Part shown: positions 1 through 64,000 of the stretch, in pieces
How positions within the stretch are numbered: position 1 is the stretch's first letter
How the letters are laid out: every line of letters starts with the position of its first letter
Origin: Rhodospirillales bacterium
Lineage (GTDB): Bacteria > Pseudomonadota > Gammaproteobacteria > Nevskiales > Nevskiaceae
Length of the DNA: 64,000 bases
Reading direction: 5' to 3'
NCBI GenBank assembly: GCA_903970615.1
Contig: CAJCJH010000086.1
Coordinates: 1-64,000 of the forward strand
The notes under the pieces: generated by a model
Told to the model about the DNA's origin: nothing
Database searches by the model: none
What the model saw: only the letters and a program-made list of their open reading frames with translations
Translations under genes and position numbers: made by a program

Positions 1-975
1 CACATTCTTCAATCGCTCGCGCACCTGCACCATCGCCGCTTCGCTGAAACACAATTCCGCCGGTACCTGCCACCAGTTGGCTTGTGCGAAGGCGGTGCAT
101 TTGACGGCATCTTTCTCGGTCATCAGCAGCGGGGCGTCGCCGGCGAAAAATAAATCTTCGGCGCTGTAGACGTAATGATCCGGAAAATCATGCGCGTCGA
201 TGTTCAAACCTATTTCGCGCAGCGCTGCAAAAAAACGCTGTGGATTGCCGATGCCGGCGATTGCCGAAATGTGATTGCCCGCAAAAGCACTCAATGGGCG
301 CGATTCGCCACTGCGCAGATTGATCGCATTCGCAATCCGTAAATCGAAACGCACGGCGTGCTCGCCACAGGTTTCCGCCGCGCCGCCATTGACCAGCAGC
401 AATTGCACATTCTGTGCGCGCGCTGGCATTTCGCGCAGCGGACCGGCCGGCAGCAGCCAGCCATTGCCATAGCCGCGCGTGCCATCGATCACGCAAATCT
501 CGAAATCGCGTGCGAGTGCATAGTGCTGCAAGCCGTCGTCGCAGATCAGTACGTCGGTTTGCGGGTATTGCTGTAGCAGCAGATTTGCGGCGGCGACGCG
601 ATCGGGCGCGACGACGACCGGCACATCCATACGCGAGGCCAGCAGCACCGGTTCATCGCCACATTCGCTGGTGGCGCTTTCGGCGCAGACCTCTCGCGGA
701 AACGGTCCGACTCCGCCATAACCGCGGCTGACCACGCCCGGCTGATAGCCTTGCCGCAGCAGTTCCCGCACCAGCCATAAAGTGACTGGTGTCTTGCCGG
801 TGCCGCCGACGGCGATGTTGCCGACGACAATCACCGGCACGTTCAGATGCTGCGCCTGCTTGAGCTTGATGGCTGCGCTGCGCTGCGAAATCCATGCATA
901 AATCCGCGACAGCAGTTGCAGCCAACCGGGCGGCGGCGCGGTTCGATACCAGATATTTTCAAGCCAGCGTTGCAT
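1..975 (-). CDS. lpxK: Tetraacyldisaccharide 4'-kinase LpxK, 3' end cut by the window edge
   Basis: LpxK phosphorylates the 4' position of the tetraacyldisaccharide-1-phosphate precursor of lipid A with ATP, at the cytoplasmic face of the inner membrane (Raetz pathway). Reading from the ATG at 975 gives 325 open codons to base 1, so the C-terminus lies outside the window. The family P-loop GNIAVGGTGKTP is at residues 52-63, SRGYGG at 83-88 and DDGLQH at 146-151, all hallmarks of LpxK. An N-terminal amphipathic membrane anchor (WLENIWYR) starts at residue 4. It follows msbA on the same strand after about 100 bp, the common msbA-lpxK arrangement, so the two genes are probably co-transcribed. 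Confidence 0.96.
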   Translation of the reverse strand, partial: MQRWLENIWYRTAPPPGWLQLLSRIYAWISQRSAAIKLKQAQHLNVPVIVVGNIAVGGTGKTPVTLWLVRELLRQGYQPGVVSRGYGGVGPFPREVCAESATSECGDEPVLLASRMDVPVVVAPDRVAAANLLLQQYPQTDVLICDDGLQHYALARDFEICVIDGTRGYGNGWLLPAGPLREMPARAQNVQLLLVNGGAAETCGEHAVRFDLRIANAINLRSGESRPLSAFAGNHISAIAGIGNPQRFFAALREIGLNIDAHDFPDHYVYSAEDLFFAGDAPLLMTEKDAVKCTAFAQANWWQVPAELCFSEAAMVQVRERLKNV

Positions 976-1038
976 TTCAATAATGGTTCATTGGCGCTTC
1001 AGTGCCGATTCAATATTGGGGCAATTATTGGGGCGATG

Positions 1039-1058
1039 TTGAATCAATGCCGATTCAA
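1039..1058. repeat. Inverted repeat between msbA and lpxK
   Basis: TTGAATC (1039-1045) and GATTCAA (1052-1058) form a perfect 7-bp inverted repeat with a 6-base loop. The 11-mer TGCCGATTCAA inside it recurs as a direct copy at 1003-1013. Two near-copies of CAATATTGGGG also sit side by side at 1011-1033. The repeats lie in the spacer between msbA and lpxK. They could form an mRNA hairpin or a protein site, but no U-tract follows, so a Rho-independent terminator is unlikely. Confidence 0.4.
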
Positions 1059-1078
1059 ATTCGGTCGCGGCAAATGCT

Positions 1079-2884
<1,806 letters not shown>

Positions 2885-3020
2885 GTTACCTGTGTTGCTG
2901 GTTATTCAGGCTGAAATGTCGTGATTCGATCATCGAAGCGATCCGGAATCTGCGCGAGAATCACATGCGTGAATCAAGCCCGCGCTAAACTGCAAACCCA
3001 AATCGAGAGGAGATAAAACG

Positions 3021-3374
3021 ATGGCCGACGCTGGCAAGAAAACGCTGTTCGAGAAAATCATCGACAAGGAAATTCCTGCGCAATTCGTTTTTGAGGACGA
3101 GCTTTGCGTGGTTATCAAGGACATTAATCCCGCTGCACCCCTGCATTTACTGGTGATTCCGCGCAAACGCATCGAAATGCTTTCGGATTCCAAGCCCGAA
3201 GATCAAGCGCTGCTGGGGCATTTACTGTTGATTGCCGGGCATGTCGCGCGCGATGCCGGCTTCGGCGATGCGTTCCGTCTGGTCGTCAACAACGGTGCGG
3301 CGGCGAGCCAGAGCGTGTTCCATCTGCACCTGCATGTGCTGGCGGGACGTCCGCTGAAATGGCCGCCGGGTTGA
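3021..3374 (+). CDS. HIT-family (HINT-like) nucleotide hydrolase
   Basis: Histidine-triad protein of 117 residues. Family members hydrolyse purine nucleoside phosphoramidates or adenylates, but the cellular substrate here is not known. The triad HLHLHVLAGR sits at the C-terminus (about residues 99-108). The N-terminal FEKIIDKEIPA and the central DINPAAPLHLLVIPRK are typical of the HinT/PKCI branch. A strong Shine-Dalgarno sequence (GAGAGGAG) lies about 8 bases before the ATG at 3021 and supports the start. The gene is transcribed alone, divergent from msbA and convergent with the deacetylase. Confidence 0.92.
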   Translation: MADAGKKTLFEKIIDKEIPAQFVFEDELCVVIKDINPAAPLHLLVIPRKRIEMLSDSKPEDQALLGHLLLIAGHVARDAGFGDAFRLVVNNGAAASQSVFHLHLHVLAGRPLKWPPG

Positions 3375-3406
3375 GTGCCAACGACCGAGCGCCGAGCGTG
3401 GCAGCG

Positions 3407-4264
3407 CTAATCCGCGCCGCTGACTTCAAACGCCATCGGCAGCGAGACGACGCGCCAGCCGCGTTGCTGAATTTCGTCGAGCAGGATCGGCAGCGCTTCC
3501 AGAATCACCGGCACGCCGGCTGCGGTTTTCGCCGGATGGCCGTCGTGCATCAGCAGAATAAAGCCCGGCCCCCAGTTGCGGCGCAGCCGGCGCAGCACGC
3601 TTGCTGAGTCGCCGCGCACGCTGTCGAAACCGCGCCGCGTCCATGCCGCATAACGCAAGCCGGCAAGCGCGAGGATCGGGTCCAGCAAGGGATTACGAAA
3701 TCCGGCCGGCGCACGGAAAAATCGCGGCATTTGCCCGGTGATTTGCGCCAGTACCTGCTGCGAATTCTCAAGCTCGGTGCGCGTCCATTGCCAGCCGCGG
3801 AAGGCGAATGTTTTATCGTGACGCAAGCTGTGATTTTCAACGCTGTGGCCGCGTCGCAAAATCTCCCGCACCAGATCCGGATACGCCTGCGCACGTTCGC
3901 CGATACAGAAAAAACTGGCCTTGGCCGCGTGGCGATCGAGCAGGTCGAGCACCTGTGGCGTTACGGCTGGATCGGGGCCATCGTCCAAAGTCAGCGCGAT
4001 CTCGCCGCGCCTGGCAGCGGCCTCTGGAAGCCGCGTGATGTTGGCGCCGATCCAATGATTGCGCGGCAACATGACGGCCGCGCAGATGAACAGATGATTG
4101 CCCGCGAACACCAGGAGCCAGACGCGCCACTGCTGCGGCTCCGCGAACAAGCCGATCAGGATCAGCGCATGCAACACGATCGACGTGCTCACAAACGGCG
4201 CCGGCCGCCAAGCCAGCGGCGGCAAGGCGGCAATATGAAATGCAGTGGCGTCCTTGAATGACAT
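3407..4264 (-). CDS. Membrane-anchored polysaccharide deacetylase (NodB/CE4 fold)
   Basis: Family CE4 metal-dependent deacetylases remove N- or O-acetyl groups from polysaccharides such as peptidoglycan or exopolysaccharide. The protein has 285 residues. Two hydrophobic helices (about 27-42 and 48-65) anchor it, then comes the NodB domain with motif 1 TLDDGPDP near residue 92 (catalytic Asp pair), motif 2 HSVENHSLRH near 135 (metal His pair) and a C-terminal LLMHDGHP motif. The catalytic set looks complete. Because the N-terminal helices precede the domain, the active site is probably periplasmic or at the membrane surface. It stands alone on the minus strand, so the substrate cannot be told from neighbours. 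Confidence 0.85.
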   Translation of the reverse strand: MSFKDATAFHIAALPPLAWRPAPFVSTSIVLHALILIGLFAEPQQWRVWLLVFAGNHLFICAAVMLPRNHWIGANITRLPEAAARRGEIALTLDDGPDPAVTPQVLDLLDRHAAKASFFCIGERAQAYPDLVREILRRGHSVENHSLRHDKTFAFRGWQWTRTELENSQQVLAQITGQMPRFFRAPAGFRNPLLDPILALAGLRYAAWTRRGFDSVRGDSASVLRRLRRNWGPGFILLMHDGHPAKTAAGVPVILEALPILLDEIQQRGWRVVSLPMAFEVSGAD

Positions 4265-4446
4265 CGGTGCAATGATGGAAAAGCAGCAGATCGAGGCGAC
4301 GATGGGATGGAATACTTTAGCGCCTGTGTCGATCCATAGCGAAGCCGATCAGCCGTTGATGTTCAGACTTGATGATCGCTGGGCGGTGCGAGGCTGGACT
4401 GGCTGAAGCTTCAACTGAAAGTCGGATTCCGTCTTCAACCGTTGCC

Positions 4447-5322
4447 TTACGTCCCGGTTTTCACTGGCTTCATCGTCGCCACCAAGGTCTGCGGATCGAC
4501 GTGTTTATCGAACCAGTAAACACCCCAGTGTAAATGCGGCCCTGTCGCCCGCCCGGTCATTCCGCTCAGCGCGACGACTTCGCCTTGTCGCACTTCGTCG
4601 CCGACTTTCACTTCCAGCTTCGACAGATGTACCAGCACGCTTGAAACTCCATGACCATGATCGATGATTACTGTACCGCCAGTAAAGTAAAGGTCCGGCT
4701 CGGCGAGACTCACGAATCCGCCAGCGGGCGCATGCACCGGCGTGCCGGTTGGTACTGCGACATCCACGCCATAGTGCGGCGCTTTTGGAGTGCCATTAAG
4801 GATACGCTGACTGCCGAAGATGCCGGAAACGCGACCACTCACCGGCCATTGAAAATGCTGCATGAAATCGCTGCGCTCGCTATCGCGCGCATGCGCTGCG
4901 ACGATCAGGTTCTGTTCGTGCGCGATGCGCGCCTCGGTTTCCGGCGGCGGATTCACCTGCGACGGCGGCAGGCCATCGATGCGCTGCACATCCCAGCGAT
5001 GCGGACGCACAAGGTAATGTTTGCTGATTGACTTTGAGCCCGGCAGAGTCACGCGCAACTCGGCGTCCGCGGGCTGATCCCGATCGAGTCCGAAAACGAA
5101 ATCGCCCTTCGGTGAAACCAGCAAGGGCTTGCCGTCGAATTCAACCTTGGCGCGCGGATCGGTGTGGCCAAAAATCAGATGGCCTTGCTGCCAGTCACCG
5201 CGCAGGCGGTAAGATTCTGATAAAAGCTTCACGGCCTGGGCAGGCGAAATCATCGAGGAAAACAGGAAAAAACTCGCCATCAGGCGCGTGGCCGATTCCA
5301 GAATCCACGAAGCGCGTTTCAT
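4447..5322 (-). CDS. Secreted M23 (LytM-type) peptidase
   Basis: Zinc metallopeptidase of the M23 family, 291 residues, likely a periplasmic endopeptidase acting on peptidoglycan cross-links or an activator of other hydrolases. It begins with a signal peptide ending near SPAQA at residue 30. A middle beta-rich domain (about 35-115) precedes the M23 domain (about 165-280), which holds the metal ligands in HYGVDVAVP and HLHWGVYW and the conserved VIIDHGHG. All expected ligands are present, so it should be active rather than a degenerate EnvC/NlpD-type activator. It lies 91 bp downstream of thrS on the same strand, and the link may be only positional. Confidence 0.88.
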   Translation of the reverse strand: MKRASWILESATRLMASFFLFSSMISPAQAVKLLSESYRLRGDWQQGHLIFGHTDPRAKVEFDGKPLLVSPKGDFVFGLDRDQPADAELRVTLPGSKSISKHYLVRPHRWDVQRIDGLPPSQVNPPPETEARIAHEQNLIVAAHARDSERSDFMQHFQWPVSGRVSGIFGSQRILNGTPKAPHYGVDVAVPTGTPVHAPAGGFVSLAEPDLYFTGGTVIIDHGHGVSSVLVHLSKLEVKVGDEVRQGEVVALSGMTGRATGPHLHWGVYWFDKHVDPQTLVATMKPVKTGT

Positions 5323-5413
5323 CGAGCGATGATTTCTCGCGTGGCGTTACTGCGTGATGCCGAGCTGGTCCAATATCGGCATCACGCAATCGTCTGGCTG
5401 GAATCAAACGCGC

Positions 5414-7330
5414 TCAATGTACGCTGCGCTGCGCACTCAACAATGCGACAGCTTCCGTCATCGCCAGTGTTTCCTGACGTTCAGAGCCGAGCCGACGCAG
5501 TGTGACGGTTTTTTCTTCGGCTTCCTTGCGGCCGACGACGACGATCACCGGCACTTTCTGCAGCGAGTGTTCGCGGATCTTGTAGTTGATTTTCTCGTTG
5601 CGCAGATCGGTCTGCACGCGCAAACCGGCGGCATCGAGTTGTGCGGCGACTTCGCTGGCGTAGGCATCCGCATCGGAAACAATCGGCGTCACCACCGCCT
5701 GCACCGGCGACAGCCACAGCGGCAATGCACCGGCGTGATGTTCGATCAGAATACCGATGAATCGCTCCATCGAACCGACGATCGCACGATGCAGCATCAC
5801 TGGAATCTGCCGGTTGGAATGTTCGTCGATATAGCCCGCGCCAAGACGTTCCGGCATCATGAAATCGACCTGCATGGTGCCAACCTGCCAGGCGCGGCCG
5901 ATGGAATCCTTCAGGTGGTATTCGATCTTCGGTGCATAGAACGCGCCCTCGCCGGGCAATTCAGTCCATTCCACTCCGGCGGCACGCAGTGCGCGGCGCA
6001 GCACTTCTTCGGTGCGATCCCAGAATTCATCGGAGCCGATGCGCTTATCTGGGCGCAACGCCAGTTTGACCGCAACATCGGTGAAACCGAAATCCGCATA
6101 TACCGCCATCGCCTGCGTGTGGAACGCGGTGACTTCCGATTCAATCTGATCGGGCGTGCAAAAGATGTGGCCGTCGTCCTGCGTGAATGCGCGCACGCGC
6201 ATGATGCCGTGCAGCGCGCCCGAAGGTTCATTGCGATGGCAGCCGCCGAACTCCGCATAGCGCACCGGCAGATCACGATAGCTGTGCAGGTTGGCGTTAT
6301 AAATCTGCACATGGCCGGGGCAGTTCATCGGCTTGATCGCGTAGGTGCGTTTCTCGCTTTCCGTGAAGAACATGTTGTCCTGGTAGTTATCCCAGTGGCC
6401 GGATTTTTTCCATAAGGAGACATCCATGATCTGCGGCCCGCGCACTTCCTGATAGCCACTTTTTTTGTAGATGCCGCGCACGTATTGCTCGACCGTTTGC
6501 CAGATGGTCCAGCCCTTCGGATGCCAGAACACCATGCCGGGCGCTTCTTCCTGTTGATGGAACAGATCGAGCTGCTTGGCGAGCTTGCGGTGATCGCGCT
6601 TCTCGGCTTCCTCGACCATCTTCAAATGCGCTTTAAGATCATCTTCGCTGGCGAACGCCACGCCATAAATGCGCTGCAATTGCGCGTTATTCGCGTCGCC
6701 GCGCCAGTACGCACCGGAGACTTTGGTCAGCTTGAAAGCAGTGCCAACTTTCGCCGTGGAAGGCAGATGCGGACCCATGCAGAGGTCCAGCCAGTCACTG
6801 CCTTGACGATAGATCGAAATCTCCGCATCCGCCGCAATGCCTTCCTCGATCCACTGCGCTTTGTAGCTTTCACCTTTGGCGCGGAACCATGCAATCGCCT
6901 GATTGCGTTCCCACACCTCGCGCCGGATCGGCAGATCGCGCAGCACGATTTCCTTCATGCGCTTCTCGATTTTTTCCAGATCGGATTCGATGAAAGGTTC
7001 GTCGCGGACGAAGTCGTAATAAAAGCCGACCTCGGTGGACGGCCCGAAGGTAATTTGCGTGCCGGGAAACAATTCCTGCACCGCCTGCGCCAGCACGTGC
7101 GCGGCATCGTGCCGCAGCACTTCGAGCGCTTCGGGCTTGTCACGAGTAATGAGTTCGAGCTTGGCGTCGTGCGCGATCGGGCGGGTTAAATCCCACAACA
7201 CGCCGTCGACGCGCGCGATCGCGGATTTCTTCGCCAGCCCCGGCGAAATGCCTTGTGCGATGGCGAGTGCGGTCGGCGGCGCGTCGAAAGATTTCTTGTT
7301 GCCGTCGGGGAATGTGATTTCTACAGCCAT
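5414..7330 (-). CDS. thrS: Threonine-tRNA ligase
   Basis: Class II aminoacyl-tRNA synthetase that charges tRNA(Thr). At 638 residues it is full length. The TGS domain covers about 1-60, and the editing domain starts near residue 70 with the HxxxH motif (HDAAH, 74-78) that hydrolyses Ser-tRNA(Thr). The catalytic core holds the zinc Cys in KPMNCPGH near residue 333, and the anticodon-binding domain fills the last hundred residues. The start [10 protein letters not shown] matches the family and has a modest AAGG ribosome site. The usual downstream infC-rpmI-rplT genes are absent here. Instead the gene is downstream of gltX and a small ORF, suggesting a synthetase operon. Confidence 0.97.
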
Positions 7331-7354
7331 TGTTGTAAACCTTATAAAGAGTTA

Positions 7355-7546
7355 TTACTCATAGCGAGGCGGCAGCCACTCGCGGACAAATTCATCGGTG
7401 CTCATCGCCAGCAGACGGCGCTCTTCCAGTTCATACGGATCGGCGTCATAAGCGATCGCGCGGATCATCACGCGACGGCCTTCGTCGATCGGAATGATTT
7501 CGCAACCCTGTTCGGCCGCGAGCCTGATCGCTTCCGAAATCATCAT
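7355..7546 (-). CDS. Small acidic protein coupled to gltX, function unknown
   Basis: I do not recognise this 63-residue protein. It starts inside the gltX stop (ATGATGA: two tandem ATGs, the first at 7546, overlap the TGA at 7543-7545) and ends 24 bp before thrS, so translational coupling is likely. The sequence is soluble and charged, with an N-terminal helix (AIRLAAEQGCEI), a strand-like IPIDEGRRVMIRAIA, and a C-terminal segment ending in FVREWLPPRYE. The size and strand/helix pattern recall small regulatory or antitoxin-like proteins, but no partner toxin is present. Its place between two synthetase genes and the tight coupling argue that it is real. Confidence 0.6.
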   Translation of the reverse strand: MMISEAIRLAAEQGCEIIPIDEGRRVMIRAIAYDADPYELEERRLLAMSTDEFVREWLPPRYE

Positions 7547-8973
7547 CCGCCGCCGACCTTGGCGGCACTGTAAGCCACTGCCGCTTGCAGCCGGGACAAG
7601 GAGCGATCGCGGCCGAGTAAAAATAGTGTCACATCGATCGGCGGCGTTATCGCCATGCCGGCGATAGCGACGCGAATCGGCTGCGCGACCTTGGCGAGAT
7701 TCAAGCCTTTTTCCGCAGCGAAACCATTCACGGTTTCATGCAGCGTGAGCGTGCTCCATTCCGGCAAAGCTTCGAGCCTGGCGCGCAGTTCATCGAGGAG
7801 CACGGCAGCTTCCGCGGTGAAATGTTTGGCCGCATCTTTCTCGTTGTAGCCTTCGAGTTCCGCATAAAAGAACTTCGATTTATCCGCCATTTCCGCCAGG
7901 GTTTTGCAGCGTTCGCGCTGCGCTTCGATTACCGGCACCACTGCTGGGCCGTTGGCTGGATCGACACCCACATGCCGCAGATGCCAGTCGAATTCCGGCG
8001 CAACGATCGCAGGATCGGCAGTTTTCAAAAACTGGTGATTGACCCACACCGCTTTTTCCATATCGAAACGCGCAGGTGCTTTCTGCACCCGTTCGAGATC
8101 GAACAGCTGGATCATCTCATCGCGCGTGAACAACTCCTGATCGCCATAGCTCCAGCCGAGCCGCACCAAATAATTCAGCAGCGCTTCCGGCATGAAGCCA
8201 AGCGCGCGATAGTCGATCACACTCACTGCGCCGTGGCGCTTGGAAAGCTTGACGCCATCGGCGCCGAGAATCATCGGCACATGGCCATATACCGGCGGTG
8301 TTGCGCCGAGCGCCTTGAGGATATTGATCTGTCGCGGCGTGTTGTTGACGTGGTCGTCGCCGCGCACAACGTGGGTGACGCCCATGTCCCAATCGTCAAC
8401 GACGACGCAGAAGTTGTAGGTCGGCGTGCCATCGCCGCGCGCGATGATGAGATCATCCAGTTCGGCATTCGCAAAAACAATCGCGCCTTTGATGATGTCG
8501 TCGACAATGACTTCGCCTTCCACCGGATTGCGGAATCGCACCACCGGTGTAATGCCTGCCGGCGGCGTCGGCAAAATTTTTCCCGGCTCCGGACGCCAGC
8601 GGCCGTCGTAGCGGGGCTTTTCCTTGCGCGCCATTTGCGCGGTGCGCATTTCGTCGAGTTCGGCCTTGCTGGCGTAGCAGTGATATGCAGTGCCGGCTTC
8701 GAGCATCTGCGCGATGACTTCCTTATAGCGATCGAACCGCTGGGTCTGGAACGGCGGTGGATTCACATCCGATTCCAGCCCCAACCATCTCAGCCCATCG
8801 AAAATCGCCTGCACCGCTTCGTCGGTGGAACGCTCACGATCGGTATCCTCGATGCGCAGCAGATAGCGTCCGCTATGCCGCTTGGCGTAGAGGTACGAAA
8901 ACAGCGCGGTCCGCGCGCCGCCGATATGCAGATAACCGGTGGGACTCGGGGCAAAACGGGTGGTTACGGTCAT
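7543..8973 (-). CDS. gltX: Glutamate-tRNA ligase
   Basis: Class I synthetase that attaches glutamate to tRNA(Glu), and so also supplies the first substrate of C5-pathway haem synthesis. From the ATG at 8973 the protein begins MTVTTRFAPSPTGYLHIGG, the standard GltX N-terminus with the HIGH-type motif at residues 16-19. An upstream in-frame ATG at 9021 would add 16 residues with no family support, so I reject it. KLSKRHG (the KMSKS-type loop) is near residue 243. The 476-residue length is normal. It heads a minus-strand unit gltX, small ORF, thrS and is divergent from the pterin synthase-like gene. Confidence 0.96.
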   Translation of the reverse strand: MTVTTRFAPSPTGYLHIGGARTALFSYLYAKRHSGRYLLRIEDTDRERSTDEAVQAIFDGLRWLGLESDVNPPPFQTQRFDRYKEVIAQMLEAGTAYHCYASKAELDEMRTAQMARKEKPRYDGRWRPEPGKILPTPPAGITPVVRFRNPVEGEVIVDDIIKGAIVFANAELDDLIIARGDGTPTYNFCVVVDDWDMGVTHVVRGDDHVNNTPRQINILKALGATPPVYGHVPMILGADGVKLSKRHGAVSVIDYRALGFMPEALLNYLVRLGWSYGDQELFTRDEMIQLFDLERVQKAPARFDMEKAVWVNHQFLKTADPAIVAPEFDWHLRHVGVDPANGPAVVPVIEAQRERCKTLAEMADKSKFFYAELEGYNEKDAAKHFTAEAAVLLDELRARLEALPEWSTLTLHETVNGFAAEKGLNLAKVAQPIRVAIAGMAITPPIDVTLFLLGRDRSLSRLQAAVAYSAAKVGGG

Positions 8974-9138
8974 GGTCGGCAAGCGCGGGCAGTCGCTGAT
9001 TTTAACAGGACGCTCAGGCATGACAGCGCAAGCATTGGCGTCGGGACCGAATGCTCAGCGCGTGCGCGCACGATGCGAATGCGCTGCGATCAGCCGGCTG
9101 CGCCGCTAAGCTATACGGCCACTACGCATGCCGACGCC

Positions 9139-9987
9139 ATGACCTGTCTGTTCGTCGAACAATTGACCGTGATCGACTGCGCCTACCTGCACGCGCAGCG
9201 CGGGCTGGTGGGCGAAAGCTGGATCGTCGATATCGAACTGGCCGGCGCGCTCGATGCGCAATCGATGGTGCTGGATTTCGGCGCGGTCAAGAAGCAGTTG
9301 AAGCGCGCGATCGACCAGAGTGTGGATCACACTTTGCTGGTGCCGAAACTTGCATCGGGCCTGGAAATTCACCAGGCCGGCGGTCAAAGTCATCTATGGT
9401 TTCGCGGCCCCGCAGCCGGACCGATCGAACATCTCGCGCCAGAAATGGCGGTGAGTTTGCTCGATAGCGCGCAGATCGATACTGATGCGCTGCGAGACTA
9501 CTTGCTGCCGCATCTGGCCGCTGTGGTGCCGGCTAATGTCGCCGAAATTCGTCTCGGGCTGAGGCAGGAAAAAATCGACGGCGCGTTTTATCACTACACG
9601 CACGGTCTGAAAAAACACGCCGGGCAATGCCAGCGCATCGCGCATGGTCATCGCTCCCGAATCGAAATCCGCATCGATGGCAAGCGCGATAACGCCGAAG
9701 AAATAGCGTGGGCCGAACGCTGGCGCGATATTTATCTGGGCACGATCGGCGACCGCGTTTCCAGCGCAGTTGATGGCCGCAGCCGTTTTGAATATCTGGC
9801 GCAGGAAGGACGTTTCGCGCTGGAATTGCCCGCGTCCCGCTGCGATCTGCTCGATGGCGATACCACAGTCGAACGCATCGCCGAACATCTCGCCGCGCGC
9901 ATCGCGCAGCAGCATCCCGGCCGAGAGATCGAGGTTCGCGCTTACGAAGGCGTGATGAAAGGCGCGCTGGCGCGGGCCGGCGTCTGA
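9139..9987 (+). CDS. Double-domain 6-pyruvoyltetrahydropterin synthase/QueD-like protein
   Basis: Members of the PTPS/QueD fold convert dihydroneopterin triphosphate to tetrahydropterins, for example 6-carboxytetrahydropterin in queuosine synthesis. At 282 residues this protein is about twice the length of QueD and looks like two T-fold domains in tandem. The N-terminal half has CAYLHAQRGLVGESW and VLDFGAVKKQL, and the C-terminal half has FYHYTHG and AHGHRSRIEI, which supply the zinc-type histidines. The open frame extends far upstream only as a shadow of gltX. MTCLFVEQLTV at 9139 is the first sensible start. No queuosine or folate partners lie nearby, so the product is uncertain. Confidence 0.72.
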   Translation: MTCLFVEQLTVIDCAYLHAQRGLVGESWIVDIELAGALDAQSMVLDFGAVKKQLKRAIDQSVDHTLLVPKLASGLEIHQAGGQSHLWFRGPAAGPIEHLAPEMAVSLLDSAQIDTDALRDYLLPHLAAVVPANVAEIRLGLRQEKIDGAFYHYTHGLKKHAGQCQRIAHGHRSRIEIRIDGKRDNAEEIAWAERWRDIYLGTIGDRVSSAVDGRSRFEYLAQEGRFALELPASRCDLLDGDTTVERIAEHLAARIAQQHPGREIEVRAYEGVMKGALARAGV

Positions 9988-10075
9988 AGCGGCTTCGCGC
10001 TGGCGCTTGCGATCAGGCAAGTAGAGCAGCACCAGATTCAGTTTCGGTTCAGTGCTGGCGAGTAGCGTCAAGGGT

Positions 10076-10561
10076 ATGAAAAACTCGACTCGAAGTCTCG
10101 CCAGATTCACTTTGCTGCCATTCATTGCGTTGAGCGCCTTGAGCCTCAGCGCCTGCGTTGCCGTGCCTGTTGGCGGCCCGGCCTACGGCGGCGGCTATGT
10201 CGGCGGCGCCTACGGCTACGCGCCGGGATATGCGGCCGGCGGCTATTACGACGGCTATGTCGCGCCTGGTTATTCCTACGATTACGGCTACCCCTACGCG
10301 GGCGGCGTTTACCTGGGCTACGACAATTACGGTCACGGCGGTTACTACGGTCACGGCGGCGTATATCGCGGCGTGCCGGGCTGGAACGGCGGCTATGGCG
10401 GAAATCACGGGAGTGGCGGCGGTCATCCCGGTGGCGGCTTTTATGGCCGGCCCGGCAACATCGGCCCGACTGCGGGTGCCGCGCGCGGCAGCGGATTTGC
10501 CGGTCATTCCGCCGGCGGCGCCGCGTCTGCGGGACATTTTGGCCGACCTTCCGGCCGTTGA
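10076..10561 (+). CDS. Gly/Tyr-rich lipoprotein, function unknown
   Basis: A 161-residue predicted lipoprotein. From the ATG at 10076 it has a positively charged n-region, a hydrophobic h-region (LLPFIALSALSLSAC) and a lipobox ending in Cys at about residue 27. The residue after Cys is Ala, which is compatible with outer-membrane sorting. The mature part is low complexity: repeated GGY, YGGG, YAPGY and HGGYYGHGG units, rich in Gly, Tyr and His, with a Gly/His-rich tail. Such YXX/GGY lipoproteins are common in proteobacteria but have no agreed function. A GTG at 10052 could extend it by eight residues. It lies between the pterin gene and hisI on the same strand. Confidence 0.75.
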   Translation: MKNSTRSLARFTLLPFIALSALSLSACVAVPVGGPAYGGGYVGGAYGYAPGYAAGGYYDGYVAPGYSYDYGYPYAGGVYLGYDNYGHGGYYGHGGVYRGVPGWNGGYGGNHGSGGGHPGGGFYGRPGNIGPTAGAARGSGFAGHSAGGAASAGHFGRPSGR

Positions 10562-10717
10562 ATGGGCTTGATGATCTGGCGGCATTTCGAGAAGAGCGCC
10601 GTTGCAGAAAACGGGCATCGATTGAATATTGATGCCGCCAGGATGCCCCTCACCGGCAAGGTCGTGCTATAAAACGCGCCCATTTTTGCGCAGCCTTGCC
10701 GCCGCGGTTAGAACGCC

Positions 10718-11218
10718 ATGACCAATACCCACGATGCGCCTGAGGAAATCCGCTTCGCCGCGCGGCAATCGATCGAGCAGGTTGAGGAAGGCACCGAACT
10801 CGCGCCGAAATTCGACGAGCACGGCTTGATCGCCTGCGTCACTACCTCCGCCGCCTCCGGTGAAGTGCTGATGCTCGGCTACATGAACGAAGAGGCGCTG
10901 AAGCGCACCATCGCCACCGGTGAAGCACATTACTGGTCGCGCTCACGCAAGGTGCTGTGGCACAAAGGCGCGACCAGCGGACTGGTGCAGCGCATCGTCG
11001 AACTGCGCATCGACGACGATCAGGATGCCGTCTGGCTGCGCGTCGAAATTCCCGGCGACGCCAGCTGTCACGTCGGCTATCGATCCTGCTTCTACCGCTC
11101 GGTGCCGGTCGGCGGCGATGCCAGCAATTTCAAGCGGACACTCAAGTTCGAGGAAAGCGAGAAACTGTTTGATCCCAAAAAAGTCTACGGCGACGCACCG
11201 AATCCTACGCAGCTTTAA
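10718..11218 (+). CDS. hisI: Phosphoribosyl-AMP cyclohydrolase HisI
   Basis: Catalyses ring opening of N1-(5'-phosphoribosyl)-AMP, the third step of histidine synthesis, in the cytoplasm. The 166-residue protein has the family motifs [10 protein letters not shown] near residue 53, [12 protein letters not shown] near 68, LWHKGATSG near 82, and the metal-binding [11 protein letters not shown] near 118. It lacks a fused HisE (phosphoribosyl-ATP pyrophosphohydrolase) domain. It stands alone with no other his genes, so HisE and the rest must be encoded elsewhere. A 25-residue N-terminal leader before the domain is a little longer than usual. It is convergent with comEC. Confidence 0.93.
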
Positions 11219-11294
11219 TCGAAAAATAGCTGGCGCATGATTCGGCGGAAATAGTCCTGGAGCAAGCATTCAGCGTTAGCAGTGATCGATCGCT

Positions 11295-13772
11295 TCAATG
11301 GTTATCCGCCGGAACTGCCGGAATCGGTGCCGACCATAAGCGCGGCGACTGACGACGCCACTCGCGCAAGTCTTCGATGCCGCGCGCGGGATCGACGTGC
11401 AGGCTGATCGCGCCGGAGTTTCCCGTCATCAGCATTTGCGCGCCTTCGGCCGCGTATCGCGCGACCACTTCGGCGCGCGGATGATGAAACGGGTTGTTCA
11501 TGCCGGCCGGGAAAATCACTAGCCGCGGCGCTACCGCGTCGACGAAAATCGGTGTCGATGAAGTCTTGCTGCCGTGATGCGGCGCAAGCAACACATCGGC
11601 CCGCAGCAGGCCGGATTCGGCAGCCACCAATTGCGCTTCGACGCCGCGTTCGATATCCGCCGGCAGCAAAACCGCATGATCGCCCGCGGCGATGCGCAGC
11701 ACGCAGCCTTCGTTATTGCTGGAATGGCTGCCGCGTGTTTTTGCCGGCTCGTTGACATCGGCTGAGTCGCTCGCGGCCGGCAGTTCAGCCACTGGCGGCG
11801 GGCCGCTCAGCACGATGAATTGAACCTCGTCCCACGTCCAGCTTTGACCGGCCGCGCAAGGCGTGCCCGCCATCGCGCCGCGCTCCTGCGTGACCTCGAT
11901 TAAACGCCGCACGGCCGGAGCACCACCGCGATGGTCAAGATCGGCATGCGAAATCATCATCAGATCGAGTCGCGCCAAGCCTTCGTGCAGCAGGTATGGC
12001 ACGACCACAGAACGGCCGGCGTCGAAGCCTTCCTCGAATGCCGGGCCGGCATCGAACAACATCGCGTGATGCGCGGTGCGAACTACCACGGCGAGGCCTT
12101 GACCGACATCGAGCGCGGTAAGCTCGAAGCCGCGTTCGGGCGCTACTTTGGCGGGCAGCAAGAGCGGCACGAAACACAGCAGCGCCAGCCGCCGCAACGG
12201 CAGGCCGCGCGGCGCGCAGAGCAGCAGCACGCCGATCAGCGCCAGTGACAAGGCCGCGATTGGCGCGCTCATCAGCAGCCAGGGATGCGGCGCGTGCGCC
12301 GCGATCCATTGCAGGCCACCATACGCCCAGCCGATCGCGTCGGCGACTTCCTTCAAGGCCGGCACGCCGATCGCGGGCCATGCGAATGCCAGCGACAATG
12401 CTGCGAGCAGCGCCGGCAGCAACAGCGCCATCGCCGGCAGGGCGAGCAGGTTGGCGAGCGGCCCGATCCAGCTGGCGCCCTGGAAAAAGAGCAACGTCAG
12501 CGGTGCCAGCGTCAGGCTCAATAAAAGCTGGAGTTTAAGCAGATCGCGCCAATGATCCCGCATGCGATTTTTTGTGTGACCCGCGCCACGCGAGCCAGCG
12601 TTCAGATACAGAATCGCCGCGACTGCGCCGAACGATAACCACAGGCCCGGCGCCAGCAGGCCCAAAGGATCGCTGCCGACGACCGCCAGCCATGCCAGCA
12701 TCAGCGCGCGCGAAGGCCGCGCCAGACCACCGAACAACGCGGCAGCGGCGAGCGTCACCAGCATCAAGGTTGCGCGCAGCACCGGCGCATCGAGGTCGGC
12801 CAGCAACGCATACGCCAGCGCTGCAATCACCGAGCCGGCGAGTCCCGCGCGTTGCGCCGGCCATCGCAGGCAAAGCCTTGTAGACAGCGACCACAAACTG
12901 CGGCACAGCCAAAATGCGAACGCCGCGAGGAAGCCGACATGCAGGCCGGCGATCACCATCAAATGCACGGTTCCGGTTTGGCGGAACACATCCCAGTCGC
13001 TTTGGCGCAGGCGGGTTTTGTCGGCCACTGCCAGTGCTGCGATCAAAGGCTCGGCCGGATGATCCGGAAGCCAAGCCTGGAGTTGATCGCTGATCGACTG
13101 CCGTAACCGCAGCAGGTAATGGCCTTCCGCCAAGTCGCAGGCAGACGCCGCGCGCACCGAAGCGCTGGCGCCGATGTCCTGCCGGAACATCCATTCTTCG
13201 TAATCCGAACCGCCGGGATTGAGGCTGCCGTGCGGCGCGCGCAGCCGCAAACTGAACTGCCAGCATTGACCGCCTTTGAGCAGCGCATCGCTGCGATACC
13301 AAGCCGTGCGGATTCGGCTCGGCGCGCCTGCTGCACGCGCAGCCCGATCCGGCGCAAACAAAAAGTGCCAATTGCGGCGGGCATCTGGAGCGATGCTCGA
13401 ATCTTCATTCGATTGATGTGTGGCGTCGGCGGCATTCGTTGCCTCGGCTTCCGGCAGCGACACGATTGCACCTTGCATCAGCACTTCGTCGTTGTCGCGC
13501 GCCTGCGGCCAGCGTTCATCGAGCCGGCTTTGCGCCTGCCAGAATGTCAGCAAAACGCCGAGCAGCGTCACTGCGTAAAGCTTGCGGAATGGCCACGGCA
13601 GCAGCGCCGGCAAGATCAGCGCAAGCAGCCACCAGGCAGACGGCAGCTGCGGCAAGCACAGCAGCGTCAGCGCGCCGGCGGTAAAGCCCAGCGTTTGCAG
13701 CCAGAGCCGGCCTTGCCGCTGGCTCAGGCGCGTGATGAAACTAGGCGCTGGCTTGGACGTCGGCTCCGTCAT
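11295..13772 (-). CDS. comEC: DNA uptake channel ComEC/Rec2
   Basis: Inner-membrane channel that passes single-stranded DNA into the cytoplasm during natural transformation. The 825 residues comprise N-terminal helices (about 28-75), a soluble OB-like DUF4131 region (about 75-215), the multi-helix Competence domain (about 225-540, with VIAGLHVGF near 270), and a C-terminal metallo-beta-lactamase-like domain. That domain holds [11 protein letters not shown] near 566 and the metal motif [10 protein letters not shown] near 612, so the presumed nuclease site is intact. The start overlaps the 3' end of lolD by 32 bases. This placement next to lol genes is common in gammaproteobacteria and does not itself prove competence. 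Confidence 0.92.
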
Positions 13773-14478
13773 AAGCGCGCAGCGCTCCGGCTTCCAGTTG
13801 CCAGACGCGATCCATGCGCGCGGCCAGCCGCAGATCGTGCGTCACCACGACCAGGCTGGTGCCCAGTTCCCGATTCAGCTCCAGCATCAACTCGAAAGCT
13901 TGCGCGGCGGTGCGGGTATCGAGATTGCCGGTTGGCTCGTCGGCCAGCACGCAAGCCGGCCGCGTCACCAGCGCGCGCGCGAGTGCGGCACGCTGGCGTT
14001 CGCCGCCGGAAAGCTCGCCAGGCTTGTGTTCGAGCCGCGCGCTTAAACCCACACGACCGAGCAGATCGCCCGCCGCCTGGAACGCATCCTTGCGCGGCGT
14101 GCGCCGGATCAACAAGGGCATGGCGACGTTTTCGAGCGCGGAAAATTCCGGCAGCAGATGATGGAACTGGTAAACGAAACCGAGCGCGGTATTACGCAGA
14201 TGTCCACGCGCGGCCACCGATAAAGCGCTCATCTGCTGACCGGTGACCCAGACTTCGCCCGAAGTCGGCGCATCCAATCCGCCTAGCAAATGCAGGAAGG
14301 TGCTCTTGCCGACGCCCGACGCGCCGATCACTGCAACGCATTCGCCGCGATGCAGCGTGAAGTCGATACCGCTGAAAACCTGCAGACGCAGGCGGCCATC
14401 GTCGAAGGTTTTGGTAAGGCCCTGTGCGCGAATGACGAGGTCGTCTGGCGTTGTTGTGCCGCTGACGTTTTTATTCAT
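13741..14478 (-). CDS. lolD: Lipoprotein-release ABC ATPase LolD
   Basis: ATPase of the LolCDE/LolFD complex, which extracts outer-membrane lipoproteins from the inner membrane and passes them to LolA. From ATG 14478 ([10 protein letters not shown]) it has 245 residues. Walker [10 protein letters not shown] is near residue 50, the Q-loop [10 protein letters not shown] near 99 (a LolD-type signature), LSGGERQR near 150 and Walker [12 protein letters not shown] near 173. A longer frame from 14514 would run back into lolC and add unlikely residues. The chosen ATG overlaps the lolC stop by 8 bases, implying translational coupling. It also overlaps comEC downstream. Confidence 0.95.
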
Positions 14479-15718
14479 AACGCAGGGCCTCCGCCGGCTG
14501 CACGCGCGAGGCACGCCAGGCCGGATACAGCGTTGAGACCAGGCCGAGGCCGAAGGCGAGCAGTGCGATTTCGATCACATCGGAAGGAATCAATTCGGAG
14601 GGCAGTTCGCTGATGTAATAAATTTCCGGCGACAGGAACTGATGCCCCGTAACTGCTTCGAGCAAGGGCACCAGCGTCTGCACGTTGAGCGACAAAGTGA
14701 CGCCAAGCGCCACACCCAGCACGGTGCCGAATACGCCGATGATGCTGCCGACGACGACGAACGACAGCAGGATCGAACGCGGACTCGCGCCGAGCGTGCG
14801 CAGGATGGCGATGTCGGCCTGCTTGTCCTGCACCACCATCACCAGCATTGCCAGAATGATGAAGGCGGCGATACCGACCAGCAGCGACAGGATCAAAAAC
14901 ATCACTACTTTTTCGGTGGCGACCGCGGAGAAAAAATTCGCATGCTGGCGCGTCCAGTCGCTGACGTAATAGATACCCGGCAGGGTATTGGCAATTTCGC
15001 GCGAGACGCGCCGCGCCTCGAACAGATCGTGCAATTTCAGCCGCACGCCGGTAACGCTGTCGCCCATCCGGTACAGCGTCGCCGCGTCCTGCAGGTTCAG
15101 ATAAACCATGCCTCGATCGTATTCGTACATTCCGACCTTGAACACGCCGGAAACAGTGAAACGGCGAAAGCGCGGCAGCACGCCGGCCAGCGTGACCGAC
15201 ACCTGCGGAATCATCAGATCGACCTTGTCGCCCGGCGCCACATCCAGCTGCTGCGCCAGCTCCTCGCCGAGCACGATGTTGTATTCGCCGGGCTTCAGAT
15301 CGGCCAGCGTGCCGGCCGTCATGTGCTGGCCGATATCCGAAACCTTGGCTTCTTCGGCGGGATCAACGCCGCGCAATTGCACGCCGGAAAGGGCGCTGCC
15401 GGCCTTCACCATCGCCTCGCCTTCGATGTAAGGCGCAACGCCTTCGACCGAAGGATTTTTCATCGCCTGCGCCGCCACTTTCGGCCAGTCTTCGAGATTG
15501 TCGCTGACCGCCGAAATGGTGGCGTGCGAAGCCATACCGAGTATGCGCGTGCGCAATTCGCTCTCGAAGCCATTCATCACGGACAGCACCGTGATCAGCG
15601 TCGCCACCGCCAGCGCCATGCCGACGATCGACACCGTGGCGATGAACGAGATGAAATGATTGCGGCGCTTCGCGCGCGTGTAGCGCAGGCCGATCAGCAG
15701 TTCAAACGGCAAGCTCAT
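14471..15718 (-). CDS. lolC: Lipoprotein-release permease LolC/LolE family
   Basis: Membrane subunit of the lipoprotein sorting transporter in the inner membrane. At 415 residues it has one N-terminal helix (about 24-48), a large periplasmic domain, and three C-terminal helices of the MacB/FtsX type. It starts with [20 protein letters not shown], the conserved LolC/LolE beginning, and ends with [18 protein letters not shown], the family tail. Only one permease gene accompanies lolD. Either it forms a homodimer, as proposed for single-permease LolF systems, or a second subunit is elsewhere. It heads the unit lolC, lolD, comEC. Confidence 0.92.
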
Positions 15719-16057
15719 GCGGCTGGACCGGTTACGGCGAATATCGCGTACATCGAATGATGACAGCAGTTTTTAATCAAGGATTCAGACCAAGGATTTT
15801 CGAAGAGAGGCATTTAGGCTGGAACAAATACGGCGGCTGGCGGCTTGCCCGGAAGACTTCTGGAAAACATGCCGCAACGGCCTGCGCTGTGCCACGAAAC
15901 TGGAATCACAAAGCGCATGGCTGCAACGCGGCAGCAGATGATGAAGGCGCCGCGCTGCGATGTCCATGCGTGAGCGCCACCGGCATGCGCATGAAAGCAC
16001 AGCGAACGGGCGCGCGGCTAAACTCACGCTCGGCTTCACATCACCTGACACTCGATC
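15719..16057. other. Non-coding divergent spacer
   Basis: About 340 bases between lolC (leftward) and the GT39 gene (rightward). It should hold promoters for both. I find no convincing -35/-10 pair, hairpin or RNA gene. The short open frames here have no family-like composition. Nothing further is supported. Confidence 0.4.
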
Positions 16058-17632
16058 GTGCCCACTCCGTTGCCGCTTGACGCTTCGCCCACGTTCGCAC
16101 ACACGCCTGCGCGCAACCGCGAATGGCTGGGCCTGCTGGCATTCTTTGCCGTCGTCAGCATCTATCGCCTGCTGGTACTGCGCCACAACGGCCTCGATCT
16201 GTATCTCGACGAAGCCCAATACTGGACGTGGGCGCAGCATCTCGCCTGGGGATATTTCTCCAAACCGCCGATGATCGCCGGCGTGATCGCGGCCACCACC
16301 GCGGTCTGCGGCAACGGCGTGGTCTGCATCAAATCCGGCGCGGTGCTGATCTATCCGCTGGTGAGTTTGCTGATCTACGCCACTGCGCGGCAGCTGTTCA
16401 CGCGGCCCGAAGAACGCGGCGTCGCGGTCTGGTCGAGTGTAAGTTTTTTCACGCTGCCGGGCGCGGCATTCTCGGCGATGATTATCTCCACCGACGTGCC
16501 GCTGTTCCTGTTCTGGACCGCCGCGCTTTACGCCTATATTCGCGCGGTACACAGCAAACACTGGTCTTGGTGGCTGTTAGCTGGATTGGCTGCCGGCTTG
16601 GGGCTGTTGACCAAATATACGATGGTGATTTTCGCGTTCAGCGTGCTGCTGCATCTAGGGACCACTCCGCGCCTACGCACATGGCTGCGAAATCCGAAGC
16701 CTTATGCCGCGATGCTGGTCGCCGGCGTGGTGTTCGCGCCGAACCTGTTGTGGAATGCGCAACACGGCTGGCCGACCTTGCATCACACCGAACAGATTTC
16801 ACATCTGAATAGCGATGCCGGGCTGCACTGGAATCACCTGCTCGAATTTCTCGGCAGCCAGTTTGCGATCACCGGGCCGGTGCTGTTGACCGCTTTTATC
16901 TTGCAACTGGCGTTGCTGCGAAAACTCTGGATCGCCGATGAACGCCTGCGTTTACTGGCCTGTTTCGCATTGCCATTCCTGTTCATCATCAGCCTGCAAG
17001 CCCTGCTCGGCCGCGCCAATGCCAATTGGGGTGCGATGACTTACGCGAGTGCAACGATCTTCAGCGTTGCGCTGTTGATCCGCCAACAGCAGCGCCGCTG
17101 GCTGATCACCGGGCTGGTTTTCAATCTGGCGCTGATGATCGCGGCGTATCACTTCGATGGGCTGGCGGATACTTTCGGCATCGAGCTCACCGCCAAAACC
17201 GATCTCTACAAGCGCGTGCGCGGCTGGAACGAACTCGGCCGCCAGGCCAGCGTGGTGCAGTCGCAATATCCGCAAGCGCTGCTGCTCGGCGACTCGCGCG
17301 ATGTGCTGGCGGAGCTGGAGTATTACGTCACGCCGCAGCCGCTCGACGCCGTGCTGTGGAATCCGCAGGCCGTGATCGACAGCCATTACGCCTTGACCAC
17401 GACGATGAACGACAAGCTCGGCCGCGATTTCATCTACGTCACCGGCAGGCCGGCGCTGGATGCGCAGATCGTCGCCAGCTTCGATTCGATCGAAGCGCTG
17501 CCGCCGCTGCACGTCACCATTCGCCCGAAATATGCGCTCGATTATCACGTCTGGCTGCTGCAGCATTTCGACGGTTATCAAAGCGCTACGCCAGCTGCGA
17601 ATACCTCGACGATCGCGCCCGCCGCGCCATGA
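16058..17632 (+). CDS. GT39/ArnT-like polyprenol-sugar glycosyltransferase
   Basis: Integral membrane glycosyltransferase of the PMT/ArnT superfamily (GT-C fold), which moves a sugar from a polyprenyl phosphate donor to a lipid or protein on the periplasmic side. It has 524 residues with roughly ten hydrophobic helices. The catalytic acidic motif YLDEAQYW lies near residue 50, in the first periplasmic loop, followed by YFSKPPMIA near 67, both typical of the PMT_2 domain. A soluble domain fills the C-terminus. The GTG start at 16058 has no clear ribosome site. Its stop overlaps the PAP2 start (ATGA), so the pair is co-translated, suggesting joint work on lipid A or undecaprenyl lipids. The acceptor is not known. 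Confidence 0.82.
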   Translation: MPTPLPLDASPTFAHTPARNREWLGLLAFFAVVSIYRLLVLRHNGLDLYLDEAQYWTWAQHLAWGYFSKPPMIAGVIAATTAVCGNGVVCIKSGAVLIYPLVSLLIYATARQLFTRPEERGVAVWSSVSFFTLPGAAFSAMIISTDVPLFLFWTAALYAYIRAVHSKHWSWWLLAGLAAGLGLLTKYTMVIFAFSVLLHLGTTPRLRTWLRNPKPYAAMLVAGVVFAPNLLWNAQHGWPTLHHTEQISHLNSDAGLHWNHLLEFLGSQFAITGPVLLTAFILQLALLRKLWIADERLRLLACFALPFLFIISLQALLGRANANWGAMTYASATIFSVALLIRQQQRRWLITGLVFNLALMIAAYHFDGLADTFGIELTAKTDLYKRVRGWNELGRQASVVQSQYPQALLLGDSRDVLAELEYYVTPQPLDAVLWNPQAVIDSHYALTTTMNDKLGRDFIYVTGRPALDAQIVASFDSIEALPPLHVTIRPKYALDYHVWLLQHFDGYQSATPAANTSTIAPAAP

Positions 17633-18378
17633 AAGAACGCGAGCTTGCGGCCGCTTCCAACGCTGCCGACCCGCAATCCTTGAGCGATGCAGCAGATGTT
17701 CCAACACCGACTCCAGGCTGGCGCGGCGCTTTGCTCTGCCTGCTGCTGGTGCCGTTAGCCTCGCTATGGGATCGCAGCCTAAGCGGTTTTTTCTGGCATC
17801 CGGATGAAGGCTTTTTTCTCGCCCATCTTTGGCCGCTGGAACTCGTTTACCACGGCACGCGATGGGTGATGGATGCACTGGTCAGCGCCTTGCTGCTGGC
17901 GCTGATCAGCTCTTATGTTTTGCAGTTCGCCGAGCTTCGCAAGGCCCGCGCAAAACTCTGGTTCGCCATTCTCGCGCTGGCGATCGGCCCCGGGCTGATC
18001 ACCCACAACGTGCTGAAAAATCATTGGGGCCGCGCACGGCCCGCGCAAATCGCCGAGTTCGGCGGCAGCGCGCAATACACACCACCTTGGCAACCGGGTT
18101 CGCAATGCCAGCGCAACTGCTCGTTCCCGAGCGGCCACGCAGTCGCCGGATTTTCGCTGATAACCAGTGCCTGGCTATGGCCGCATCGTCGTCGCAGATG
18201 GCTGCTGATCGGCATCGCCACGGGTGCCGCTATTGGCCTCGTGCGGATCGCGCAAGGCGGCCATTTCATCAGCGATGTGATGGGATCGCTGGCAGTGGTC
18301 TGGTTGACGAATGTCGCGCTTTGTCGATTGATTAACCGGCAGTCTGCTCGCTTGAAGCGAGTAGATTCGCCACGCTGA
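17629..18378 (+). CDS. PAP2-family membrane lipid phosphatase
   Basis: Phosphatase of the type 2 phosphatidic acid phosphatase family, 249 residues with about six helices. All three active-site motifs are present: KNHWGRARP near residue 128, FPSGHAVAGF near 166 and VRIAQGGHFISDVMGS near 207, with the catalytic His in the last two. Such enzymes remove phosphate from lipid A (LpxE/LpxF type), from undecaprenyl diphosphate, or transfer it (LpxT). The 4-base overlap with the GT39 gene upstream makes lipid A remodelling or sugar-carrier recycling the best guesses. Sequence inspection alone cannot separate them. Confidence 0.85.
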   Translation: MKERELAAASNAADPQSLSDAADVPTPTPGWRGALLCLLLVPLASLWDRSLSGFFWHPDEGFFLAHLWPLELVYHGTRWVMDALVSALLLALISSYVLQFAELRKARAKLWFAILALAIGPGLITHNVLKNHWGRARPAQIAEFGGSAQYTPPWQPGSQCQRNCSFPSGHAVAGFSLITSAWLWPHRRRRWLLIGIATGAAIGLVRIAQGGHFISDVMGSLAVVWLTNVALCRLINRQSARLKRVDSPR

Positions 18379-18851
18379 TTTGCTCCAAGATCACCGTATT
18401 CCCGGCGCTGCCCGATAAAGCACGGCAATGTTCTACGCCAAGGTCAACCAGCGCTTCGACTTAGTAGCAAGCCTGATTCGGAGTGAGCCGCTTACGCCCG
18501 GCTACATTCTCGTTCGGACATCCGACAATACATACATAAAGAAATCACAACCTGCACAGAGATTTTCTGACGATAAAAACTCTCGAGCTTCCGTTATCCG
18601 CCTCACGTTAGTATCGATAACGATGGCACGCCGGATGATGTCATCCTTTGGGATTCAATGTATCGCAATGGCCATGATTGCGGTCGGAAGTATGGAAATA
18701 GCCCAGGCACGTTTGCCATGGACATTCAGATCCTGCTCATCATCAATGATAAAAGTGACACATTGACCCGCCAGACAAAACCCGCTTCACTTTCAGTTGT
18801 CCAGCCGACGACCGGAGACTGCGCGGCAGAGCCTTGATTACAGCCGGGCGA
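18379..18851. other. Non-coding boundary of the polysaccharide locus
   Basis: About 470 bases between the PAP2 gene and the first polysaccharide glycosyltransferase. Base composition falls towards AT here. A 47-codon frame at 18623-18766 (+) starts like a signal peptide (MARRMMSSFGIQ, later MEIAQA) but stops soon after. It may be the remnant of a secreted protein or chance. I see no tRNA, direct repeat pair or integrase that would mark an integration site. Confidence 0.35.
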
Positions 18852-20000
18852 TCAGCGTTTATCCAACCAAGATCGATAGCTCGACTCCACATACGTTCGG
18901 AATTCATGGCAAAAACGCTCTTCAGAAAATTGCTGCGCGTGACGTCGAATCGAAGTGGCCGAAAACTGCTCATGCACAGCTTCGAATCTTTTAATGGCGT
19001 CAACAATGGCCGCGACCGTTTGCGTTTCAAAAAACATTCCGGTGGGCGACTTACCCTCTGCGGCCGCGTTAGCTGACCAGCCGACGACGGTCTCACTCGA
19101 GCCACCGACGCGGTATGCGATAACCGGCGTTCCACAGGCCTGGGCCTCGACCGGCGTGATACCAAAGTCTTCTTGAGCTGCAAACACGAATGCCCGTGCA
19201 TTTTGCATGTGCCGCAGCAGTATCTCATTCGGCTGAAAACCGAGCAGTTCGACATTGGGCCCCGCTACCGCTTTACATTGAGCGAATCCCGGACCATCGC
19301 CAATGACAATAAGTCGCTTTCCCGGCATCTCCGAGAAGGCACGCACGATGAGATCCATTCGCTTGTAAGGAACCATTCTCGATGCGGCCAAATAATAGTC
19401 TTGCTTCGATTCGCACAGGCTGAATCTGGCAACGTCGACGGGAGGATGGATGACCACTGCATCCCGTCGGTAAATCTTATGGATTCGTCGCGCGATAAAC
19501 CTTGAATTGGCAACGAAATAATCGACGCCGTTGGCAGTTCTCGAATCCCAGATGCGGATTCGATGAAGCAGGATGCGCGCCAGCCAGCTTTTCAGTCCGC
19601 GGGTGAGTCCGGCCTCCTGCAGGTATTGATGCTGGAGATCCCATGCGTAGCGGATCGGCGAATGTACATAAGAAATATGCAGCTGATCCGGCCCAGTGAT
19701 TACCCCTTTCGCGACGGCGTGCGAACTGGAAATCACCAGGTCGTATTCCGAGAGATCGAATTGCTCGACCGCCAGCGGCATGAGCGGCAGGTAGCTTCGA
19801 TAGCGTGTTCGCGCGAACGGAAGTTTTTGAATGAAGCTGGTAGTGATGCGCCGACCGTGCAGGAATTCTCGTTGTTCAGCGACAAGAAAATCGACGAGTA
19901 CAAATAGGTCAGCCGAAGGGAACAATTTGAGAATGGTCTCAAGCACTTTCTCGGAGCCGGCAACCGTTGTCAGCCATTCATGAATCACAGCCACTCTCAT
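18852..20000 (-). CDS. GT4-family glycosyltransferase (WbaZ/mannosyltransferase-like)
   Basis: Cytoplasmic GT-B retaining glycosyltransferase of 382 residues, probably adding a hexose during O-antigen or exopolysaccharide repeat assembly. The N-terminal half opens with VAVIHEWLTTVAGSEKV, a donor/acceptor domain start common in WbaZ-like enzymes. The C-terminal GT4 domain carries the E-x7-E motif in AAQEDFGITPVEAQACGTPV near residue 280. It is transcribed leftward and ends the polysaccharide locus. The sugar specificity cannot be read from sequence. Base composition is lower in GC than the lipid A genes to the left. Confidence 0.85.
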   Translation of the reverse strand: MRVAVIHEWLTTVAGSEKVLETILKLFPSADLFVLVDFLVAEQREFLHGRRITTSFIQKLPFARTRYRSYLPLMPLAVEQFDLSEYDLVISSSHAVAKGVITGPDQLHISYVHSPIRYAWDLQHQYLQEAGLTRGLKSWLARILLHRIRIWDSRTANGVDYFVANSRFIARRIHKIYRRDAVVIHPPVDVARFSLCESKQDYYLAASRMVPYKRMDLIVRAFSEMPGKRLIVIGDGPGFAQCKAVAGPNVELLGFQPNEILLRHMQNARAFVFAAQEDFGITPVEAQACGTPVIAYRVGGSSETVVGWSANAAAEGKSPTGMFFETQTVAAIVDAIKRFEAVHEQFSATSIRRHAQQFSEERFCHEFRTYVESSYRSWLDKR

Positions 20001-20196
20001 CTTGTGCCAACCTCCGATTTCTTTAGACGCTCAAGCGTAAACTTGAGTGCCCTGTCCTACATCACATCTCTCGGGGTACATCCCCAGCCTGAAAATAATA
20101 CGATGCAACCAGTGATAAATAATCAAACCAGCGTCCCCGATGCGCTCAACATATATCCGACACAAAGCCGCGCTGCCAGATCGGATAACGAAACAT

Positions 20197-21237
20197 ATGT
20201 ATAAATCACTTCAGATTTCGCGCGCTGTAGCTGCTTTGCTTGTCGTTGTATTCCACCTCGGGTACAGCCTTTCGCTCGACAAGTATTTTGGCGCAAAAGC
20301 AATCAATAGTCTCTTCATATTTGGAGGAGGCGTCGGCGTATCGTACTTCTTTGTACTGAGCGGATTTATCATCACTCGCGTACACAAAAGCGACTGTGGG
20401 AGGATCGACCGGCTTTTGCCATACCTAAAAAAACGAATCGTCAGAATCTATCCAATTTACTGGTTCGTCTTTTTACTAGTGTCTCTTACCGCGCTAAGCA
20501 CTCCGTCGCTGCGTAATAGTGTGCCGCATGACTCACTAATCCTTCTGAAATCATTGGCGCTCATTCCTCAAGACAGCACGCAGTTCGCAGGCGTGAGCGC
20601 GCCTGTTCTCGCAGTGGCTTGGTCACTCCAATACGAAGTGCTTTTCTATATCGTTTTTGCAGCTTTTATCGTCTCACCAGCATTCGGTTGGTTCTTGGCA
20701 GCAGTTGCATTTGGCCTTTTTGGGTTTTGCCAATTTACCAACTGTAGCTTCCCCAACAACTTCCTGGGAAACATTTGGGTACTTCTGTTCGCATTTGGAG
20801 CACTGGTCGCCAAGCTGAGCAGCCTAGACATCCGGCTTGAGCGTCCGCGCATGCTTGCCTTCCTTGCCGCGCTAAGCATCCTATTCTCAGGACTTCTTGA
20901 AATACTCGTCGGACGTGAGACGTTCTTCATCGACAGTCGGATTGTTTATGGAGTCTTAAGCGGCGTACTGATTCTTTGCCTGGTAAGCGCGGAATCCAGC
21001 GGCAACCTTAAGCTCACAGACGGGTTCATGTGTAGGTTAGGAGATGCCTCGTATTCTCTTTATCTGCTTCATTTTCCTTTAATCACATTATGTTGCAAGC
21101 TTCTGGTTAAATCCGGACTGAAAGGCTTACACGGAGCCATTGTCGCCTTTCCGATCATCCTCACCTCCTGTATTGTCCTTTCGATGCTGCTGCATAGATT
21201 GGTTGAGCGTCCACTGCTGCGCAGACTATCTTATTAG
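20197..21237 (+). CDS. Acyltransferase-3 family membrane O-acyltransferase
   Basis: Multi-helix membrane protein of the OafA/acyltransferase-3 family, 346 residues, which usually O-acetylates sugars of surface polysaccharides using cytoplasmic acetyl-CoA. It begins MYKSLQISRAVAALLVV and has the catalytic-type His in VVFHLGYS near residue 23, then FFVLSGFIITR near 52, the family signature. About ten hydrophobic segments follow. The frame is open upstream to 20140, but the ATG at 20197 places the first helix at the N-terminus as in the family. No C-terminal SGNH domain is present. It is the only rightward gene inside the polysaccharide locus. Confidence 0.87.
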   Translation: MYKSLQISRAVAALLVVVFHLGYSLSLDKYFGAKAINSLFIFGGGVGVSYFFVLSGFIITRVHKSDCGRIDRLLPYLKKRIVRIYPIYWFVFLLVSLTALSTPSLRNSVPHDSLILLKSLALIPQDSTQFAGVSAPVLAVAWSLQYEVLFYIVFAAFIVSPAFGWFLAAVAFGLFGFCQFTNCSFPNNFLGNIWVLLFAFGALVAKLSSLDIRLERPRMLAFLAALSILFSGLLEILVGRETFFIDSRIVYGVLSGVLILCLVSAESSGNLKLTDGFMCRLGDASYSLYLLHFPLITLCCKLLVKSGLKGLHGAIVAFPIILTSCIVLSMLLHRLVERPLLRRLSY

Positions 21238-21307
21238 ATTATTCAGTAAATGCCGCGAATGCTTCTGACTTGGACAACAGGGTTGGTGCCAAAGGCGGTT
21301 GTTAGAA

Positions 21308-22396
21308 TCATAAGGTCATCGCGATAGAAATCAAATTTTTTGCGGAAATTGTCCATTTGAAACGCTCGATTTGTTTCTTGCCCTCAGCGATAAGCTGACC
21401 TCGTAGTTGAGAATTCCTACAAACGTTCTGAATAGCTCTCGCAATGTCGTCGACTACCTGCGCATCACAATATTCAGCAGCAATGCCAAGTACCTCCGGC
21501 AATGATGAAGTGTTCGACGCAACCACAGGGCAGCCAAAGTACATTGCTTCAAGGGGAGGCAGGCCAAATCCTTCATAAAGGGACGGAAATACGAAGCACA
21601 GAGCATTTTTATAGAGTGCTGCCAGCTCACTGTCACTTACGTGCCCCGTTCTGACGACTTTCGAGTCTGGCTCTACACATGAGCCTGAAAATATTGACGA
21701 CTCAGCGCCTCCGACCAAGACCAGTTGTACGTCACCAAGCGCCGAATACTTAAACGCTTCGATAACCCGTGAAGTGTTCTTGTTCGGATTTCCACTGCCC
21801 GTCCCGAGCAAGAATTTCCCGGGTTTTAAATTAAGGCGACGCAGAACCGAATCGTCTTCGGCTACCAGGTTCCAGTGGTCAACGCTGCAACCGACAATAG
21901 AAATTCGTTCTTCTGGAATCTTTGAATGATGAGCAATTCTTGATCTTGAGAACTCCGACACTGTAACCAACCGAAACGCAGCTTTTATTTTCGCAAGCCT
22001 CGCCATCAAGCGATAGTAAGCCACGAATTTTGACCGGTACCCTTCAGGCGCATCGAAAACGGATGCGTCGTGGAATACGACCACTTGCTTGCCCCCAAGC
22101 ACCGGAAACGTATTGCCCATATTCAATAGTACGCCCTGTCGTCGCCAAGGCAACTCAAACTGTTCCCAGGCGTGACCGGATAGAAAACGACTCCGTTCAA
22201 CTCTAACGTGCTTGAATATGTGTTTGCACACCGCGCCTTTGGGCAGCAATAAGCTAACCGAAAGACCGGGAATCCCGCCTATCTCGCACAGCTCGTCAAG
22301 TGCTTTTACGATTTCCCAAGAGTACCGCTGAACGCCAGTTAGCGGTTGTGTGACGAATCGTCCGTTTATCGTGATTGTAATAGGACGGGACTTCAC
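21308..22396 (-). CDS. GT4-family glycosyltransferase
   Basis: GT-B fold glycosyltransferase of 362 residues, likely cytoplasmic and acting in repeat-unit assembly. It begins [20 protein letters not shown], a typical start of GT4 enzymes that handle O-antigen sugars. The donor domain shows [13 protein letters not shown] near residue 184, and the E-x7-E motif lies in [20 protein letters not shown] near 275. It lies 50 bp downstream of the polymerase on the same strand and is the last gene of the five-gene leftward run that starts with the flippase. Substrate not determinable. Confidence 0.86.
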
Positions 22397-22446
22397 CGGG
22401 TTATGCTCGCAGACACACGTGCGATTTGCATGATGTCCATCTCGAA

Positions 22447-23802
22447 TCAGGCTGTTAGCGGGTGTTCTTGCTCAGACGCTGGACTTGAAACGCTCTCTCG
22501 GTCTCGCAACCGTTTGCCACGCTTGCCGGCGCCCGCCGTATAGGTCACCAACACGAACCAAGTCAGGAAATGGTTGAGATTGTGATTGCTCATAGCAAAC
22601 CATGCGATGTGAATCATTCCGATCGACCTCAATCCATTGGTGAAGTCGATCAATTTTGTAGGTACAGCTATGTAGCTTGAACGCGCGGCCTCAAAAAACG
22701 ATACGAGCATAAGAGAAACGACTACGCAGCCCGTACCGATTACTCCAAAGCCGATAAATATTTGTAGGTAGGTGTTGTGAATCATGTCGACCGATCCAAA
22801 GCCGGTCCCCAGGATTGGGTAGTCATCAAACAGCGAAAATGCATCTTTCCAGGCGTAGAATCGCTCATACGCGCTGGAGTCTTCATCGAAGAACGCATTG
22901 TACGCATCAACAAATACGCTGACGGCATCAAAGTACAGTGAAGTCACAGTGAGTATCGCAATGCCGATCGCAACGATTGCGAAGACAAATTTCAATCTAC
23001 CGGTTCCTCTGAGACGGAATAGTAAGAGATAGATGACGCTTAGAGTGAATGATACGTACGCTGCGCGAGTAGTTGCGAGGAATAAGGCCCCGAGAGATAG
23101 CAGTGTGAACAGACTGAAGCATGTTCCGCTTCTCGCAACCGGGCCCAGCATCATGCGGCGATCTTCTCCGGAAAGCTTGCACGCGTGACAAAGAGCTGCA
23201 ATGCTGACTACGTAGCTGCAGATGACGCCATACTCATTCGGGTATGAACCTGGCGAAAAGCGCAACAACCCGTATCCAAACTGTATCAAAACATGCAACG
23301 GCTCAAGTACGTCGATACTAAGTACACCGACGTAGTACCCGATAAAAAAGACGTACCCCGCCAACAGGCTGATGGCAAAACCTGAGAAAAAGAGTCTGGT
23401 GAATGTGGCCAGTGCCTGAAAGCCGATACGGCGGATCTGATCGCAGGCAACGATATAAAAACCAATCAGAGAAAGTAGCAACGAAGCCCTGAACACCGGG
23501 TTGCCTTCATCGCCGTCGTCGGCAGTCGGAACCACTGAACCCCGGCTTGCAATCAATAGTAAAGAGAATATTAGATAGACGACGATCGGCGAAAGTAGAA
23601 TCAAGCGCGCCACTGCATGTCGGCTTGTTCCGCGCAGCCCGGCAAGTAGAAGCGACACAGGTAGCAACAGGTAATAGAAGCGGAAGGAGTGCGGTGCGCC
23701 GGGAATGGGGATCAATACACCTAGAGGCGCACAAAAGAAAATCGCACAAATGACGAAGATCAGCGGATCGAATCGACCGTTATACCAAGGATTCTCCGAC
23801 AT
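22447..23802 (-). CDS. Wzy-type polysaccharide polymerase / O-antigen ligase-like membrane protein
   Basis: Integral membrane protein of 451 residues with about ten to twelve hydrophobic helices and a large loop with the pattern FDDYPILGTGFGSVDMIHNT near residue 330. That G-x-G-x-G ... HN-T loop is typical of the Wzy_C/O-antigen ligase superfamily. It probably polymerises lipid-linked repeat units in the periplasm. A WaaL-type ligase is the alternative, but the location beside a flippase favours Wzy. The ATG at 23802 overlaps the preceding TAA by one base (TAATG), implying coupling to the GT2 gene. Confidence 0.8.
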   Translation of the reverse strand: MSENPWYNGRFDPLIFVICAIFFCAPLGVLIPIPGAPHSFRFYYLLLPVSLLLAGLRGTSRHAVARLILLSPIVVYLIFSLLLIASRGSVVPTADDGDEGNPVFRASLLLSLIGFYIVACDQIRRIGFQALATFTRLFFSGFAISLLAGYVFFIGYYVGVLSIDVLEPLHVLIQFGYGLLRFSPGSYPNEYGVICSYVVSIAALCHACKLSGEDRRMMLGPVARSGTCFSLFTLLSLGALFLATTRAAYVSFTLSVIYLLLFRLRGTGRLKFVFAIVAIGIAILTVTSLYFDAVSVFVDAYNAFFDEDSSAYERFYAWKDAFSLFDDYPILGTGFGSVDMIHNTYLQIFIGFGVIGTGCVVVSLMLVSFFEAARSSYIAVPTKLIDFTNGLRSIGMIHIAWFAMSNHNLNHFLTWFVLVTYTAGAGKRGKRLRDRESVSSPASEQEHPLTA

Positions 23803-24899
23803 TATTTACGTTTGCCCACGTTTTGAAATAGACCATCTCGAATTGCTGCCATGGAATTCTTAAAGCCGCCAGACGTCGGGCGAAAAAATCGGCGGACAGC
23901 AGCAATGAGACTGACCGCTACGATTGCAGGGAGCCGCCAAGGGAAGTATCGGGTGGCGAGAAGGATCCGGCCGCGCATGAAATAGTAATCAGCAGTCAAT
24001 CCTCTTTTTTTTGCTTCTTTCGTAGCCCCCGTAGTCTTGCCGCCTTTGTGAAATACCAGGCTTTGGCATGTGATTGTCGCTCTGCTAGGCCATCCGAGCG
24101 CCAATACCCAATCAATCTCTTCATGATAGAGAAAGTAATCGGCAGTCATCGGACCAACAGCGTCGAGAAATAATTTGTTCACTGCCAGCGACGCCCCTAT
24201 GGGGTAATCGACGCGAATATTTTCAGCCTGAAGTTCCTTGCACTCGTTATACCGAAAACCTTCGAGATTGTGCTTGATCGACCCAGTAAGAGGGGAATAA
24301 GAGGCCCCGCATGCTTGGACTACATCAGGAGCCCAATACTCCAATAAAACTGATCCCGTGATAGTCGGCTCGGTGGCATGACGCATCTGTGCCGAAAGTC
24401 CGATCGCCGATTCACGAGCGGGCACTGTATCGCCGTTCAAAAGCCAGAACCACTCAATGTCGAAGTTTCTTCTTAGCAAGGCAAGCGCAGCATTGTTTCC
24501 CGCAGCGAAGCCGACGTTTTTGGATAGCTTAAGCAGAAAAAGTCGCGTTGTACCGACATTACTCTGGTTAAAGTCTTTAAGGTTTTCTTCGTCAACTTCA
24601 AAAAAATCTATGGGCTTAACGATTGGAGGGACGATGAGACTCCTGATTACAGGATCATTTGTCTCGGGAATCGCGCACAGACGCCCCTGCGTCCAAGCTC
24701 GGATATTGATGATCGAGTCGTCCGTAGAGCCGTTGTCGCAAATAACAACTGGACCATCGAATTGCACCAGTCGAAATACCGCTTCCAGGCATTCAATAAT
24801 ATCCGCCCAACCATTCCAGTTGACGATCACAATTGCCCCGCTTCCATCGTAGCTCGTGCTGTTCGAGCAGCAAACATCGATGCATTCGCGGGAGGTCAT
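23802..24899 (-). CDS. GT2-family glycosyltransferase (rhamnosyltransferase-like)
   Basis: GT-A fold inverting glycosyltransferase of 365 residues. AIVIVNWNGWADIIECLEAV near residue 22 and ICDNGSTDD near 53 form the nucleotide-binding start, a DXD-like NGDT follows near 155, and YHEEIDWVLALG near 235 is the acceptor-side motif seen in WbbL/rhamnosyltransferase relatives. A hydrophobic stretch near residues 300-320 may anchor it to the inner membrane. It sits between the WaaE-like transferase and the polymerase and is translationally joined to the latter. Confidence 0.86.
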   Translation of the reverse strand: MTSRECIDVCCSNSTSYDGSGAIVIVNWNGWADIIECLEAVFRLVQFDGPVVICDNGSTDDSIINIRAWTQGRLCAIPETNDPVIRSLIVPPIVKPIDFFEVDEENLKDFNQSNVGTTRLFLLKLSKNVGFAAGNNAALALLRRNFDIEWFWLLNGDTVPARESAIGLSAQMRHATEPTITGSVLLEYWAPDVVQACGASYSPLTGSIKHNLEGFRYNECKELQAENIRVDYPIGASLAVNKLFLDAVGPMTADYFLYHEEIDWVLALGWPSRATITCQSLVFHKGGKTTGATKEAKKRGLTADYYFMRGRILLATRYFPWRLPAIVAVSLIAAVRRFFRPTSGGFKNSMAAIRDGLFQNVGKRK

Positions 24900-24920
24900 C
24901 TCACGTCAACCAAAAGTACT

Positions 24921-25775
24921 TCACGATGACGCGGCTACGTTATACGACGCAATAACACGCCGCGCTTCGACGAGGTAAGACTCTTCAATTTGCGCCCGCC
25001 CGCCAAGTGTCCTGATCTCTAAAAACTTTTGGTATGTCGTCAACCTGTAGAACACCATAAGCATTGCAAGATAGAAACCCCGCCATCCGTCAATGAATCC
25101 GCGCTTTTTTATATAAATCGAAATAAAAGTCTTAATACATATAAGTGCTAACTTCATAATTCCGGCCGACCAATGTCGTCCAACTGCTTGTTGTGCCTCG
25201 ATCGTGGTGTAGCGGTTCAGTTTTTCGATCAAGTGTGCGCCGTCAAGGTAGTTGAAGTGAATGATGGCGCCATGTTGACGGTACTTTAGGGTTCTTACGC
25301 GCGCATTAGGCCCAACCCGAATGAAATTATGAATCTGATCAGACAGGATCACTGCGTCCTTACGAAAGAACCTGAGTTGTGCATCTTGATCCGGACCCCA
25401 GCCCGAAGCGCGCATTGGCTTGCCGCAAATTAAGTTCAGACGCGGAATCACGATCACATCTGCATCATCGGCAACGACCGCATCCATCAGAGCCTGGTAG
25501 AGCTGCGGCGGGATCATTTCATCTGCATCGAGAATACATATCCATTCATGTTTCGCCTGCCTGACTGCAAACGCCCGCGCAGGATCTGCAAAGCCGAGAT
25601 TTTCATGCAAAAAGACCTCGGCGCCAAATCGCCTTGCAATTGCGATCGTTTCGTCCGAGCTGTGCATATCAACTACAACGATTTCGTCGGCCCAGGACTT
25701 CACCGAGGCGAGTGCATTCGGAAGATTTTTCTCTTCGTTGAAAGTATTGACGACAACTGAGATTCCAGATCGCAT
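24921..25775 (-). CDS. GT2-family glycosyltransferase, WaaE/KdtX-like
   Basis: Cytoplasmic GT-A transferase of 284 residues resembling WaaE (LPS core beta-1,4-glucosyltransferase) and related enzymes. It begins MRSGISVVVNTFNEEKNL, with VVVDMHSSDET near 40 and ILDADEMIPP near 80 as the nucleotide and metal sites. The frame is open back to 25964, but ATG 25775 starts the domain exactly and overlaps the flippase stop (TGATG), so it is the better start. Like several WaaE relatives it lacks a second domain. It may add a branch or the first non-committed sugar of the repeat. Confidence 0.85.
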   Translation of the reverse strand: MRSGISVVVNTFNEEKNLPNALASVKSWADEIVVVDMHSSDETIAIARRFGAEVFLHENLGFADPARAFAVRQAKHEWICILDADEMIPPQLYQALMDAVVADDADVIVIPRLNLICGKPMRASGWGPDQDAQLRFFRKDAVILSDQIHNFIRVGPNARVRTLKYRQHGAIIHFNYLDGAHLIEKLNRYTTIEAQQAVGRHWSAGIMKLALICIKTFISIYIKKRGFIDGWRGFYLAMLMVFYRLTTYQKFLEIRTLGGRAQIEESYLVEARRVIASYNVAASS

Positions 25776-27232
25776 CAGCGGTTCCGATATGTTTTCAAGC
25801 TGGCCAGAATAAGTCCGCGATCCACCACAAAAATTGAGACCGCATAGATTGCGAGGCTTCCGAATATAAACGTGATAAGAGCAACAGCGCTTTTGACTGG
25901 ATATGCCCAATTGAGCGCCCACACACACAGACCGACCAGTGACGCAACACTCCAGCTTCGGCATATATTTGCCAGAACACTGAACGGAATCTTGCGCTGT
26001 GCGATGCGTACTAAAAAAATATTTGTGAATTGCACAATTAAATTAGCGATCGCAAATCCTAGCGGCCCACAGATAAAGATAAGTGGCGCACCTATCGCCC
26101 AGGTGCCCACCATCCAGATTATCGAGAACCGGAACGCCATTTGCGAGTGGCCAAGCGAGTTCAATAGGCTCATAACCGGAATCGATATAGGGACGAATAC
26201 ATTAGCCGCCCACAGTAGATAGAAGTATGAGATCGCGGGCCTCCACTTTTCACCGAATACGATGATCGTGATGGGCGTCACAAGCACTAGAGTGAGGACC
26301 GCAAGGGGTGCTGTAAGTAGATTTGTCAACCAGAGGACATTGTTCGTAAAAAGTGCCAACTCCGATGGCTGATTTTGGAGACGCGACATCGCTGGCATAT
26401 ATAGCCGCTGCAGCACAAAAAGCGCCAGCACGGGATAAGTAGCTAGCGTTCCAGCCCAATTAAGATAACCCACGGCCACGGGGCCGACGGAGAGTCCAAC
26501 GAGTAATGGAGTGATGCTGTCTTTGACCAGCGATATGAGTTGTATCCCCTGAAATGGCAATCCAAAACGGAGATGTTCCTTGATGCGTTGCCAGTCCCAA
26601 GCAAATCCGATTGACCATGGACTGATGATATTCGCCAAAACAGCCCCGGAAATCGTTCGGACCAATAAAGCGATCGGAAACGAGAATGCGCCGAACCTCC
26701 AATAGGCTAACGATATCGCTGTCACATTGAATAACACCGCCTGTGGCACCTCTATCATCGCCAGCCGATCGAACTGGAGATGCCGTTCTAGTCTGGCCTG
26801 AGGGACCACCATTAGTGACACGGCAACCAGCGACAACGAAGTCAAACGAAAAAGCCAACTACTCTGCGAGGAGAGTCCATACGCATTGGCGAGTAATGGT
26901 GAACAGACGAAAGTAAGCGCTACCACTGCGCAGACTAGTACCTGCTGGACAGTGAATACGGTCCTGTAATCCATTTCGGTGGGCTCTTCAGATTGTCTGA
27001 TCAGACTTGCTGCCAGACCTCCTGCCCCAAACGCCGCCAAAAAATTTGAAGCGAATACGATAACCGCATAGACGCCAAAATCATTGGGGCTAAGTAGTCG
27101 AGCCAGGACAATGCTACCGAGAATATTGCTGCCTTGAACAAGCACCTGCCGAATGCCGAGGTTTATCGCACCACGAGCCGTTTTGCGCGAAACCGCATGT
27201 GCTAAAAAGTCGCTCTCGCCCGACGCATTCAT
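25775..27232 (-). CDS. Wzx-type oligosaccharide flippase (MOP superfamily)
   Basis: Membrane flippase of the polysaccharide transport family, 485 residues with about twelve to fourteen helices. It moves undecaprenyl-linked repeat units across the inner membrane. The N-terminus has RKTARGAINLGIRQVLVQG and LGSIVLARLLSPNDFGVYA, hallmarks of the WzxC/TuaB-type branch. It heads a leftward operon of flippase, two GT2, polymerase and GT4. A possible -10 box (TATATT on the minus strand, 27302-27307) lies in the 132-bp spacer before it. No initiating glycosyl-1-phosphate transferase or Wzz is present in the window. Confidence 0.87.
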   Translation of the reverse strand: MNASGESDFLAHAVSRKTARGAINLGIRQVLVQGSNILGSIVLARLLSPNDFGVYAVIVFASNFLAAFGAGGLAASLIRQSEEPTEMDYRTVFTVQQVLVCAVVALTFVCSPLLANAYGLSSQSSWLFRLTSLSLVAVSLMVVPQARLERHLQFDRLAMIEVPQAVLFNVTAISLAYWRFGAFSFPIALLVRTISGAVLANIISPWSIGFAWDWQRIKEHLRFGLPFQGIQLISLVKDSITPLLVGLSVGPVAVGYLNWAGTLATYPVLALFVLQRLYMPAMSRLQNQPSELALFTNNVLWLTNLLTAPLAVLTLVLVTPITIIVFGEKWRPAISYFYLLWAANVFVPISIPVMSLLNSLGHSQMAFRFSIIWMVGTWAIGAPLIFICGPLGFAIANLIVQFTNIFLVRIAQRKIPFSVLANICRSWSVASLVGLCVWALNWAYPVKSAVALITFIFGSLAIYAVSIFVVDRGLILASLKTYRNR

Positions 27233-27364
27233 TTCGATTTCATCATTTCAACGTCTGTGGAGGCACGCGATTGCCACCGTCTCAGGCCCGTACTGGAGAG
27301 GAATATAACGATTTGAATTCGATTTCAGTTCGTTGATGCAATCGATCCAAGCAGTGACGCAGAA

Positions 27365-28633
27365 CTAGTCGACTTGGCTATATCCGCCATCGATTCTATG
27401 CACTACATAGCCGTGCCCTCGCAGGTCGCTTGCGATTTGTTGGGAGTGCAATTCGTCCTGAGCTTCGACCAGCATTTCGAGCGTTGCACTTTTAACATGA
27501 AGCCCTGTCGTAAGCCGCTCGTGATGAACCTGCACGATATTGCCGCCGGAAAGCCCGACGCAGCCTGCCACGCGGGCCAGAAAGCCGGGACTGTCTTCGA
27601 TTTCGATCGATAGCGAAACCAGCCGCGATTCATGCACCAGCTGGCGTAGCAGCACGCTCGACAACAGCCGCGGATCGATATTGCCGCCGCATAGAATCAA
27701 GCCGACTTTGCGGCCGGCGTATTTGGCCGGATCGGTAATCAGCGCGGCGAGCCCGGTGGCGCCGGCGCCTTCGGCGACGACTTTCTCGACATTCGCCAGC
27801 AAGCCGATCGCGCGCTCGATCGCGGATTCCTCAACCCGCACCAGTTCGTGTGCGTGCGCGCGGATGATCGGCAAAGTGTGGCGGCCGATGCCTTTCACCG
27901 CGATGCCTTCGGCAATGGTGGGGCCGCCGCGGGCGAGGCTGGAGTCGCCGTTAATCGCAGCGAATGCGGAGCAATAGCCGGCGGATTCCACGCCGATCAT
28001 CCGGATATCCGGCCGCAATCCGTGCGCGGCAACCGCATTGCCGGAAAACAGCCCGCCGCCGCCGATCGGAATCACCAGCGTATCCAGCTCCGGCACATCG
28101 GCGAGCATTTCCAGCGCGATGGTGCCCTGGCCCGCCATCACCCGCGGATCGTCGTAAGGATGCACCAGCGTCATGCCGCGACCGACCACCAGTTCGCGCT
28201 GCATGAACTCGAACGAATCGGCCAGTGTCTCGCCGTGCAGGATGACTTCGCCGCCGAGTTCGCGCGTGTTGCGCACCTTGGTGAACGGCGTGTTCATCGG
28301 CATCACGATGCAGCTTTTGATCCCCAGCCGGGTCGCGTGATAAGCCACCGCCTGCGCGTGGTTGCCGGCGGACATCGCCGCCACGCCCGCTGCGCGTTCA
28401 GCCGCAGTCAGGCTGGTCAGCTTGTTCACCGCGCCGCGTTCCTTGAACGACGCGGTGAACTGGAAATTCTCGAACTTGATCCAGACTTCGGCGCCGGTCA
28501 GTTTCGACAGCACCTTCGATGGGGTACACGGCGTGCGCAGCACCTGGCCGGCGATCACCCGCGCAGCATTCTCGACATCAGCCAGCGAAATCGATTCGAG
28601 CACCGCGGTCGTTGCAGTGGCGCCCGGCGTCAC
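27365..28633 (-). CDS. ilvA: Threonine ammonia-lyase (threonine dehydratase)
   Basis: PLP enzyme that deaminates threonine to 2-oxobutanoate for isoleucine synthesis or threonine breakdown. It has 422 residues: the catalytic fold with the PLP lysine in FTASFKERGAVNKL near residue 62, the glycine loop IGGGGLFSGNA near 190, and a single C-terminal ACT-type domain (about 335-415, LSIEIEDSPGFLARV). The short regulatory part resembles TdcB-like/ACT enzymes rather than the long two-ACT IlvA of E. coli. The GTG start at 28633 overlaps the stop of the upstream DUF4124 gene (GTGA), an unusual but plausible coupling. Confidence 0.92.
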   Translation of the reverse strand: MTPGATATTAVLESISLADVENAARVIAGQVLRTPCTPSKVLSKLTGAEVWIKFENFQFTASFKERGAVNKLTSLTAAERAAGVAAMSAGNHAQAVAYHATRLGIKSCIVMPMNTPFTKVRNTRELGGEVILHGETLADSFEFMQRELVVGRGMTLVHPYDDPRVMAGQGTIALEMLADVPELDTLVIPIGGGGLFSGNAVAAHGLRPDIRMIGVESAGYCSAFAAINGDSSLARGGPTIAEGIAVKGIGRHTLPIIRAHAHELVRVEESAIERAIGLLANVEKVVAEGAGATGLAALITDPAKYAGRKVGLILCGGNIDPRLLSSVLLRQLVHESRLVSLSIEIEDSPGFLARVAGCVGLSGGNIVQVHHERLTTGLHVKSATLEMLVEAQDELHSQQIASDLRGHGYVVHRIDGGYSQVD

Positions 28634-29154
28634 CGTTGCGTTCCGGACTCGCTATCTTTGCGGTCGCCAGTAACCACGCCGTCCTTGAAAGAGACCGTGC
28701 GGCGATCGCGGCCGTTGCGATAGAGCCAGCGTTCATGCGCACCGCCCTGATCTTCGATGCGGTTCGGCAGATTGAGCACCTGCTCGACTTGCGCGGGCGT
28801 CATGCCGGGCACCACGCGATCTTCGAGCAGCGCCTTGTGAATCGCCGCATCGTTCGCGGTTTTCTTCTCGTAAGCTGCGGCTTCCTGCGCACGCGCACGG
28901 CTCACGGCAATCCCGCGGCGGCGCGCTTCGTCATCGTACTGCCTGGCAAAATCACCATGCGGCACCGCCTGCACGCCGGTTAATTCCGGCAGCTCGGCAG
29001 GCGCGCTGTTCGGTGCGCAGGCGATGTCCGTATAAACCATGCGGCCATTGACGGTGCAACGGTAAACATAGGCGCGCGCCGAGTCGCTGCACCCGAATGC
29101 CATCACTGTCGCAATCACCCAAATGCTGATCGCGGGATTTTTTTTGCGGCTCAT
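28630..29154 (-). CDS. Secreted DUF4124-domain protein
   Basis: Protein of about 174 residues with a signal peptide (MSRKKNPAISIWVI ... SARA) followed by a DUF4124 segment (VYRCTVNGRMVYTDIACA), a charged helix rich in Ala/Arg/Glu, and a C-terminal BamE/SmpA-like stretch (VVPGMTPAQVEQVLNLPNR). I choose ATG 29154 because a -10-like TATAAT lies at 29185-29190 on the minus strand. That would place the transcript start near the upstream ATG at 29178, leaving too little leader for the earlier ATGs. Function unknown, presumably periplasmic. It overlaps ilvA by four bases. Confidence 0.75.
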   Translation of the reverse strand: MSRKKNPAISIWVIATVMAFGCSDSARAYVYRCTVNGRMVYTDIACAPNSAPAELPELTGVQAVPHGDFARQYDDEARRRGIAVSRARAQEAAAYEKKTANDAAIHKALLEDRVVPGMTPAQVEQVLNLPNRIEDQGGAHERWLYRNGRDRRTVSFKDGVVTGDRKDSESGTQR

Positions 29155-29184
29155 CGGCCGATTCAATTCCTGCTTCATAGGCAG

Positions 29185-29190
29185 ATTATA
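29185..29190 (-). promoter_or_regulatory. Candidate -10 box for the DUF4124/ilvA unit
   Basis: On the minus strand the sequence reads TATAAT, a perfect sigma-70 -10 hexamer, preceded by TGCC. The -35 region is poor, so it may act as an extended -10-like promoter. It sets the start of the DUF4124 gene downstream at 29154. Confidence 0.4.
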
Positions 29191-29293
29191 GGCATACCTC
29201 ATGCCGGACCGATGGCGGCAGCGGCAGGGCTACTTCATAATTCGCGCCCGGACTTTCGACCGGCATTCTCCATTCGCCATTCAGACGCCAGCC

Positions 29294-30958
29294 ATGAGCC
29301 AGTACGTTTACACGATGAACAAGGTGGGCAAGATCGTCCCACCGAAGAAAGAAATCCTGCGCGATATTTCCTTGAGCTTTTTTCCTGGCGCCAAGATCGG
29401 CGTGCTTGGCTACAACGGCGCGGGCAAATCGACGCTGCTGAAAATCATGGCGGGTGTGGACAAGGAATTTCATGGCGAAGCGCGGCCGCAGCCGGGCTTG
29501 AAGGTCGGTTATCTGCCGCAGGAACCGCAGCTTGATCCGGCCAAGAATGTGCGTGAAAACGTGATGGAGGCGATGTCGCACATCACCGAAACGCAGGCTG
29601 AACTCGATAAGGTTTACGCCGCCTACGCCGAAGAAAATGCGGATTTCGACAAGCTCGCTGCGCGTCAGCAGGAGCTGGAAAACATTCTCGCCGCAGGCGA
29701 CGGCAACAATCTCGACGTGGTGCTCGACAAAGCCGGCGAAGCGCTGAACCTGCCGGCCTGGGATGCGGATGTCACCAAACTTTCCGGCGGCGAGCGCCGG
29801 CGCGTAGCGCTGTGCCGTCTGCTGCTGAGCAAGCCGGACATGATTCTGCTCGACGAGCCGACCAACCATCTGGATGCCGAGTCGGTCGCCTGGCTGGAAA
29901 AATTCCTTAAGGATTTTCCCGGCACCATCATCGCGGTCACGCACGATCGCTATTTTCTCGACAACGTGGCCGGCTGGATTCTGGAACTCGATCGCGGCCA
30001 CGGCATTCCCTGGCAGGGCAATTATTCGACCTGGCTCGAAGGCAAGGAAAAACGTCTGTCGAACGAGCAGAAATCCGAAGACGCGCATGCCCGCGCGATG
30101 AAGGAAGAACTCGAATGGGTGCGCAAGAATCCGAAAGGCCGCCAGTCCAAATCAAAGGCGCGTTTGAAGGCCTACGAGGAAATGGCGAGCCAGGAATTCC
30201 AGAAGCGCGCCGAGACCAAGGAGCTTTATATTCCGCCCGGTCCGCGGCTCGGCGACATGGTGATTGAAGTCGACAACGTCGCCAAGAAATACGGCGGGCG
30301 CATGTTGTATGAAGGCCTGAATTTCAAGGTGCCGAAGGGCGCGATCGTCGGCATCGTCGGAGCCAACGGCCGCGGCAAGACCACGCTGTTCCGCATGCTG
30401 CTCGGTCAGGAAAAACCGGATTCCGGCGAAATCCGCATCGGCGAAACGGTGAAGATCGCGCATGTCGATCAAAGCCGCGATGCGCTCGATGGCGACAAAA
30501 CCGTGTTCCAGGAAGTCAGCGGCGGACTCGACATCATCCGCGCCGGCTCGTTTGAAATGCCGAGCCGCGCGTACATCGGCCGCTTCAACTTCAAGGGCGA
30601 AAGCCAGCAAAAGCGCGTGAAGGAACTCTCCGGCGGCGAACGCAACCGTCTGCATCTGGCCAAGCTGCTGCTGGCCGGCGGCAACGTGCTACTGCTCGAC
30701 GAACCGACCAATGATCTCGACGTGGAAACCCTGCGTGCACTCGAAGAAGCGCTGCTCGATTTCTCCGGCTGCGCGCTGGTGATTTCACATGACCGCTGGT
30801 TTCTCGATCGCGTCTCCACGCACATTCTCGCGTTTGAAGACAGCGGCGAGATCGTTTTCCTCGAAGGCAATTACCGCGAATACGAAGACGATTTCCGCCG
30901 CCGCACGGGTGCGGAGCCGGGCGTGAACCGGCGCTCGCGGCACAAGAAGCTGGCTTGA
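29294..30958 (+). CDS. ettA: Energy-dependent translational throttle protein EttA
   Basis: ABC-F ATPase that binds the ribosomal E site and gates the first peptide bond according to ATP/ADP level. From ATG 29294 (MSQYVYTMNKVGKIVPP) it has 554 residues, almost the length of E. coli EttA. Two ABC domains carry Walker A GYNGAGKST near residue 39 and GANGRGKTT near 357, with LSGGERRR and LSGGERNR signatures. The arm insertion lies in the first domain and the P-site interaction motif region lies between the domains (GRQSKSKARLKAYEEM near 283). The upstream open frame is without family support. It is monocistronic or read through into the fatty acid hydroxylase gene. Confidence 0.95.
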   Translation: MSQYVYTMNKVGKIVPPKKEILRDISLSFFPGAKIGVLGYNGAGKSTLLKIMAGVDKEFHGEARPQPGLKVGYLPQEPQLDPAKNVRENVMEAMSHITETQAELDKVYAAYAEENADFDKLAARQQELENILAAGDGNNLDVVLDKAGEALNLPAWDADVTKLSGGERRRVALCRLLLSKPDMILLDEPTNHLDAESVAWLEKFLKDFPGTIIAVTHDRYFLDNVAGWILELDRGHGIPWQGNYSTWLEGKEKRLSNEQKSEDAHARAMKEELEWVRKNPKGRQSKSKARLKAYEEMASQEFQKRAETKELYIPPGPRLGDMVIEVDNVAKKYGGRMLYEGLNFKVPKGAIVGIVGANGRGKTTLFRMLLGQEKPDSGEIRIGETVKIAHVDQSRDALDGDKTVFQEVSGGLDIIRAGSFEMPSRAYIGRFNFKGESQQKRVKELSGGERNRLHLAKLLLAGGNVLLLDEPTNDLDVETLRALEEALLDFSGCALVISHDRWFLDRVSTHILAFEDSGEIVFLEGNYREYEDDFRRRTGAEPGVNRRSRHKKLA

Positions 30959-30991
30959 GCGCAGCCCGACAATTTGCTTGATAATCGAAAC

Positions 30992-31642
30992 GTGACTGTC
31001 GCCGCCCGCCCCTACATTTCCAACTCGCGCGAGTCGACGCGCATGTTCGAGCGCGGCTGGATGGAAGCGCTGTCGAAGGTGCATTTTTCGGTGCCGCTGA
31101 TCGTCTATGTGCCGATCGTGCTCGCTCTGGTTTTCATTTCGCTGAGCCGCGATAAGCTTGTGCTGATTCAAGCGCTGCTGTGGTTCACAATCGGCCTGGC
31201 CGTATGGACGCCCACGGAATATGTGCTACATCGATGGGTGTTTCACTCTGTGCCGAGCAGTCGCTGGGGACTGCGACTGCACTTCATCATGCACGGCGTC
31301 CATCACGATTATCCGAACGATGCGCGGCGGCTGGTGATGCCGCCATCGGCAAGCCTGCCGATCGCCGCACTTTTCTATGGCCTGTTCTGGCTGCTGCTGC
31401 CGCAGGCTGATTTGAACGCCTGCTTCGCCGGTTTTCTCAGTGGCTATCTGGTTTACGACATGACGCACTACGCGCTGCACCACGCGACATTCCGGCTGCC
31501 GTGGCTGAAGGCGCTGAAGCGGCACCACATGCAGCATCATTTTGTCGATGCCACGCGCGGCTTCGGCGTGAGTTCGCCGCTATGGGATGTCGTTCTGGGC
31601 AGTGATCGGCAACAACCAATCCGCGACACCAGGCCGGACTGA
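30992..31642 (+). CDS. FA2H/Scs7-type fatty acid 2-hydroxylase (di-iron membrane hydroxylase)
   Basis: Member of the fatty acid hydroxylase superfamily, about 216 residues with four hydrophobic helices. The di-iron histidine boxes are all present: EYVLHRWVFH, HFIMHGVHHDYPND, HYALHH and KRHHMQHHF. The box set, the following RRLVMPP, and the N-terminal STRMFERGWMEALSKVHF read like the catalytic half of eukaryotic FA2H/Scs7, which puts a 2-hydroxyl on the fatty acid of ceramide. The cytochrome b5 domain is missing. The start is uncertain: GTG 30992 lies seven bases after a GATAAT box (possibly leaderless), and TTG 30974 is an alternative. It faces the ceramide cluster, so a ceramide or acyl-chain 2-hydroxylase is my inference. 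Confidence 0.85.
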   Translation: MTVAARPYISNSRESTRMFERGWMEALSKVHFSVPLIVYVPIVLALVFISLSRDKLVLIQALLWFTIGLAVWTPTEYVLHRWVFHSVPSSRWGLRLHFIMHGVHHDYPNDARRLVMPPSASLPIAALFYGLFWLLLPQADLNACFAGFLSGYLVYDMTHYALHHATFRLPWLKALKRHHMQHHFVDATRGFGVSSPLWDVVLGSDRQQPIRDTRPD

Positions 31643-31710
31643 AAATCGCGTAGTCGTTTGAGAAGCGGACCAATCGATCGCAGTGTGCGCGGCAAATTCC
31701 CGGCTTTAGT

Positions 31711-32550
31711 TCACGCCTGATTTTTCTTTCGATCCTGCGCCAGCAATCGCTGCACCAGATCCAGATCGGCGGGTTTATCGACATCTACCGCGGCGCGGCC
31801 GAACGGCATTTTCACTACTGCCGCTCGCGTGCCGGAAAGCTCGCCGAGGCGAGCAATTGCTGAGTTCAGCGGTAGTTTTCCGATTGCATAACGCAGCGCG
31901 AAACCCAGGCCGAGACGTCGCAGCATGCGCCACGGTCGCTTGCGTTCGGCTTCCACTTCGCGCCAGAAATGAACCGCGCCGGCCGCCGCAGGCGTTGCGA
32001 ATAAAAAGAGGTTACAGCCGGAGTAATGATCGTCGGCGAATCGCAGATAAGTGCGCGCGGTGTCCGGCACCGCTTCGAGGATTGCGGCCTTGTTGGCGAG
32101 TGCGACGGCGGCATCCGCATCCGCCGGAATGTGACCCAGAAAATAACTGATCCATTCGGCTTGCAGCAGGGCGTGGTCGGCGGTCGTCACCAGCAGCGGC
32201 GTGCCGCAATGATCCAGCGCTGCGGCGACGCTGCGGCTGGGACTCGCGGCGGATTTCAGCACTTCGATCGGCAGGCCGTTCGCAGCCGCCTGCACGCCGG
32301 ACAAGCCGGCAATCAGTTCCGGCAATTCGATCGAAATGACGATGCGTGCGATGCCGGCAACGGCAGCGAGTGCGGCGACAACGCGCTCGATCATTGGCGT
32401 GCCGTCGATTTCGATCAGCGCCTTGTGACTGACGCCGGCGTAGACCGCCAGTGGATCGCCCGCGCCGCGCGAGCCGGCCAGAATCAGCGCGGTCAAACCG
32501 CCCGCTGGCGCGCGCCAGAACGCCGAGGACGTTGCAGGCTGGCTCGTCAC
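31711..32550 (-). CDS. Nucleotidyltransferase (NTP_transferase/MobA-like) of the ceramide cluster
   Basis: GT-A-like nucleotidyltransferase of 279 residues. The N-terminal LTALILAGSRGAGDPLA near residue 19 and SHKALIEIDGTPMIERV near 42 form the NTP-binding loop with its lysine, and a VTTADHALL motif near 120 supplies the metal Asp. Relatives activate sugars, molybdopterin or alcohol phosphates as NDP or CDP derivatives. It is the last gene of the ceramide run and overlaps bcerS by four bases (GTGA), so it is co-translated with it. I infer a role in making an activated head-group donor or in head-group transfer. The substrate is unknown. Confidence 0.75.
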   Translation of the reverse strand: MTSQPATSSAFWRAPAGGLTALILAGSRGAGDPLAVYAGVSHKALIEIDGTPMIERVVAALAAVAGIARIVISIELPELIAGLSGVQAAANGLPIEVLKSAASPSRSVAAALDHCGTPLLVTTADHALLQAEWISYFLGHIPADADAAVALANKAAILEAVPDTARTYLRFADDHYSGCNLFLFATPAAAGAVHFWREVEAERKRPWRMLRRLGLGFALRYAIGKLPLNSAIARLGELSGTRAAVVKMPFGRAAVDVDKPADLDLVQRLLAQDRKKNQA

Positions 32551-33710
32551 GCCAGCGATTTTTCGTAAAGGCGATAAGTCTTGTAAGCGCGTCCGCCGAG
32601 CGCTTCGATGATGCTGCGCATCGGCAGGTTATCTTCCAGAATCCACGACAGTTCGAACTCGCGCATGCCTTTTTGCAGCGCGCGCTGGCGCATCGATTCG
32701 ATGATCAGGAATGGCACCAGCCGCGCGCCGAAACCGGTGACGCTGCGCTTCACGCCCATCAGCGGCACGCGGCCGCTGCGGATGCCGCTGACTTTCAAGC
32801 GCCAAAGTAATTTGGCCCAGTTGAACGGCAAAAGTTTGCCGTCGAAATCGCGGATCGCGGCGTTGATGTTGGGCAGCGCGACACCGAACCCGACCGTTTC
32901 GCCATTGAGTTCGGCGAACGCGACCATCTTCGGATCGAGAATCGGTTTCAGCGACTTGCCCATGTATTCCACTTCGGCATCGGTGAACGGCGCGAAGCCC
33001 CAGTTTTGCGACCAGGCATCGTTGTAAATGCTGGTGAGCGTGACGATGTCCTCGTGATAATGCTTCGTACTCATCGGCCGCACGCGCAGGTCGTCGCGCA
33101 TCGGCCGCTCGACCAGCCGCCGCACGTTTTCCGGCAGCGGCTGGGTGATGTCCATCAGATACGCGAACACATCCTTGGCCTTGACGTAACCGAGCCGCTC
33201 GATCTGGCCGGCGACGAATTCGCGGTCGTGACCCATCAGCAGCATCGGCGGCGTATCGAAGCCTTTTACCAGCAAACCGGTTTCTTCGTTGATCGACAAA
33301 TTGAACGGGCCGAGCATCTTGGTGCAGCCTTTTTCGCGCAGCCAGTTTTCGGCGGTGGCGAACAGCGCATCGAAAATTTCCGGGTCGTTATCCGCGCAGA
33401 TCAGGCCGAAAAATCCGGCACCTTCGTGCTTCAGTGACTGCGACAAATGATCCAGTTGCGCGCTGATGCGGCCGACGTCCACACCATTCTTGCGCGCGAT
33501 CCAGAACTGATAATCCGCGTGCAGAAAAAACGGATTGACCTTGTCGGAAAACGCTTCGCGGCGTTCCATCATCAGTGGCGGCACGAAGTTCGGATCGTCC
33601 GCATGCACGCGAAACGGCACGCGGATGAAGCGGTTCATTTCCGCTGGGGTGACCGGCACGATTTCGATATTCGAGGCCGGCACTGGCGGCCGGTTTGTAT
33701 TGGCAATCAT
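32547..33710 (-). CDS. bcerS: Bacterial ceramide synthase bCerS (GNAT-fold N-acyltransferase)
   Basis: Large GNAT-superfamily protein of 387 residues matching the bacterial ceramide synthase type: VPFRVHADDPNFVPPLMMER near residue 31, GPFNLSINEETGLLVKGFD near 137 and ELSWILEDNLPMRSIIEALG near 350. In Caulobacter this enzyme N-acylates 3-oxosphinganine, after which CerR reduces the product. It is unrelated to eukaryotic TLC-domain ceramide synthases. A good ribosome site (AAAGGAAG) precedes ATG 33710. It follows the LptF/LptG-like pair after 55 bp and overlaps the nucleotidyltransferase. Sequence similarity alone cannot exclude another acyl acceptor, but the full set of partner genes makes the call strong. 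Confidence 0.85.
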   Translation of the reverse strand: MIANTNRPPVPASNIEIVPVTPAEMNRFIRVPFRVHADDPNFVPPLMMERREAFSDKVNPFFLHADYQFWIARKNGVDVGRISAQLDHLSQSLKHEGAGFFGLICADNDPEIFDALFATAENWLREKGCTKMLGPFNLSINEETGLLVKGFDTPPMLLMGHDREFVAGQIERLGYVKAKDVFAYLMDITQPLPENVRRLVERPMRDDLRVRPMSTKHYHEDIVTLTSIYNDAWSQNWGFAPFTDAEVEYMGKSLKPILDPKMVAFAELNGETVGFGVALPNINAAIRDFDGKLLPFNWAKLLWRLKVSGIRSGRVPLMGVKRSVTGFGARLVPFLIIESMRQRALQKGMREFELSWILEDNLPMRSIIEALGGRAYKTYRLYEKSLA

Positions 33711-33765
33711 CTGCTTCCTTTCACGGGTTTGATCCAGTCCCTCGGTTCAATTGATACAACAATTT

Positions 33766-34845
33766 TCAACCAATGATGTAACGCCGCAGCAGCACCATGC
33801 CGCCAGCGCCGAACATCAGCAAGGGCAGGAATGCCGCGAGCAAGGGCGGCACGCGGTCGCCTTCGCCGAGCGAGGTCATCAAGCCATCGGCCAATACGAA
33901 TGCCAGACCCGCGCCAAGTGCGGCCAGCAGCTTGCCGCCACCACCACCGCCGCGCTCAACCGCACGCGTGGCCGGCAAGGCCAGTAGCAGCATCACGGCC
34001 AGGCCCAGCGGCGCGGCGAAACTGCGGTACAGCAGGGTGCGGTAATAACTCGGCGGCCGCGTGCCGACGCGCTCGCCGGCGACGATGCCATACAAGGTGG
34101 TGCTGGAAAGATGCGGCTGCGGCAAATTCAGCCGCAGCACATCGTCCGGCAACAGGTTGGTTTTCCAGATGGCATCCATCGGCACAACACGAGCGACGCG
34201 CTGATCCTGCAGTTGCAGTTCGCTGGCCGCGCGCAGATGCCATTGCCGATGCTGCCAATCCGCAGCTTCGGCATACACGCGCGAGACCAGCTGATGATCC
34301 GCATTGCGCCGATAAATATGCACGCCCTGCAGGTGCCGGCCATCGGCGCTGACGTGATCCAGCGCCACCAGACTATCGCCGGTATGGCACCACAAGGTTT
34401 TCGGCGGCTCGTCATCGTCGTTGCCAGGCAAGGTGGTGGAGTTCCACCACGCGCTCATCGCGCCCTCGGCGATCGGCTCGACGCGATCGGCGATCACGAA
34501 TTGAAACAGCGCAAACAGCGCGACCACCGGCAACAGCACTTTCAGCATCCAGCCCATGTGCATGCCGGCCGCGCGGATGGCGATCAGTTCGTGATTGCGC
34601 GCCAGCGTGTAGTACGTAAACAGCGCGCCGAGCAGCATCGCCAGCGGCAGCGACAAGGCCAGTTCCACCGGCGTGCGCAGCGCGGTGTAATGCAGGATGC
34701 CGGTAACACCGAGATGGCGATTGAGGATGTCGCTGGTGGCATCGAGCAGATCGAGCACCTGCAACAGCGCGGTCAAGGCGATCAGCACGCCGATCGTTTG
34801 CAGCGCGAACAGCCGCCGCAGATAGTGCGCCAAAGCGCCGTTCAT
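33766..34845 (-). CDS. lptG: LptG-like permease of the ceramide cluster
   Basis: YjgP/YjgQ-family permease of 359 residues: three N-terminal helices (about 13-120), a periplasmic beta-jellyroll (about 140-265) and three C-terminal helices (about 270-355). LptF and LptG form the membrane part of the LptB2FGC extractor that drives LPS to the outer membrane. The N-terminal YLRRLFALQTIGVLIALTAL and FTYYTLARNHELIAIRAAGM near 100 (the coupling helix for LptB) are family features. It overlaps the upstream partner by ATGA. Its setting between spt and bcerS suggests a paralog devoted to sphingolipid export, sharing LptB or other parts encoded elsewhere. It could instead be the cell's only LptG. Confidence 0.82.
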   Translation of the reverse strand: MNGALAHYLRRLFALQTIGVLIALTALLQVLDLLDATSDILNRHLGVTGILHYTALRTPVELALSLPLAMLLGALFTYYTLARNHELIAIRAAGMHMGWMLKVLLPVVALFALFQFVIADRVEPIAEGAMSAWWNSTTLPGNDDDEPPKTLWCHTGDSLVALDHVSADGRHLQGVHIYRRNADHQLVSRVYAEAADWQHRQWHLRAASELQLQDQRVARVVPMDAIWKTNLLPDDVLRLNLPQPHLSSTTLYGIVAGERVGTRPPSYYRTLLYRSFAAPLGLAVMLLLALPATRAVERGGGGGGKLLAALGAGLAFVLADGLMTSLGEGDRVPPLLAAFLPLLMFGAGGMVLLRRYIIG

Positions 34846-36068
34846 GTGCGCGATCTCGGCGTAACCGAGTGCGGCGCCGACTTTTTCGGACGACGCAGAT
34901 GGATGCCGTCCAGCATCGCTTCGATCGCCGAAACCGCGCGCGTGACTGGATTATCACCCGGCGTTTTCAGGCTGCCGAAAAACAGCCATGCGCTGATGCC
35001 GCCGAACACGAGCAGCGGCGTCCACACCGCGGCAATCACTGGCGCACGGCCCGCCTCGGCCAGACTTTCGCCGAACTGCACGCCGTGCTGCAACGCCAGC
35101 AAGGCGAGGCAGGCGACGATTACGCCCGGTGCACGGCGGCCGCGCTTGGCCGACATGCCGAGCGGCACCGCCAGCAGCGGCAGCAAGGGAAACGACAACG
35201 CCCGCACCCATCGCGCCTGTAATTCTCCGGCGAGTTGCGGCGCTGGCAAGGGTGGTGTCGGCTGATGCAGTCCGCGCCACAATTCGAGCGAGGTCAGCTC
35301 GCGTTCGCTCTCGCCGCGCGCGCGGAACGGCGGCGCATCCGGGTTGAAATCCTCATTGAAAGTGCCTTGTTTGAACATCACTTTGAGTAATTGACGATCC
35401 GGATCCTCATGCACCAATTGACCGTCTTCGAGGTGTAGCAGCAATGTTTTACCATCTGCAGATGGCTGCAGCCGGCCGCTTTGCGCGGTGGTGATTTCTT
35501 CTTCGCCTTGCGAGCCAAGACGGCGGATGAACACGCGTGTGAGTCCACGTCCGGTGGCATCGACCTGATCGGCCGTGAGCACGAAACCGCCGCCGGCATC
35601 GGAGAAAATATTTTCCTGCGCGCGCGCATTCCAGCCGGCATGTTCGGCGTCGTAGGAAACCTGGTGATAGCGGTAACGGCTGTAGGGTTGCAGCGAGCCG
35701 TACAGATAAAAACTGAACAGCGACAGCACCAACGCCACCGCGAAGAACGGCTGCGCGGTCTGGCTGATCGAGCGGCCCGAGGCCAGCAGCGCATCGAGTT
35801 CGTTATCGTCGCCAAGCCGCGCGACCACCATGAAGATACTGGCGAAGAACGCCGCCGGCAGCGCGAGGCCGAGATAATGCGGCACCAGATACAGCAGCAT
35901 CAGCAGCACCGAATCGAGCGCGTTGTCGGTGGCAGCCACCAGATCGAACAGGCGCAGCAGCCGCTCCAGCAGCAACGCCAGCAGCACCACGCCGATCGAT
36001 AGCAGCAACGGCCGGATCAGCAGACCGAGCAGGTAGCGATTCAGCAGATTTGCGCTACGAGTTGCCAT
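34842..36068 (-). CDS. lptF: LptF-like permease of the ceramide cluster
   Basis: YjgP/YjgQ-family permease of 408 residues, partner of the gene just downstream. It has helices at about 15-120, a periplasmic jellyroll (about 135-265), helices at about 280-370, and a basic cytoplasmic tail. NRYLLGLLIRPLLLSIGVVL at the start and RLGDDNELDALLASGRS near 85, the LptB coupling region, identify it as the LptF-type half. A TAATAT -10-like box (minus strand, 36108-36113) lies about 40 bases before the start, so this gene may open its own transcript for lptF, lptG, bcerS and the nucleotidyltransferase. Whether it carries ceramide or LPS is not shown by sequence. Confidence 0.82.
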   Translation of the reverse strand: MATRSANLLNRYLLGLLIRPLLLSIGVVLLALLLERLLRLFDLVAATDNALDSVLLMLLYLVPHYLGLALPAAFFASIFMVVARLGDDNELDALLASGRSISQTAQPFFAVALVLSLFSFYLYGSLQPYSRYRYHQVSYDAEHAGWNARAQENIFSDAGGGFVLTADQVDATGRGLTRVFIRRLGSQGEEEITTAQSGRLQPSADGKTLLLHLEDGQLVHEDPDRQLLKVMFKQGTFNEDFNPDAPPFRARGESERELTSLELWRGLHQPTPPLPAPQLAGELQARWVRALSFPLLPLLAVPLGMSAKRGRRAPGVIVACLALLALQHGVQFGESLAEAGRAPVIAAVWTPLLVFGGISAWLFFGSLKTPGDNPVTRAVSAIEAMLDGIHLRRPKKSAPHSVTPRSRT

Positions 36069-36207
36069 TCGGGAGAGAGATCAAGGCGCGCAGCGGTAGG
36101 TGCAAGAATATTAGATGTGTGGTTGAGGCAAGTAGTGGCAAGAGACGATTCGGCAAGCCTAATCAGCATTTTAGCCACGCGGATCGCACAGCGATGCTAT
36201 CGGCCTA

Positions 36208-37131
36208 TTACAGCGCCGCACCGCGCTCGACCCGCATCGAATAAGCGCCGCCGCGCTCGAAGCGATTCGATTGCGGGTTCAACAAGCGCGCCTCGACATA
36301 CATCTCCCAAAGGCCGGCATCGAGCCGGCGAATGCTCAGGTGATGCCAGCGCGCGCCCTCGTCTTTGGGATTTGGAATCGCGGATGAGGACGGTAATCCA
36401 AGACACAGAATCGGCGCGATCGGCCCGGCGATGGTATCGAAGCGTGCATCGCGTGCGTGACCGTGCAGCACCAGTTCCGCACCGGCACGCGCCAGTACTT
36501 CACGCAAGGCTGCGCGATCGCGCAGGGCTTTGCGCGCCGAGACAGCGCCATCGGCGAGCGGATGATGCAGCAGCACAATCCGGAACAGGCCGCGCGCACC
36601 GAGTTCAGACAATATCGGTTCGAGCCGCGCGAGTTGATCGGCGCCGATGATTCCGGAGGCCAACGCGGGCCAGGTTGGCCGCGCGGAATTCAGGCCGATC
36701 AGCGCGATATCGCTGCGAATGCGCACGTAGGGCCATTGTGGTGCCGGTGAGCGATCCCGATCCGCCGACATCCACGGCTGCCAGCGGCCTAGGCCATCGG
36801 CGGCGTCCACTTTCACCAGCGCATCATGATTGCCGGGCACGATGCTCACCGCCTCGGGCTCGCCCAGAGTTTTCAGCCAATCGGCAGCGGCGGCGAATTC
36901 TTCGTGCAGCGAAAAATTGGTGATGTCGCCGGTAATCGCAATATGGTCGGGATGATATTGGCGCAGATCGGCCAGCAGCGCTTGCAGCACGCCGCCGGTT
37001 TGGATTTCGCGCCGCGCGCGCTGCCACGACCAGGCACTGAGTTGCCGCTTACTGAAGCGCTCGCGCAGCCGCAAGCGCGGCTCGTGGCTCAAGTGCGGAT
37101 CGGAAAAATGCGCGAGAGTAATGGCAGTCAC
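36208..37131 (-). CDS. Calcineurin-type metallophosphoesterase of the ceramide cluster
   Basis: Metallophosphoesterase of 307 residues with the motifs AHFSDPHLS (D-x-H) near residue 9, ITGDITN near 66, PGNHD near 100, LLHHP near 188 and a last motif HGHAR near 225. In many relatives the last motif is GHxH, and here the second His is Arg. The GTG at 37131 begins the domain immediately, whereas the longer frame to 37224 adds a proline/arginine-rich leader without support. Family members cleave cyclic nucleotides, nucleotide-lipid pyrophosphates (LpxH) or phosphate esters. Lying between spt and the permeases, it could remove phosphate from a lipid head-group intermediate. That role is inference. 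Confidence 0.75.
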   Translation of the reverse strand: MTAITLAHFSDPHLSHEPRLRLRERFSKRQLSAWSWQRARREIQTGGVLQALLADLRQYHPDHIAITGDITNFSLHEEFAAAADWLKTLGEPEAVSIVPGNHDALVKVDAADGLGRWQPWMSADRDRSPAPQWPYVRIRSDIALIGLNSARPTWPALASGIIGADQLARLEPILSELGARGLFRIVLLHHPLADGAVSARKALRDRAALREVLARAGAELVLHGHARDARFDTIAGPIAPILCLGLPSSSAIPNPKDEGARWHHLSIRRLDAGLWEMYVEARLLNPQSNRFERGGAYSMRVERGAAL

Positions 37132-37295
37132 GGCAGGCGGGTATCGATCGTTTGGCGGTGACTGGGCTTGCGGAAATCGTTCATCGCGGCTTGCCGGAGC
37201 GCGCAGTTTATCCAGCCTCGGCAACGATGTTTAGCGCAGTTTGGCTGACAGCATCCGATGTGGAAATGCAGCGAGTTTCCGCGCTTCGAAAACCC

Positions 37296-38522
37296 TCAAG
37301 CCACCATTGCGATCGGCGCGCCGCTGCCGGTTCCGAGCACGCCGAGTTGTACGGCTACTTCGCCGAACAGCTGGATCGCGCGATCGATCTGACGACGGCT
37401 GTGCGCGGCGCTGACGCTGGCGCGCAGCAGCGGCTTGTTGGATGGCGTTGCCGGCGGCAGTGCCAGATTCAGGTAAAGACCGTTGTGCAGCAGCGCGTTC
37501 CAGAAACGCACCGCGAGCGCCTGATCTTCCAGCGCCACCGACACGATCGGGCTGGCATGCGGACCGACCTGCAAGCCGAGTTCGCGCAAGCCTTCGTAGA
37601 GATGATTGGCATTGTTGGTCAGCCGCGCGCGCAAGGTCGCATCGGCTTCGAGGTGCCGCAAGGCCTGGCGCGTCGATGCGATGATCGACGGCGGCAGCGA
37701 CGCGGTGAACATATACGGACGGCAGGCGACGCGCAGCACGTTGAATCCCTCGATATCGGCAACGCAGAAACCGCCGACACTGCCGAGGCTCTTGGAAAAC
37801 GTGCCGACGATGAAATCGACATCGGCTTCCACGCCGGCCGCTTCCGCGAGACCGCGGCCGTGTTCGCCGAGCACGCCCATCGAGTGCGCTTCGTCGACCA
37901 TCAGATAAGCGCCCATTTCGCGCTTGACCTGGGCAATTTCACGCAAGGGCGCCAGATCGCCGAGCATCGAGTAAATGCCTTCGACGACGATCAGCTTGCT
38001 GCCGGGGGTGTCCTTCAAACGCCGCAGCCGCTTGTAAAGATCGTCCGGATCGCTATGCCGGAAACGGATCACTTCGGCATGGCCGAGCCGTGCGCCGTCG
38101 TAAATACTGGCGTGGCTGTCGGCATCCAGAATCAGGTGATCGCCGCGGCCGACCAAGGTCGAAAGCATACCGAGATTGGCCTGATAACCGGTACTGAACA
38201 CCATGCAATGCTGACGCTGGAAGAACTTCGCCAGGTCCTGCTCCAGCGCGCGATGCGAAGCATAACTGCCGTTGGCGACGCGTGAGCCGGTGGTGCCGGT
38301 GCCCTGCTGCTGCAAGGCCTGCACCGACTGCGCAATGCAATCCGCATCCATCGTCAGCCCAAGGTAATTATTGGTGCCGAGCAGGATCGTGCGGCGGCCG
38401 TCGATTACGCCTTCGGTGGACGACAGAATCTGCTCGAAAGTGACTGCGAAAGGATTCGGCTGCAGCGCGCCGAGCTGGTCGTAAGTCTGTTGCAGCTGCG
38501 AAAATTTGGCCAGGATGCTCAT
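37296..38522 (-). CDS. spt: Serine palmitoyltransferase (bacterial, soluble type)
   Basis: PLP enzyme of the alpha-oxoamine synthase family, 408 residues, condensing serine with a long-chain acyl thioester to 3-oxosphinganine, the first step of sphingolipid synthesis. K244 in GTFSKSLGSVGGF is the Schiff-base lysine, D210 and H213 lie in DEAHSMG, and H137 in DADSHAS is the PLP-stacking histidine. The sequence agrees with Sphingomonas-type Spt better than with BioF or Kbl, and the neighbours settle it: acpR overlaps its start (ATGA), and cerR and aasR lie upstream. The partner acyl donor is probably acyl-AcpR. Cytoplasmic, with no membrane segment. Confidence 0.9.
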   Translation of the reverse strand: MSILAKFSQLQQTYDQLGALQPNPFAVTFEQILSSTEGVIDGRRTILLGTNNYLGLTMDADCIAQSVQALQQQGTGTTGSRVANGSYASHRALEQDLAKFFQRQHCMVFSTGYQANLGMLSTLVGRGDHLILDADSHASIYDGARLGHAEVIRFRHSDPDDLYKRLRRLKDTPGSKLIVVEGIYSMLGDLAPLREIAQVKREMGAYLMVDEAHSMGVLGEHGRGLAEAAGVEADVDFIVGTFSKSLGSVGGFCVADIEGFNVLRVACRPYMFTASLPPSIIASTRQALRHLEADATLRARLTNNANHLYEGLRELGLQVGPHASPIVSVALEDQALAVRFWNALLHNGLYLNLALPPATPSNKPLLRASVSAAHSRRQIDRAIQLFGEVAVQLGVLGTGSGAPIAMVA

Positions 38523-38776
38523 GCTTTTTCTTGTTTCACCAAAGCTTCGATGGCCAGCACCAGATCGTCGACAGTAGCGATATCGGCGGCGCGGTCCAAG
38601 GGGATGGAAATGTCGAAACGATCCTCGATTTCCAGCATGAAATTCATGATGGCGAGGGAATCCAGTCCCAGATCCTGAACGATATGGGTTGCGCCGCTGA
38701 TCGCTACCGGGCGCGGCAGGATTTTCTTCAGGGCGGCAATTACGTCCACCCGGATATTTTCAGAACTATCCGTCAT
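38519..38776 (-). CDS. acpR: Dedicated acyl carrier protein of ceramide synthesis
   Basis: Acidic acyl carrier protein of about 85 residues. The phosphopantetheine serine is S40 in DLGLDSLAIMNFMLEIE. It lacks the typical DSLDTVELV of housekeeping AcpP, as expected of a specialised carrier. It overlaps spt by four bases, so the two are made together, which fits delivery of the acyl chain from AasR to Spt as reported for Caulobacter. ATG 38776 is preferred. GTG 38782, two codons earlier, is the alternative. A phosphopantetheinyl transferase must come from elsewhere. Confidence 0.88.
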   Translation of the reverse strand: MTDSSENIRVDVIAALKKILPRPVAISGATHIVQDLGLDSLAIMNFMLEIEDRFDISIPLDRAADIATVDDLVLAIEALVKQEKA

Positions 38777-38836
38777 CGTCACTCGTTAGCGCCGCGATCT
38801 GAGGCGACTGCAACCCTTCTAAAAATTTGAGAAATC

Positions 38837-38865
38837 ATCGTACCCGCGCCGGACGAGTTTGTCAC
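38837..38865 (-). promoter_or_regulatory. Candidate promoter upstream of acpR-spt
   Basis: Read on the minus strand, GTGACA (38860-38865) is followed after 17 bases by TACGAT (38837-38842), respectively five and four matches to the sigma-70 consensus. It lies about 60 bases before acpR in the 154-bp gap after cerR, suggesting that acpR-spt can be transcribed apart from aasR-cerR. Confidence 0.3.
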
Positions 38866-38876
38866 AAAATCGAAAC

Positions 38877-38893
38877 CGGGCTTTCGCCGCCCG
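38877..38893 (-). terminator. Weak hairpin after cerR
   Basis: On the minus strand CGGGC and GCCCG (38889-38893 and 38877-38881) can pair around a 7-base loop just after the cerR stop. The following bases (GTTTCGATTTTG) are only partly T-rich, so it would be a weak or partial terminator. Confidence 0.25.
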
Positions 38894-38930
38894 CTTGAAA
38901 ATATCATTGGCAATACGTCAGCCCGCGTAT

Positions 38931-39911
38931 TCAAGATCGATCTCGATCCGCAAGCCATCCCGTCTGCCGATACCAAGCAACAGCGGTACCAAATCCAGCG
39001 GCGAGATCGTATCTGGGCGAAAATTTTGGCGATTCCGCTTGTTCGGCAGCGGATAGCGACCAGTCCTGATGCAGCAACTCGCGCAGTTTTTCGGTGTTGA
39101 GCATTTTCGGATAGCCGAGACGCCGGCCGAGGTCGCCGCAGCGCGCCGCCAACACCAGCGGCCAGCGCGGCAGCCGCCGGAATCGCGGATTGTGATTACC
39201 CACCGCCCGCGCGGCGGCGGCCAGGATTTCCTGCCAGCGGTAGCCGGCCGGCTGCGCGTCGGCCACCGCGCAGATTGCGCCGGTCGGCGTTGACGCCAGC
39301 AGATCAGCGATGGCCGTGACCAGATCGCCAACATGAATCAACGCCATTCGCGCTGCCGGATTGCCTGGCACCCAGACGGTGCGATACTCGGCCAGCTGAA
39401 AAAAAATCAGCGTCTCCAGATCGCCGGGACCATACACCGCAGGCGGTCGCAGCACGGTTGCCTGCCGGCCGAGCACTTCGAGCGCGGCCTGCTCGCCAGC
39501 GGCTTTGCTGGCGGCATAAGCTGAGAGTGTGGGCTCGCGCGCGGCGAGGCTGGAGACCTGCAAAAACTGCGCATGCGGCGCGTAACGCTGAGTGGCTTGC
39601 GCCAGCGCGCGGGTGGCATCGCGGTTAACCGCCATGAACTGCGCGGTATTGACCGCCTTGATCAGCCCCGCCAGATGCACCACGGCATCGGCGCCGGTGA
39701 CCAGTTCTCGCAGCGCCGCGACATCGCCCAGTGTGCCGGGCACCACTTCGAGATCGACATCGCGCCAAGCCTGATTGACTGGATCGCGGCGCGTCAGAAT
39801 GCGCACGCGATTGCCGCGCGTGGCCAGTTCGCGCACCAGGTGGCGGCCGACAAACCCGCTGGCGCCGGTCAACGCAATCAGCGGCCCGACTTCAGCTTGC
39901 GGCAACGGCAC
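38931..39911 (-). CDS. cerR: NAD(P)-dependent 3-oxoceramide reductase CerR (extended SDR)
   Basis: Extended short-chain dehydrogenase of 326 residues with the dinucleotide motif GASGFVG at 16-22, the active-site YAASK (Y132, K136) and a nearby catalytic Ser in QVSSLA. Generic annotation would call it an NAD-dependent epimerase, but in bacterial ceramide clusters this type reduces 3-oxoceramide after N-acylation. Its place between aasR and acpR supports that. The GTG start at 39911 lies 20 bases inside the end of aasR, so the two are coupled. The last hundred residues form the substrate cap. Confidence 0.85.
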   Translation of the reverse strand: MPLPQAEVGPLIALTGASGFVGRHLVRELATRGNRVRILTRRDPVNQAWRDVDLEVVPGTLGDVAALRELVTGADAVVHLAGLIKAVNTAQFMAVNRDATRALAQATQRYAPHAQFLQVSSLAAREPTLSAYAASKAAGEQAALEVLGRQATVLRPPAVYGPGDLETLIFFQLAEYRTVWVPGNPAARMALIHVGDLVTAIADLLASTPTGAICAVADAQPAGYRWQEILAAAARAVGNHNPRFRRLPRWPLVLAARCGDLGRRLGYPKMLNTEKLRELLHQDWSLSAAEQAESPKFSPRYDLAAGFGTAVAWYRQTGWLADRDRS

Positions 39912-41631
39912 GCTTGAGCTCGAACGCCCCTTGCAGATACAGCATCTTCGCTTTTGCGCGGCTCAGCTTGCCGGAGGAAGTCTGCGGCAAGGCGCGCGGC
40001 GAAACCGCCACCACCACGGCTTCCACGCCATGCCGCTGCCTCAGCACGCCGGCCACCGCATCGCGCAGCGCGTCGCGTGCGCCGACATCGGCAACACGGC
40101 ATTCAAACAGCACAACAACGTTCTCGCCCGCGCCGGCGTCCACCGCGAACGCCGCAACATCGCCGCTGCGCAGGGCGCTGACTTCGCTTTCGGCAGTCCA
40201 CTCCAAGTCCTGCGGCCAGATGTTGCGGCCGTTGAGAATGATCAGATCCTTGGCGCGCCCGGTGATGACCACTTCGCCTTCGGTGAGATAGCCGAGGTCG
40301 CCGGTGTTGAGCCAACCATCGGCCGAGAGGATTTTCGCCGTCTCTTCCGGATGCCCGAAGTAGGCTTCCATCAAGCTCGGGCCGTGCACGTAAATCACGC
40401 CGACGCGGCGATCGGGCAGCGGGCGGTTGAAATCATCACGCACTTCGAGCCGATGGCCGGGCAGGATGCGGCCGCAATGCACGAATTCGCGCGTGCGGCC
40501 GGCGCCGGCTGCGGGCGTGATCGCACGATGTTCGCGTTCGAGCCGGTCGGTGTCGATCAAATCCGCGCGAATGCCCTGCCCCAGCGGCGCAAACGACAAG
40601 GCCAGCGAAGCTTCCGCCATGCCATAGCTGGCGACGAAAGCTTGCGCGCGAAACCCGGACAGCGCAAAGGTATCGGCGAATTTCTGCAGCGGCTCCGGCC
40701 GCACCATGTCGCCGCCGATGCCGGCCGCACGCCAGCGCGAAAGATCGAGGTTTTCCGGCCCGGTTTTCTCGGCGCGGCGCGCGCAAAGTTCGTAGCCGAA
40801 CGTCGGGCTGTACGACAGCGTGCCGCCGTTGCGCGAGATCAATTGCAGCCAGGTCAGCGGCCGCCGCGCGAATTCGCGCGTGTGCAGATAATCGACCGAA
40901 ATCTGGCAGGTTAGCGGCGTCAGCAGAAAGCCCACCAAGCCCATATCGTGATACAGCGGCAGCCACGAAATGCAGCGGTCTGTCGGCCCGATTTGCAGAC
41001 CGTGCGCGGCAATGCCGCCCATGTTCGCCAGCACCGCGCGATGCGTCACCGCAACCCCGCGCGGAAACCGCGTGCTGCCAGAAGAAAATTGCAGGTAAGC
41101 GAGATCACTGGCTTTGAGCGGCGGCAAGGCGCCGCTCGCCGGCGCGATCGTATCGAATTTCGCCAGCGTGCCGCAGACCACGAGCGGCAAGCCGGCGCAG
41201 GCTTCGAGCAGCATGTTTTCGAGCGCGGCCGGCGCCAGTGCCGCCGTCGCCGCCGCACTCTCGACCATACGGCGGATATGCTGCAAATAATGGTCCTTGC
41301 CGCCGAGCGCGGCCGGCAAAGGCAGCGGTGCGGGCACCATGCCGGCGTACTGGCAGGCGAAAAAAGTGCGGACGAAATCGCCCTCGTTTTCGGCGATAAT
41401 GGCGATGTGATCGCCCGGCTTGAGGCCCGCGCCAAGCATGCGTCGCGCCAGTTGCAAGGCCTGCTGGCGCAGCTGCGCATACGGCAGGGCTTCGAGCAGC
41501 TCGCCTTTGCCCGAATAGAAATTCAGCCCGGCATCGCCTGTCGCCGCGTAATCCAGCGCTTCGCCGAGCGTTGCGAAACTGCTGCCGTTGCGAAACGGCA
41601 AGCCACTCGAACTGGGCGTGCAATTATTCAT
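39892..41631 (-). CDS. aasR: Fatty acyl-AMP ligase / acyl-ACP synthetase AasR of ceramide synthesis
   Basis: Adenylating enzyme of the FAAL/acyl-CoA synthetase family, 579 residues, expected to load a fatty acid onto AcpR via acyl-AMP. The ATP loop FSSGSTRFPRGVAVTH is at 183-198, NTGDLGYLTEG and ITGRAKDLIILNGRNI near 455-480 are the adenylate and hinge motifs, and SSGKLSRAK near the C-terminus holds the catalytic Lys. FAALs carry an insertion that blocks CoA use, but I cannot confirm it by eye. It is the first gene of the leftward ceramide run and overlaps cerR. The start at 41631 (MNNCTPSSSG) is the first ATG. Confidence 0.85.
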   Translation of the reverse strand: MNNCTPSSSGLPFRNGSSFATLGEALDYAATGDAGLNFYSGKGELLEALPYAQLRQQALQLARRMLGAGLKPGDHIAIIAENEGDFVRTFFACQYAGMVPAPLPLPAALGGKDHYLQHIRRMVESAAATAALAPAALENMLLEACAGLPLVVCGTLAKFDTIAPASGALPPLKASDLAYLQFSSGSTRFPRGVAVTHRAVLANMGGIAAHGLQIGPTDRCISWLPLYHDMGLVGFLLTPLTCQISVDYLHTREFARRPLTWLQLISRNGGTLSYSPTFGYELCARRAEKTGPENLDLSRWRAAGIGGDMVRPEPLQKFADTFALSGFRAQAFVASYGMAEASLALSFAPLGQGIRADLIDTDRLEREHRAITPAAGAGRTREFVHCGRILPGHRLEVRDDFNRPLPDRRVGVIYVHGPSLMEAYFGHPEETAKILSADGWLNTGDLGYLTEGEVVITGRAKDLIILNGRNIWPQDLEWTAESEVSALRSGDVAAFAVDAGAGENVVVLFECRVADVGARDALRDAVAGVLRQRHGVEAVVVAVSPRALPQTSSGKLSRAKAKMLYLQGAFELKRAVAAS

Positions 41632-42023
41632 GCGTTTGATGATTCGCTCGGTGATTCGTGTAGAGCATCGCCTGCTGAAGTGGAACCCGCAGCCGGTGAT
41701 GTTAACGCCGTCGTGCAGATGTCGTCTTGACTATCGATATTTGAAGATTTTGCGGCTGCGCGCGACCGATTTGATTCGGTTCGAGCGGATTTTTACATCT
41801 CCCGGTTTGAATGGCGCAGCAGATTTTAGCTGCTGAATCATTCCTTACAATTATTTTACAACTTAGCTGCAGCCACGGCATCCTTCGCGCCAGATTCGCC
41901 GGTAATGGATTCGATAGCAAGGCGCGAAGTCCCGCGATCCGGCGCGCCGAGCGATTAAAATCGCTAGTCCAGCCGATCGACGTTCGATCCACTCTCTAAT
42001 CCATTCTGTCTTGCCATTCTGTC
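41632..42023. other. Divergent spacer before the ceramide run
   Basis: About 390 bases between aasR (leftward) and the DUF815 gene (rightward). It is richer in A+T around 41740-41870 and holds the candidate promoter described at 41823-41850. An inverted repeat, CAGCAG at 41817-41822 and CTGCTG at 41830-41835, brackets the -10 box. I see no gene or RNA here. Confidence 0.5.
41823..41850 (-). promoter_or_regulatory. Candidate promoter of the ceramide gene cluster
   Basis: On the minus strand TTGTAA (41845-41850) precedes TAAAAT (41823-41828) by 16 bases, a fair sigma-70 match. The -10 sits in the loop of a 6-bp inverted repeat (41817-41835), which could be an operator. The resulting leader before aasR would be about 185 nucleotides long. 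A second TTGTAA copy lies at 41856-41861. Confidence 0.35.
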
Positions 42024-42797
42024 GTGAATTCCGAACCCACCCGCAGCGCACTCGCTTACCGCTGGCGCAACGCGGCATTAGCGCCGATCGTTCATCCGCA
42101 ATTGCAAGCGCTCGATGAACTGCTCGGCATCGCGCGGCAGAAAACCGAACTGCTCGCCAACACGCGCCATTTCGTCGCCGGCCGACCAGCCAACCATGCG
42201 CTGCTGACCGGCAGCCGCGGCACCGGAAAATCCTCGCTGGTGAAAGCGATGCTCAGCGAATTCGGGCAACACGGATTACGTCTGGTGGAAGTGCCCGCAC
42301 ACGAGCTCACCGACCTGCCGGACATCGTTGCGCCGCTGCGCGAGCGCGCCGAGCGCTTCATTCTTTATGTCGACGATTTCTCGGTGCAGGCCAACGATCC
42401 GGCGCTGGCCGCACTCAAAGCTGCGCTCGATGGCGGCATTGAGGAAGCGCCGGACAACGTACTGATTTACGCCACCAGCAATCGCCGTCACCTGATGCCG
42501 GAGTTCAAACACGAGAACGACGAATATCGTTTCCAGGAAGGCGAACTGCATCCCGGCGAAAGCAGCGAAGAGAAGATTGCACTGTCCGAACGCTTTGGAC
42601 TCTGGCTATCGTTTCCGCCGTTCAATCAGGAACAGTTTCTCGATGCGGTACGCTTGCACCTGCGCCGGCTCGGCTGCGAAATCTGGAACGAAGAAGTCGA
42701 GAAAGCTGCGCTGCGCTGGGCGCTGGGCCGCGCCTCGCGTTCGGGCCGCGTGGCGATGCAATTCGCGCGCGATTTTGCAGCGCGCGCCGCAGATTGA
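42024..42797 (+). CDS. DUF815 family AAA ATPase
   Basis: AAA-type ATP-binding protein of 257 residues belonging to the DUF815 family, with Walker A LTGSRGTGKSS near residue 60, Walker B-like FILYVDDF near 112 and a sensor-like IYATSNRRHL near 150. The family is widespread in proteobacteria and its role is unknown. It is soluble. The GTG start at 42024 begins the usual NSEPTRSALAYRW leader. It is divergent from the ceramide run and convergent with the acyl-CoA-binding gene. It is found in many genomes without ceramide genes, so I do not link it to the cluster. Confidence 0.88.
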   Translation: MNSEPTRSALAYRWRNAALAPIVHPQLQALDELLGIARQKTELLANTRHFVAGRPANHALLTGSRGTGKSSLVKAMLSEFGQHGLRLVEVPAHELTDLPDIVAPLRERAERFILYVDDFSVQANDPALAALKAALDGGIEEAPDNVLIYATSNRRHLMPEFKHENDEYRFQEGELHPGESSEEKIALSERFGLWLSFPPFNQEQFLDAVRLHLRRLGCEIWNEEVEKAALRWALGRASRSGRVAMQFARDFAARAAD

Positions 42798-42860
42798 AGA
42801 GAGATTTTTCGCGCGAGCTGAACCGCCATGAGCCGGCCGTAATACTAGCCCGCAGCCACG

Positions 42861-43118
42861 TTAGCCGAGCAGCTTTTTCACCTTGGCGATGTATTGCTTC
42901 ATCGCATCGTCCTGGCTGGTGCCCTTGAGCTTGGTCCAGGCATCGAACTTGGCGCGGCCCACCATATCGAGCATGCCAGGACGGCTGCCGCTCGCATCGC
43001 CTTCCGAGCCTTGCTTGAACAGCGAATACAGCGCGAGCAAATCCTCGTTGCCGGGGCGCTTGGTCAGCGTTTTCACGTCTTTCTGCGCTTTGGCGAATTC
43101 TGCTTTCAGGTCTGCCAT
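42861..43118 (-). CDS. Acyl-CoA-binding protein (ACBP family)
   Basis: Protein of 85 residues with the ACBP fold: LKAEFAKAQKDVKTLTKRPG, then YSLFKQGSEGD near residue 31, where Tyr and Lys contact the CoA phosphates, and KFDAWTKLKGTSQDDAM near 55. ACBPs are mainly eukaryotic and patchy in bacteria. They buffer long-chain acyl-CoA and donate it to enzymes, including eukaryotic ceramide synthases. A clear ribosome site (GAGGAC) precedes ATG 43118. It lies about 1.2 kb from aasR across the DUF815 gene, so a link to ceramide synthesis is possible but only by position. Confidence 0.92.
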   Translation of the reverse strand: MADLKAEFAKAQKDVKTLTKRPGNEDLLALYSLFKQGSEGDASGSRPGMLDMVGRAKFDAWTKLKGTSQDDAMKQYIAKVKKLLG

Positions 43119-43267
43119 GAACGGTCCTCGTTAATTTTATAAAGTTGTTGCGATCGATCCGCGGATGCTGTTCATCGATAGTGATGATGAGCTTTCGATT
43201 GATTACGCGATGCTGGACTCGACGGATGTAAGCCTCACTGACGAATCCGCACCAGTTTACGAAACCT

Positions 43268-43756
43268 TCAACGCCGTTGCAGCGTTATGAAAGCGTAAGC
43301 GTGCGCGTGACGCACATCCGCTGCGTGCTCCTCGCGCGCGGTCTCCAGCCATTCGACAGGATCGATCGGCGGAAAAAAAGTATCGCCTTCAACTTGTGCA
43401 TGAACGCGTGTGAGTTCCAGCCGCGTCGCCAGCGGCAAAGTCTGTTGGTAAAGCTGAGCGCCGCCGATCACCAGCAATTCACCTTCGGCCTTAGCCGCGA
43501 GCGCGTGCTCAAGATTTGCGAACACTTCAACGCCGGTGGGCGCTACGAAGCTGGCATCGCGCGTCAACACCCAATTGCGGCGGCCATCGAGCGGCTTGCC
43601 GAGTGAAGCCCAGGTGCGGCGGCCCATCAGGATGGTGTTGCCGAGGGTCAACTTGCGGAAGCGTTTCAGATCGTCCGGCAAGCGCCACGGCAGATCGCCA
43701 TCGCGGCCGATGGTGTGGTTTTCGGCGAGTGCGGCGATCAGCACAAGCGGGCTCAT
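43268..43756 (-). CDS. folA: Dihydrofolate reductase
   Basis: Reduces dihydrofolate to tetrahydrofolate with NADPH, regenerating the folate oxidised by ThyA, which is encoded 1.3 kb upstream on the same strand. The 162-residue protein has the N-terminal LIAALAENHTIGRDGDLPWRL, the catalytic Asp in LPDDLKRFRK near residue 28, NADPH-loop MGRRTWASLGKPL near 44, and VIGGAQLY near 97. Length is normal for chromosomal type I DHFR. No sign of an acquired resistance allele. Confidence 0.96.
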   Translation of the reverse strand: MSPLVLIAALAENHTIGRDGDLPWRLPDDLKRFRKLTLGNTILMGRRTWASLGKPLDGRRNWVLTRDASFVAPTGVEVFANLEHALAAKAEGELLVIGGAQLYQQTLPLATRLELTRVHAQVEGDTFFPPIDPVEWLETAREEHAADVRHAHAYAFITLQRR

Positions 43757-43782
43757 GTTCGTTGCGGCACTCGCATGCGGGC

Positions 43783-44910
43783 TTAACTGCGATTGAACAG
43801 TTGCAGGATCAGCGGCCGCACGCCGCTCTGGATTTCAGCGCCGGTGGTGACATTGCTCTGGATAAATAGAGCTGCCGCGTAGCCGACGTCGAGATCGACC
43901 CAGGGCGTCGAGCCGTACAAGCCAGGATCGCTGATTTCCGGACCGGCGCTGCCGGGATGCAGACTGTCCGCGGCAATGAACCAGCCGTAGGAATAGCCCG
44001 GTTGATCGCTGGTCTCCGGCGTGTAGGTGACTGGCAAGCCGGCGATCTGCGACTGACCATATTGATCGAGAAATTGCTTCGATAGCACCGCTTGCCCAGC
44101 CGTATTTTTCCCGCCATTCAGCACGGCTTGCAGGAACAAGGCGTAGTCCTTCACCGAAGTATTTCCGCCGCCGGCGACATTCGGATTCGTCGCGTTACCC
44201 TCGGAGGCAAGGGAAAAACTGAAGCTCGACATGCCGAGCGGCGTGGCGATTCTCTGGTTGAAGAAATCCTGCCAGGCCAGCCCGGACAGAACTGTTGCGA
44301 TATAACCCGCCACCTGATAATCCGATCCGCCATAGCCGAATGCAGAGCCGGGCGTGGTTTCGAGCTTGGCGTTTGCTATGTTTTGCACGCAGTCGCGCAT
44401 GGTGATGAGCACTGGTGTGTCGAGGCATGCCGGCTGGCCGGGCGCGAATAGATGCGGCAGGCCAGACGTATGATTCAGCAACATGCGCATGGTGATTGCG
44501 GCCTTGTCGGCGGGCCAAGTGATGGTGCCGTCAAAGTAATTGGAAACCGGCTGATCGAGATCAAACTCGCCCTGATCGGCCAGCGTGACGATCGCCGCGA
44601 CTGTCGGCGCCTTCGACGCGGAAGCAATGGGAATAACGCTATCTTCGGTGAGGTTCCCGGCGGCATAGCTGAATACCGGACCATTTGCCGTGAGCAGGAT
44701 GAAGGCCAATCCTGGCACGGTGCCATTGTCCACGTAAGACTGTAGTTTAGCCTGCAGAACCGAGTAGTCCGTCGTCGTCGATGGCGGTGTTCCGCTTGAA
44801 GAACTGCCGCCGGAACTGCCCGCAGACCCGCTACCGGAACAGGCCGCCATCGACATCAGCACCAGCGACAGTGTCCAGGAATGCAAGCTTCTGCTGCGTA
44901 GCGTATTCAT
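43783..44910 (-). CDS. Lipoprotein serine hydrolase of the class C beta-lactamase family
   Basis: Protein of 375 residues with a lipoprotein signal (LVLMSMAAC) and a Ser/Gly-rich linker (SGSGSAGSSGGSSSSG), then a beta-lactamase/DD-peptidase-like domain. The nucleophile motif S-x-x-K is in IASASKAPT near residue 100. The usual YxN motif is replaced by YGG (FGYGGSDYQ near 195), and no normal KTG/HxG motif is seen near the C-terminus. An esterase or peptidase is therefore likelier than an antibiotic-inactivating enzyme. ATG 44910 is chosen over GTG 44922. It lies between folA and thyA, probably without functional link. Confidence 0.82.
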   Translation of the reverse strand: MNTLRSRSLHSWTLSLVLMSMAACSGSGSAGSSGGSSSSGTPPSTTTDYSVLQAKLQSYVDNGTVPGLAFILLTANGPVFSYAAGNLTEDSVIPIASASKAPTVAAIVTLADQGEFDLDQPVSNYFDGTITWPADKAAITMRMLLNHTSGLPHLFAPGQPACLDTPVLITMRDCVQNIANAKLETTPGSAFGYGGSDYQVAGYIATVLSGLAWQDFFNQRIATPLGMSSFSFSLASEGNATNPNVAGGGNTSVKDYALFLQAVLNGGKNTAGQAVLSKQFLDQYGQSQIAGLPVTYTPETSDQPGYSYGWFIAADSLHPGSAGPEISDPGLYGSTPWVDLDVGYAAALFIQSNVTTGAEIQSGVRPLILQLFNRS

Positions 44911-45032
44911 TGGCGTCGACACCGTATTGACACCCCATCTATCACAACAATCTAGCCGCGTGAATCGGCGATTGTCGGCCTCACGGCAACTGCTTCCTCA
45001 ACCGAAAGTTTACGCGCTCGCGGCTGCGCCGG

Positions 45033-45827
45033 CTAGATCGCAACCGGCGCCTTGATATGCGGCCACGGCTCGTATTCGCTGAGCTGGAAATCTTCCAGCT
45101 TGAACGCGAATAGATCACTCACTTCAGGATTCAGCCGCATGATCGGCAGCGGCTTGGGCGCGCGTGAAAGCTGTGTGCGCGCCTGTTCCAGATGGTTGGA
45201 ATATAAGTGGCAATCGCCGCCGGTCCAGACGAAATCGCCGGGCTTGAGACCGACCACCTGCGCGATCATCAAGGTCAGCAAAGCATACGAGGCGATGTTG
45301 AACGGCACGCCGAGAAAAATATCCGCGCTGCGCTGATACAACTGGCAAGAAAGCTTACCGCCGGCGACGTAAAACTGGAACAGCGCGTGGCATGGCATTA
45401 ACGCCATCTGATCGAGTTCGCCGACATTCCACGCGGAGACCAGCAGCCGCCGCGAATCCGGCGTCTTGCGCAATTGTTCCAGCAGTTGCTGAATCTGGTC
45501 GATCTGGCGGCCATCGCCGGCAGGCCAGCTGCGCCATTGCTTGCCATACACCGGGCCGAGTTCGCCCTGCGCATCGGCCCATTCATTCCAGATCGAAACG
45601 CCATTTTCCTTCAGATAAGCGATATTGGTTTCGCCGCGCAGGAACCACAGCAGCTCGACGATGATCGATTTCGTGTGCAGCTTTTTTGTCGTCAGCAGCG
45701 GGAAGCCTCGCGCCAGATCAAAGCGCATCTGATAGCCGAACACCGAGCGCGTACCGGTGCCGGTGCGATCGGTTTTCTCGTTGCCGTGTTCGAGCACATG
45801 GCGCATCAGATCCAGATACTGCTGCAT
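45033..45827 (-). CDS. thyA: Thymidylate synthase
   Basis: Methylates dUMP to dTMP with methylenetetrahydrofolate, giving dihydrofolate for FolA. The 264-residue protein begins [15 protein letters not shown], has [17 protein letters not shown] near residue 22, and the catalytic cysteine in [12 protein letters not shown] near 146, followed by [18 protein letters not shown]. The length equals the E. coli enzyme. It lies downstream of lgt and the tautomerase on the same strand, an arrangement (lgt-thyA-folA) common in gamma- and betaproteobacteria. Confidence 0.97.
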
Positions 45828-45847
45828 CGATCAATCCCCCTGTTCGA

Positions 45848-46237
45848 TCAGACGTCGACCTTGAATCCGAGCGCGATATCCGCACCGGACTGACCGCCGC
45901 GCAAGCCCCAGTTTTCACGCGGCACTTCGTGCAGAATCACTTTCACGTCCGTCGGCGCGATACCGAGCTCGCCCAGCCTTGCCACGATCTCTTTGTAGAG
46001 CGCGCGCTTGGCCTCGTTCGAGCGGCCGCTGAACAGGCTGATCTCGACCAGCGTGTAGTTTTCACTGGCATCTGCGCCGAGATTGAAATCGGCAGCCTCG
46101 AAAGTTTGCAGCCGCAAAGTGCGGTCGCGTTCGGGGATTTTGATCGCCGCCACCATCGCCGCGTGGACCGCTTCGATGATGGCACTGCGTTCAGCGGGCA
46201 GACGCGGCCGGCGGATCGAGATCAGCGTGCTCGGCAT
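45848..46237 (-). CDS. Tautomerase-superfamily protein (Tautomerase_2 type)
   Basis: Small enzyme of 129 residues from the 4-oxalocrotonate tautomerase superfamily. From ATG 46237 it begins MPSTLISIRRPRLPAERSAI, which places Pro at position 2 as the expected catalytic N-terminal base. The longer frame to 46351 would bury it, so I reject it. The C-terminal half has EISLFSGRSNEAKRALYKEI and VKVILHEVPRENWGLRGG, typical of the longer, fused-type subfamily. The natural substrate is unknown. It lies 7 bp after lgt and 20 bp before thyA and is probably co-transcribed with them. Confidence 0.83.
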   Translation of the reverse strand: MPSTLISIRRPRLPAERSAIIEAVHAAMVAAIKIPERDRTLRLQTFEAADFNLGADASENYTLVEISLFSGRSNEAKRALYKEIVARLGELGIAPTDVKVILHEVPRENWGLRGGQSGADIALGFKVDV

Positions 46238-46244
46238 GGCGCGT

Positions 46245-47057
46245 TCAAATCGTCGCGCGCGGCCGCGAGTAGCCGTAAGCCAAGAACGCGATTCCGCCAA
46301 TAAACATTGGGATGCAGAGCTGCATGCCCATCGTGAACCAGCCGCTGCCATAGAGGTAGCCGAGTTGCGAATCCGGCAGGCGTACGAATTCGATGCCGAA
46401 ACGGAAGATAGCGTACATCACCAAAAACAGGCCGGTAATCGCAAACGGGGGGCGCGGCTTGCGGCCGTAAATCCACAGGATTGCCAGCAGGCTCAGGCCT
46501 TCGAGCGCGGCTTCGTACAACTGGCTCGGATGATGTGGCAGGTTGTCGCCGGCTTTCTGGAAAATCATGCCCCAGGGTTCGGTGGTAACCGCGCCCCAGA
46601 GTTCGCCGTTGATGAAGTTGCCGATGCGCCCGGTAAACAAGCCGAAGGGGACAACAACCGCGATGAAATCCGCCACTTCGCTGACGCGCAGTTTGTGTGA
46701 GCGCGCGAACAGGAGGATCGCCACCACCACGCCGAGCAAGCCACCATGAAATGACATGCCACCCTCCCAGATGCGGAAGATAGTGAGCGGATCCTGACCC
46801 GGCAGCCAGCGGCCCTGATCGTCGTAGGAATAGAACAGCAGATAGCCGATGCGGCCGCCGAGAATTACGCCCAGCACGACATAAAAAAGCACATCGGACA
46901 CCCGCTCCTTCGACCAGTTCACATGCGGCCAGCGCCCGCGCACGGTAGCGAGCCACCAACAGCCCCAGAAACCGAGCAGATACATCAGCCCGTACCAATG
47001 CACCTTGAGCGGGCCGAGATGCACGGCGACGGGGTCGATATTCGGATGAACGAGCAT
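46245..47057 (-). CDS. lgt: Prolipoprotein diacylglyceryl transferase
   Basis: Inner-membrane enzyme that attaches diacylglycerol from phosphatidylglycerol to the lipobox cysteine of prolipoproteins. It has 270 residues and about seven helices. The Lgt signature GRIGNFINGELWG lies near residue 143, HYLLGFW-type YLLGFWGCWW near 28, and a conserved HPSQLYEA near 175. It serves the lipoproteins predicted in this window and works upstream of LolCD. It heads the lgt, tautomerase, thyA unit. Confidence 0.96.
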   Translation of the reverse strand: MLVHPNIDPVAVHLGPLKVHWYGLMYLLGFWGCWWLATVRGRWPHVNWSKERVSDVLFYVVLGVILGGRIGYLLFYSYDDQGRWLPGQDPLTIFRIWEGGMSFHGGLLGVVVAILLFARSHKLRVSEVADFIAVVVPFGLFTGRIGNFINGELWGAVTTEPWGMIFQKAGDNLPHHPSQLYEAALEGLSLLAILWIYGRKPRPPFAITGLFLVMYAIFRFGIEFVRLPDSQLGYLYGSGWFTMGMQLCIPMFIGGIAFLAYGYSRPRATI

Positions 47058-47294
47058 GCGTAGTGGTGAGTTTGGAAGCGTGAAAAGTTGTTAATGAGAA
47101 CTTTAACGAAGCACCGAATGGCGTCAGTTCGACCGGATTAAACCATTCGGATTGATCCTGCTACCGATCCAGATTTCAACTGGCCGCAACGATCACCAGA
47201 CCGGCCGGGATTCATCTCCGACAGCAAGATTTTCCGACAGCATTCTAGTCGAGGCCGCAGCTATAAACGGTTTCAGTCGACGATCGGCAGGCCT

Positions 47295-48503
47295 TCAAGC
47301 CGACGCGCGTTCGCTGCCGCCATCGGCAGCGGTGGCGCAGAAAAACGCTTTCAGATAGCGCGTCTCCGGAATCGCCGGATGTACCGGATGATCCGGTCCC
47401 TGCCCGCCTTGTTCGAGAATCGAAAGTCGGCGCCCCGCTGCGCGCGATTCGCGCAGCAGCACGCGCTGCAGCTCCGCGGCTTCCAGATGATGCGAGCATG
47501 AGCACGACACCAGAATGCCGCCAGGTGCCAGCAAATTCAGGGCTGCGCGATTGAGCCGGCCATAAAGCCCGAGGCCTTCTTCGTGATCTTTCTTGCGCTT
47601 GATCAGCGCTGGCGGATCGACGATCACCAGCTCGAAACGTCGACCCTCGGTTGCCAGTTGCCGCAGCGCATCCTGCGCCTGCGCCTTGATGGTTTCGAGC
47701 TGGATGCCGTTGCGGGCGGCATTGCGCGCGGCAGCTTCGAGCGCTATCGCCGAGCTATCGATGCACGTGGCTTCGGCGGCACCGAAACCCATCGCGCGCA
47801 GCGCCCACGCACCGACGTAGCTGAAAACATCCAGCACGCGCGCACCTTTGGCATAGCGCGCGAGGCGATCGCGGTTGTCGCGCTGATCGAAAAACCAGCC
47901 GGTTTTCTGGCCGCCGCGCATGGCGATCTCGAACGCGATGCCGTGTTCTTCGATCACCACCACTTCCGGCACCTCGCCGATTTCTTCGACATACAGCGCC
48001 AGACCTTCCGCCTCGCGCGACGGCGAATCGTTGCGCAACACCACGCCGCGCGGCGCGAAGACCTGCGCAATTGCGTCCAGCAATGGCGCCTTCAAATTTT
48101 CCATGCCGGCGGTGCCGACCTGCACCACGAACACCTCGCCATAGCGATCGATCACCAAGCCCGGCACGCCATCGGCTTCGCCATAAACCAGTCGGTAAAA
48201 CGGCTGCGAATAAATTCGATCGCGCAGATTTGCAGCCGCGCGCAAACGCCGCACGAACCAGTCCGCATCGATCACCGCATCCGGCTGGCCGGTGAGCAAA
48301 CGCGCGCACAGCAAGGCATGCGGATTGACGTAAGCCGTACCCAGCGGCCGCCCGCGCGCATCTTCCAGCCGCACCAAAGTACCCGGCGCGATGGGCTTCA
48401 GCGGCGTCTGCGCAATATCGATTTCATTCGAGTAAACCCAGGCATGCCCCGCGCGCAAACGGCGCTCTTCCTGGGGTTTGAGACGCAAAACGGCAATCGA
48501 CAT
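47295..48503 (-). CDS. rlmI: 23S rRNA (cytosine-C5) methyltransferase RlmI-like
   Basis: SAM-dependent methyltransferase of 402 residues: an N-terminal PUA domain (LKPQEERRLRAGHAWVYSNE at residues 8-27), a central EEHGIAFEI strand domain, and a Rossmann domain with motif I VLDVFSYVGAWALRA near 210, DPPALIKRKKDHEEG near 290 and a CSCSHH motif near 325 that corresponds to the catalytic Cys region. Closest in kind to RlmI, which methylates C1962 of 23S rRNA. Exact target position is inferred from family. It stands alone, divergent from the nuo operon. Confidence 0.87.
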   Translation of the reverse strand: MSIAVLRLKPQEERRLRAGHAWVYSNEIDIAQTPLKPIAPGTLVRLEDARGRPLGTAYVNPHALLCARLLTGQPDAVIDADWFVRRLRAAANLRDRIYSQPFYRLVYGEADGVPGLVIDRYGEVFVVQVGTAGMENLKAPLLDAIAQVFAPRGVVLRNDSPSREAEGLALYVEEIGEVPEVVVIEEHGIAFEIAMRGGQKTGWFFDQRDNRDRLARYAKGARVLDVFSYVGAWALRAMGFGAAEATCIDSSAIALEAAARNAARNGIQLETIKAQAQDALRQLATEGRRFELVIVDPPALIKRKKDHEEGLGLYGRLNRAALNLLAPGGILVSCSCSHHLEAAELQRVLLRESRAAGRRLSILEQGGQGPDHPVHPAIPETRYLKAFFCATAADGGSERASA

Positions 48504-48874
48504 GGCAGGCTTTGGCGGGCGTTAATCGGCGGAATTGAAACGACACGATAGAGCAAGCTGCCAATGGCAGCGATAGCAGAGGACTCTGGCGACTGCGAGC
48601 CGGCGCCGATGTTCAGAGAACAAAAGTAGCAAACTCAAGCCGATCACCACGACGCGCTGCCGCGACCTCTTTGGGCAACATGCTATCGCTGGCTTGAGAC
48701 GGCTCGACGAAATTTTTCGAGAACAGCATTCCTCGCCGCAGTCAATGCTGCGGTTGCACAATACATGTCATATCATTCGCGCTCGGGATCTCGTCGAGCC
48801 ATTTGTCCGGTTCGGTTTGATTCGATATTTCAGCGGCAAAGTCGCCGCAAATTTGTTCAGGAGCAGCGCAGGCC
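48504..48874. other. Upstream region of the nuo operon
   Basis: About 370 bases between rlmI (leftward) and nuoA (rightward), expected to hold the nuo promoter. A perfect 6-bp hairpin with a 6-base loop lies at 48736-48753 (CCGCAG/CTGCGG). TTGTCC (48803-48808) and GATATT (48824-48829) with a 15-base spacer are a weak promoter candidate. There is no tRNA or secG here, unlike the common secG-tRNA-nuoA layout. Confidence 0.4.
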
Positions 48875-49324
48875 GTGCCATCGTTGATCGCGCAAAACTG
48901 GGCCTTCGGCATTTATGTTGCCGCGACGCTGGCGATCGTGTTCCTCATGCTGGGCCTGTCTTATGTGCTTGGCGGGCGGGCGCGCGGCCGCGCGAAAAAC
49001 GATCCGTTTGAATCCGGCGTGGTTTCGCCCGGCAGCGGGCACTTGCGCATCTCGGCGAAGTTTTATCTGGTTGCCATGTTCTTCGTGATCTTCGACCTCG
49101 AAGCGGTGTTCCTGTATGCCTGGGCGGTATCGATCCGGCAAACCGGCTGGGTTGGTTTCATGGAAGTGCTCGTGTTCGTCGCAGTGCTGCTGATCGGCCT
49201 GGTTTATATCTGGCGCTTGGGCGGGCTGGATTGGGCGCCGCTCAGCCGCACGCAACGCAGCCGCAGCCTGCCGACGCTGTACCGCGATCCCGCCTCCGCA
49301 CCGCAGCCCAAGCCTCAAGCCTAG
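48875..49324 (+). CDS. nuoA: NADH-quinone oxidoreductase subunit A
   Basis: Small membrane subunit of complex I at the junction of the peripheral and membrane arms. The 149-residue protein has three helices and the conserved loop [22 protein letters not shown] near residues 43-64, followed by [16 protein letters not shown]. The GTG start at 48875 has an AGGAG sequence about 12 bases upstream. The tail ([15 protein letters not shown]) is longer and more basic than usual. First gene of a thirteen-subunit operon. Confidence 0.95.
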
Positions 49325-49338
49325 GACGCACGCCGCTC

Positions 49339-50016
49339 ATGGAATATTCGCTGACCCGCATCGACCGCAACTCGGTTTCCGAGAACGGCAAGACGCGCGC
49401 ACCGGCGCCGCCCGGAATCAATGCGGACAAGGGCTACATCGAAGAGTACGTTCAAAAGAATGTGCTGATGACCAAGCTCGACGACCTCGTCAACTGGGGC
49501 CGCAAGAATTCGATATGGCCGTACAACTTCGGCATTTCCTGCTGCTATGTGGAAATGGCGACGGCGCTCACCGGCGTACACGACCTTTCGCGCTTCGGCG
49601 CGGAAGTGATTCGCGCGTCGCCACGGCAGGCCGATTTGATCGTCATCGCCGGCACGCCGTTCATCAAGATGGCGCCGATCATCCAGCGTTTGTACGAGCA
49701 GATGATGGAGCCGCGCTGGGTGATTTCGATGGGTTCCTGCGCCAATTCCGGTGGCATGTACGACATTTATTCGGTGGTGCAGGGCGTCGATAAATTCCTG
49801 CCGGTGGATGTTTATGTGCCCGGCTGTCCGCCACGTCCGGAAGCGTTCATGCAGGGCTTGATCCTGCTGCAGCAGGCAATTGCGAAAGAGCAGCGGCCGC
49901 TCAGCTGGGTGGTCGGCGATCAAGGCGTGTACCGCGCACCGATGCCGATCGAACGCGATCGCAAACTGGCCGAACGCCGCGCGCAGACGACACTGCGCAC
50001 GCCGGATCAGGTCTAA
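49339..50016 (+). CDS. nuoB: NADH-quinone oxidoreductase subunit B
   Basis: Peripheral-arm subunit carrying cluster N2, the last Fe-S centre before quinone. The 225-residue protein has the ligands in ISCCYVEM near residue 66, [10 protein letters not shown] near 131 and PGCPPRPEA near 161. ATG 49339 ([10 protein letters not shown]) is used, and the frame is open upstream only within nuoA. It begins 14 bp after nuoA and ends 11 bp before nuoCD. Confidence 0.96.
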
Positions 50017-50027
50017 GCGCAACGACG

Positions 50028-51839
50028 ATGCCTGACGACTCACCCAACCCGGCCGCGTTGCCCGAAGTTCCGGCGATCGCATTGCCGGAAGTGGTGCGCG
50101 AGTTGTACGCGCGCTTCGGCGAGAACACGTTCATTCGCCAGGCGACGAAGGACGACGTACCGACGTTGTGGCTGCCGGTTGCGCAGTTGCATGAAGTGCT
50201 GCGCTTCCTCAAATTCGATGTGCCTTCGCCGTACAAATTGCTGCTGGATTTAGCTGCGATCGACGAGCGTCAGCGCAAACACCGCGAAGGCCAGCCGCCG
50301 AGCGATTTCACGGTGTTTTATCACCTGATGTCGATCGAGCGCGACCAGCGCACGAAAGGCTTTGGCGACGTGCGGCTGAAAGTGGCGCTGCTCGGCGAAT
50401 CGCCGTCGATGCCAACAATTACGAATGTCTGGGCGAACGCCAACTGGTACGAGCGTGAAACCTGGGATCTGTTCGGCATCACCTTTGAAGGCCATCCGAA
50501 CCTGCGGCGCATCCTGCTGCCGCCGACCTGGACCGGCCATCCCGGCCGCAAGGATTATCCGGCGCGCGCCACCGAGTTCGATCCTTTCAGTCTCGATGCC
50601 GCCAAGCAGGACGAAGAGCAGGACGCGCTGCTGTTCCAGCCTGAACAATGGGGCATGAAGCGCAGCGTGCCGGATCACGATTTCATGTTCCTGAATCTCG
50701 GCCCGAATCATCCGAGTGCGCACGGCGCGTTTCGCATCGTGCTGCAACTCGATGGCGAGGAAATCGTCGATTGCGTGCCCGATATCGGCTACCACCATCG
50801 CGGCGCCGAGAAAATGGGCGAGCGCCAGAGCTGGCACAGCTACATTCCGTACACCGACCGCATCGATTATCTCGGCGGCGTGATGAACAATCTGCCGTAC
50901 GTACTCTCGGTCGAAAAACTCGCGGGCATCAAGGTGCCGCCGCGCGTCGAAACGATCCGCATCATGATGACGGAGTTCTTCCGCATCACCTCGCACTTGC
51001 TATTTTTCGGCACCTACATTCAGGACGTCGGCGCGATGACGCCGATTTTCTTCATGTTCGCCGATCGCCAGAAAGCTTACGACGTGATCGAAGCCGTCAC
51101 CGGTTTCCGCATGCATCCGGCCTGGTTCCGCATCGGCGGCGTGGCGCACGATCTGCCGGCCGGCTGGGATCGCAAGGTCAAGGAATTTCTCGACTGGTTT
51201 CCGAAGCGGCTGGATGAATACATCAAGGCCGCCGTCGAGAACGGCATCCTGCGCGGGCGCACGATCGGTATCGCGCAATACAACACCGAAGAAGCGGTGG
51301 AATGGGGCATCACCGGCGGCGGCCTGCGCGCTACCGGCTGCGATTACGACTTGCGCAAGGCGCGTCCCTATTCCGGTTACGAGAACTTTGAATTCGAGGT
51401 GCCGACCGGCAAGAACGGCGACGCCTACGATCGCTTGTGGATCCGCATCGAAGAACTGCGACAGAGTTGTCGCATCATCAAACAATGCCTGGAAAACATG
51501 CCTTCCGGCCCGTACAAGGCGGATCATCCGCTGACCACGCCGCCGCCGAAAGAGCGCACGCTGAAGGATATCGAAACCCTGATTACGCACTTCCTTGGCG
51601 TCAGCTGGGGACCGGTGATGCCGCCGGGCGAAACCTCGCAACTGATCGAGGCGACAAAAGGTATCAACAGTTATTATCTCACCAGTGACGGTAGTACAAT
51701 GAGCTACCGCACCCGCATCCGCACGCCGAGCTTCCCGCATTTGCAGGCGATTCCGTATGTGATTCGCGGCGCGATGATTCCGGATTTGATCGTGCTGCTG
51801 GCTTCCATAGATTTCGTGATGGCCGATGTCGACCGCTAA
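50028..51839 (+). CDS. nuoCD: Fused NADH-quinone oxidoreductase subunits C and D
   Basis: A single 603-residue protein joins the 30-kDa (NuoC, about residues 1-195, with [20 protein letters not shown] near 143) and 49-kDa subunits (NuoD, about 215-603, with [13 protein letters not shown] near 254). The quinone-site region [13 protein letters not shown] and the C-terminal [14 protein letters not shown] are intact. The fusion matches the length of E. coli NuoCD (about 600) and argues for a gammaproteobacterium, since many other proteobacteria have separate genes. It overlaps nuoE by 14 bases. Confidence 0.96.
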
Positions 51840-52389
51840 CCTCTCAAGCACCGCCGGCAGCGGCGTGATCAAGCTGGCCGACCTCAATGCGCAAGGTCTG
51901 GCAGCGGTCGCTGCGGCGCCGTTCGTGATGCACGCCGACGACGCCGCCGCGATCGAGCACGAAACGCATCATTACGAAGACCCGCGCGCGGCCAGCATCG
52001 AAGCCCTGAAAATCGTGCAGAAACGCCACGGCTGGGTGCCGGACGGCGCCATCGCGCAGATCGGCGCGCTGCTGAGCATTCCGGCTTCGGATGTCGAAGG
52101 CGTTGCGACGTTCTACAACCTGATTTTCCGCAAACCGGTCGGCCGTCACGTCATCAAAATTTGCGACAGCATTTCCTGTTACCTCACCGGATTCGACGAC
52201 GTGCATCGCGCCTTCAGCGAAAAACTCGGCATCAAACTCGGCCAGACTACCGCCGACGGCCGCTTCACGCTGCTGCCGATCTGCTGCCTCGGCGCCTGCG
52301 ACAAAGGCCCGGTGTTGATGATCGACGACGACACCCACGGCAACATCGCGCCGGGCAACATCGACTCATTGCTGGAGCGCTACGTATGA
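51826..52389 (+). CDS. nuoE: NADH-quinone oxidoreductase subunit E
   Basis: 24-kDa subunit carrying the 2Fe-2S cluster N1a of the NADH dehydrogenase module. The 187-residue protein has the thioredoxin-like ligands CDSISC near residue 113 and [10 protein letters not shown] near 150. A thirty-residue N-terminal leader precedes the conserved [19 protein letters not shown]. It overlaps nuoCD (14 bases) and nuoF (ATGA), so translation is coupled on both sides. Confidence 0.96.
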
Positions 52390-53705
52390 GCGCCGCGCCA
52401 AGCCGGGCCAGACTCAGCGGCGATACGCATCCGCTGACCTATCGCATCCAGCCGGATTTGCAGCCGCTCGACATCAAAGCCTACGAGGCGCAGGACGGCT
52501 ACGCCGCGCTGAAAAAAGCGATCAAGCAATTGCAGCCGGGCGATGTCACCAAGCTGGTGAAGGACGCGAATCTGCGCGGCCGCGGCGGCGCCGGTTTTCC
52601 GGCCGGCGTGAAGTGGAGCCTGGTTCCGATGGGCGCGGATGCGCCGAAGAACAAGTATCTGGTCTGCAACGCGGACGAGATGGAGCCGGGCACGTTCAAG
52701 GACCGGCTGCTGATGGAATCGGTGCCGCATCAGCTGATCGAGGCGATGATCGTGGCGGCGTACGCGATCCAGGCGCGGCGCGGCTACATTTTCCTGCGCG
52801 GTGAATACATCGTCGCCGCAAAAAATCTGAATCGCGCGATCGACCAAGCCAAGGCTGCCGGTTATCTCGGCGAAAAGGTTTGTGGTGGCGATTGGGGCTT
52901 CGAGTTGTTCGTCCACACCGGTGCCGGACGCTATATCTGCGGCGAAGAAACCGCCCTCATCACCTCGCTCGAAGGCAAACGCGCGAATCCGCGCGCGAAG
53001 CCGCCGTTCCCGCAAATTGCGGGGCTCTGGGGCAAACCGACGGTGGTCAACAACGTCGAAACCCTGAGCAATGTGCCGCATATCGTGCTGCGCGGCGCGG
53101 CCTGGTTCCAGGGCTTGAGTCAAGGCAAGAGCAAGGACGCCGGCACCAAGATTTACGGCGTTTCCGGCCGCGTGAAAACACCCGGCTGCTGGGAACTGCC
53201 GATGGGTACGAGCGCGCGCGAAATTCTCGAAGTTCACGGCGGCGGCATGCAGGATGGACTCCAGCTGAAATGCTGGCTGCCCGGCGGCGCCTCCACCGAT
53301 TTCCTGATGCCCGAACATCTCGATCTGGCGATGGATTTCGATACCATCGCCAAAGCCCGCAGCCGCATGGGTACCGGTTTGCTGACGGTGGTGGATCACA
53401 AGCAGAACATCGTCAGCGTCGTGCGCAATCTGGAAGATTTCTTCGCGCGCGAATCCTGTGGCTGGTGTACGCCCTGCCGCGACGGCCTGCCGTGGACGCA
53501 CAAACTGCTGCAGGCGCTGGAACGCGGCCAAGGCCAGAACGGCGACCTCGAAGCGCTCGAACAGATGACGCGCTTCCTCGGCCCCGGCAAAACCTTCTGC
53601 GCGCATGCGCCCGGCGCGATGGAGCCTTTGCAGTCCGCGCTGAAATTTTTCCGTGGCGAGTTTGAGGCGGGAATCGTCAAGCCGGCGACGCAGGTGGCAG
53701 CATGA
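52386..53705 (+). CDS. nuoF: NADH-quinone oxidoreductase subunit F
   Basis: 51-kDa subunit that binds NADH and FMN and holds cluster N3. From ATG 52386 it has 439 residues. FMN/NADH loops are [10 protein letters not shown] near residue 65 and [13 protein letters not shown] near 180. The 4Fe-4S ligands are [12 protein letters not shown] near 356 and KTFCAHAPG near 402. Open frame upstream is nuoE shadow. The stop overlaps the start of an unrelated 76-codon gene instead of nuoG. Confidence 0.97.
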
Positions 53706-53932
53706 CTGCCGGCTTGGGCGCGGTCTTGGTGGGCATATTCTCGATTGCAGGTTTTGCGATCGGTGCAGCCGAAATTGCCGACCGCAAAAAGCGTCTCTAT
53801 CAAGGCAAGCCAGCGAAAGAATGTCTTTACACAAAATATGATGTGCTCGCGGATGAGATGAATCTCAATCACGCCGAGGTCAGTTTAGATCGAGCTGATT
53901 CCATCGGGTCAGATCAGAGCGGAACCCACTAA
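53702..53932 (+). CDS. Small membrane protein inserted between nuoF and nuoG
   Basis: Unrecognised protein of 76 residues. It has one N-terminal hydrophobic helix ([20 protein letters not shown], residues 5-24), then a basic stretch [14 protein letters not shown] and a polar tail ending in Ser/Asp-rich residues. Its ATG overlaps the nuoF stop (ATGA) and its stop lies four bases before nuoG, so it is translated within the complex I operon. The standard nuo order has no gene here. It may be a supernumerary subunit, assembly factor or regulator of the NADH module, or a neutral insertion. Base usage is slightly more AT-rich than the nuo genes around it. Confidence 0.65.
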
Positions 53933-53936
53933 GCAC

Positions 53937-56687
53937 ATGGCCACCATTCACGTAGACGGCAAGCAGTACGAAGTCGACGGCGGCGACAATCTGCTGCACG
54001 CCTGCCTGTCGCTCGGGCTGGATGTGCCGTATTTCTGCTGGCATCCGGAGCTGGGTTCGGTCGGCGCCTGCCGTCAATGCGCGGTGAAGCAATACAAGGA
54101 TGCGAACGACACGCAGGGCCGCCTGGTAATGTCGTGCATGACGCCTTCGGCCGATGGCACTTTCATCTCTATCGCCGACGCCGAGGCCAAGGAATTCCGC
54201 GCCAGCGTAGTCGAATGGCTGATGGTGAATCATCCGCACGATTGCCCGGTCTGCGAAGAAGGCGGCCACTGCCATTTGCAGGACATGACGGTGATGACCG
54301 GCCATGCCTCGCGCCGCTACCGCTTCACCAAACGCACGCACAAGAATCAGGAACTCGGGCCGTTCATCGCGCACGAAATGAACCGCTGTATTTCCTGCTA
54401 TCGCTGCGTGCGCTATTACAAGGACTACGCCGGCGGGCCTGATCTCGGCGTGTTCGGCGCGCACGACAACGTCTATTTCGGCCGCGCCGAAGATGGCGTG
54501 CTGGAAAGCGAATTCTCCGGCAATCTGGTCGAGGTCTGCCCCACCGGCGTGTTCACCGACAAGACGCACGGCGAGCGCTACAACCGCAAGTGGGATATGC
54601 AATTCGCGCCGAGCATCTGCCAGAACTGCGCGGTCGGCTGCAACACGTCGCCGGGCGAACGCTACGGCGAACTGCGCCGCATCGAGAACCGCTATAACGG
54701 ATCGGTGAACCATTATTTCCTGTGCGATCGCGGCCGCTTCGGTTATGGCTTCGTCAACGCCAAGGATCGCCCACGCCGGCCTTGGGCCTTGCGCGATGGC
54801 AAGGCGATTACGGTCGAGATCGGCGAAGCACTGGCGCAGGCCGCGAACCTGATCAAAGCGGCCGAGCGCAACGGTAAAAAAGTGGTCGGCATCGGCTCGC
54901 CGCGCGCGAGTCTGGAAGCCAATTTCGCATTACGCGCGCTGGTCGGCGCAGAGAATTTTTACGACGGCCATTCATCCGCAGAACGTGCGCTGGTCGCACG
55001 CAGCCTGCAAATCCTGCGCGACGGCCCGGTGTCAAGCGCAACGCTGCGCGGCATCGAATCGGCCGACGCTGCCTTCGTGCTCGGCGAAGACGTCACCAAC
55101 ACCGCGCCGCGCGTGGCACTGGCGCTGCGTCAGGTCGCGCGCGGCAAAGCCGTTGCGCTGGCCGCGCAAAAACATATCGCTGAATGGCAGGCGGCAGCGG
55201 TTGCGGACATCGGTCAGCACGACAAGCACCCGGTATTCATTGCCGCGGTAGATGTCACTCGCATCGACGATATCGCCGCCGCGACCTATCGCAACGCGCC
55301 GGAAAATCTGGCTCGGCTCGGCTTCGCGGTCGCGCACGAAATCGATGCGAACTCGGCGACAGTGGATGGTCTCGATAAAGCCACCACGGCGCTCGCCAAA
55401 ACCATTGCCGCCGCTCTGCTCGCCGCCGACAAGCCGCTGATCGTTTCCGGCACCGGCGCCGGCCTGGAATCGATCCTCAGCGCGGCCGCCAATATCGCCT
55501 GGGCTTTGCACGCGAAAGGCAAGAAAGTCGAAATCGTGCTCGCGGTGCCGGAGGCCAACAGCCTCGGCATGGCGATGCTGCAAGGCGGCGACATCGGCCG
55601 CGCGCTGGACCAGCTTGCGCAAGGCAGCGCCGAAATCGCCATCGTGCTGGAAAATGATTTGTATCGCCGCGCCGATGCAACCAGCGTCGATGCGGCATTG
55701 AAGACAGCGAAGCTGGTCGTCATCGATCATCAGGATCAGCCGACCGCCGCCAAAGCCGCGGTCGGATTTTCCGCTGCCACGTTCGCCGAAGGCGATGGCA
55801 CGATGGTCAATTTTGAAGGCCGCGCGCAGCGTTATTTCCAGGTTTACGATCCGGCTTACTACGACGCCGGCAGCGGCGTGCGCGAAGCCTGGTTGTGGTT
55901 GAGCGATCTGCGCGCGCAGGCACGCAGCAGCGAAATCGACTGGCACCATTTCGATGACGTCACCGCCGCGATCGAACAGGCGTTCCCGGCATTGACTGGC
56001 GTGGTCGCGGCCGCACCGGGCGCGAAATTCCGCATGAAAGGCTTGAAGGTCGCGCGCGAACCGCATCGTTATAGCGGCCGCACGGCGATGCGCGCGAATA
56101 TCTCGGTGCATGAACCGCGCGCCTCGCAGGATGCGGATACCGCGCTGTCGTTTTCGATGGAAGGTCACAACGGCATTCAGGCCGGCGAACGTCCCGCATC
56201 TCTCGTTCCGTTTGCGTGGGCGCCGGGCTGGAATTCGCCGCAGTCGTGGAACAAGTTTCAGGATGAAGTCGGCGGTCATAACAGCGGCGGCGACGCCGGT
56301 GTGCGCCTGCTCGATCCGGCTGCGAACACAGCGCCCGCAACTTACTTCAGCCCGGCGCCGAAAGCCTTCGCTGCACAAAGTGGCCTCTGGCGCGTGGTGG
56401 CGATGAATCACATTTTCGGCAGCGAAGAACTCTCCGCGCGCGCCAAACCGATCATCGAGCGCGCGCCGATCGCTTACGCCGCGCTCAATCCGGCGGACGC
56501 TGCCGCACTCGGCATTCACGAAGGCGGCCACATCGAAGTCACGCTCGGTGGCGTGAAAGCGCGCCTGCCGTTGCAATACCGCGCCGAACTCGCCGCCGGC
56601 ACGGTGGGCTTGCCAATCGGTCTTGCTGGCCTGCCTTTCGCTGTCGCGGGCGCATCGATTGCATTGGCGAAGGCGCCAACCGCATGA
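53937..56687 (+). CDS. nuoG: NADH-quinone oxidoreductase subunit G
   Basis: Largest peripheral subunit, 916 residues, about the length of E. coli NuoG. N-terminal ferredoxin part: 2Fe-2S ligands in [17 protein letters not shown] near residue 34 and His/Cys ligands in [14 protein letters not shown] near 103. Then [13 protein letters not shown] near 152 and CPTGVF near 200 bind 4Fe-4S clusters, and [15 protein letters not shown] near 228 probably binds the extra N7-type cluster. The rest is a molybdopterin-oxidoreductase-like domain without cofactor. Starts at 53937, four bases after the small ORF. Overlaps nuoH (ATGA). Confidence 0.96.
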
Positions 56688-57700
56688 ACTGGAATTGGCT
56701 GACTCCACAAGTCATCGCCGTCCTCATCGCCTGCGTCGAGGCGCTGGTGATCCTGATTGCGACGGTGCTGGTCGCCGCGATGATGATCTGGGCAGAGCGT
56801 CGTCTGCTTGGTCTCTGGCAGGATCGTTACGGCCCGAACCGCGTCGGCATTTTCGGCCTGATGCAAACGCCGGCGGACATGATCAAGATTTTCTTCAAGG
56901 AAGACTGGATTCCGCCATTCGTCGACAAGCCGGCGTTTCTGATCGCGCCCTTGGTGGCGATGACGATGATGATGCTCGGCTTTGCCATCATCCCGATCAC
57001 GCCGAGTTGGGGCGTGGCCGATCTGAACATCGGCGTGCTGTTTTTCTTCGCGCTCGCCGGGCTTGCGGTGTACGCGGTGATGCTTGGTGGCTGGTCGTCC
57101 AACAGCAAATATGCGCTGCTCGGCGGCTTGCGTTCGGCTGCGCAGATGCTCAGCTATGAAGTGTTCATGGGCGTTGCGCTGATGGGCGTGGTGATCCAGA
57201 CCGGCTCGTTCCAGTTGCGCGATATCGTCGAATATCAGCAGCAGCATTTGTGGTTCATCGTTCCGCAATTTTTTGGCTTCTGCATGTTTTCGCTGGCGGC
57301 GATTGCGACCACGCATCGTCATCCCTTCGATCTGCCGGAAGCCGAGCAGGAACTCGCCGCCGGTTATCACACCGAATATTCGGGCATGAAGTTCGGCATG
57401 TTTTTCGTCGCCGAGTACGTTGGCATCGTGCTGGTTTCCGCGCTGCTGGTAACGCTGTTTTTCGGCGGCTGGGATGGGCCATTGATGGATCGCGTGCCGG
57501 CGCTGTCGTTCCTGTGGTTTGCGATCAAGACCATGTTCTTCATGATGCTGTTCATTCTGCTGCGCGCCGCCTTGCCGCGGCCGCGCTACGACCAGGTGAT
57601 GGCGGCCGGCTGGAAATTCTGCCTGCCGCTGAGCCTGGTCAACATGCTGGTGACTGGCGCGATCGTGCTGGCTCATCAGAGCCTGAGCGCCGGAGGCTGA
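56684..57700 (+). CDS. nuoH: NADH-quinone oxidoreductase subunit H
   Basis: Membrane subunit that forms part of the quinone channel and links the arms. It has 338 residues and eight or so helices. The conserved [19 protein letters not shown] near residue 38, [15 protein letters not shown] near 64 and [20 protein letters not shown] near 213 are all present, including the Glu/Asp residues of the E-channel. The four-base overlap with nuoG couples synthesis. Confidence 0.97.
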
Positions 57701-57704
57701 AGTC

Positions 57705-58241
57705 GTGCTCGCAATCCTGAAAGGCATCTACACCAATCTGCGCAGCATGCTGATGGTGTTCAGCCACGCCACGCGCAAGCGCGACACGATTCTGTATCCG
57801 GAAGTGATGCCGTACATGGCGCCGCGTTATCGCGGCCGCATCGTGCTGACGCGCGATCCGGATGGCGAAGAGCGTTGTGTCGCCTGCAACCTCTGCGCGG
57901 TCGCCTGCCCGGTCGCCTGCATCAGTTTGCAAAAGGCGGAAACCAGCGATGGCCGCTGGTATCCGGAATTTTTTCGGATCAATTTCTCCCGCTGCATTTT
58001 CTGCGGACTCTGCGAGGAAGCCTGCCCGACCAACGCGATTCAGCTGACGCCGGATTTCGAACTCGGCGAATACAATCGCCAGAATCTGGTGTACGAAAAA
58101 GAACATCTGCTGATCAGCGGCACCGGCAAATATCACGACTATAATTTTTATCGTCATGCCGGCATGAGCATCGCCGGCAAGCCGAAAGGCGCAGCGGAAA
58201 ACGAGGCCGAGCCGATCGATGTGAAAGGCTTGCTGCCATGA
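57705..58241 (+). CDS. nuoI: NADH-quinone oxidoreductase subunit I
   Basis: Ferredoxin-like subunit with two 4Fe-4S clusters (N6a and N6b). The 178-residue protein has the ligands [15 protein letters not shown] near residue 63 and [15 protein letters not shown] near 99, each C-x2-C-x2-C-x3-C. The GTG start at 57705 is preceded by GGAGG eight bases upstream. The C-terminal tail after residue 150 is acidic and not conserved. Confidence 0.97.
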
Positions 58242-58275
58242 CCGCGCAAGCGCGAAATCGATAAGGGGCGCTGAC

Positions 58276-58767
58276 GTGGAGTTCGCTTTTTATATCGCAG
58301 CACTGATCGCCGTGGCCGCAACCATCGGCGCGGTCAGCAGCTTCAATCCGGTGCATGCGCTGCTGTACCTGATCGTCTCGCTGCTATCGGTGGCGATGGT
58401 GTTTTTCACGATCGGCGCACCGTTCGCCGGTGCGCTGGAGATCATCGTTTACGCCGGCGCGATCATGGTGCTGTTCGTGTTCGTGGTGATGATGCTGAAC
58501 CTGGGGCCTGCGACCACCGAACAGGAACGCCGCTGGCTGACGCCGCGTGTCTGGTTCGGCCCATTTGTGCTGTCGGCGATCTTGCTGATCGAACTGGTGC
58601 GCATCCTCGTGCTGCAAAGCGATATGCACCCGATCGGCCTCGCCACGATCGACGCACGGCAGGTCGGCATCGCCCTGTTCGGGCCTTATCTGCTGGCGGT
58701 GGAACTCGCATCGATGCTGTTGCTCGCGGCACTCGTCGCCGCTTTTCATCTCGGGAGGCCCGACTGA
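58276..58767 (+). CDS. nuoJ: NADH-quinone oxidoreductase subunit J
   Basis: Membrane subunit with five helices, 163 residues. IVYAGAIMVLFVFVVMMLNL near residue 56 is the conserved helix 3 with the pi-bulge region that moves during coupling. FYIAALIAVAATIGAVSSF opens the protein. GTG 58276 follows an AAGGGG ribosome site at a suitable distance. Thirty-four bases separate it from nuoI, and 72 bases with a hairpin separate it from nuoK. Confidence 0.96.
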   Translation: MEFAFYIAALIAVAATIGAVSSFNPVHALLYLIVSLLSVAMVFFTIGAPFAGALEIIVYAGAIMVLFVFVVMMLNLGPATTEQERRWLTPRVWFGPFVLSAILLIELVRILVLQSDMHPIGLATIDARQVGIALFGPYLLAVELASMLLLAALVAAFHLGRPD

Positions 58768-58773
58768 TCCACG

Positions 58774-58795
58774 GGCGCGCATCTTTGTGCGCGCC
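58774..58795 (+). repeat. Perfect GC-rich hairpin between nuoJ and nuoK
   Basis: GGCGCGCA (58774-58781) and TGCGCGCC (58788-58795) pair perfectly over 8 bp around a TCTTTG loop. No T-run follows, so it is not a standard terminator. It is placed in the longest spacer of the operon and could act as an mRNA processing or stability element that adjusts the dose of the distal membrane subunits. Confidence 0.6.
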
Positions 58796-58839
58796 ACTGG
58801 CCGCAGTCCAACAAAATCGATGCTAATGAGTCTCGCACC

Positions 58840-59148
58840 ATGACGCCGGTCCCGCTCGAACATGCCTTGGTGCTGGCCGGCACGCTGTTTTCGCTGGGGC
58901 TGCTCGGCATCCTGTCGCGCCGCAATATCCTGTTTGTGCTGATGTCGATCGAGATCATGATGAACGCAGCCGCGCTCGCCTTCGTCGCTGCCGGCAGCCG
59001 CTGGGGCCAAGCCGATGGCCAGATCATGTTCATCCTGATCCTCACGCTCGCCGCCGCCGAAGCGAGCGTTGGCCTGGCGCTGGTGCTGCAACTGCATCGG
59101 CGCTTCAAGACGCTGGATACCGATGCCGCCTCGGACATGAAGGGCTGA
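58840..59148 (+). CDS. nuoK: NADH-quinone oxidoreductase subunit K
   Basis: Membrane subunit of 102 residues with three helices, related to MrpC. The buried glutamates of the proton path lie in [15 protein letters not shown] near residue 35 and in [15 protein letters not shown] near 69. The start [14 protein letters not shown] at 58840 is the first in-frame ATG. It is seven bases from nuoL. Confidence 0.96.
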
Positions 59149-59155
59149 ACGACTC

Positions 59156-61006
59156 ATGCTCAACCTGCTCTTCGTCGTGTTCCTCTCGCCGCTGCTCGGC
59201 TTCATCGTGCTGTCGCTCGGCCGCGGCCGCATTTCGCAGAATCTCGCCACCGTCATCGGCGTCGGCTCGATCGGCGTTTCGGCGCTGGTCACGCTCGGTG
59301 CGGGCATCCAACTGCTCAGCCACATGCCGGCGGACGGCGCCTACACGCAAGTGCTGTGGCAATGGATGGAAGTCGGCAGCTTCACGCCGCGCTTCGCCTT
59401 GCGGCTCGATGGCTTGAGCCTGACCATGTGCGGCGTCATCACCGGCGTCGGCTTCCTGATCCACCTGTTCGCGTCGTGGTACATGCGCGGCGACGAAGGC
59501 TTCACGCGCTTCTTCTCGTACATGAATCTGTTCGTCGCCAGCATGCTGTTCCTGGTACTCGGCGATAACCTGCTGTTCCTGTATTTCGGCTGGGAAGGCG
59601 TGGGTCTGTGCAGCTATTTGCTGATCGGATTCTGGTATCAAGACCCGGCCAACGGCAGCGCCGCGCGCAAGGCCTTCATCGTCACGCGCATCGGCGATAC
59701 CTTCATGGCGATCGGCCTGTTCCTGCTGTTCCGCGAACTCGGCACGCTCGACATCAGCCAGGCGATGGCGACCGCGCCGGGGCACTTTGAAGTCGGCGGT
59801 AATACGGTCACTGCGATCGCGTTCCTGCTGCTCGGCGGCGCCGTCGGCAAGTCCGCGCAACTGCCGCTGCAAACCTGGCTGCCCGACGCGATGGCTGGCC
59901 CCACGCCGGTCTCCGCCCTGATCCATGCGGCGACGATGGTCACCGCCGGCGTTTATCTGATCGCCCGCACGCGCGTGCTGTTTGAACTCGCACCTCTCGC
60001 ACTGCATTGGGTCGGCATCATCGGCGCGGTGACTTTGCTGATCGCCGGTTTCACCGCGCTGGTGCAGACCGACATCAAGCGCATCCTCGCGTATTCGACG
60101 ATGAGCCAGATCGGCTACATGTTTCTGGCCCTCGGCGCCGGTGCCTGGCAGGCGGCGATTTTTCATCTGATGACGCATGCCTTCTTCAAGGCACTGCTGT
60201 TCCTTTCGGCCGGTGCGGTGATCCTCGCCTGTCATCACGAGCAGGACATCTTCAAGATGGGCGGCCTGCGCAAGAAGCTGCCGCTGCCATTCTGGAGTTT
60301 CATCGTCGGCGGCGGCGCACTCTGCGCAGTGCCGTATCTCACTGCCGGTTTTTACAGCAAGGATGAAATTCTCTGGCAGGCGTATGCCGGCGGTCATCTC
60401 AATCTGTTCCTGGCGGGATTATTTGGCGCGTTTCTCACTTCGATCTACACGTTCCGGCTGATCTTCACCGTGTTCTTCGGCAAGGAACACAGCGCGGCAA
60501 ATTCCGGTCATGGCTTGGCGTACACATTGCCGCTGATCGTGTTGCTGGCGCTCTCGACGTTCATCGGCGGCCAGATTCATCTGCCGCTGGCGCTGGTGCT
60601 ACCAGCTGGCCCCGGCGAAGGCGGCGGCGCTGACGAGACGAAGATCGCGCTGCTCTCCGGCAGTGTTGCGGTCATCGGCATCGCGCTGGCCGCGCTGCTG
60701 TTTCTCGGCGAGCGCAAGTTCGTCAAATGGCTGAAAAACAGCACGCTCGGTGCGCCGCTGGCAGCATTTTTCGGCGCTGCGTTCGGCTTCGATTGGCTCT
60801 ACGACAAACTGTTCGTGCAGCCTTTCCTGTGGCTGGTGCGCGTCAATAAAAGTGATTATCTGGATCGCGCGATCATGGCCGGTGCCGGCTCGCTGCAATC
60901 CCTGAACGGCGTGCTGACCAAAACCCAGACCGGCCGCATACGCTGGTACGCCGCCAGCGTTGCGCTCGGCGCAGTGCTGGTGATCGCCGTGGCGGTGCTC
61001 AGCTGA
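59156..61006 (+). CDS. nuoL: NADH-quinone oxidoreductase subunit L
   Basis: Distal antiporter-like proton-pumping subunit, 616 residues with about sixteen helices and the long lateral helix near the C-terminus (around residues 525-560). Conserved WEGVGLCSYLLIGFWY near residue 145, LPLQTWLPDAMAGPTPVSAL near 238 and SHMTHAFFKALLFL-type LMTHAFFKALLFLSAGA near 338 hold the key Glu, Lys and His residues. Forty-three bases separate it from nuoM. Confidence 0.97.
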   Translation: MLNLLFVVFLSPLLGFIVLSLGRGRISQNLATVIGVGSIGVSALVTLGAGIQLLSHMPADGAYTQVLWQWMEVGSFTPRFALRLDGLSLTMCGVITGVGFLIHLFASWYMRGDEGFTRFFSYMNLFVASMLFLVLGDNLLFLYFGWEGVGLCSYLLIGFWYQDPANGSAARKAFIVTRIGDTFMAIGLFLLFRELGTLDISQAMATAPGHFEVGGNTVTAIAFLLLGGAVGKSAQLPLQTWLPDAMAGPTPVSALIHAATMVTAGVYLIARTRVLFELAPLALHWVGIIGAVTLLIAGFTALVQTDIKRILAYSTMSQIGYMFLALGAGAWQAAIFHLMTHAFFKALLFLSAGAVILACHHEQDIFKMGGLRKKLPLPFWSFIVGGGALCAVPYLTAGFYSKDEILWQAYAGGHLNLFLAGLFGAFLTSIYTFRLIFTVFFGKEHSAANSGHGLAYTLPLIVLLALSTFIGGQIHLPLALVLPAGPGEGGGADETKIALLSGSVAVIGIALAALLFLGERKFVKWLKNSTLGAPLAAFFGAAFGFDWLYDKLFVQPFLWLVRVNKSDYLDRAIMAGAGSLQSLNGVLTKTQTGRIRWYAASVALGAVLVIAVAVLS

Positions 61007-61049
61007 TGCGGCACTCTCCCAACTTTTTTGGTTCGGCGAGCCCGATCCC

Positions 61050-62606
61050 ATGATCCTGATCTGGCTGTTCATGGTGCCCTTCATCGGCGGACTGCTGTGC
61101 TGGCAGATCGAGCGCTTCGGCGTAACGCTGCCGCGCTGGGTTGCGCTGACGACGATGTTCATCGTGCTCGTGCTCTCACTTTATTTGTGGCACACCGGCG
61201 ACTATTCGCAAACGCTGCTCGGCAGCCACGGAAATGGCCATTGGGTCGAGCAATTCTCGGTACCATGGATTCCGCAGCTCGGCATCAGCTTCAGCTTCGG
61301 GCTCGATGGCCTGAGCCTGCTGATGGTGGTCCTCACCGGCCTGCTTGGACTGATGGCAGTGGCCTGCTCGTGGAAGGAAATCGCGCGCAATGTCGGCTTC
61401 TTCCATCTCAACCTGATGTGGAATCTCGGCGGCGTGATCGGCGTGTTTCTCGCCACCGACCTGTTCCTGTATTTCTTCTTCTGGGAAATGATGCTGGTGC
61501 CGATGTTCTTCCTGATCGCGCTCTGGGGCCACAACATTCCCGGCGGCACCAGCCGCGTTTTCGCCGCCACCAAGTTTTTCATCTTCACGCAGGCTTCCGG
61601 TCTGGTGATGCTGGTGTCGATCCTGAGCCTGGTGTTCGTGCATTATCGCGCTACCGGCACGCTCACCTTCGCCTACGACGCGCTGCTGCACACGCCGATG
61701 TCCGCCGCCACCGAATACTGGCTGATGCTCGGCTTCTTCGTCGCCTTCGCGGTGAAGCTGCCAGTGGTGCCGGTGCATTCCTGGCTGCCGGACGCGCACT
61801 CGCAGGCGCCGACCGCGGGTTCGGTCGATCTCGCCGGCGTACTGCTGAAAACCGCGGCGTATTCGCTGCTGCGATTCGCCGTGCCGTTGTTCCCGCATGC
61901 CTCGGTGTCGTTCGCGCCGGTGGCGATGTGGCTCGGCGTAATCGGCATCATTTACGGCGCGCTACTGGCGTTTTCGCAGAACGATGTGAAGCGCATGGTG
62001 GCTTACACCAGCATCAGTCACATGGGTTTCGTGCTGGTCGGCATCTACGCCGGCACTGAGCAGGCGCTGCAAGGTGTGGTGATCCAGATGCTCGCGCACG
62101 GCATTTCCGCGGGCGCGCTGTTCATTCTCTGCGGCGAAATCCAGGAGCGCCTGCATACGCGCGATCTGCGCGAAATGGGCGGACTATGGGCGAACTTTTC
62201 CTACCTGCCGCCGATCGCTCTGTTCTTCGCCGCGGCCTCGCTGGGTTTGCCCGGACTCGGCAATTTCGTCGGTGAATTTCTAATCCTGCTCGGCAGCTAC
62301 AAGGCCGCACCGGTGGTCACCATCTTCGCCACCAGCGGCTTGATTCTCGCCGCCGTGTATTCACTGATGCTGGTGCAGCGCGCGTTCCTAGGCAAGCCGA
62401 AAAACAACGAAAAGCTGAGCGATCTGAATGCGCGCGAAGTCGTCACCGTCGTCACCTTGATGCTGCTGCTGCTCGGCCTCGGCCTGTATCCGCAACCGGT
62501 GCTGGATCTGTCGAGAGCGTCGATGGCGGCGGTGCAGGAAATTTATCAATCCGGCAGTGAGCCGCTGGCGGCTGCAAGCACCACGACGACGATGGGATCG
62601 CCATGA
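61050..62606 (+). CDS. nuoM: NADH-quinone oxidoreductase subunit M
   Basis: Second antiporter-like proton-pumping subunit, 518 residues with fourteen helices. FFWEMMLVPMFFLIALWG near residue 146 carries the key Glu, VKLPVVPVHSWLPDAHSQAP near 236 the Lys and broken-helix region, and VAYTSISHMGFVLVGIYAG near 318 the distal motifs. ATG 61050 begins MILIWLFMVPFIGG. The end overlaps nuoN by four bases. Confidence 0.97.
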   Translation: MILIWLFMVPFIGGLLCWQIERFGVTLPRWVALTTMFIVLVLSLYLWHTGDYSQTLLGSHGNGHWVEQFSVPWIPQLGISFSFGLDGLSLLMVVLTGLLGLMAVACSWKEIARNVGFFHLNLMWNLGGVIGVFLATDLFLYFFFWEMMLVPMFFLIALWGHNIPGGTSRVFAATKFFIFTQASGLVMLVSILSLVFVHYRATGTLTFAYDALLHTPMSAATEYWLMLGFFVAFAVKLPVVPVHSWLPDAHSQAPTAGSVDLAGVLLKTAAYSLLRFAVPLFPHASVSFAPVAMWLGVIGIIYGALLAFSQNDVKRMVAYTSISHMGFVLVGIYAGTEQALQGVVIQMLAHGISAGALFILCGEIQERLHTRDLREMGGLWANFSYLPPIALFFAAASLGLPGLGNFVGEFLILLGSYKAAPVVTIFATSGLILAAVYSLMLVQRAFLGKPKNNEKLSDLNAREVVTVVTLMLLLLGLGLYPQPVLDLSRASMAAVQEIYQSGSEPLAAASTTTTMGSP

Positions 62607-64000
62607 GCTTTTTGTATGTGCATGGCGGACTCACTCCCGCGCAGTGGATCACGCTGCTGCCGATCCTGATCTTGAGTGCGACGATCGTGTTCGTCACCGG
62701 CGCCATCGCCATCAAGCGGCATCACTGGTGGAACGCTACGATTTCGGTGGCCGGCCTGAACCTGGCACTGCTGCCCTTGTTCGTGCATTTCTGGCTGCCG
62801 CAGTTGTGGACCTTGCCATTGCCGCAAACCGTGACGCCGCTACTCGGCATTGATGGCTACGCCTGTTTTTACATGGCGATGATCCTCGTCACCGCGCTGG
62901 CGACGGCAACGCTGTCGCATGCCTATATGGAAGGCTATAACGGCAACCGCGAAGAAGTTTACCTGCTACTGCTGCTGTCCACGCTCGGCGGTCTGGTGGT
63001 CGTTTGCAGCCGCCACTTCGCTTCGTTCTTCATCGGCCTCGAACTGCTTTCGGTGCCGCTGTACGGCATGGCCGGCTATCTGGTGAAAGAACGGCGCTCG
63101 CTCGAAGCCGGCACCAAATATCTGGTGCTGTCGGCGGTCGCGTCCGCGTTCATCCTGTTCGGCATGGCGCTGATCTATTCGCAGATGGGCACGCTGGCCT
63201 TCGCCGAAATCGGCGCGCACATCGGCGTGATCGGCGGCAGCGAACGCAGCGTCATCGTGCTCGGCAGCGCGATGATACTGGTCGGCATCGGCTTCAAACT
63301 TTCATTGTCGCCATTCCATTTGTGGACACCGGATGTCTACGAAGGCGCACCCGCGCCGGTGACTTCCTATCTCGCCACCGCCTCGAAAACCGCAGTGTTC
63401 GCGCTACTTGTGCGCTACTTCGTCGAAGCCCGCGCATATCAGATGCCATCGCTGGTGAATGTGCTTTCAGCGCTAGCGATTCTGTCGATCATCTTCGGCA
63501 ACGTGCTGGCGCTGCGGCAGGACAATCTCAAGCGCCTGCTGGCTTATTCGTCGATCGCGCACTTCGGCTATCTGCTGGTCGCGGTGATCGCCTCCGGTCC
63601 GCTGGCGGTCGAAGCCGTCGGCGTTTATCTGCTTACTTACGTCGTCACCACACTCGCCGCGTTCGGCGTCGTCACGCTGATGTCCAGCCCTTACAACGAC
63701 CATGATGCCGAGGATATCTTCGACTATCGCGGGTTGTTCTGGCGCCGCCCTTACCTCACCGCAATTCTCACCGTCGCGTTGTTGTCGCTGGCCGGCGTGC
63801 CGCTCACCGCCGGCTTCATCGGCAAGTTTTATGTGATCACCGCAGGCGCGGATAAGCATCTGTGGCTGCTGCTCGCGGCCGTCGTACTTGGCAGCGCAGT
63901 CGGCCTGTTTTACTACCTGCGCACGATGATCCAGCTGTATCTGCGCCAGCGCTGGGTACAGAAATACTCCGCGCCGCTCAACTGGGCGCAAGGCACCGGT
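62603..64000 (+). CDS. nuoN: NADH-quinone oxidoreductase subunit N, 3' end cut by the window edge
   Basis: Third antiporter-like subunit. From ATG 62603, overlapping the nuoM stop (ATGA), 466 codons are open to the last base, so only the C-terminal end is missing (family length about 480-500). The frame shows IGLELLSVPLYGMAGYLVKE near residue 140 with the conserved Glu, LSPFHLWTPDVYEGAPAPVT near 234, and YSSIAHFGYLLVAVIA near 313. Last expected gene of the operon. Confidence 0.95.
   Translation, partial: MSFLYVHGGLTPAQWITLLPILILSATIVFVTGAIAIKRHHWWNATISVAGLNLALLPLFVHFWLPQLWTLPLPQTVTPLLGIDGYACFYMAMILVTALATATLSHAYMEGYNGNREEVYLLLLLSTLGGLVVVCSRHFASFFIGLELLSVPLYGMAGYLVKERRSLEAGTKYLVLSAVASAFILFGMALIYSQMGTLAFAEIGAHIGVIGGSERSVIVLGSAMILVGIGFKLSLSPFHLWTPDVYEGAPAPVTSYLATASKTAVFALLVRYFVEARAYQMPSLVNVLSALAILSIIFGNVLALRQDNLKRLLAYSSIAHFGYLLVAVIASGPLAVEAVGVYLLTYVVTTLAAFGVVTLMSSPYNDHDAEDIFDYRGLFWRRPYLTAILTVALLSLAGVPLTAGFIGKFYVITAGADKHLWLLLAAVVLGSAVGLFYYLRTMIQLYLRQRWVQKYSAPLNWAQGTG

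Follow-up and report, generated by a model that had tools for sequence, protein, structure and literature searches.

Fatty acid 2-hydroxylases occur in eukaryotes, where the animal and fungal FA2H enzymes carry a fused cytochrome b5 and the plant enzymes work with a separate one (PMC10002949). Active FA2H homologues tied to sphingolipid formation have also been described from myxobacteria (Ring, Schwaer and Bode 2009, doi 10.1002/cbic.200900164, as summarised in PMC10002949). In Caulobacter, CC_0202, described as an enzyme of the DesA family, is reported to hydroxylate the amide-linked acyl chain of the phosphosphingolipid, and the resulting acyl-chain hydroxyl is reported to decide colistin sensitivity (PMC11324152); this hydroxylation step therefore bears on outer-membrane behaviour. 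On the side of ceramide formation, YghO is the acyl-CoA N-acyltransferase of the E. coli BL21 ceramide pathway (PMC9386255). The genes spt, bcerS and cerR have been cited as not clustered in sphingolipid-producing Bacteroidota (PMC11334938). A literature search, with most subscription journals outside its scope, found no paper that names a hydroxylase, or describes an FA2H-type gene, in bacterial ceramide clusters. Here we describe such a gene in the window, by which we mean the whole stretch of 64,000 nucleotides that was analysed, and its relation to the ceramide genes of this and other bacteria.

The hydroxylase gene (HYD) occupies positions 30992-31642 of the forward strand, with a GTG start at 30992 and a stop codon at 31640-31642, and encodes a protein of 216 aa, which would lengthen to 222 aa if translation began at an alternative in-frame TTG at 30974. 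It was annotated as an FA2H/Scs7-type di-metal hydroxylase from its match to PF04116 (68.3 bits, curated cut-off 31), its similarity to Scs7 and its predicted model; the NCBIfam models searched with it gave no match. The reading frame is not a product of chance, since it is conserved in 13 relatives at 51-73% identity and retains 51 invariant positions in an alignment of 35 sequences from two phyla. A scan of 30900-31760 for promoters and terminators returned no signal above that of shuffled sequence. The initial annotation had credited the protein with a full set of histidine boxes and FA2H-like motifs and had described it as lacking the cytochrome b5 part, and all of this is borne out: the motifs STRMFERGWMEALSKVHF, HGVHHDYPND and RRLVMPP are all found in the reading frame, the ten histidines at the positions of the Scs7 boxes are all present, and there is no b5 domain.

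Opposite this gene lies a complete ceramide cluster, and the convergent placement beside it that had been proposed from the first inspection is correct, with 68 bp between the end of the hydroxylase on the forward strand and that of the first cluster gene, at 31711 on the reverse strand. All nine cluster genes are on the reverse strand. The first encodes a MobA-like NTP transferase (31711-32550; cf. the nucleotidyltransferases in the phosphosphingolipid cluster of Caulobacter, PMC11324152), and is followed by that for the bacterial ceramide synthase bCerS (32547-33710), an orthologue of YghO that gave no match in a Pfam search and shares 43% identity over 370 aa with the YghO protein of the E. 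coli BL21 spt cluster. Domain and family models then identify an LptG-type permease (LptG2, 33766-34845) and an LptF-type permease (LptF2, 34842-36068), for both of which compare PMC11324152, and a metallophosphoesterase (36208-37224) that possibly performs a CC_1158-like step. The serine palmitoyltransferase gene spt (37296-38522; NF047599, 675 bits, cut-off 500) overlaps at its start by 4 bp with the gene for a specialised acyl carrier protein, AcpR (38519-38782), which has the motif LGLDSLAIMNF, and beyond these lie genes for the ceramide / 3-oxo-sphinganine reductase CerR (38931-39911; 37% identity to the BL21 counterpart) and the acyl-ACP synthetase AasR of the fatty acyl-AMP ligase family (39892-41631; NF006624, 858 bits, cut-off 600). 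The gene content of the cluster is similar to that of the Caulobacter phosphosphingolipid region (PMC11324152). Upstream of the ceramide region, positions 18852-27232 of the window hold a run of genes resembling those for glycosyltransferases, flippases and polymerases, and this run has the appearance of a polysaccharide cluster.

We consider it probable that the gene encodes a bacterial integral-membrane di-metal hydroxylase of FA2H/Scs7 type that acts on (dihydro)ceramide and hydroxylates its amide-linked acyl chain, with C2 as the most likely site. The pathway of Spt, AcpR and AasR, bCerS and CerR that faces the hydroxylase would supply ceramide or its oxo form; two metals bound by the ten histidines would activate O2 for a monooxygenase reaction in the inner membrane; the N-acyl chain would be hydroxylated, most likely at C2; and the hydroxylated ceramide would then receive its head group and be exported by the LptF2/G2-type system. 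We infer ceramide as the substrate, C2 as the site and this order of steps; the support for 2-hydroxylation of ceramide acyl chains is the genomic linkage set out below.

The family to which the protein belongs was addressed by sequence, motif, predicted fold and phylogeny. A phmmer search of all PDB sequences recovered Scs7 (4zr0/4zr1) at an E-value of 3e-33 with no other credible match, and a profile built from 14 homologues again matched Scs7 only (E 1e-42). The two proteins are 39% identical across 180 residues, and the ten histidines of the window hydroxylase fall in register with Scs7 H244, H249, H268, H271, H272, H326, H330, H345, H348 and H349, which we take to be the metal ligands of the di-metal site (4zr0); they are invariant in all 36 sequences compared. 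An AlphaFold2 model computed from the alignment of 35 sequences (pLDDT 77, pTM 0.75, with local pLDDT reaching only 55-75 near some parts of the metal site) superposes on Scs7 with a Z-score of 18.9 over 198 residues at an rmsd of 2.4 A, the next row of the search standing at Z 5.2, and Foldseek recovers Scs7 at E 1e-9. Structural matches other than Scs7, all at Z 5.2 or below, were dismissed as relatives and reflect common helical arrangements.

The same bacteria also encode other PF04116 proteins, which served as the comparison group after rows with a wrong open reading frame had been left out of both the tree and the signature comparison (eight in the latter). The signature HGxHH..P.D..RLVMPP is common to the window hydroxylase, Scs7 and the homologues at loci L118 and L119, and is missing from the generic PF04116 rows and weak matches compared; none of these generic rows matched the 14-homologue profile or Scs7 at E 1e-3. 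In the final tree, which is the first tree rebuilt without its longest branches and in which Scs7 is the sole eukaryotic sequence, the generic rows form a separate group (support 100/100) with the window hydroxylase outside it, and Scs7 stands beside the window clade on a weak branch (support 77/68 and 85/51). Constraining Scs7 to the generic rows gave a borderline worse tree (p-AU 0.06), and constraining it to the generic and distant rows together gave a p-AU of 0.45. Judged by sequence, motif and predicted fold, the protein is a member of the FA2H/Scs7 catalytic-domain family, and the tree agrees weakly; it stands much nearer to Scs7 than to the generic PF04116 proteins of the same bacteria, as the initial annotation had supposed. 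Its description there as an enzyme of eukaryotic type is better replaced by that of a bacterial branch of the FA2H family, for its nearest relatives form a large Bacteroidota clade. This branch is common in bacteria, and import from eukaryotes is not evident.

This placement also bears on the position of the hydroxyl group. Sur2 is likewise a PF04116 enzyme, and a Sur2-like C4-hydroxylase, acting on the sphingoid base to give phytoceramide, would be suited by linkage to ceramide genes just as well. The signature that the window hydroxylase has in common with Scs7, the standing of Scs7 as the sole PDB sequence match and the different histidine-box contexts of the generic PF04116 proteins of these genomes nevertheless speak for the acyl chain, and hydroxylation of the sphingoid base seems to us highly improbable.

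Among named organisms, the nearest relatives of the window hydroxylase carry the labels Nevskia, Sinobacteraceae, Solimonas and Hydrocarboniphaga, which places the window in the Nevskiaceae/Solimonadaceae group. We searched 41 genomes for both the hydroxylase and bCerS, and found the former in 14, a strong match to the latter in 19, and both in 13. The ceramide synthase gene is accordingly present in 13 of the 14 genomes with the hydroxylase as against 6 of the 27 without it (Fisher p 3e-5, a value inflated by kinship), and in 12 of the 14 the two genes converge at a distance of 0.8-1.8 kb. The remaining genomes are G008, in which hydroxylase and bCerS lie on different contigs, and G016, in which the hydroxylase is present and neither bCerS nor an SPT over the cut-off was found. 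The G016 locus (L027, G016:C1:553000-572900, hydroxylase match from 9193) may reflect loss of the cluster, an assembly gap or another substrate. Conversely, six relatives have bCerS and SPT without the hydroxylase. At one such locus (L034, G024:C6:252000-270000) the ceramide cluster ends at about 12.8 kb and the conserved threonine dehydratase-like flank follows at 14.5 kb, a natural empty site. Since the cluster of G024 runs up to this shared flanking gene with no hydroxylase in between, the site evidently gains and loses the gene.

The 80 highest-ranking loci in a scan of GTDB contigs were mostly from Bacteroidota, including the genera Pedobacter, Mucilaginibacter, Chitinophaga, Pontibacter, Rufibacter, Dyadobacter and Sphingobacterium. 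Among these 80, spt, bcerS or cerR was present at 57 of the 65 loci with a full 10-kb upstream flank; after subtraction of three loci of the Solimonadaceae group, 54 of 62, nearly all of the 62 being Bacteroidota, were linked, on the same strand and with the ceramide genes upstream. The Bacteroidota hydroxylase lies 4-10 kb downstream of spt-bcerS-cerR. Eight full-flank loci were unlinked, and four of their genomes have a strong bCerS elsewhere (56-60% to that of the Sabulibacter locus L044). The order at L044 is spt, bcerS, cerR, MIPS, PgpA, GtrA, DUF5686, CDP-alcohol transferase, a 187-aa protein, hydroxylase and PAP2, a run that looks like an inositol-phosphoceramide operon; it is compact (L044:552-11579), joining spt-bcerS-cerR to MIPS, PgpA, CDP-alcohol transferase and PAP2 with the hydroxylase inside. 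Bacteroidota-type hydroxylases were also met in records labelled Williamsia (L066) and Beijerinckiaceae (L084), which are probably mislabelled or contaminated; at L066 the gene is accompanied by spt, bcerS and cerR.

A further arrangement occurs in another gammaproteobacterial family, where two genomes (G186 and G394) encode a hydroxylase homologue of 43-46% identity that retains RLVMPP, with bCerS (43%) about 1.3 kb away in divergent orientation and SPT (52-54%) at a distance of 7.4-7.6 kb. Hydroxylase and ceramide genes are therefore linked in three lineages, each with its own gene order, and the linkage is well supported, so that the co-occurrence expected from the initial annotation was found beyond the window's own group. 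It is this recurrence, together with the position on the same strand inside the Bacteroidota cluster, that speaks against a coincidental neighbourhood and an enzyme acting on some other lipid, such as lipid A, an ornithine lipid or a carotenoid. That convergent genes at the window locus do not make one operon, and that G016 has the hydroxylase without ceramide genes, would fit such an enzyme, but we regard it as the least probable of the readings considered here.

The association with ceramide genes has a boundary within the family. In an even sample of 296 Bacteroidota genomes, a homologue of at least 280 bits, a line set after the scores had been seen, was found in eight; seven of these eight have an SPT over the curated cut-off, six of them within 10 kb, compared with 1 of the 152 other Bacteroidota genomes examined, the hydroxylase and SPT groups being also taxonomic groups and the p-values ignoring kinship. 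Weaker homologues of 200-279 bits occur in about 57 Bacteroidota genomes without an SPT over the curated cut-off. Since these do not go together with an SPT over the cut-off, it is the close subfamily to which the association belongs, and the wider family therefore need not act on ceramide. Matches to NF047600 of 450-530 bits were rejected as evidence of SPT, as they lie far below the curated cut-off of 640 and are no rarer in genomes without the hydroxylase (56 of 80). Two homologues of 275-279 bits (L177:7612-8253 in G669 and L178:7589-8233 in G566) lie in conserved surroundings that include a transporter-like gene but no genes of the L044 cluster within the 15 kb examined, and may have a different substrate.

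The timing of the reaction is touched by the same data. The same chemistry might be applied earlier, to a free fatty acid, acyl-CoA or acyl-ACP, with bCerS then using a 2-hydroxyacyl donor; FA2H has an established in-vitro assay on free fatty acids (PMC10002949), and the weaker homologues in roughly 57 Bacteroidota genomes without an SPT over the cut-off hint at substrates other than ceramide in the wider family. On the other hand, the structure of Scs7 has been read as fitting ceramide rather than acyl-CoA (PMC10002949), and the close hydroxylase subfamily tracks spt and bcerS. We regard hydroxylation before N-acylation as unlikely, and favour hydroxylation of the ceramide itself.

A search for cytochrome b5 (PF00173) in this genome and seven relatives found none; another electron donor would therefore have to serve. 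We assign the protein to the FA2H family by its catalytic domain only, and not to the b5-dependent FA2H enzymes of eukaryotes.

The hydroxylase also appears to differ in history from the genes that it faces. Its median identity is 55% to Bacteroidota homologues versus 60% to its own group, whereas the corresponding values are 40% and 77% for SPT and 34% and 61% for bCerS. This comparison suggests that the hydroxylase moved between the phyla apart from the cluster, with differences in rate between the proteins as an alternative. A more far-reaching proposal, for and against which we see about equal grounds, is that bacteria have placed an FA2H-type hydroxylase, as a mobile module, separately beside at least three ceramide clusters that differ in gene order and diverged long ago. 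Its transfer between gammaproteobacteria and Bacteroidota would have taken place independently of spt and bcerS, and the enzyme would draw its electrons from a donor that is not cytochrome b5.

Bacterial FA2H homologues were already known, and what is added here is a well-supported pathway link to ceramide genes. This makes the hydroxylase a candidate for the gene behind hydroxylated ceramides in sphingolipid-making Bacteroidota and in some gammaproteobacteria, and raises the question of how cytochrome b5 is replaced. With Scs7p, FA2H and plant FAH it has in common the catalytic domain, the ten box histidines, RLVMPP and the predicted fold; unlike Scs7p and FA2H it has no fused cytochrome b5 (a feature also of the plant enzymes, PMC10002949) and a shorter N terminus, and its proposed location is the bacterial inner membrane rather than the ER. 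The Bacteroides inositol-phosphoceramide cluster (PMC9246714, in whose text the terms 'hydroxylase' and 'sterol desaturase' are absent) includes MIPS, PgpA, CDP-alcohol transferase and PAP2, as do the Bacteroidota hydroxylase loci, but in the latter spt-bcerS-cerR adjoin the inositol-phosphoceramide-like cluster, unlike the arrangement in Bacteroides. The myxobacterial fatty acid 2-hydroxylases, likened here from their published description as summarised, are likewise bacterial FA2H homologues, from another phylum. Caulobacter CC_0202, again likened by description, is a functional analogue whose substrate is made by a similar gene cluster, although CC_0202 itself is encoded away from that cluster. 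Sphingomonas, itself a maker of sphingolipids, forms 2-hydroxy fatty acids with the fatty acid alpha-hydroxylase CYP152B1 (PMC10002949), but this is an H2O2-dependent P450 of an unrelated family. If the function proposed here is correct, one and the same step would be met in bacteria by different enzymes, DesA-like, P450 and FA2H-type.
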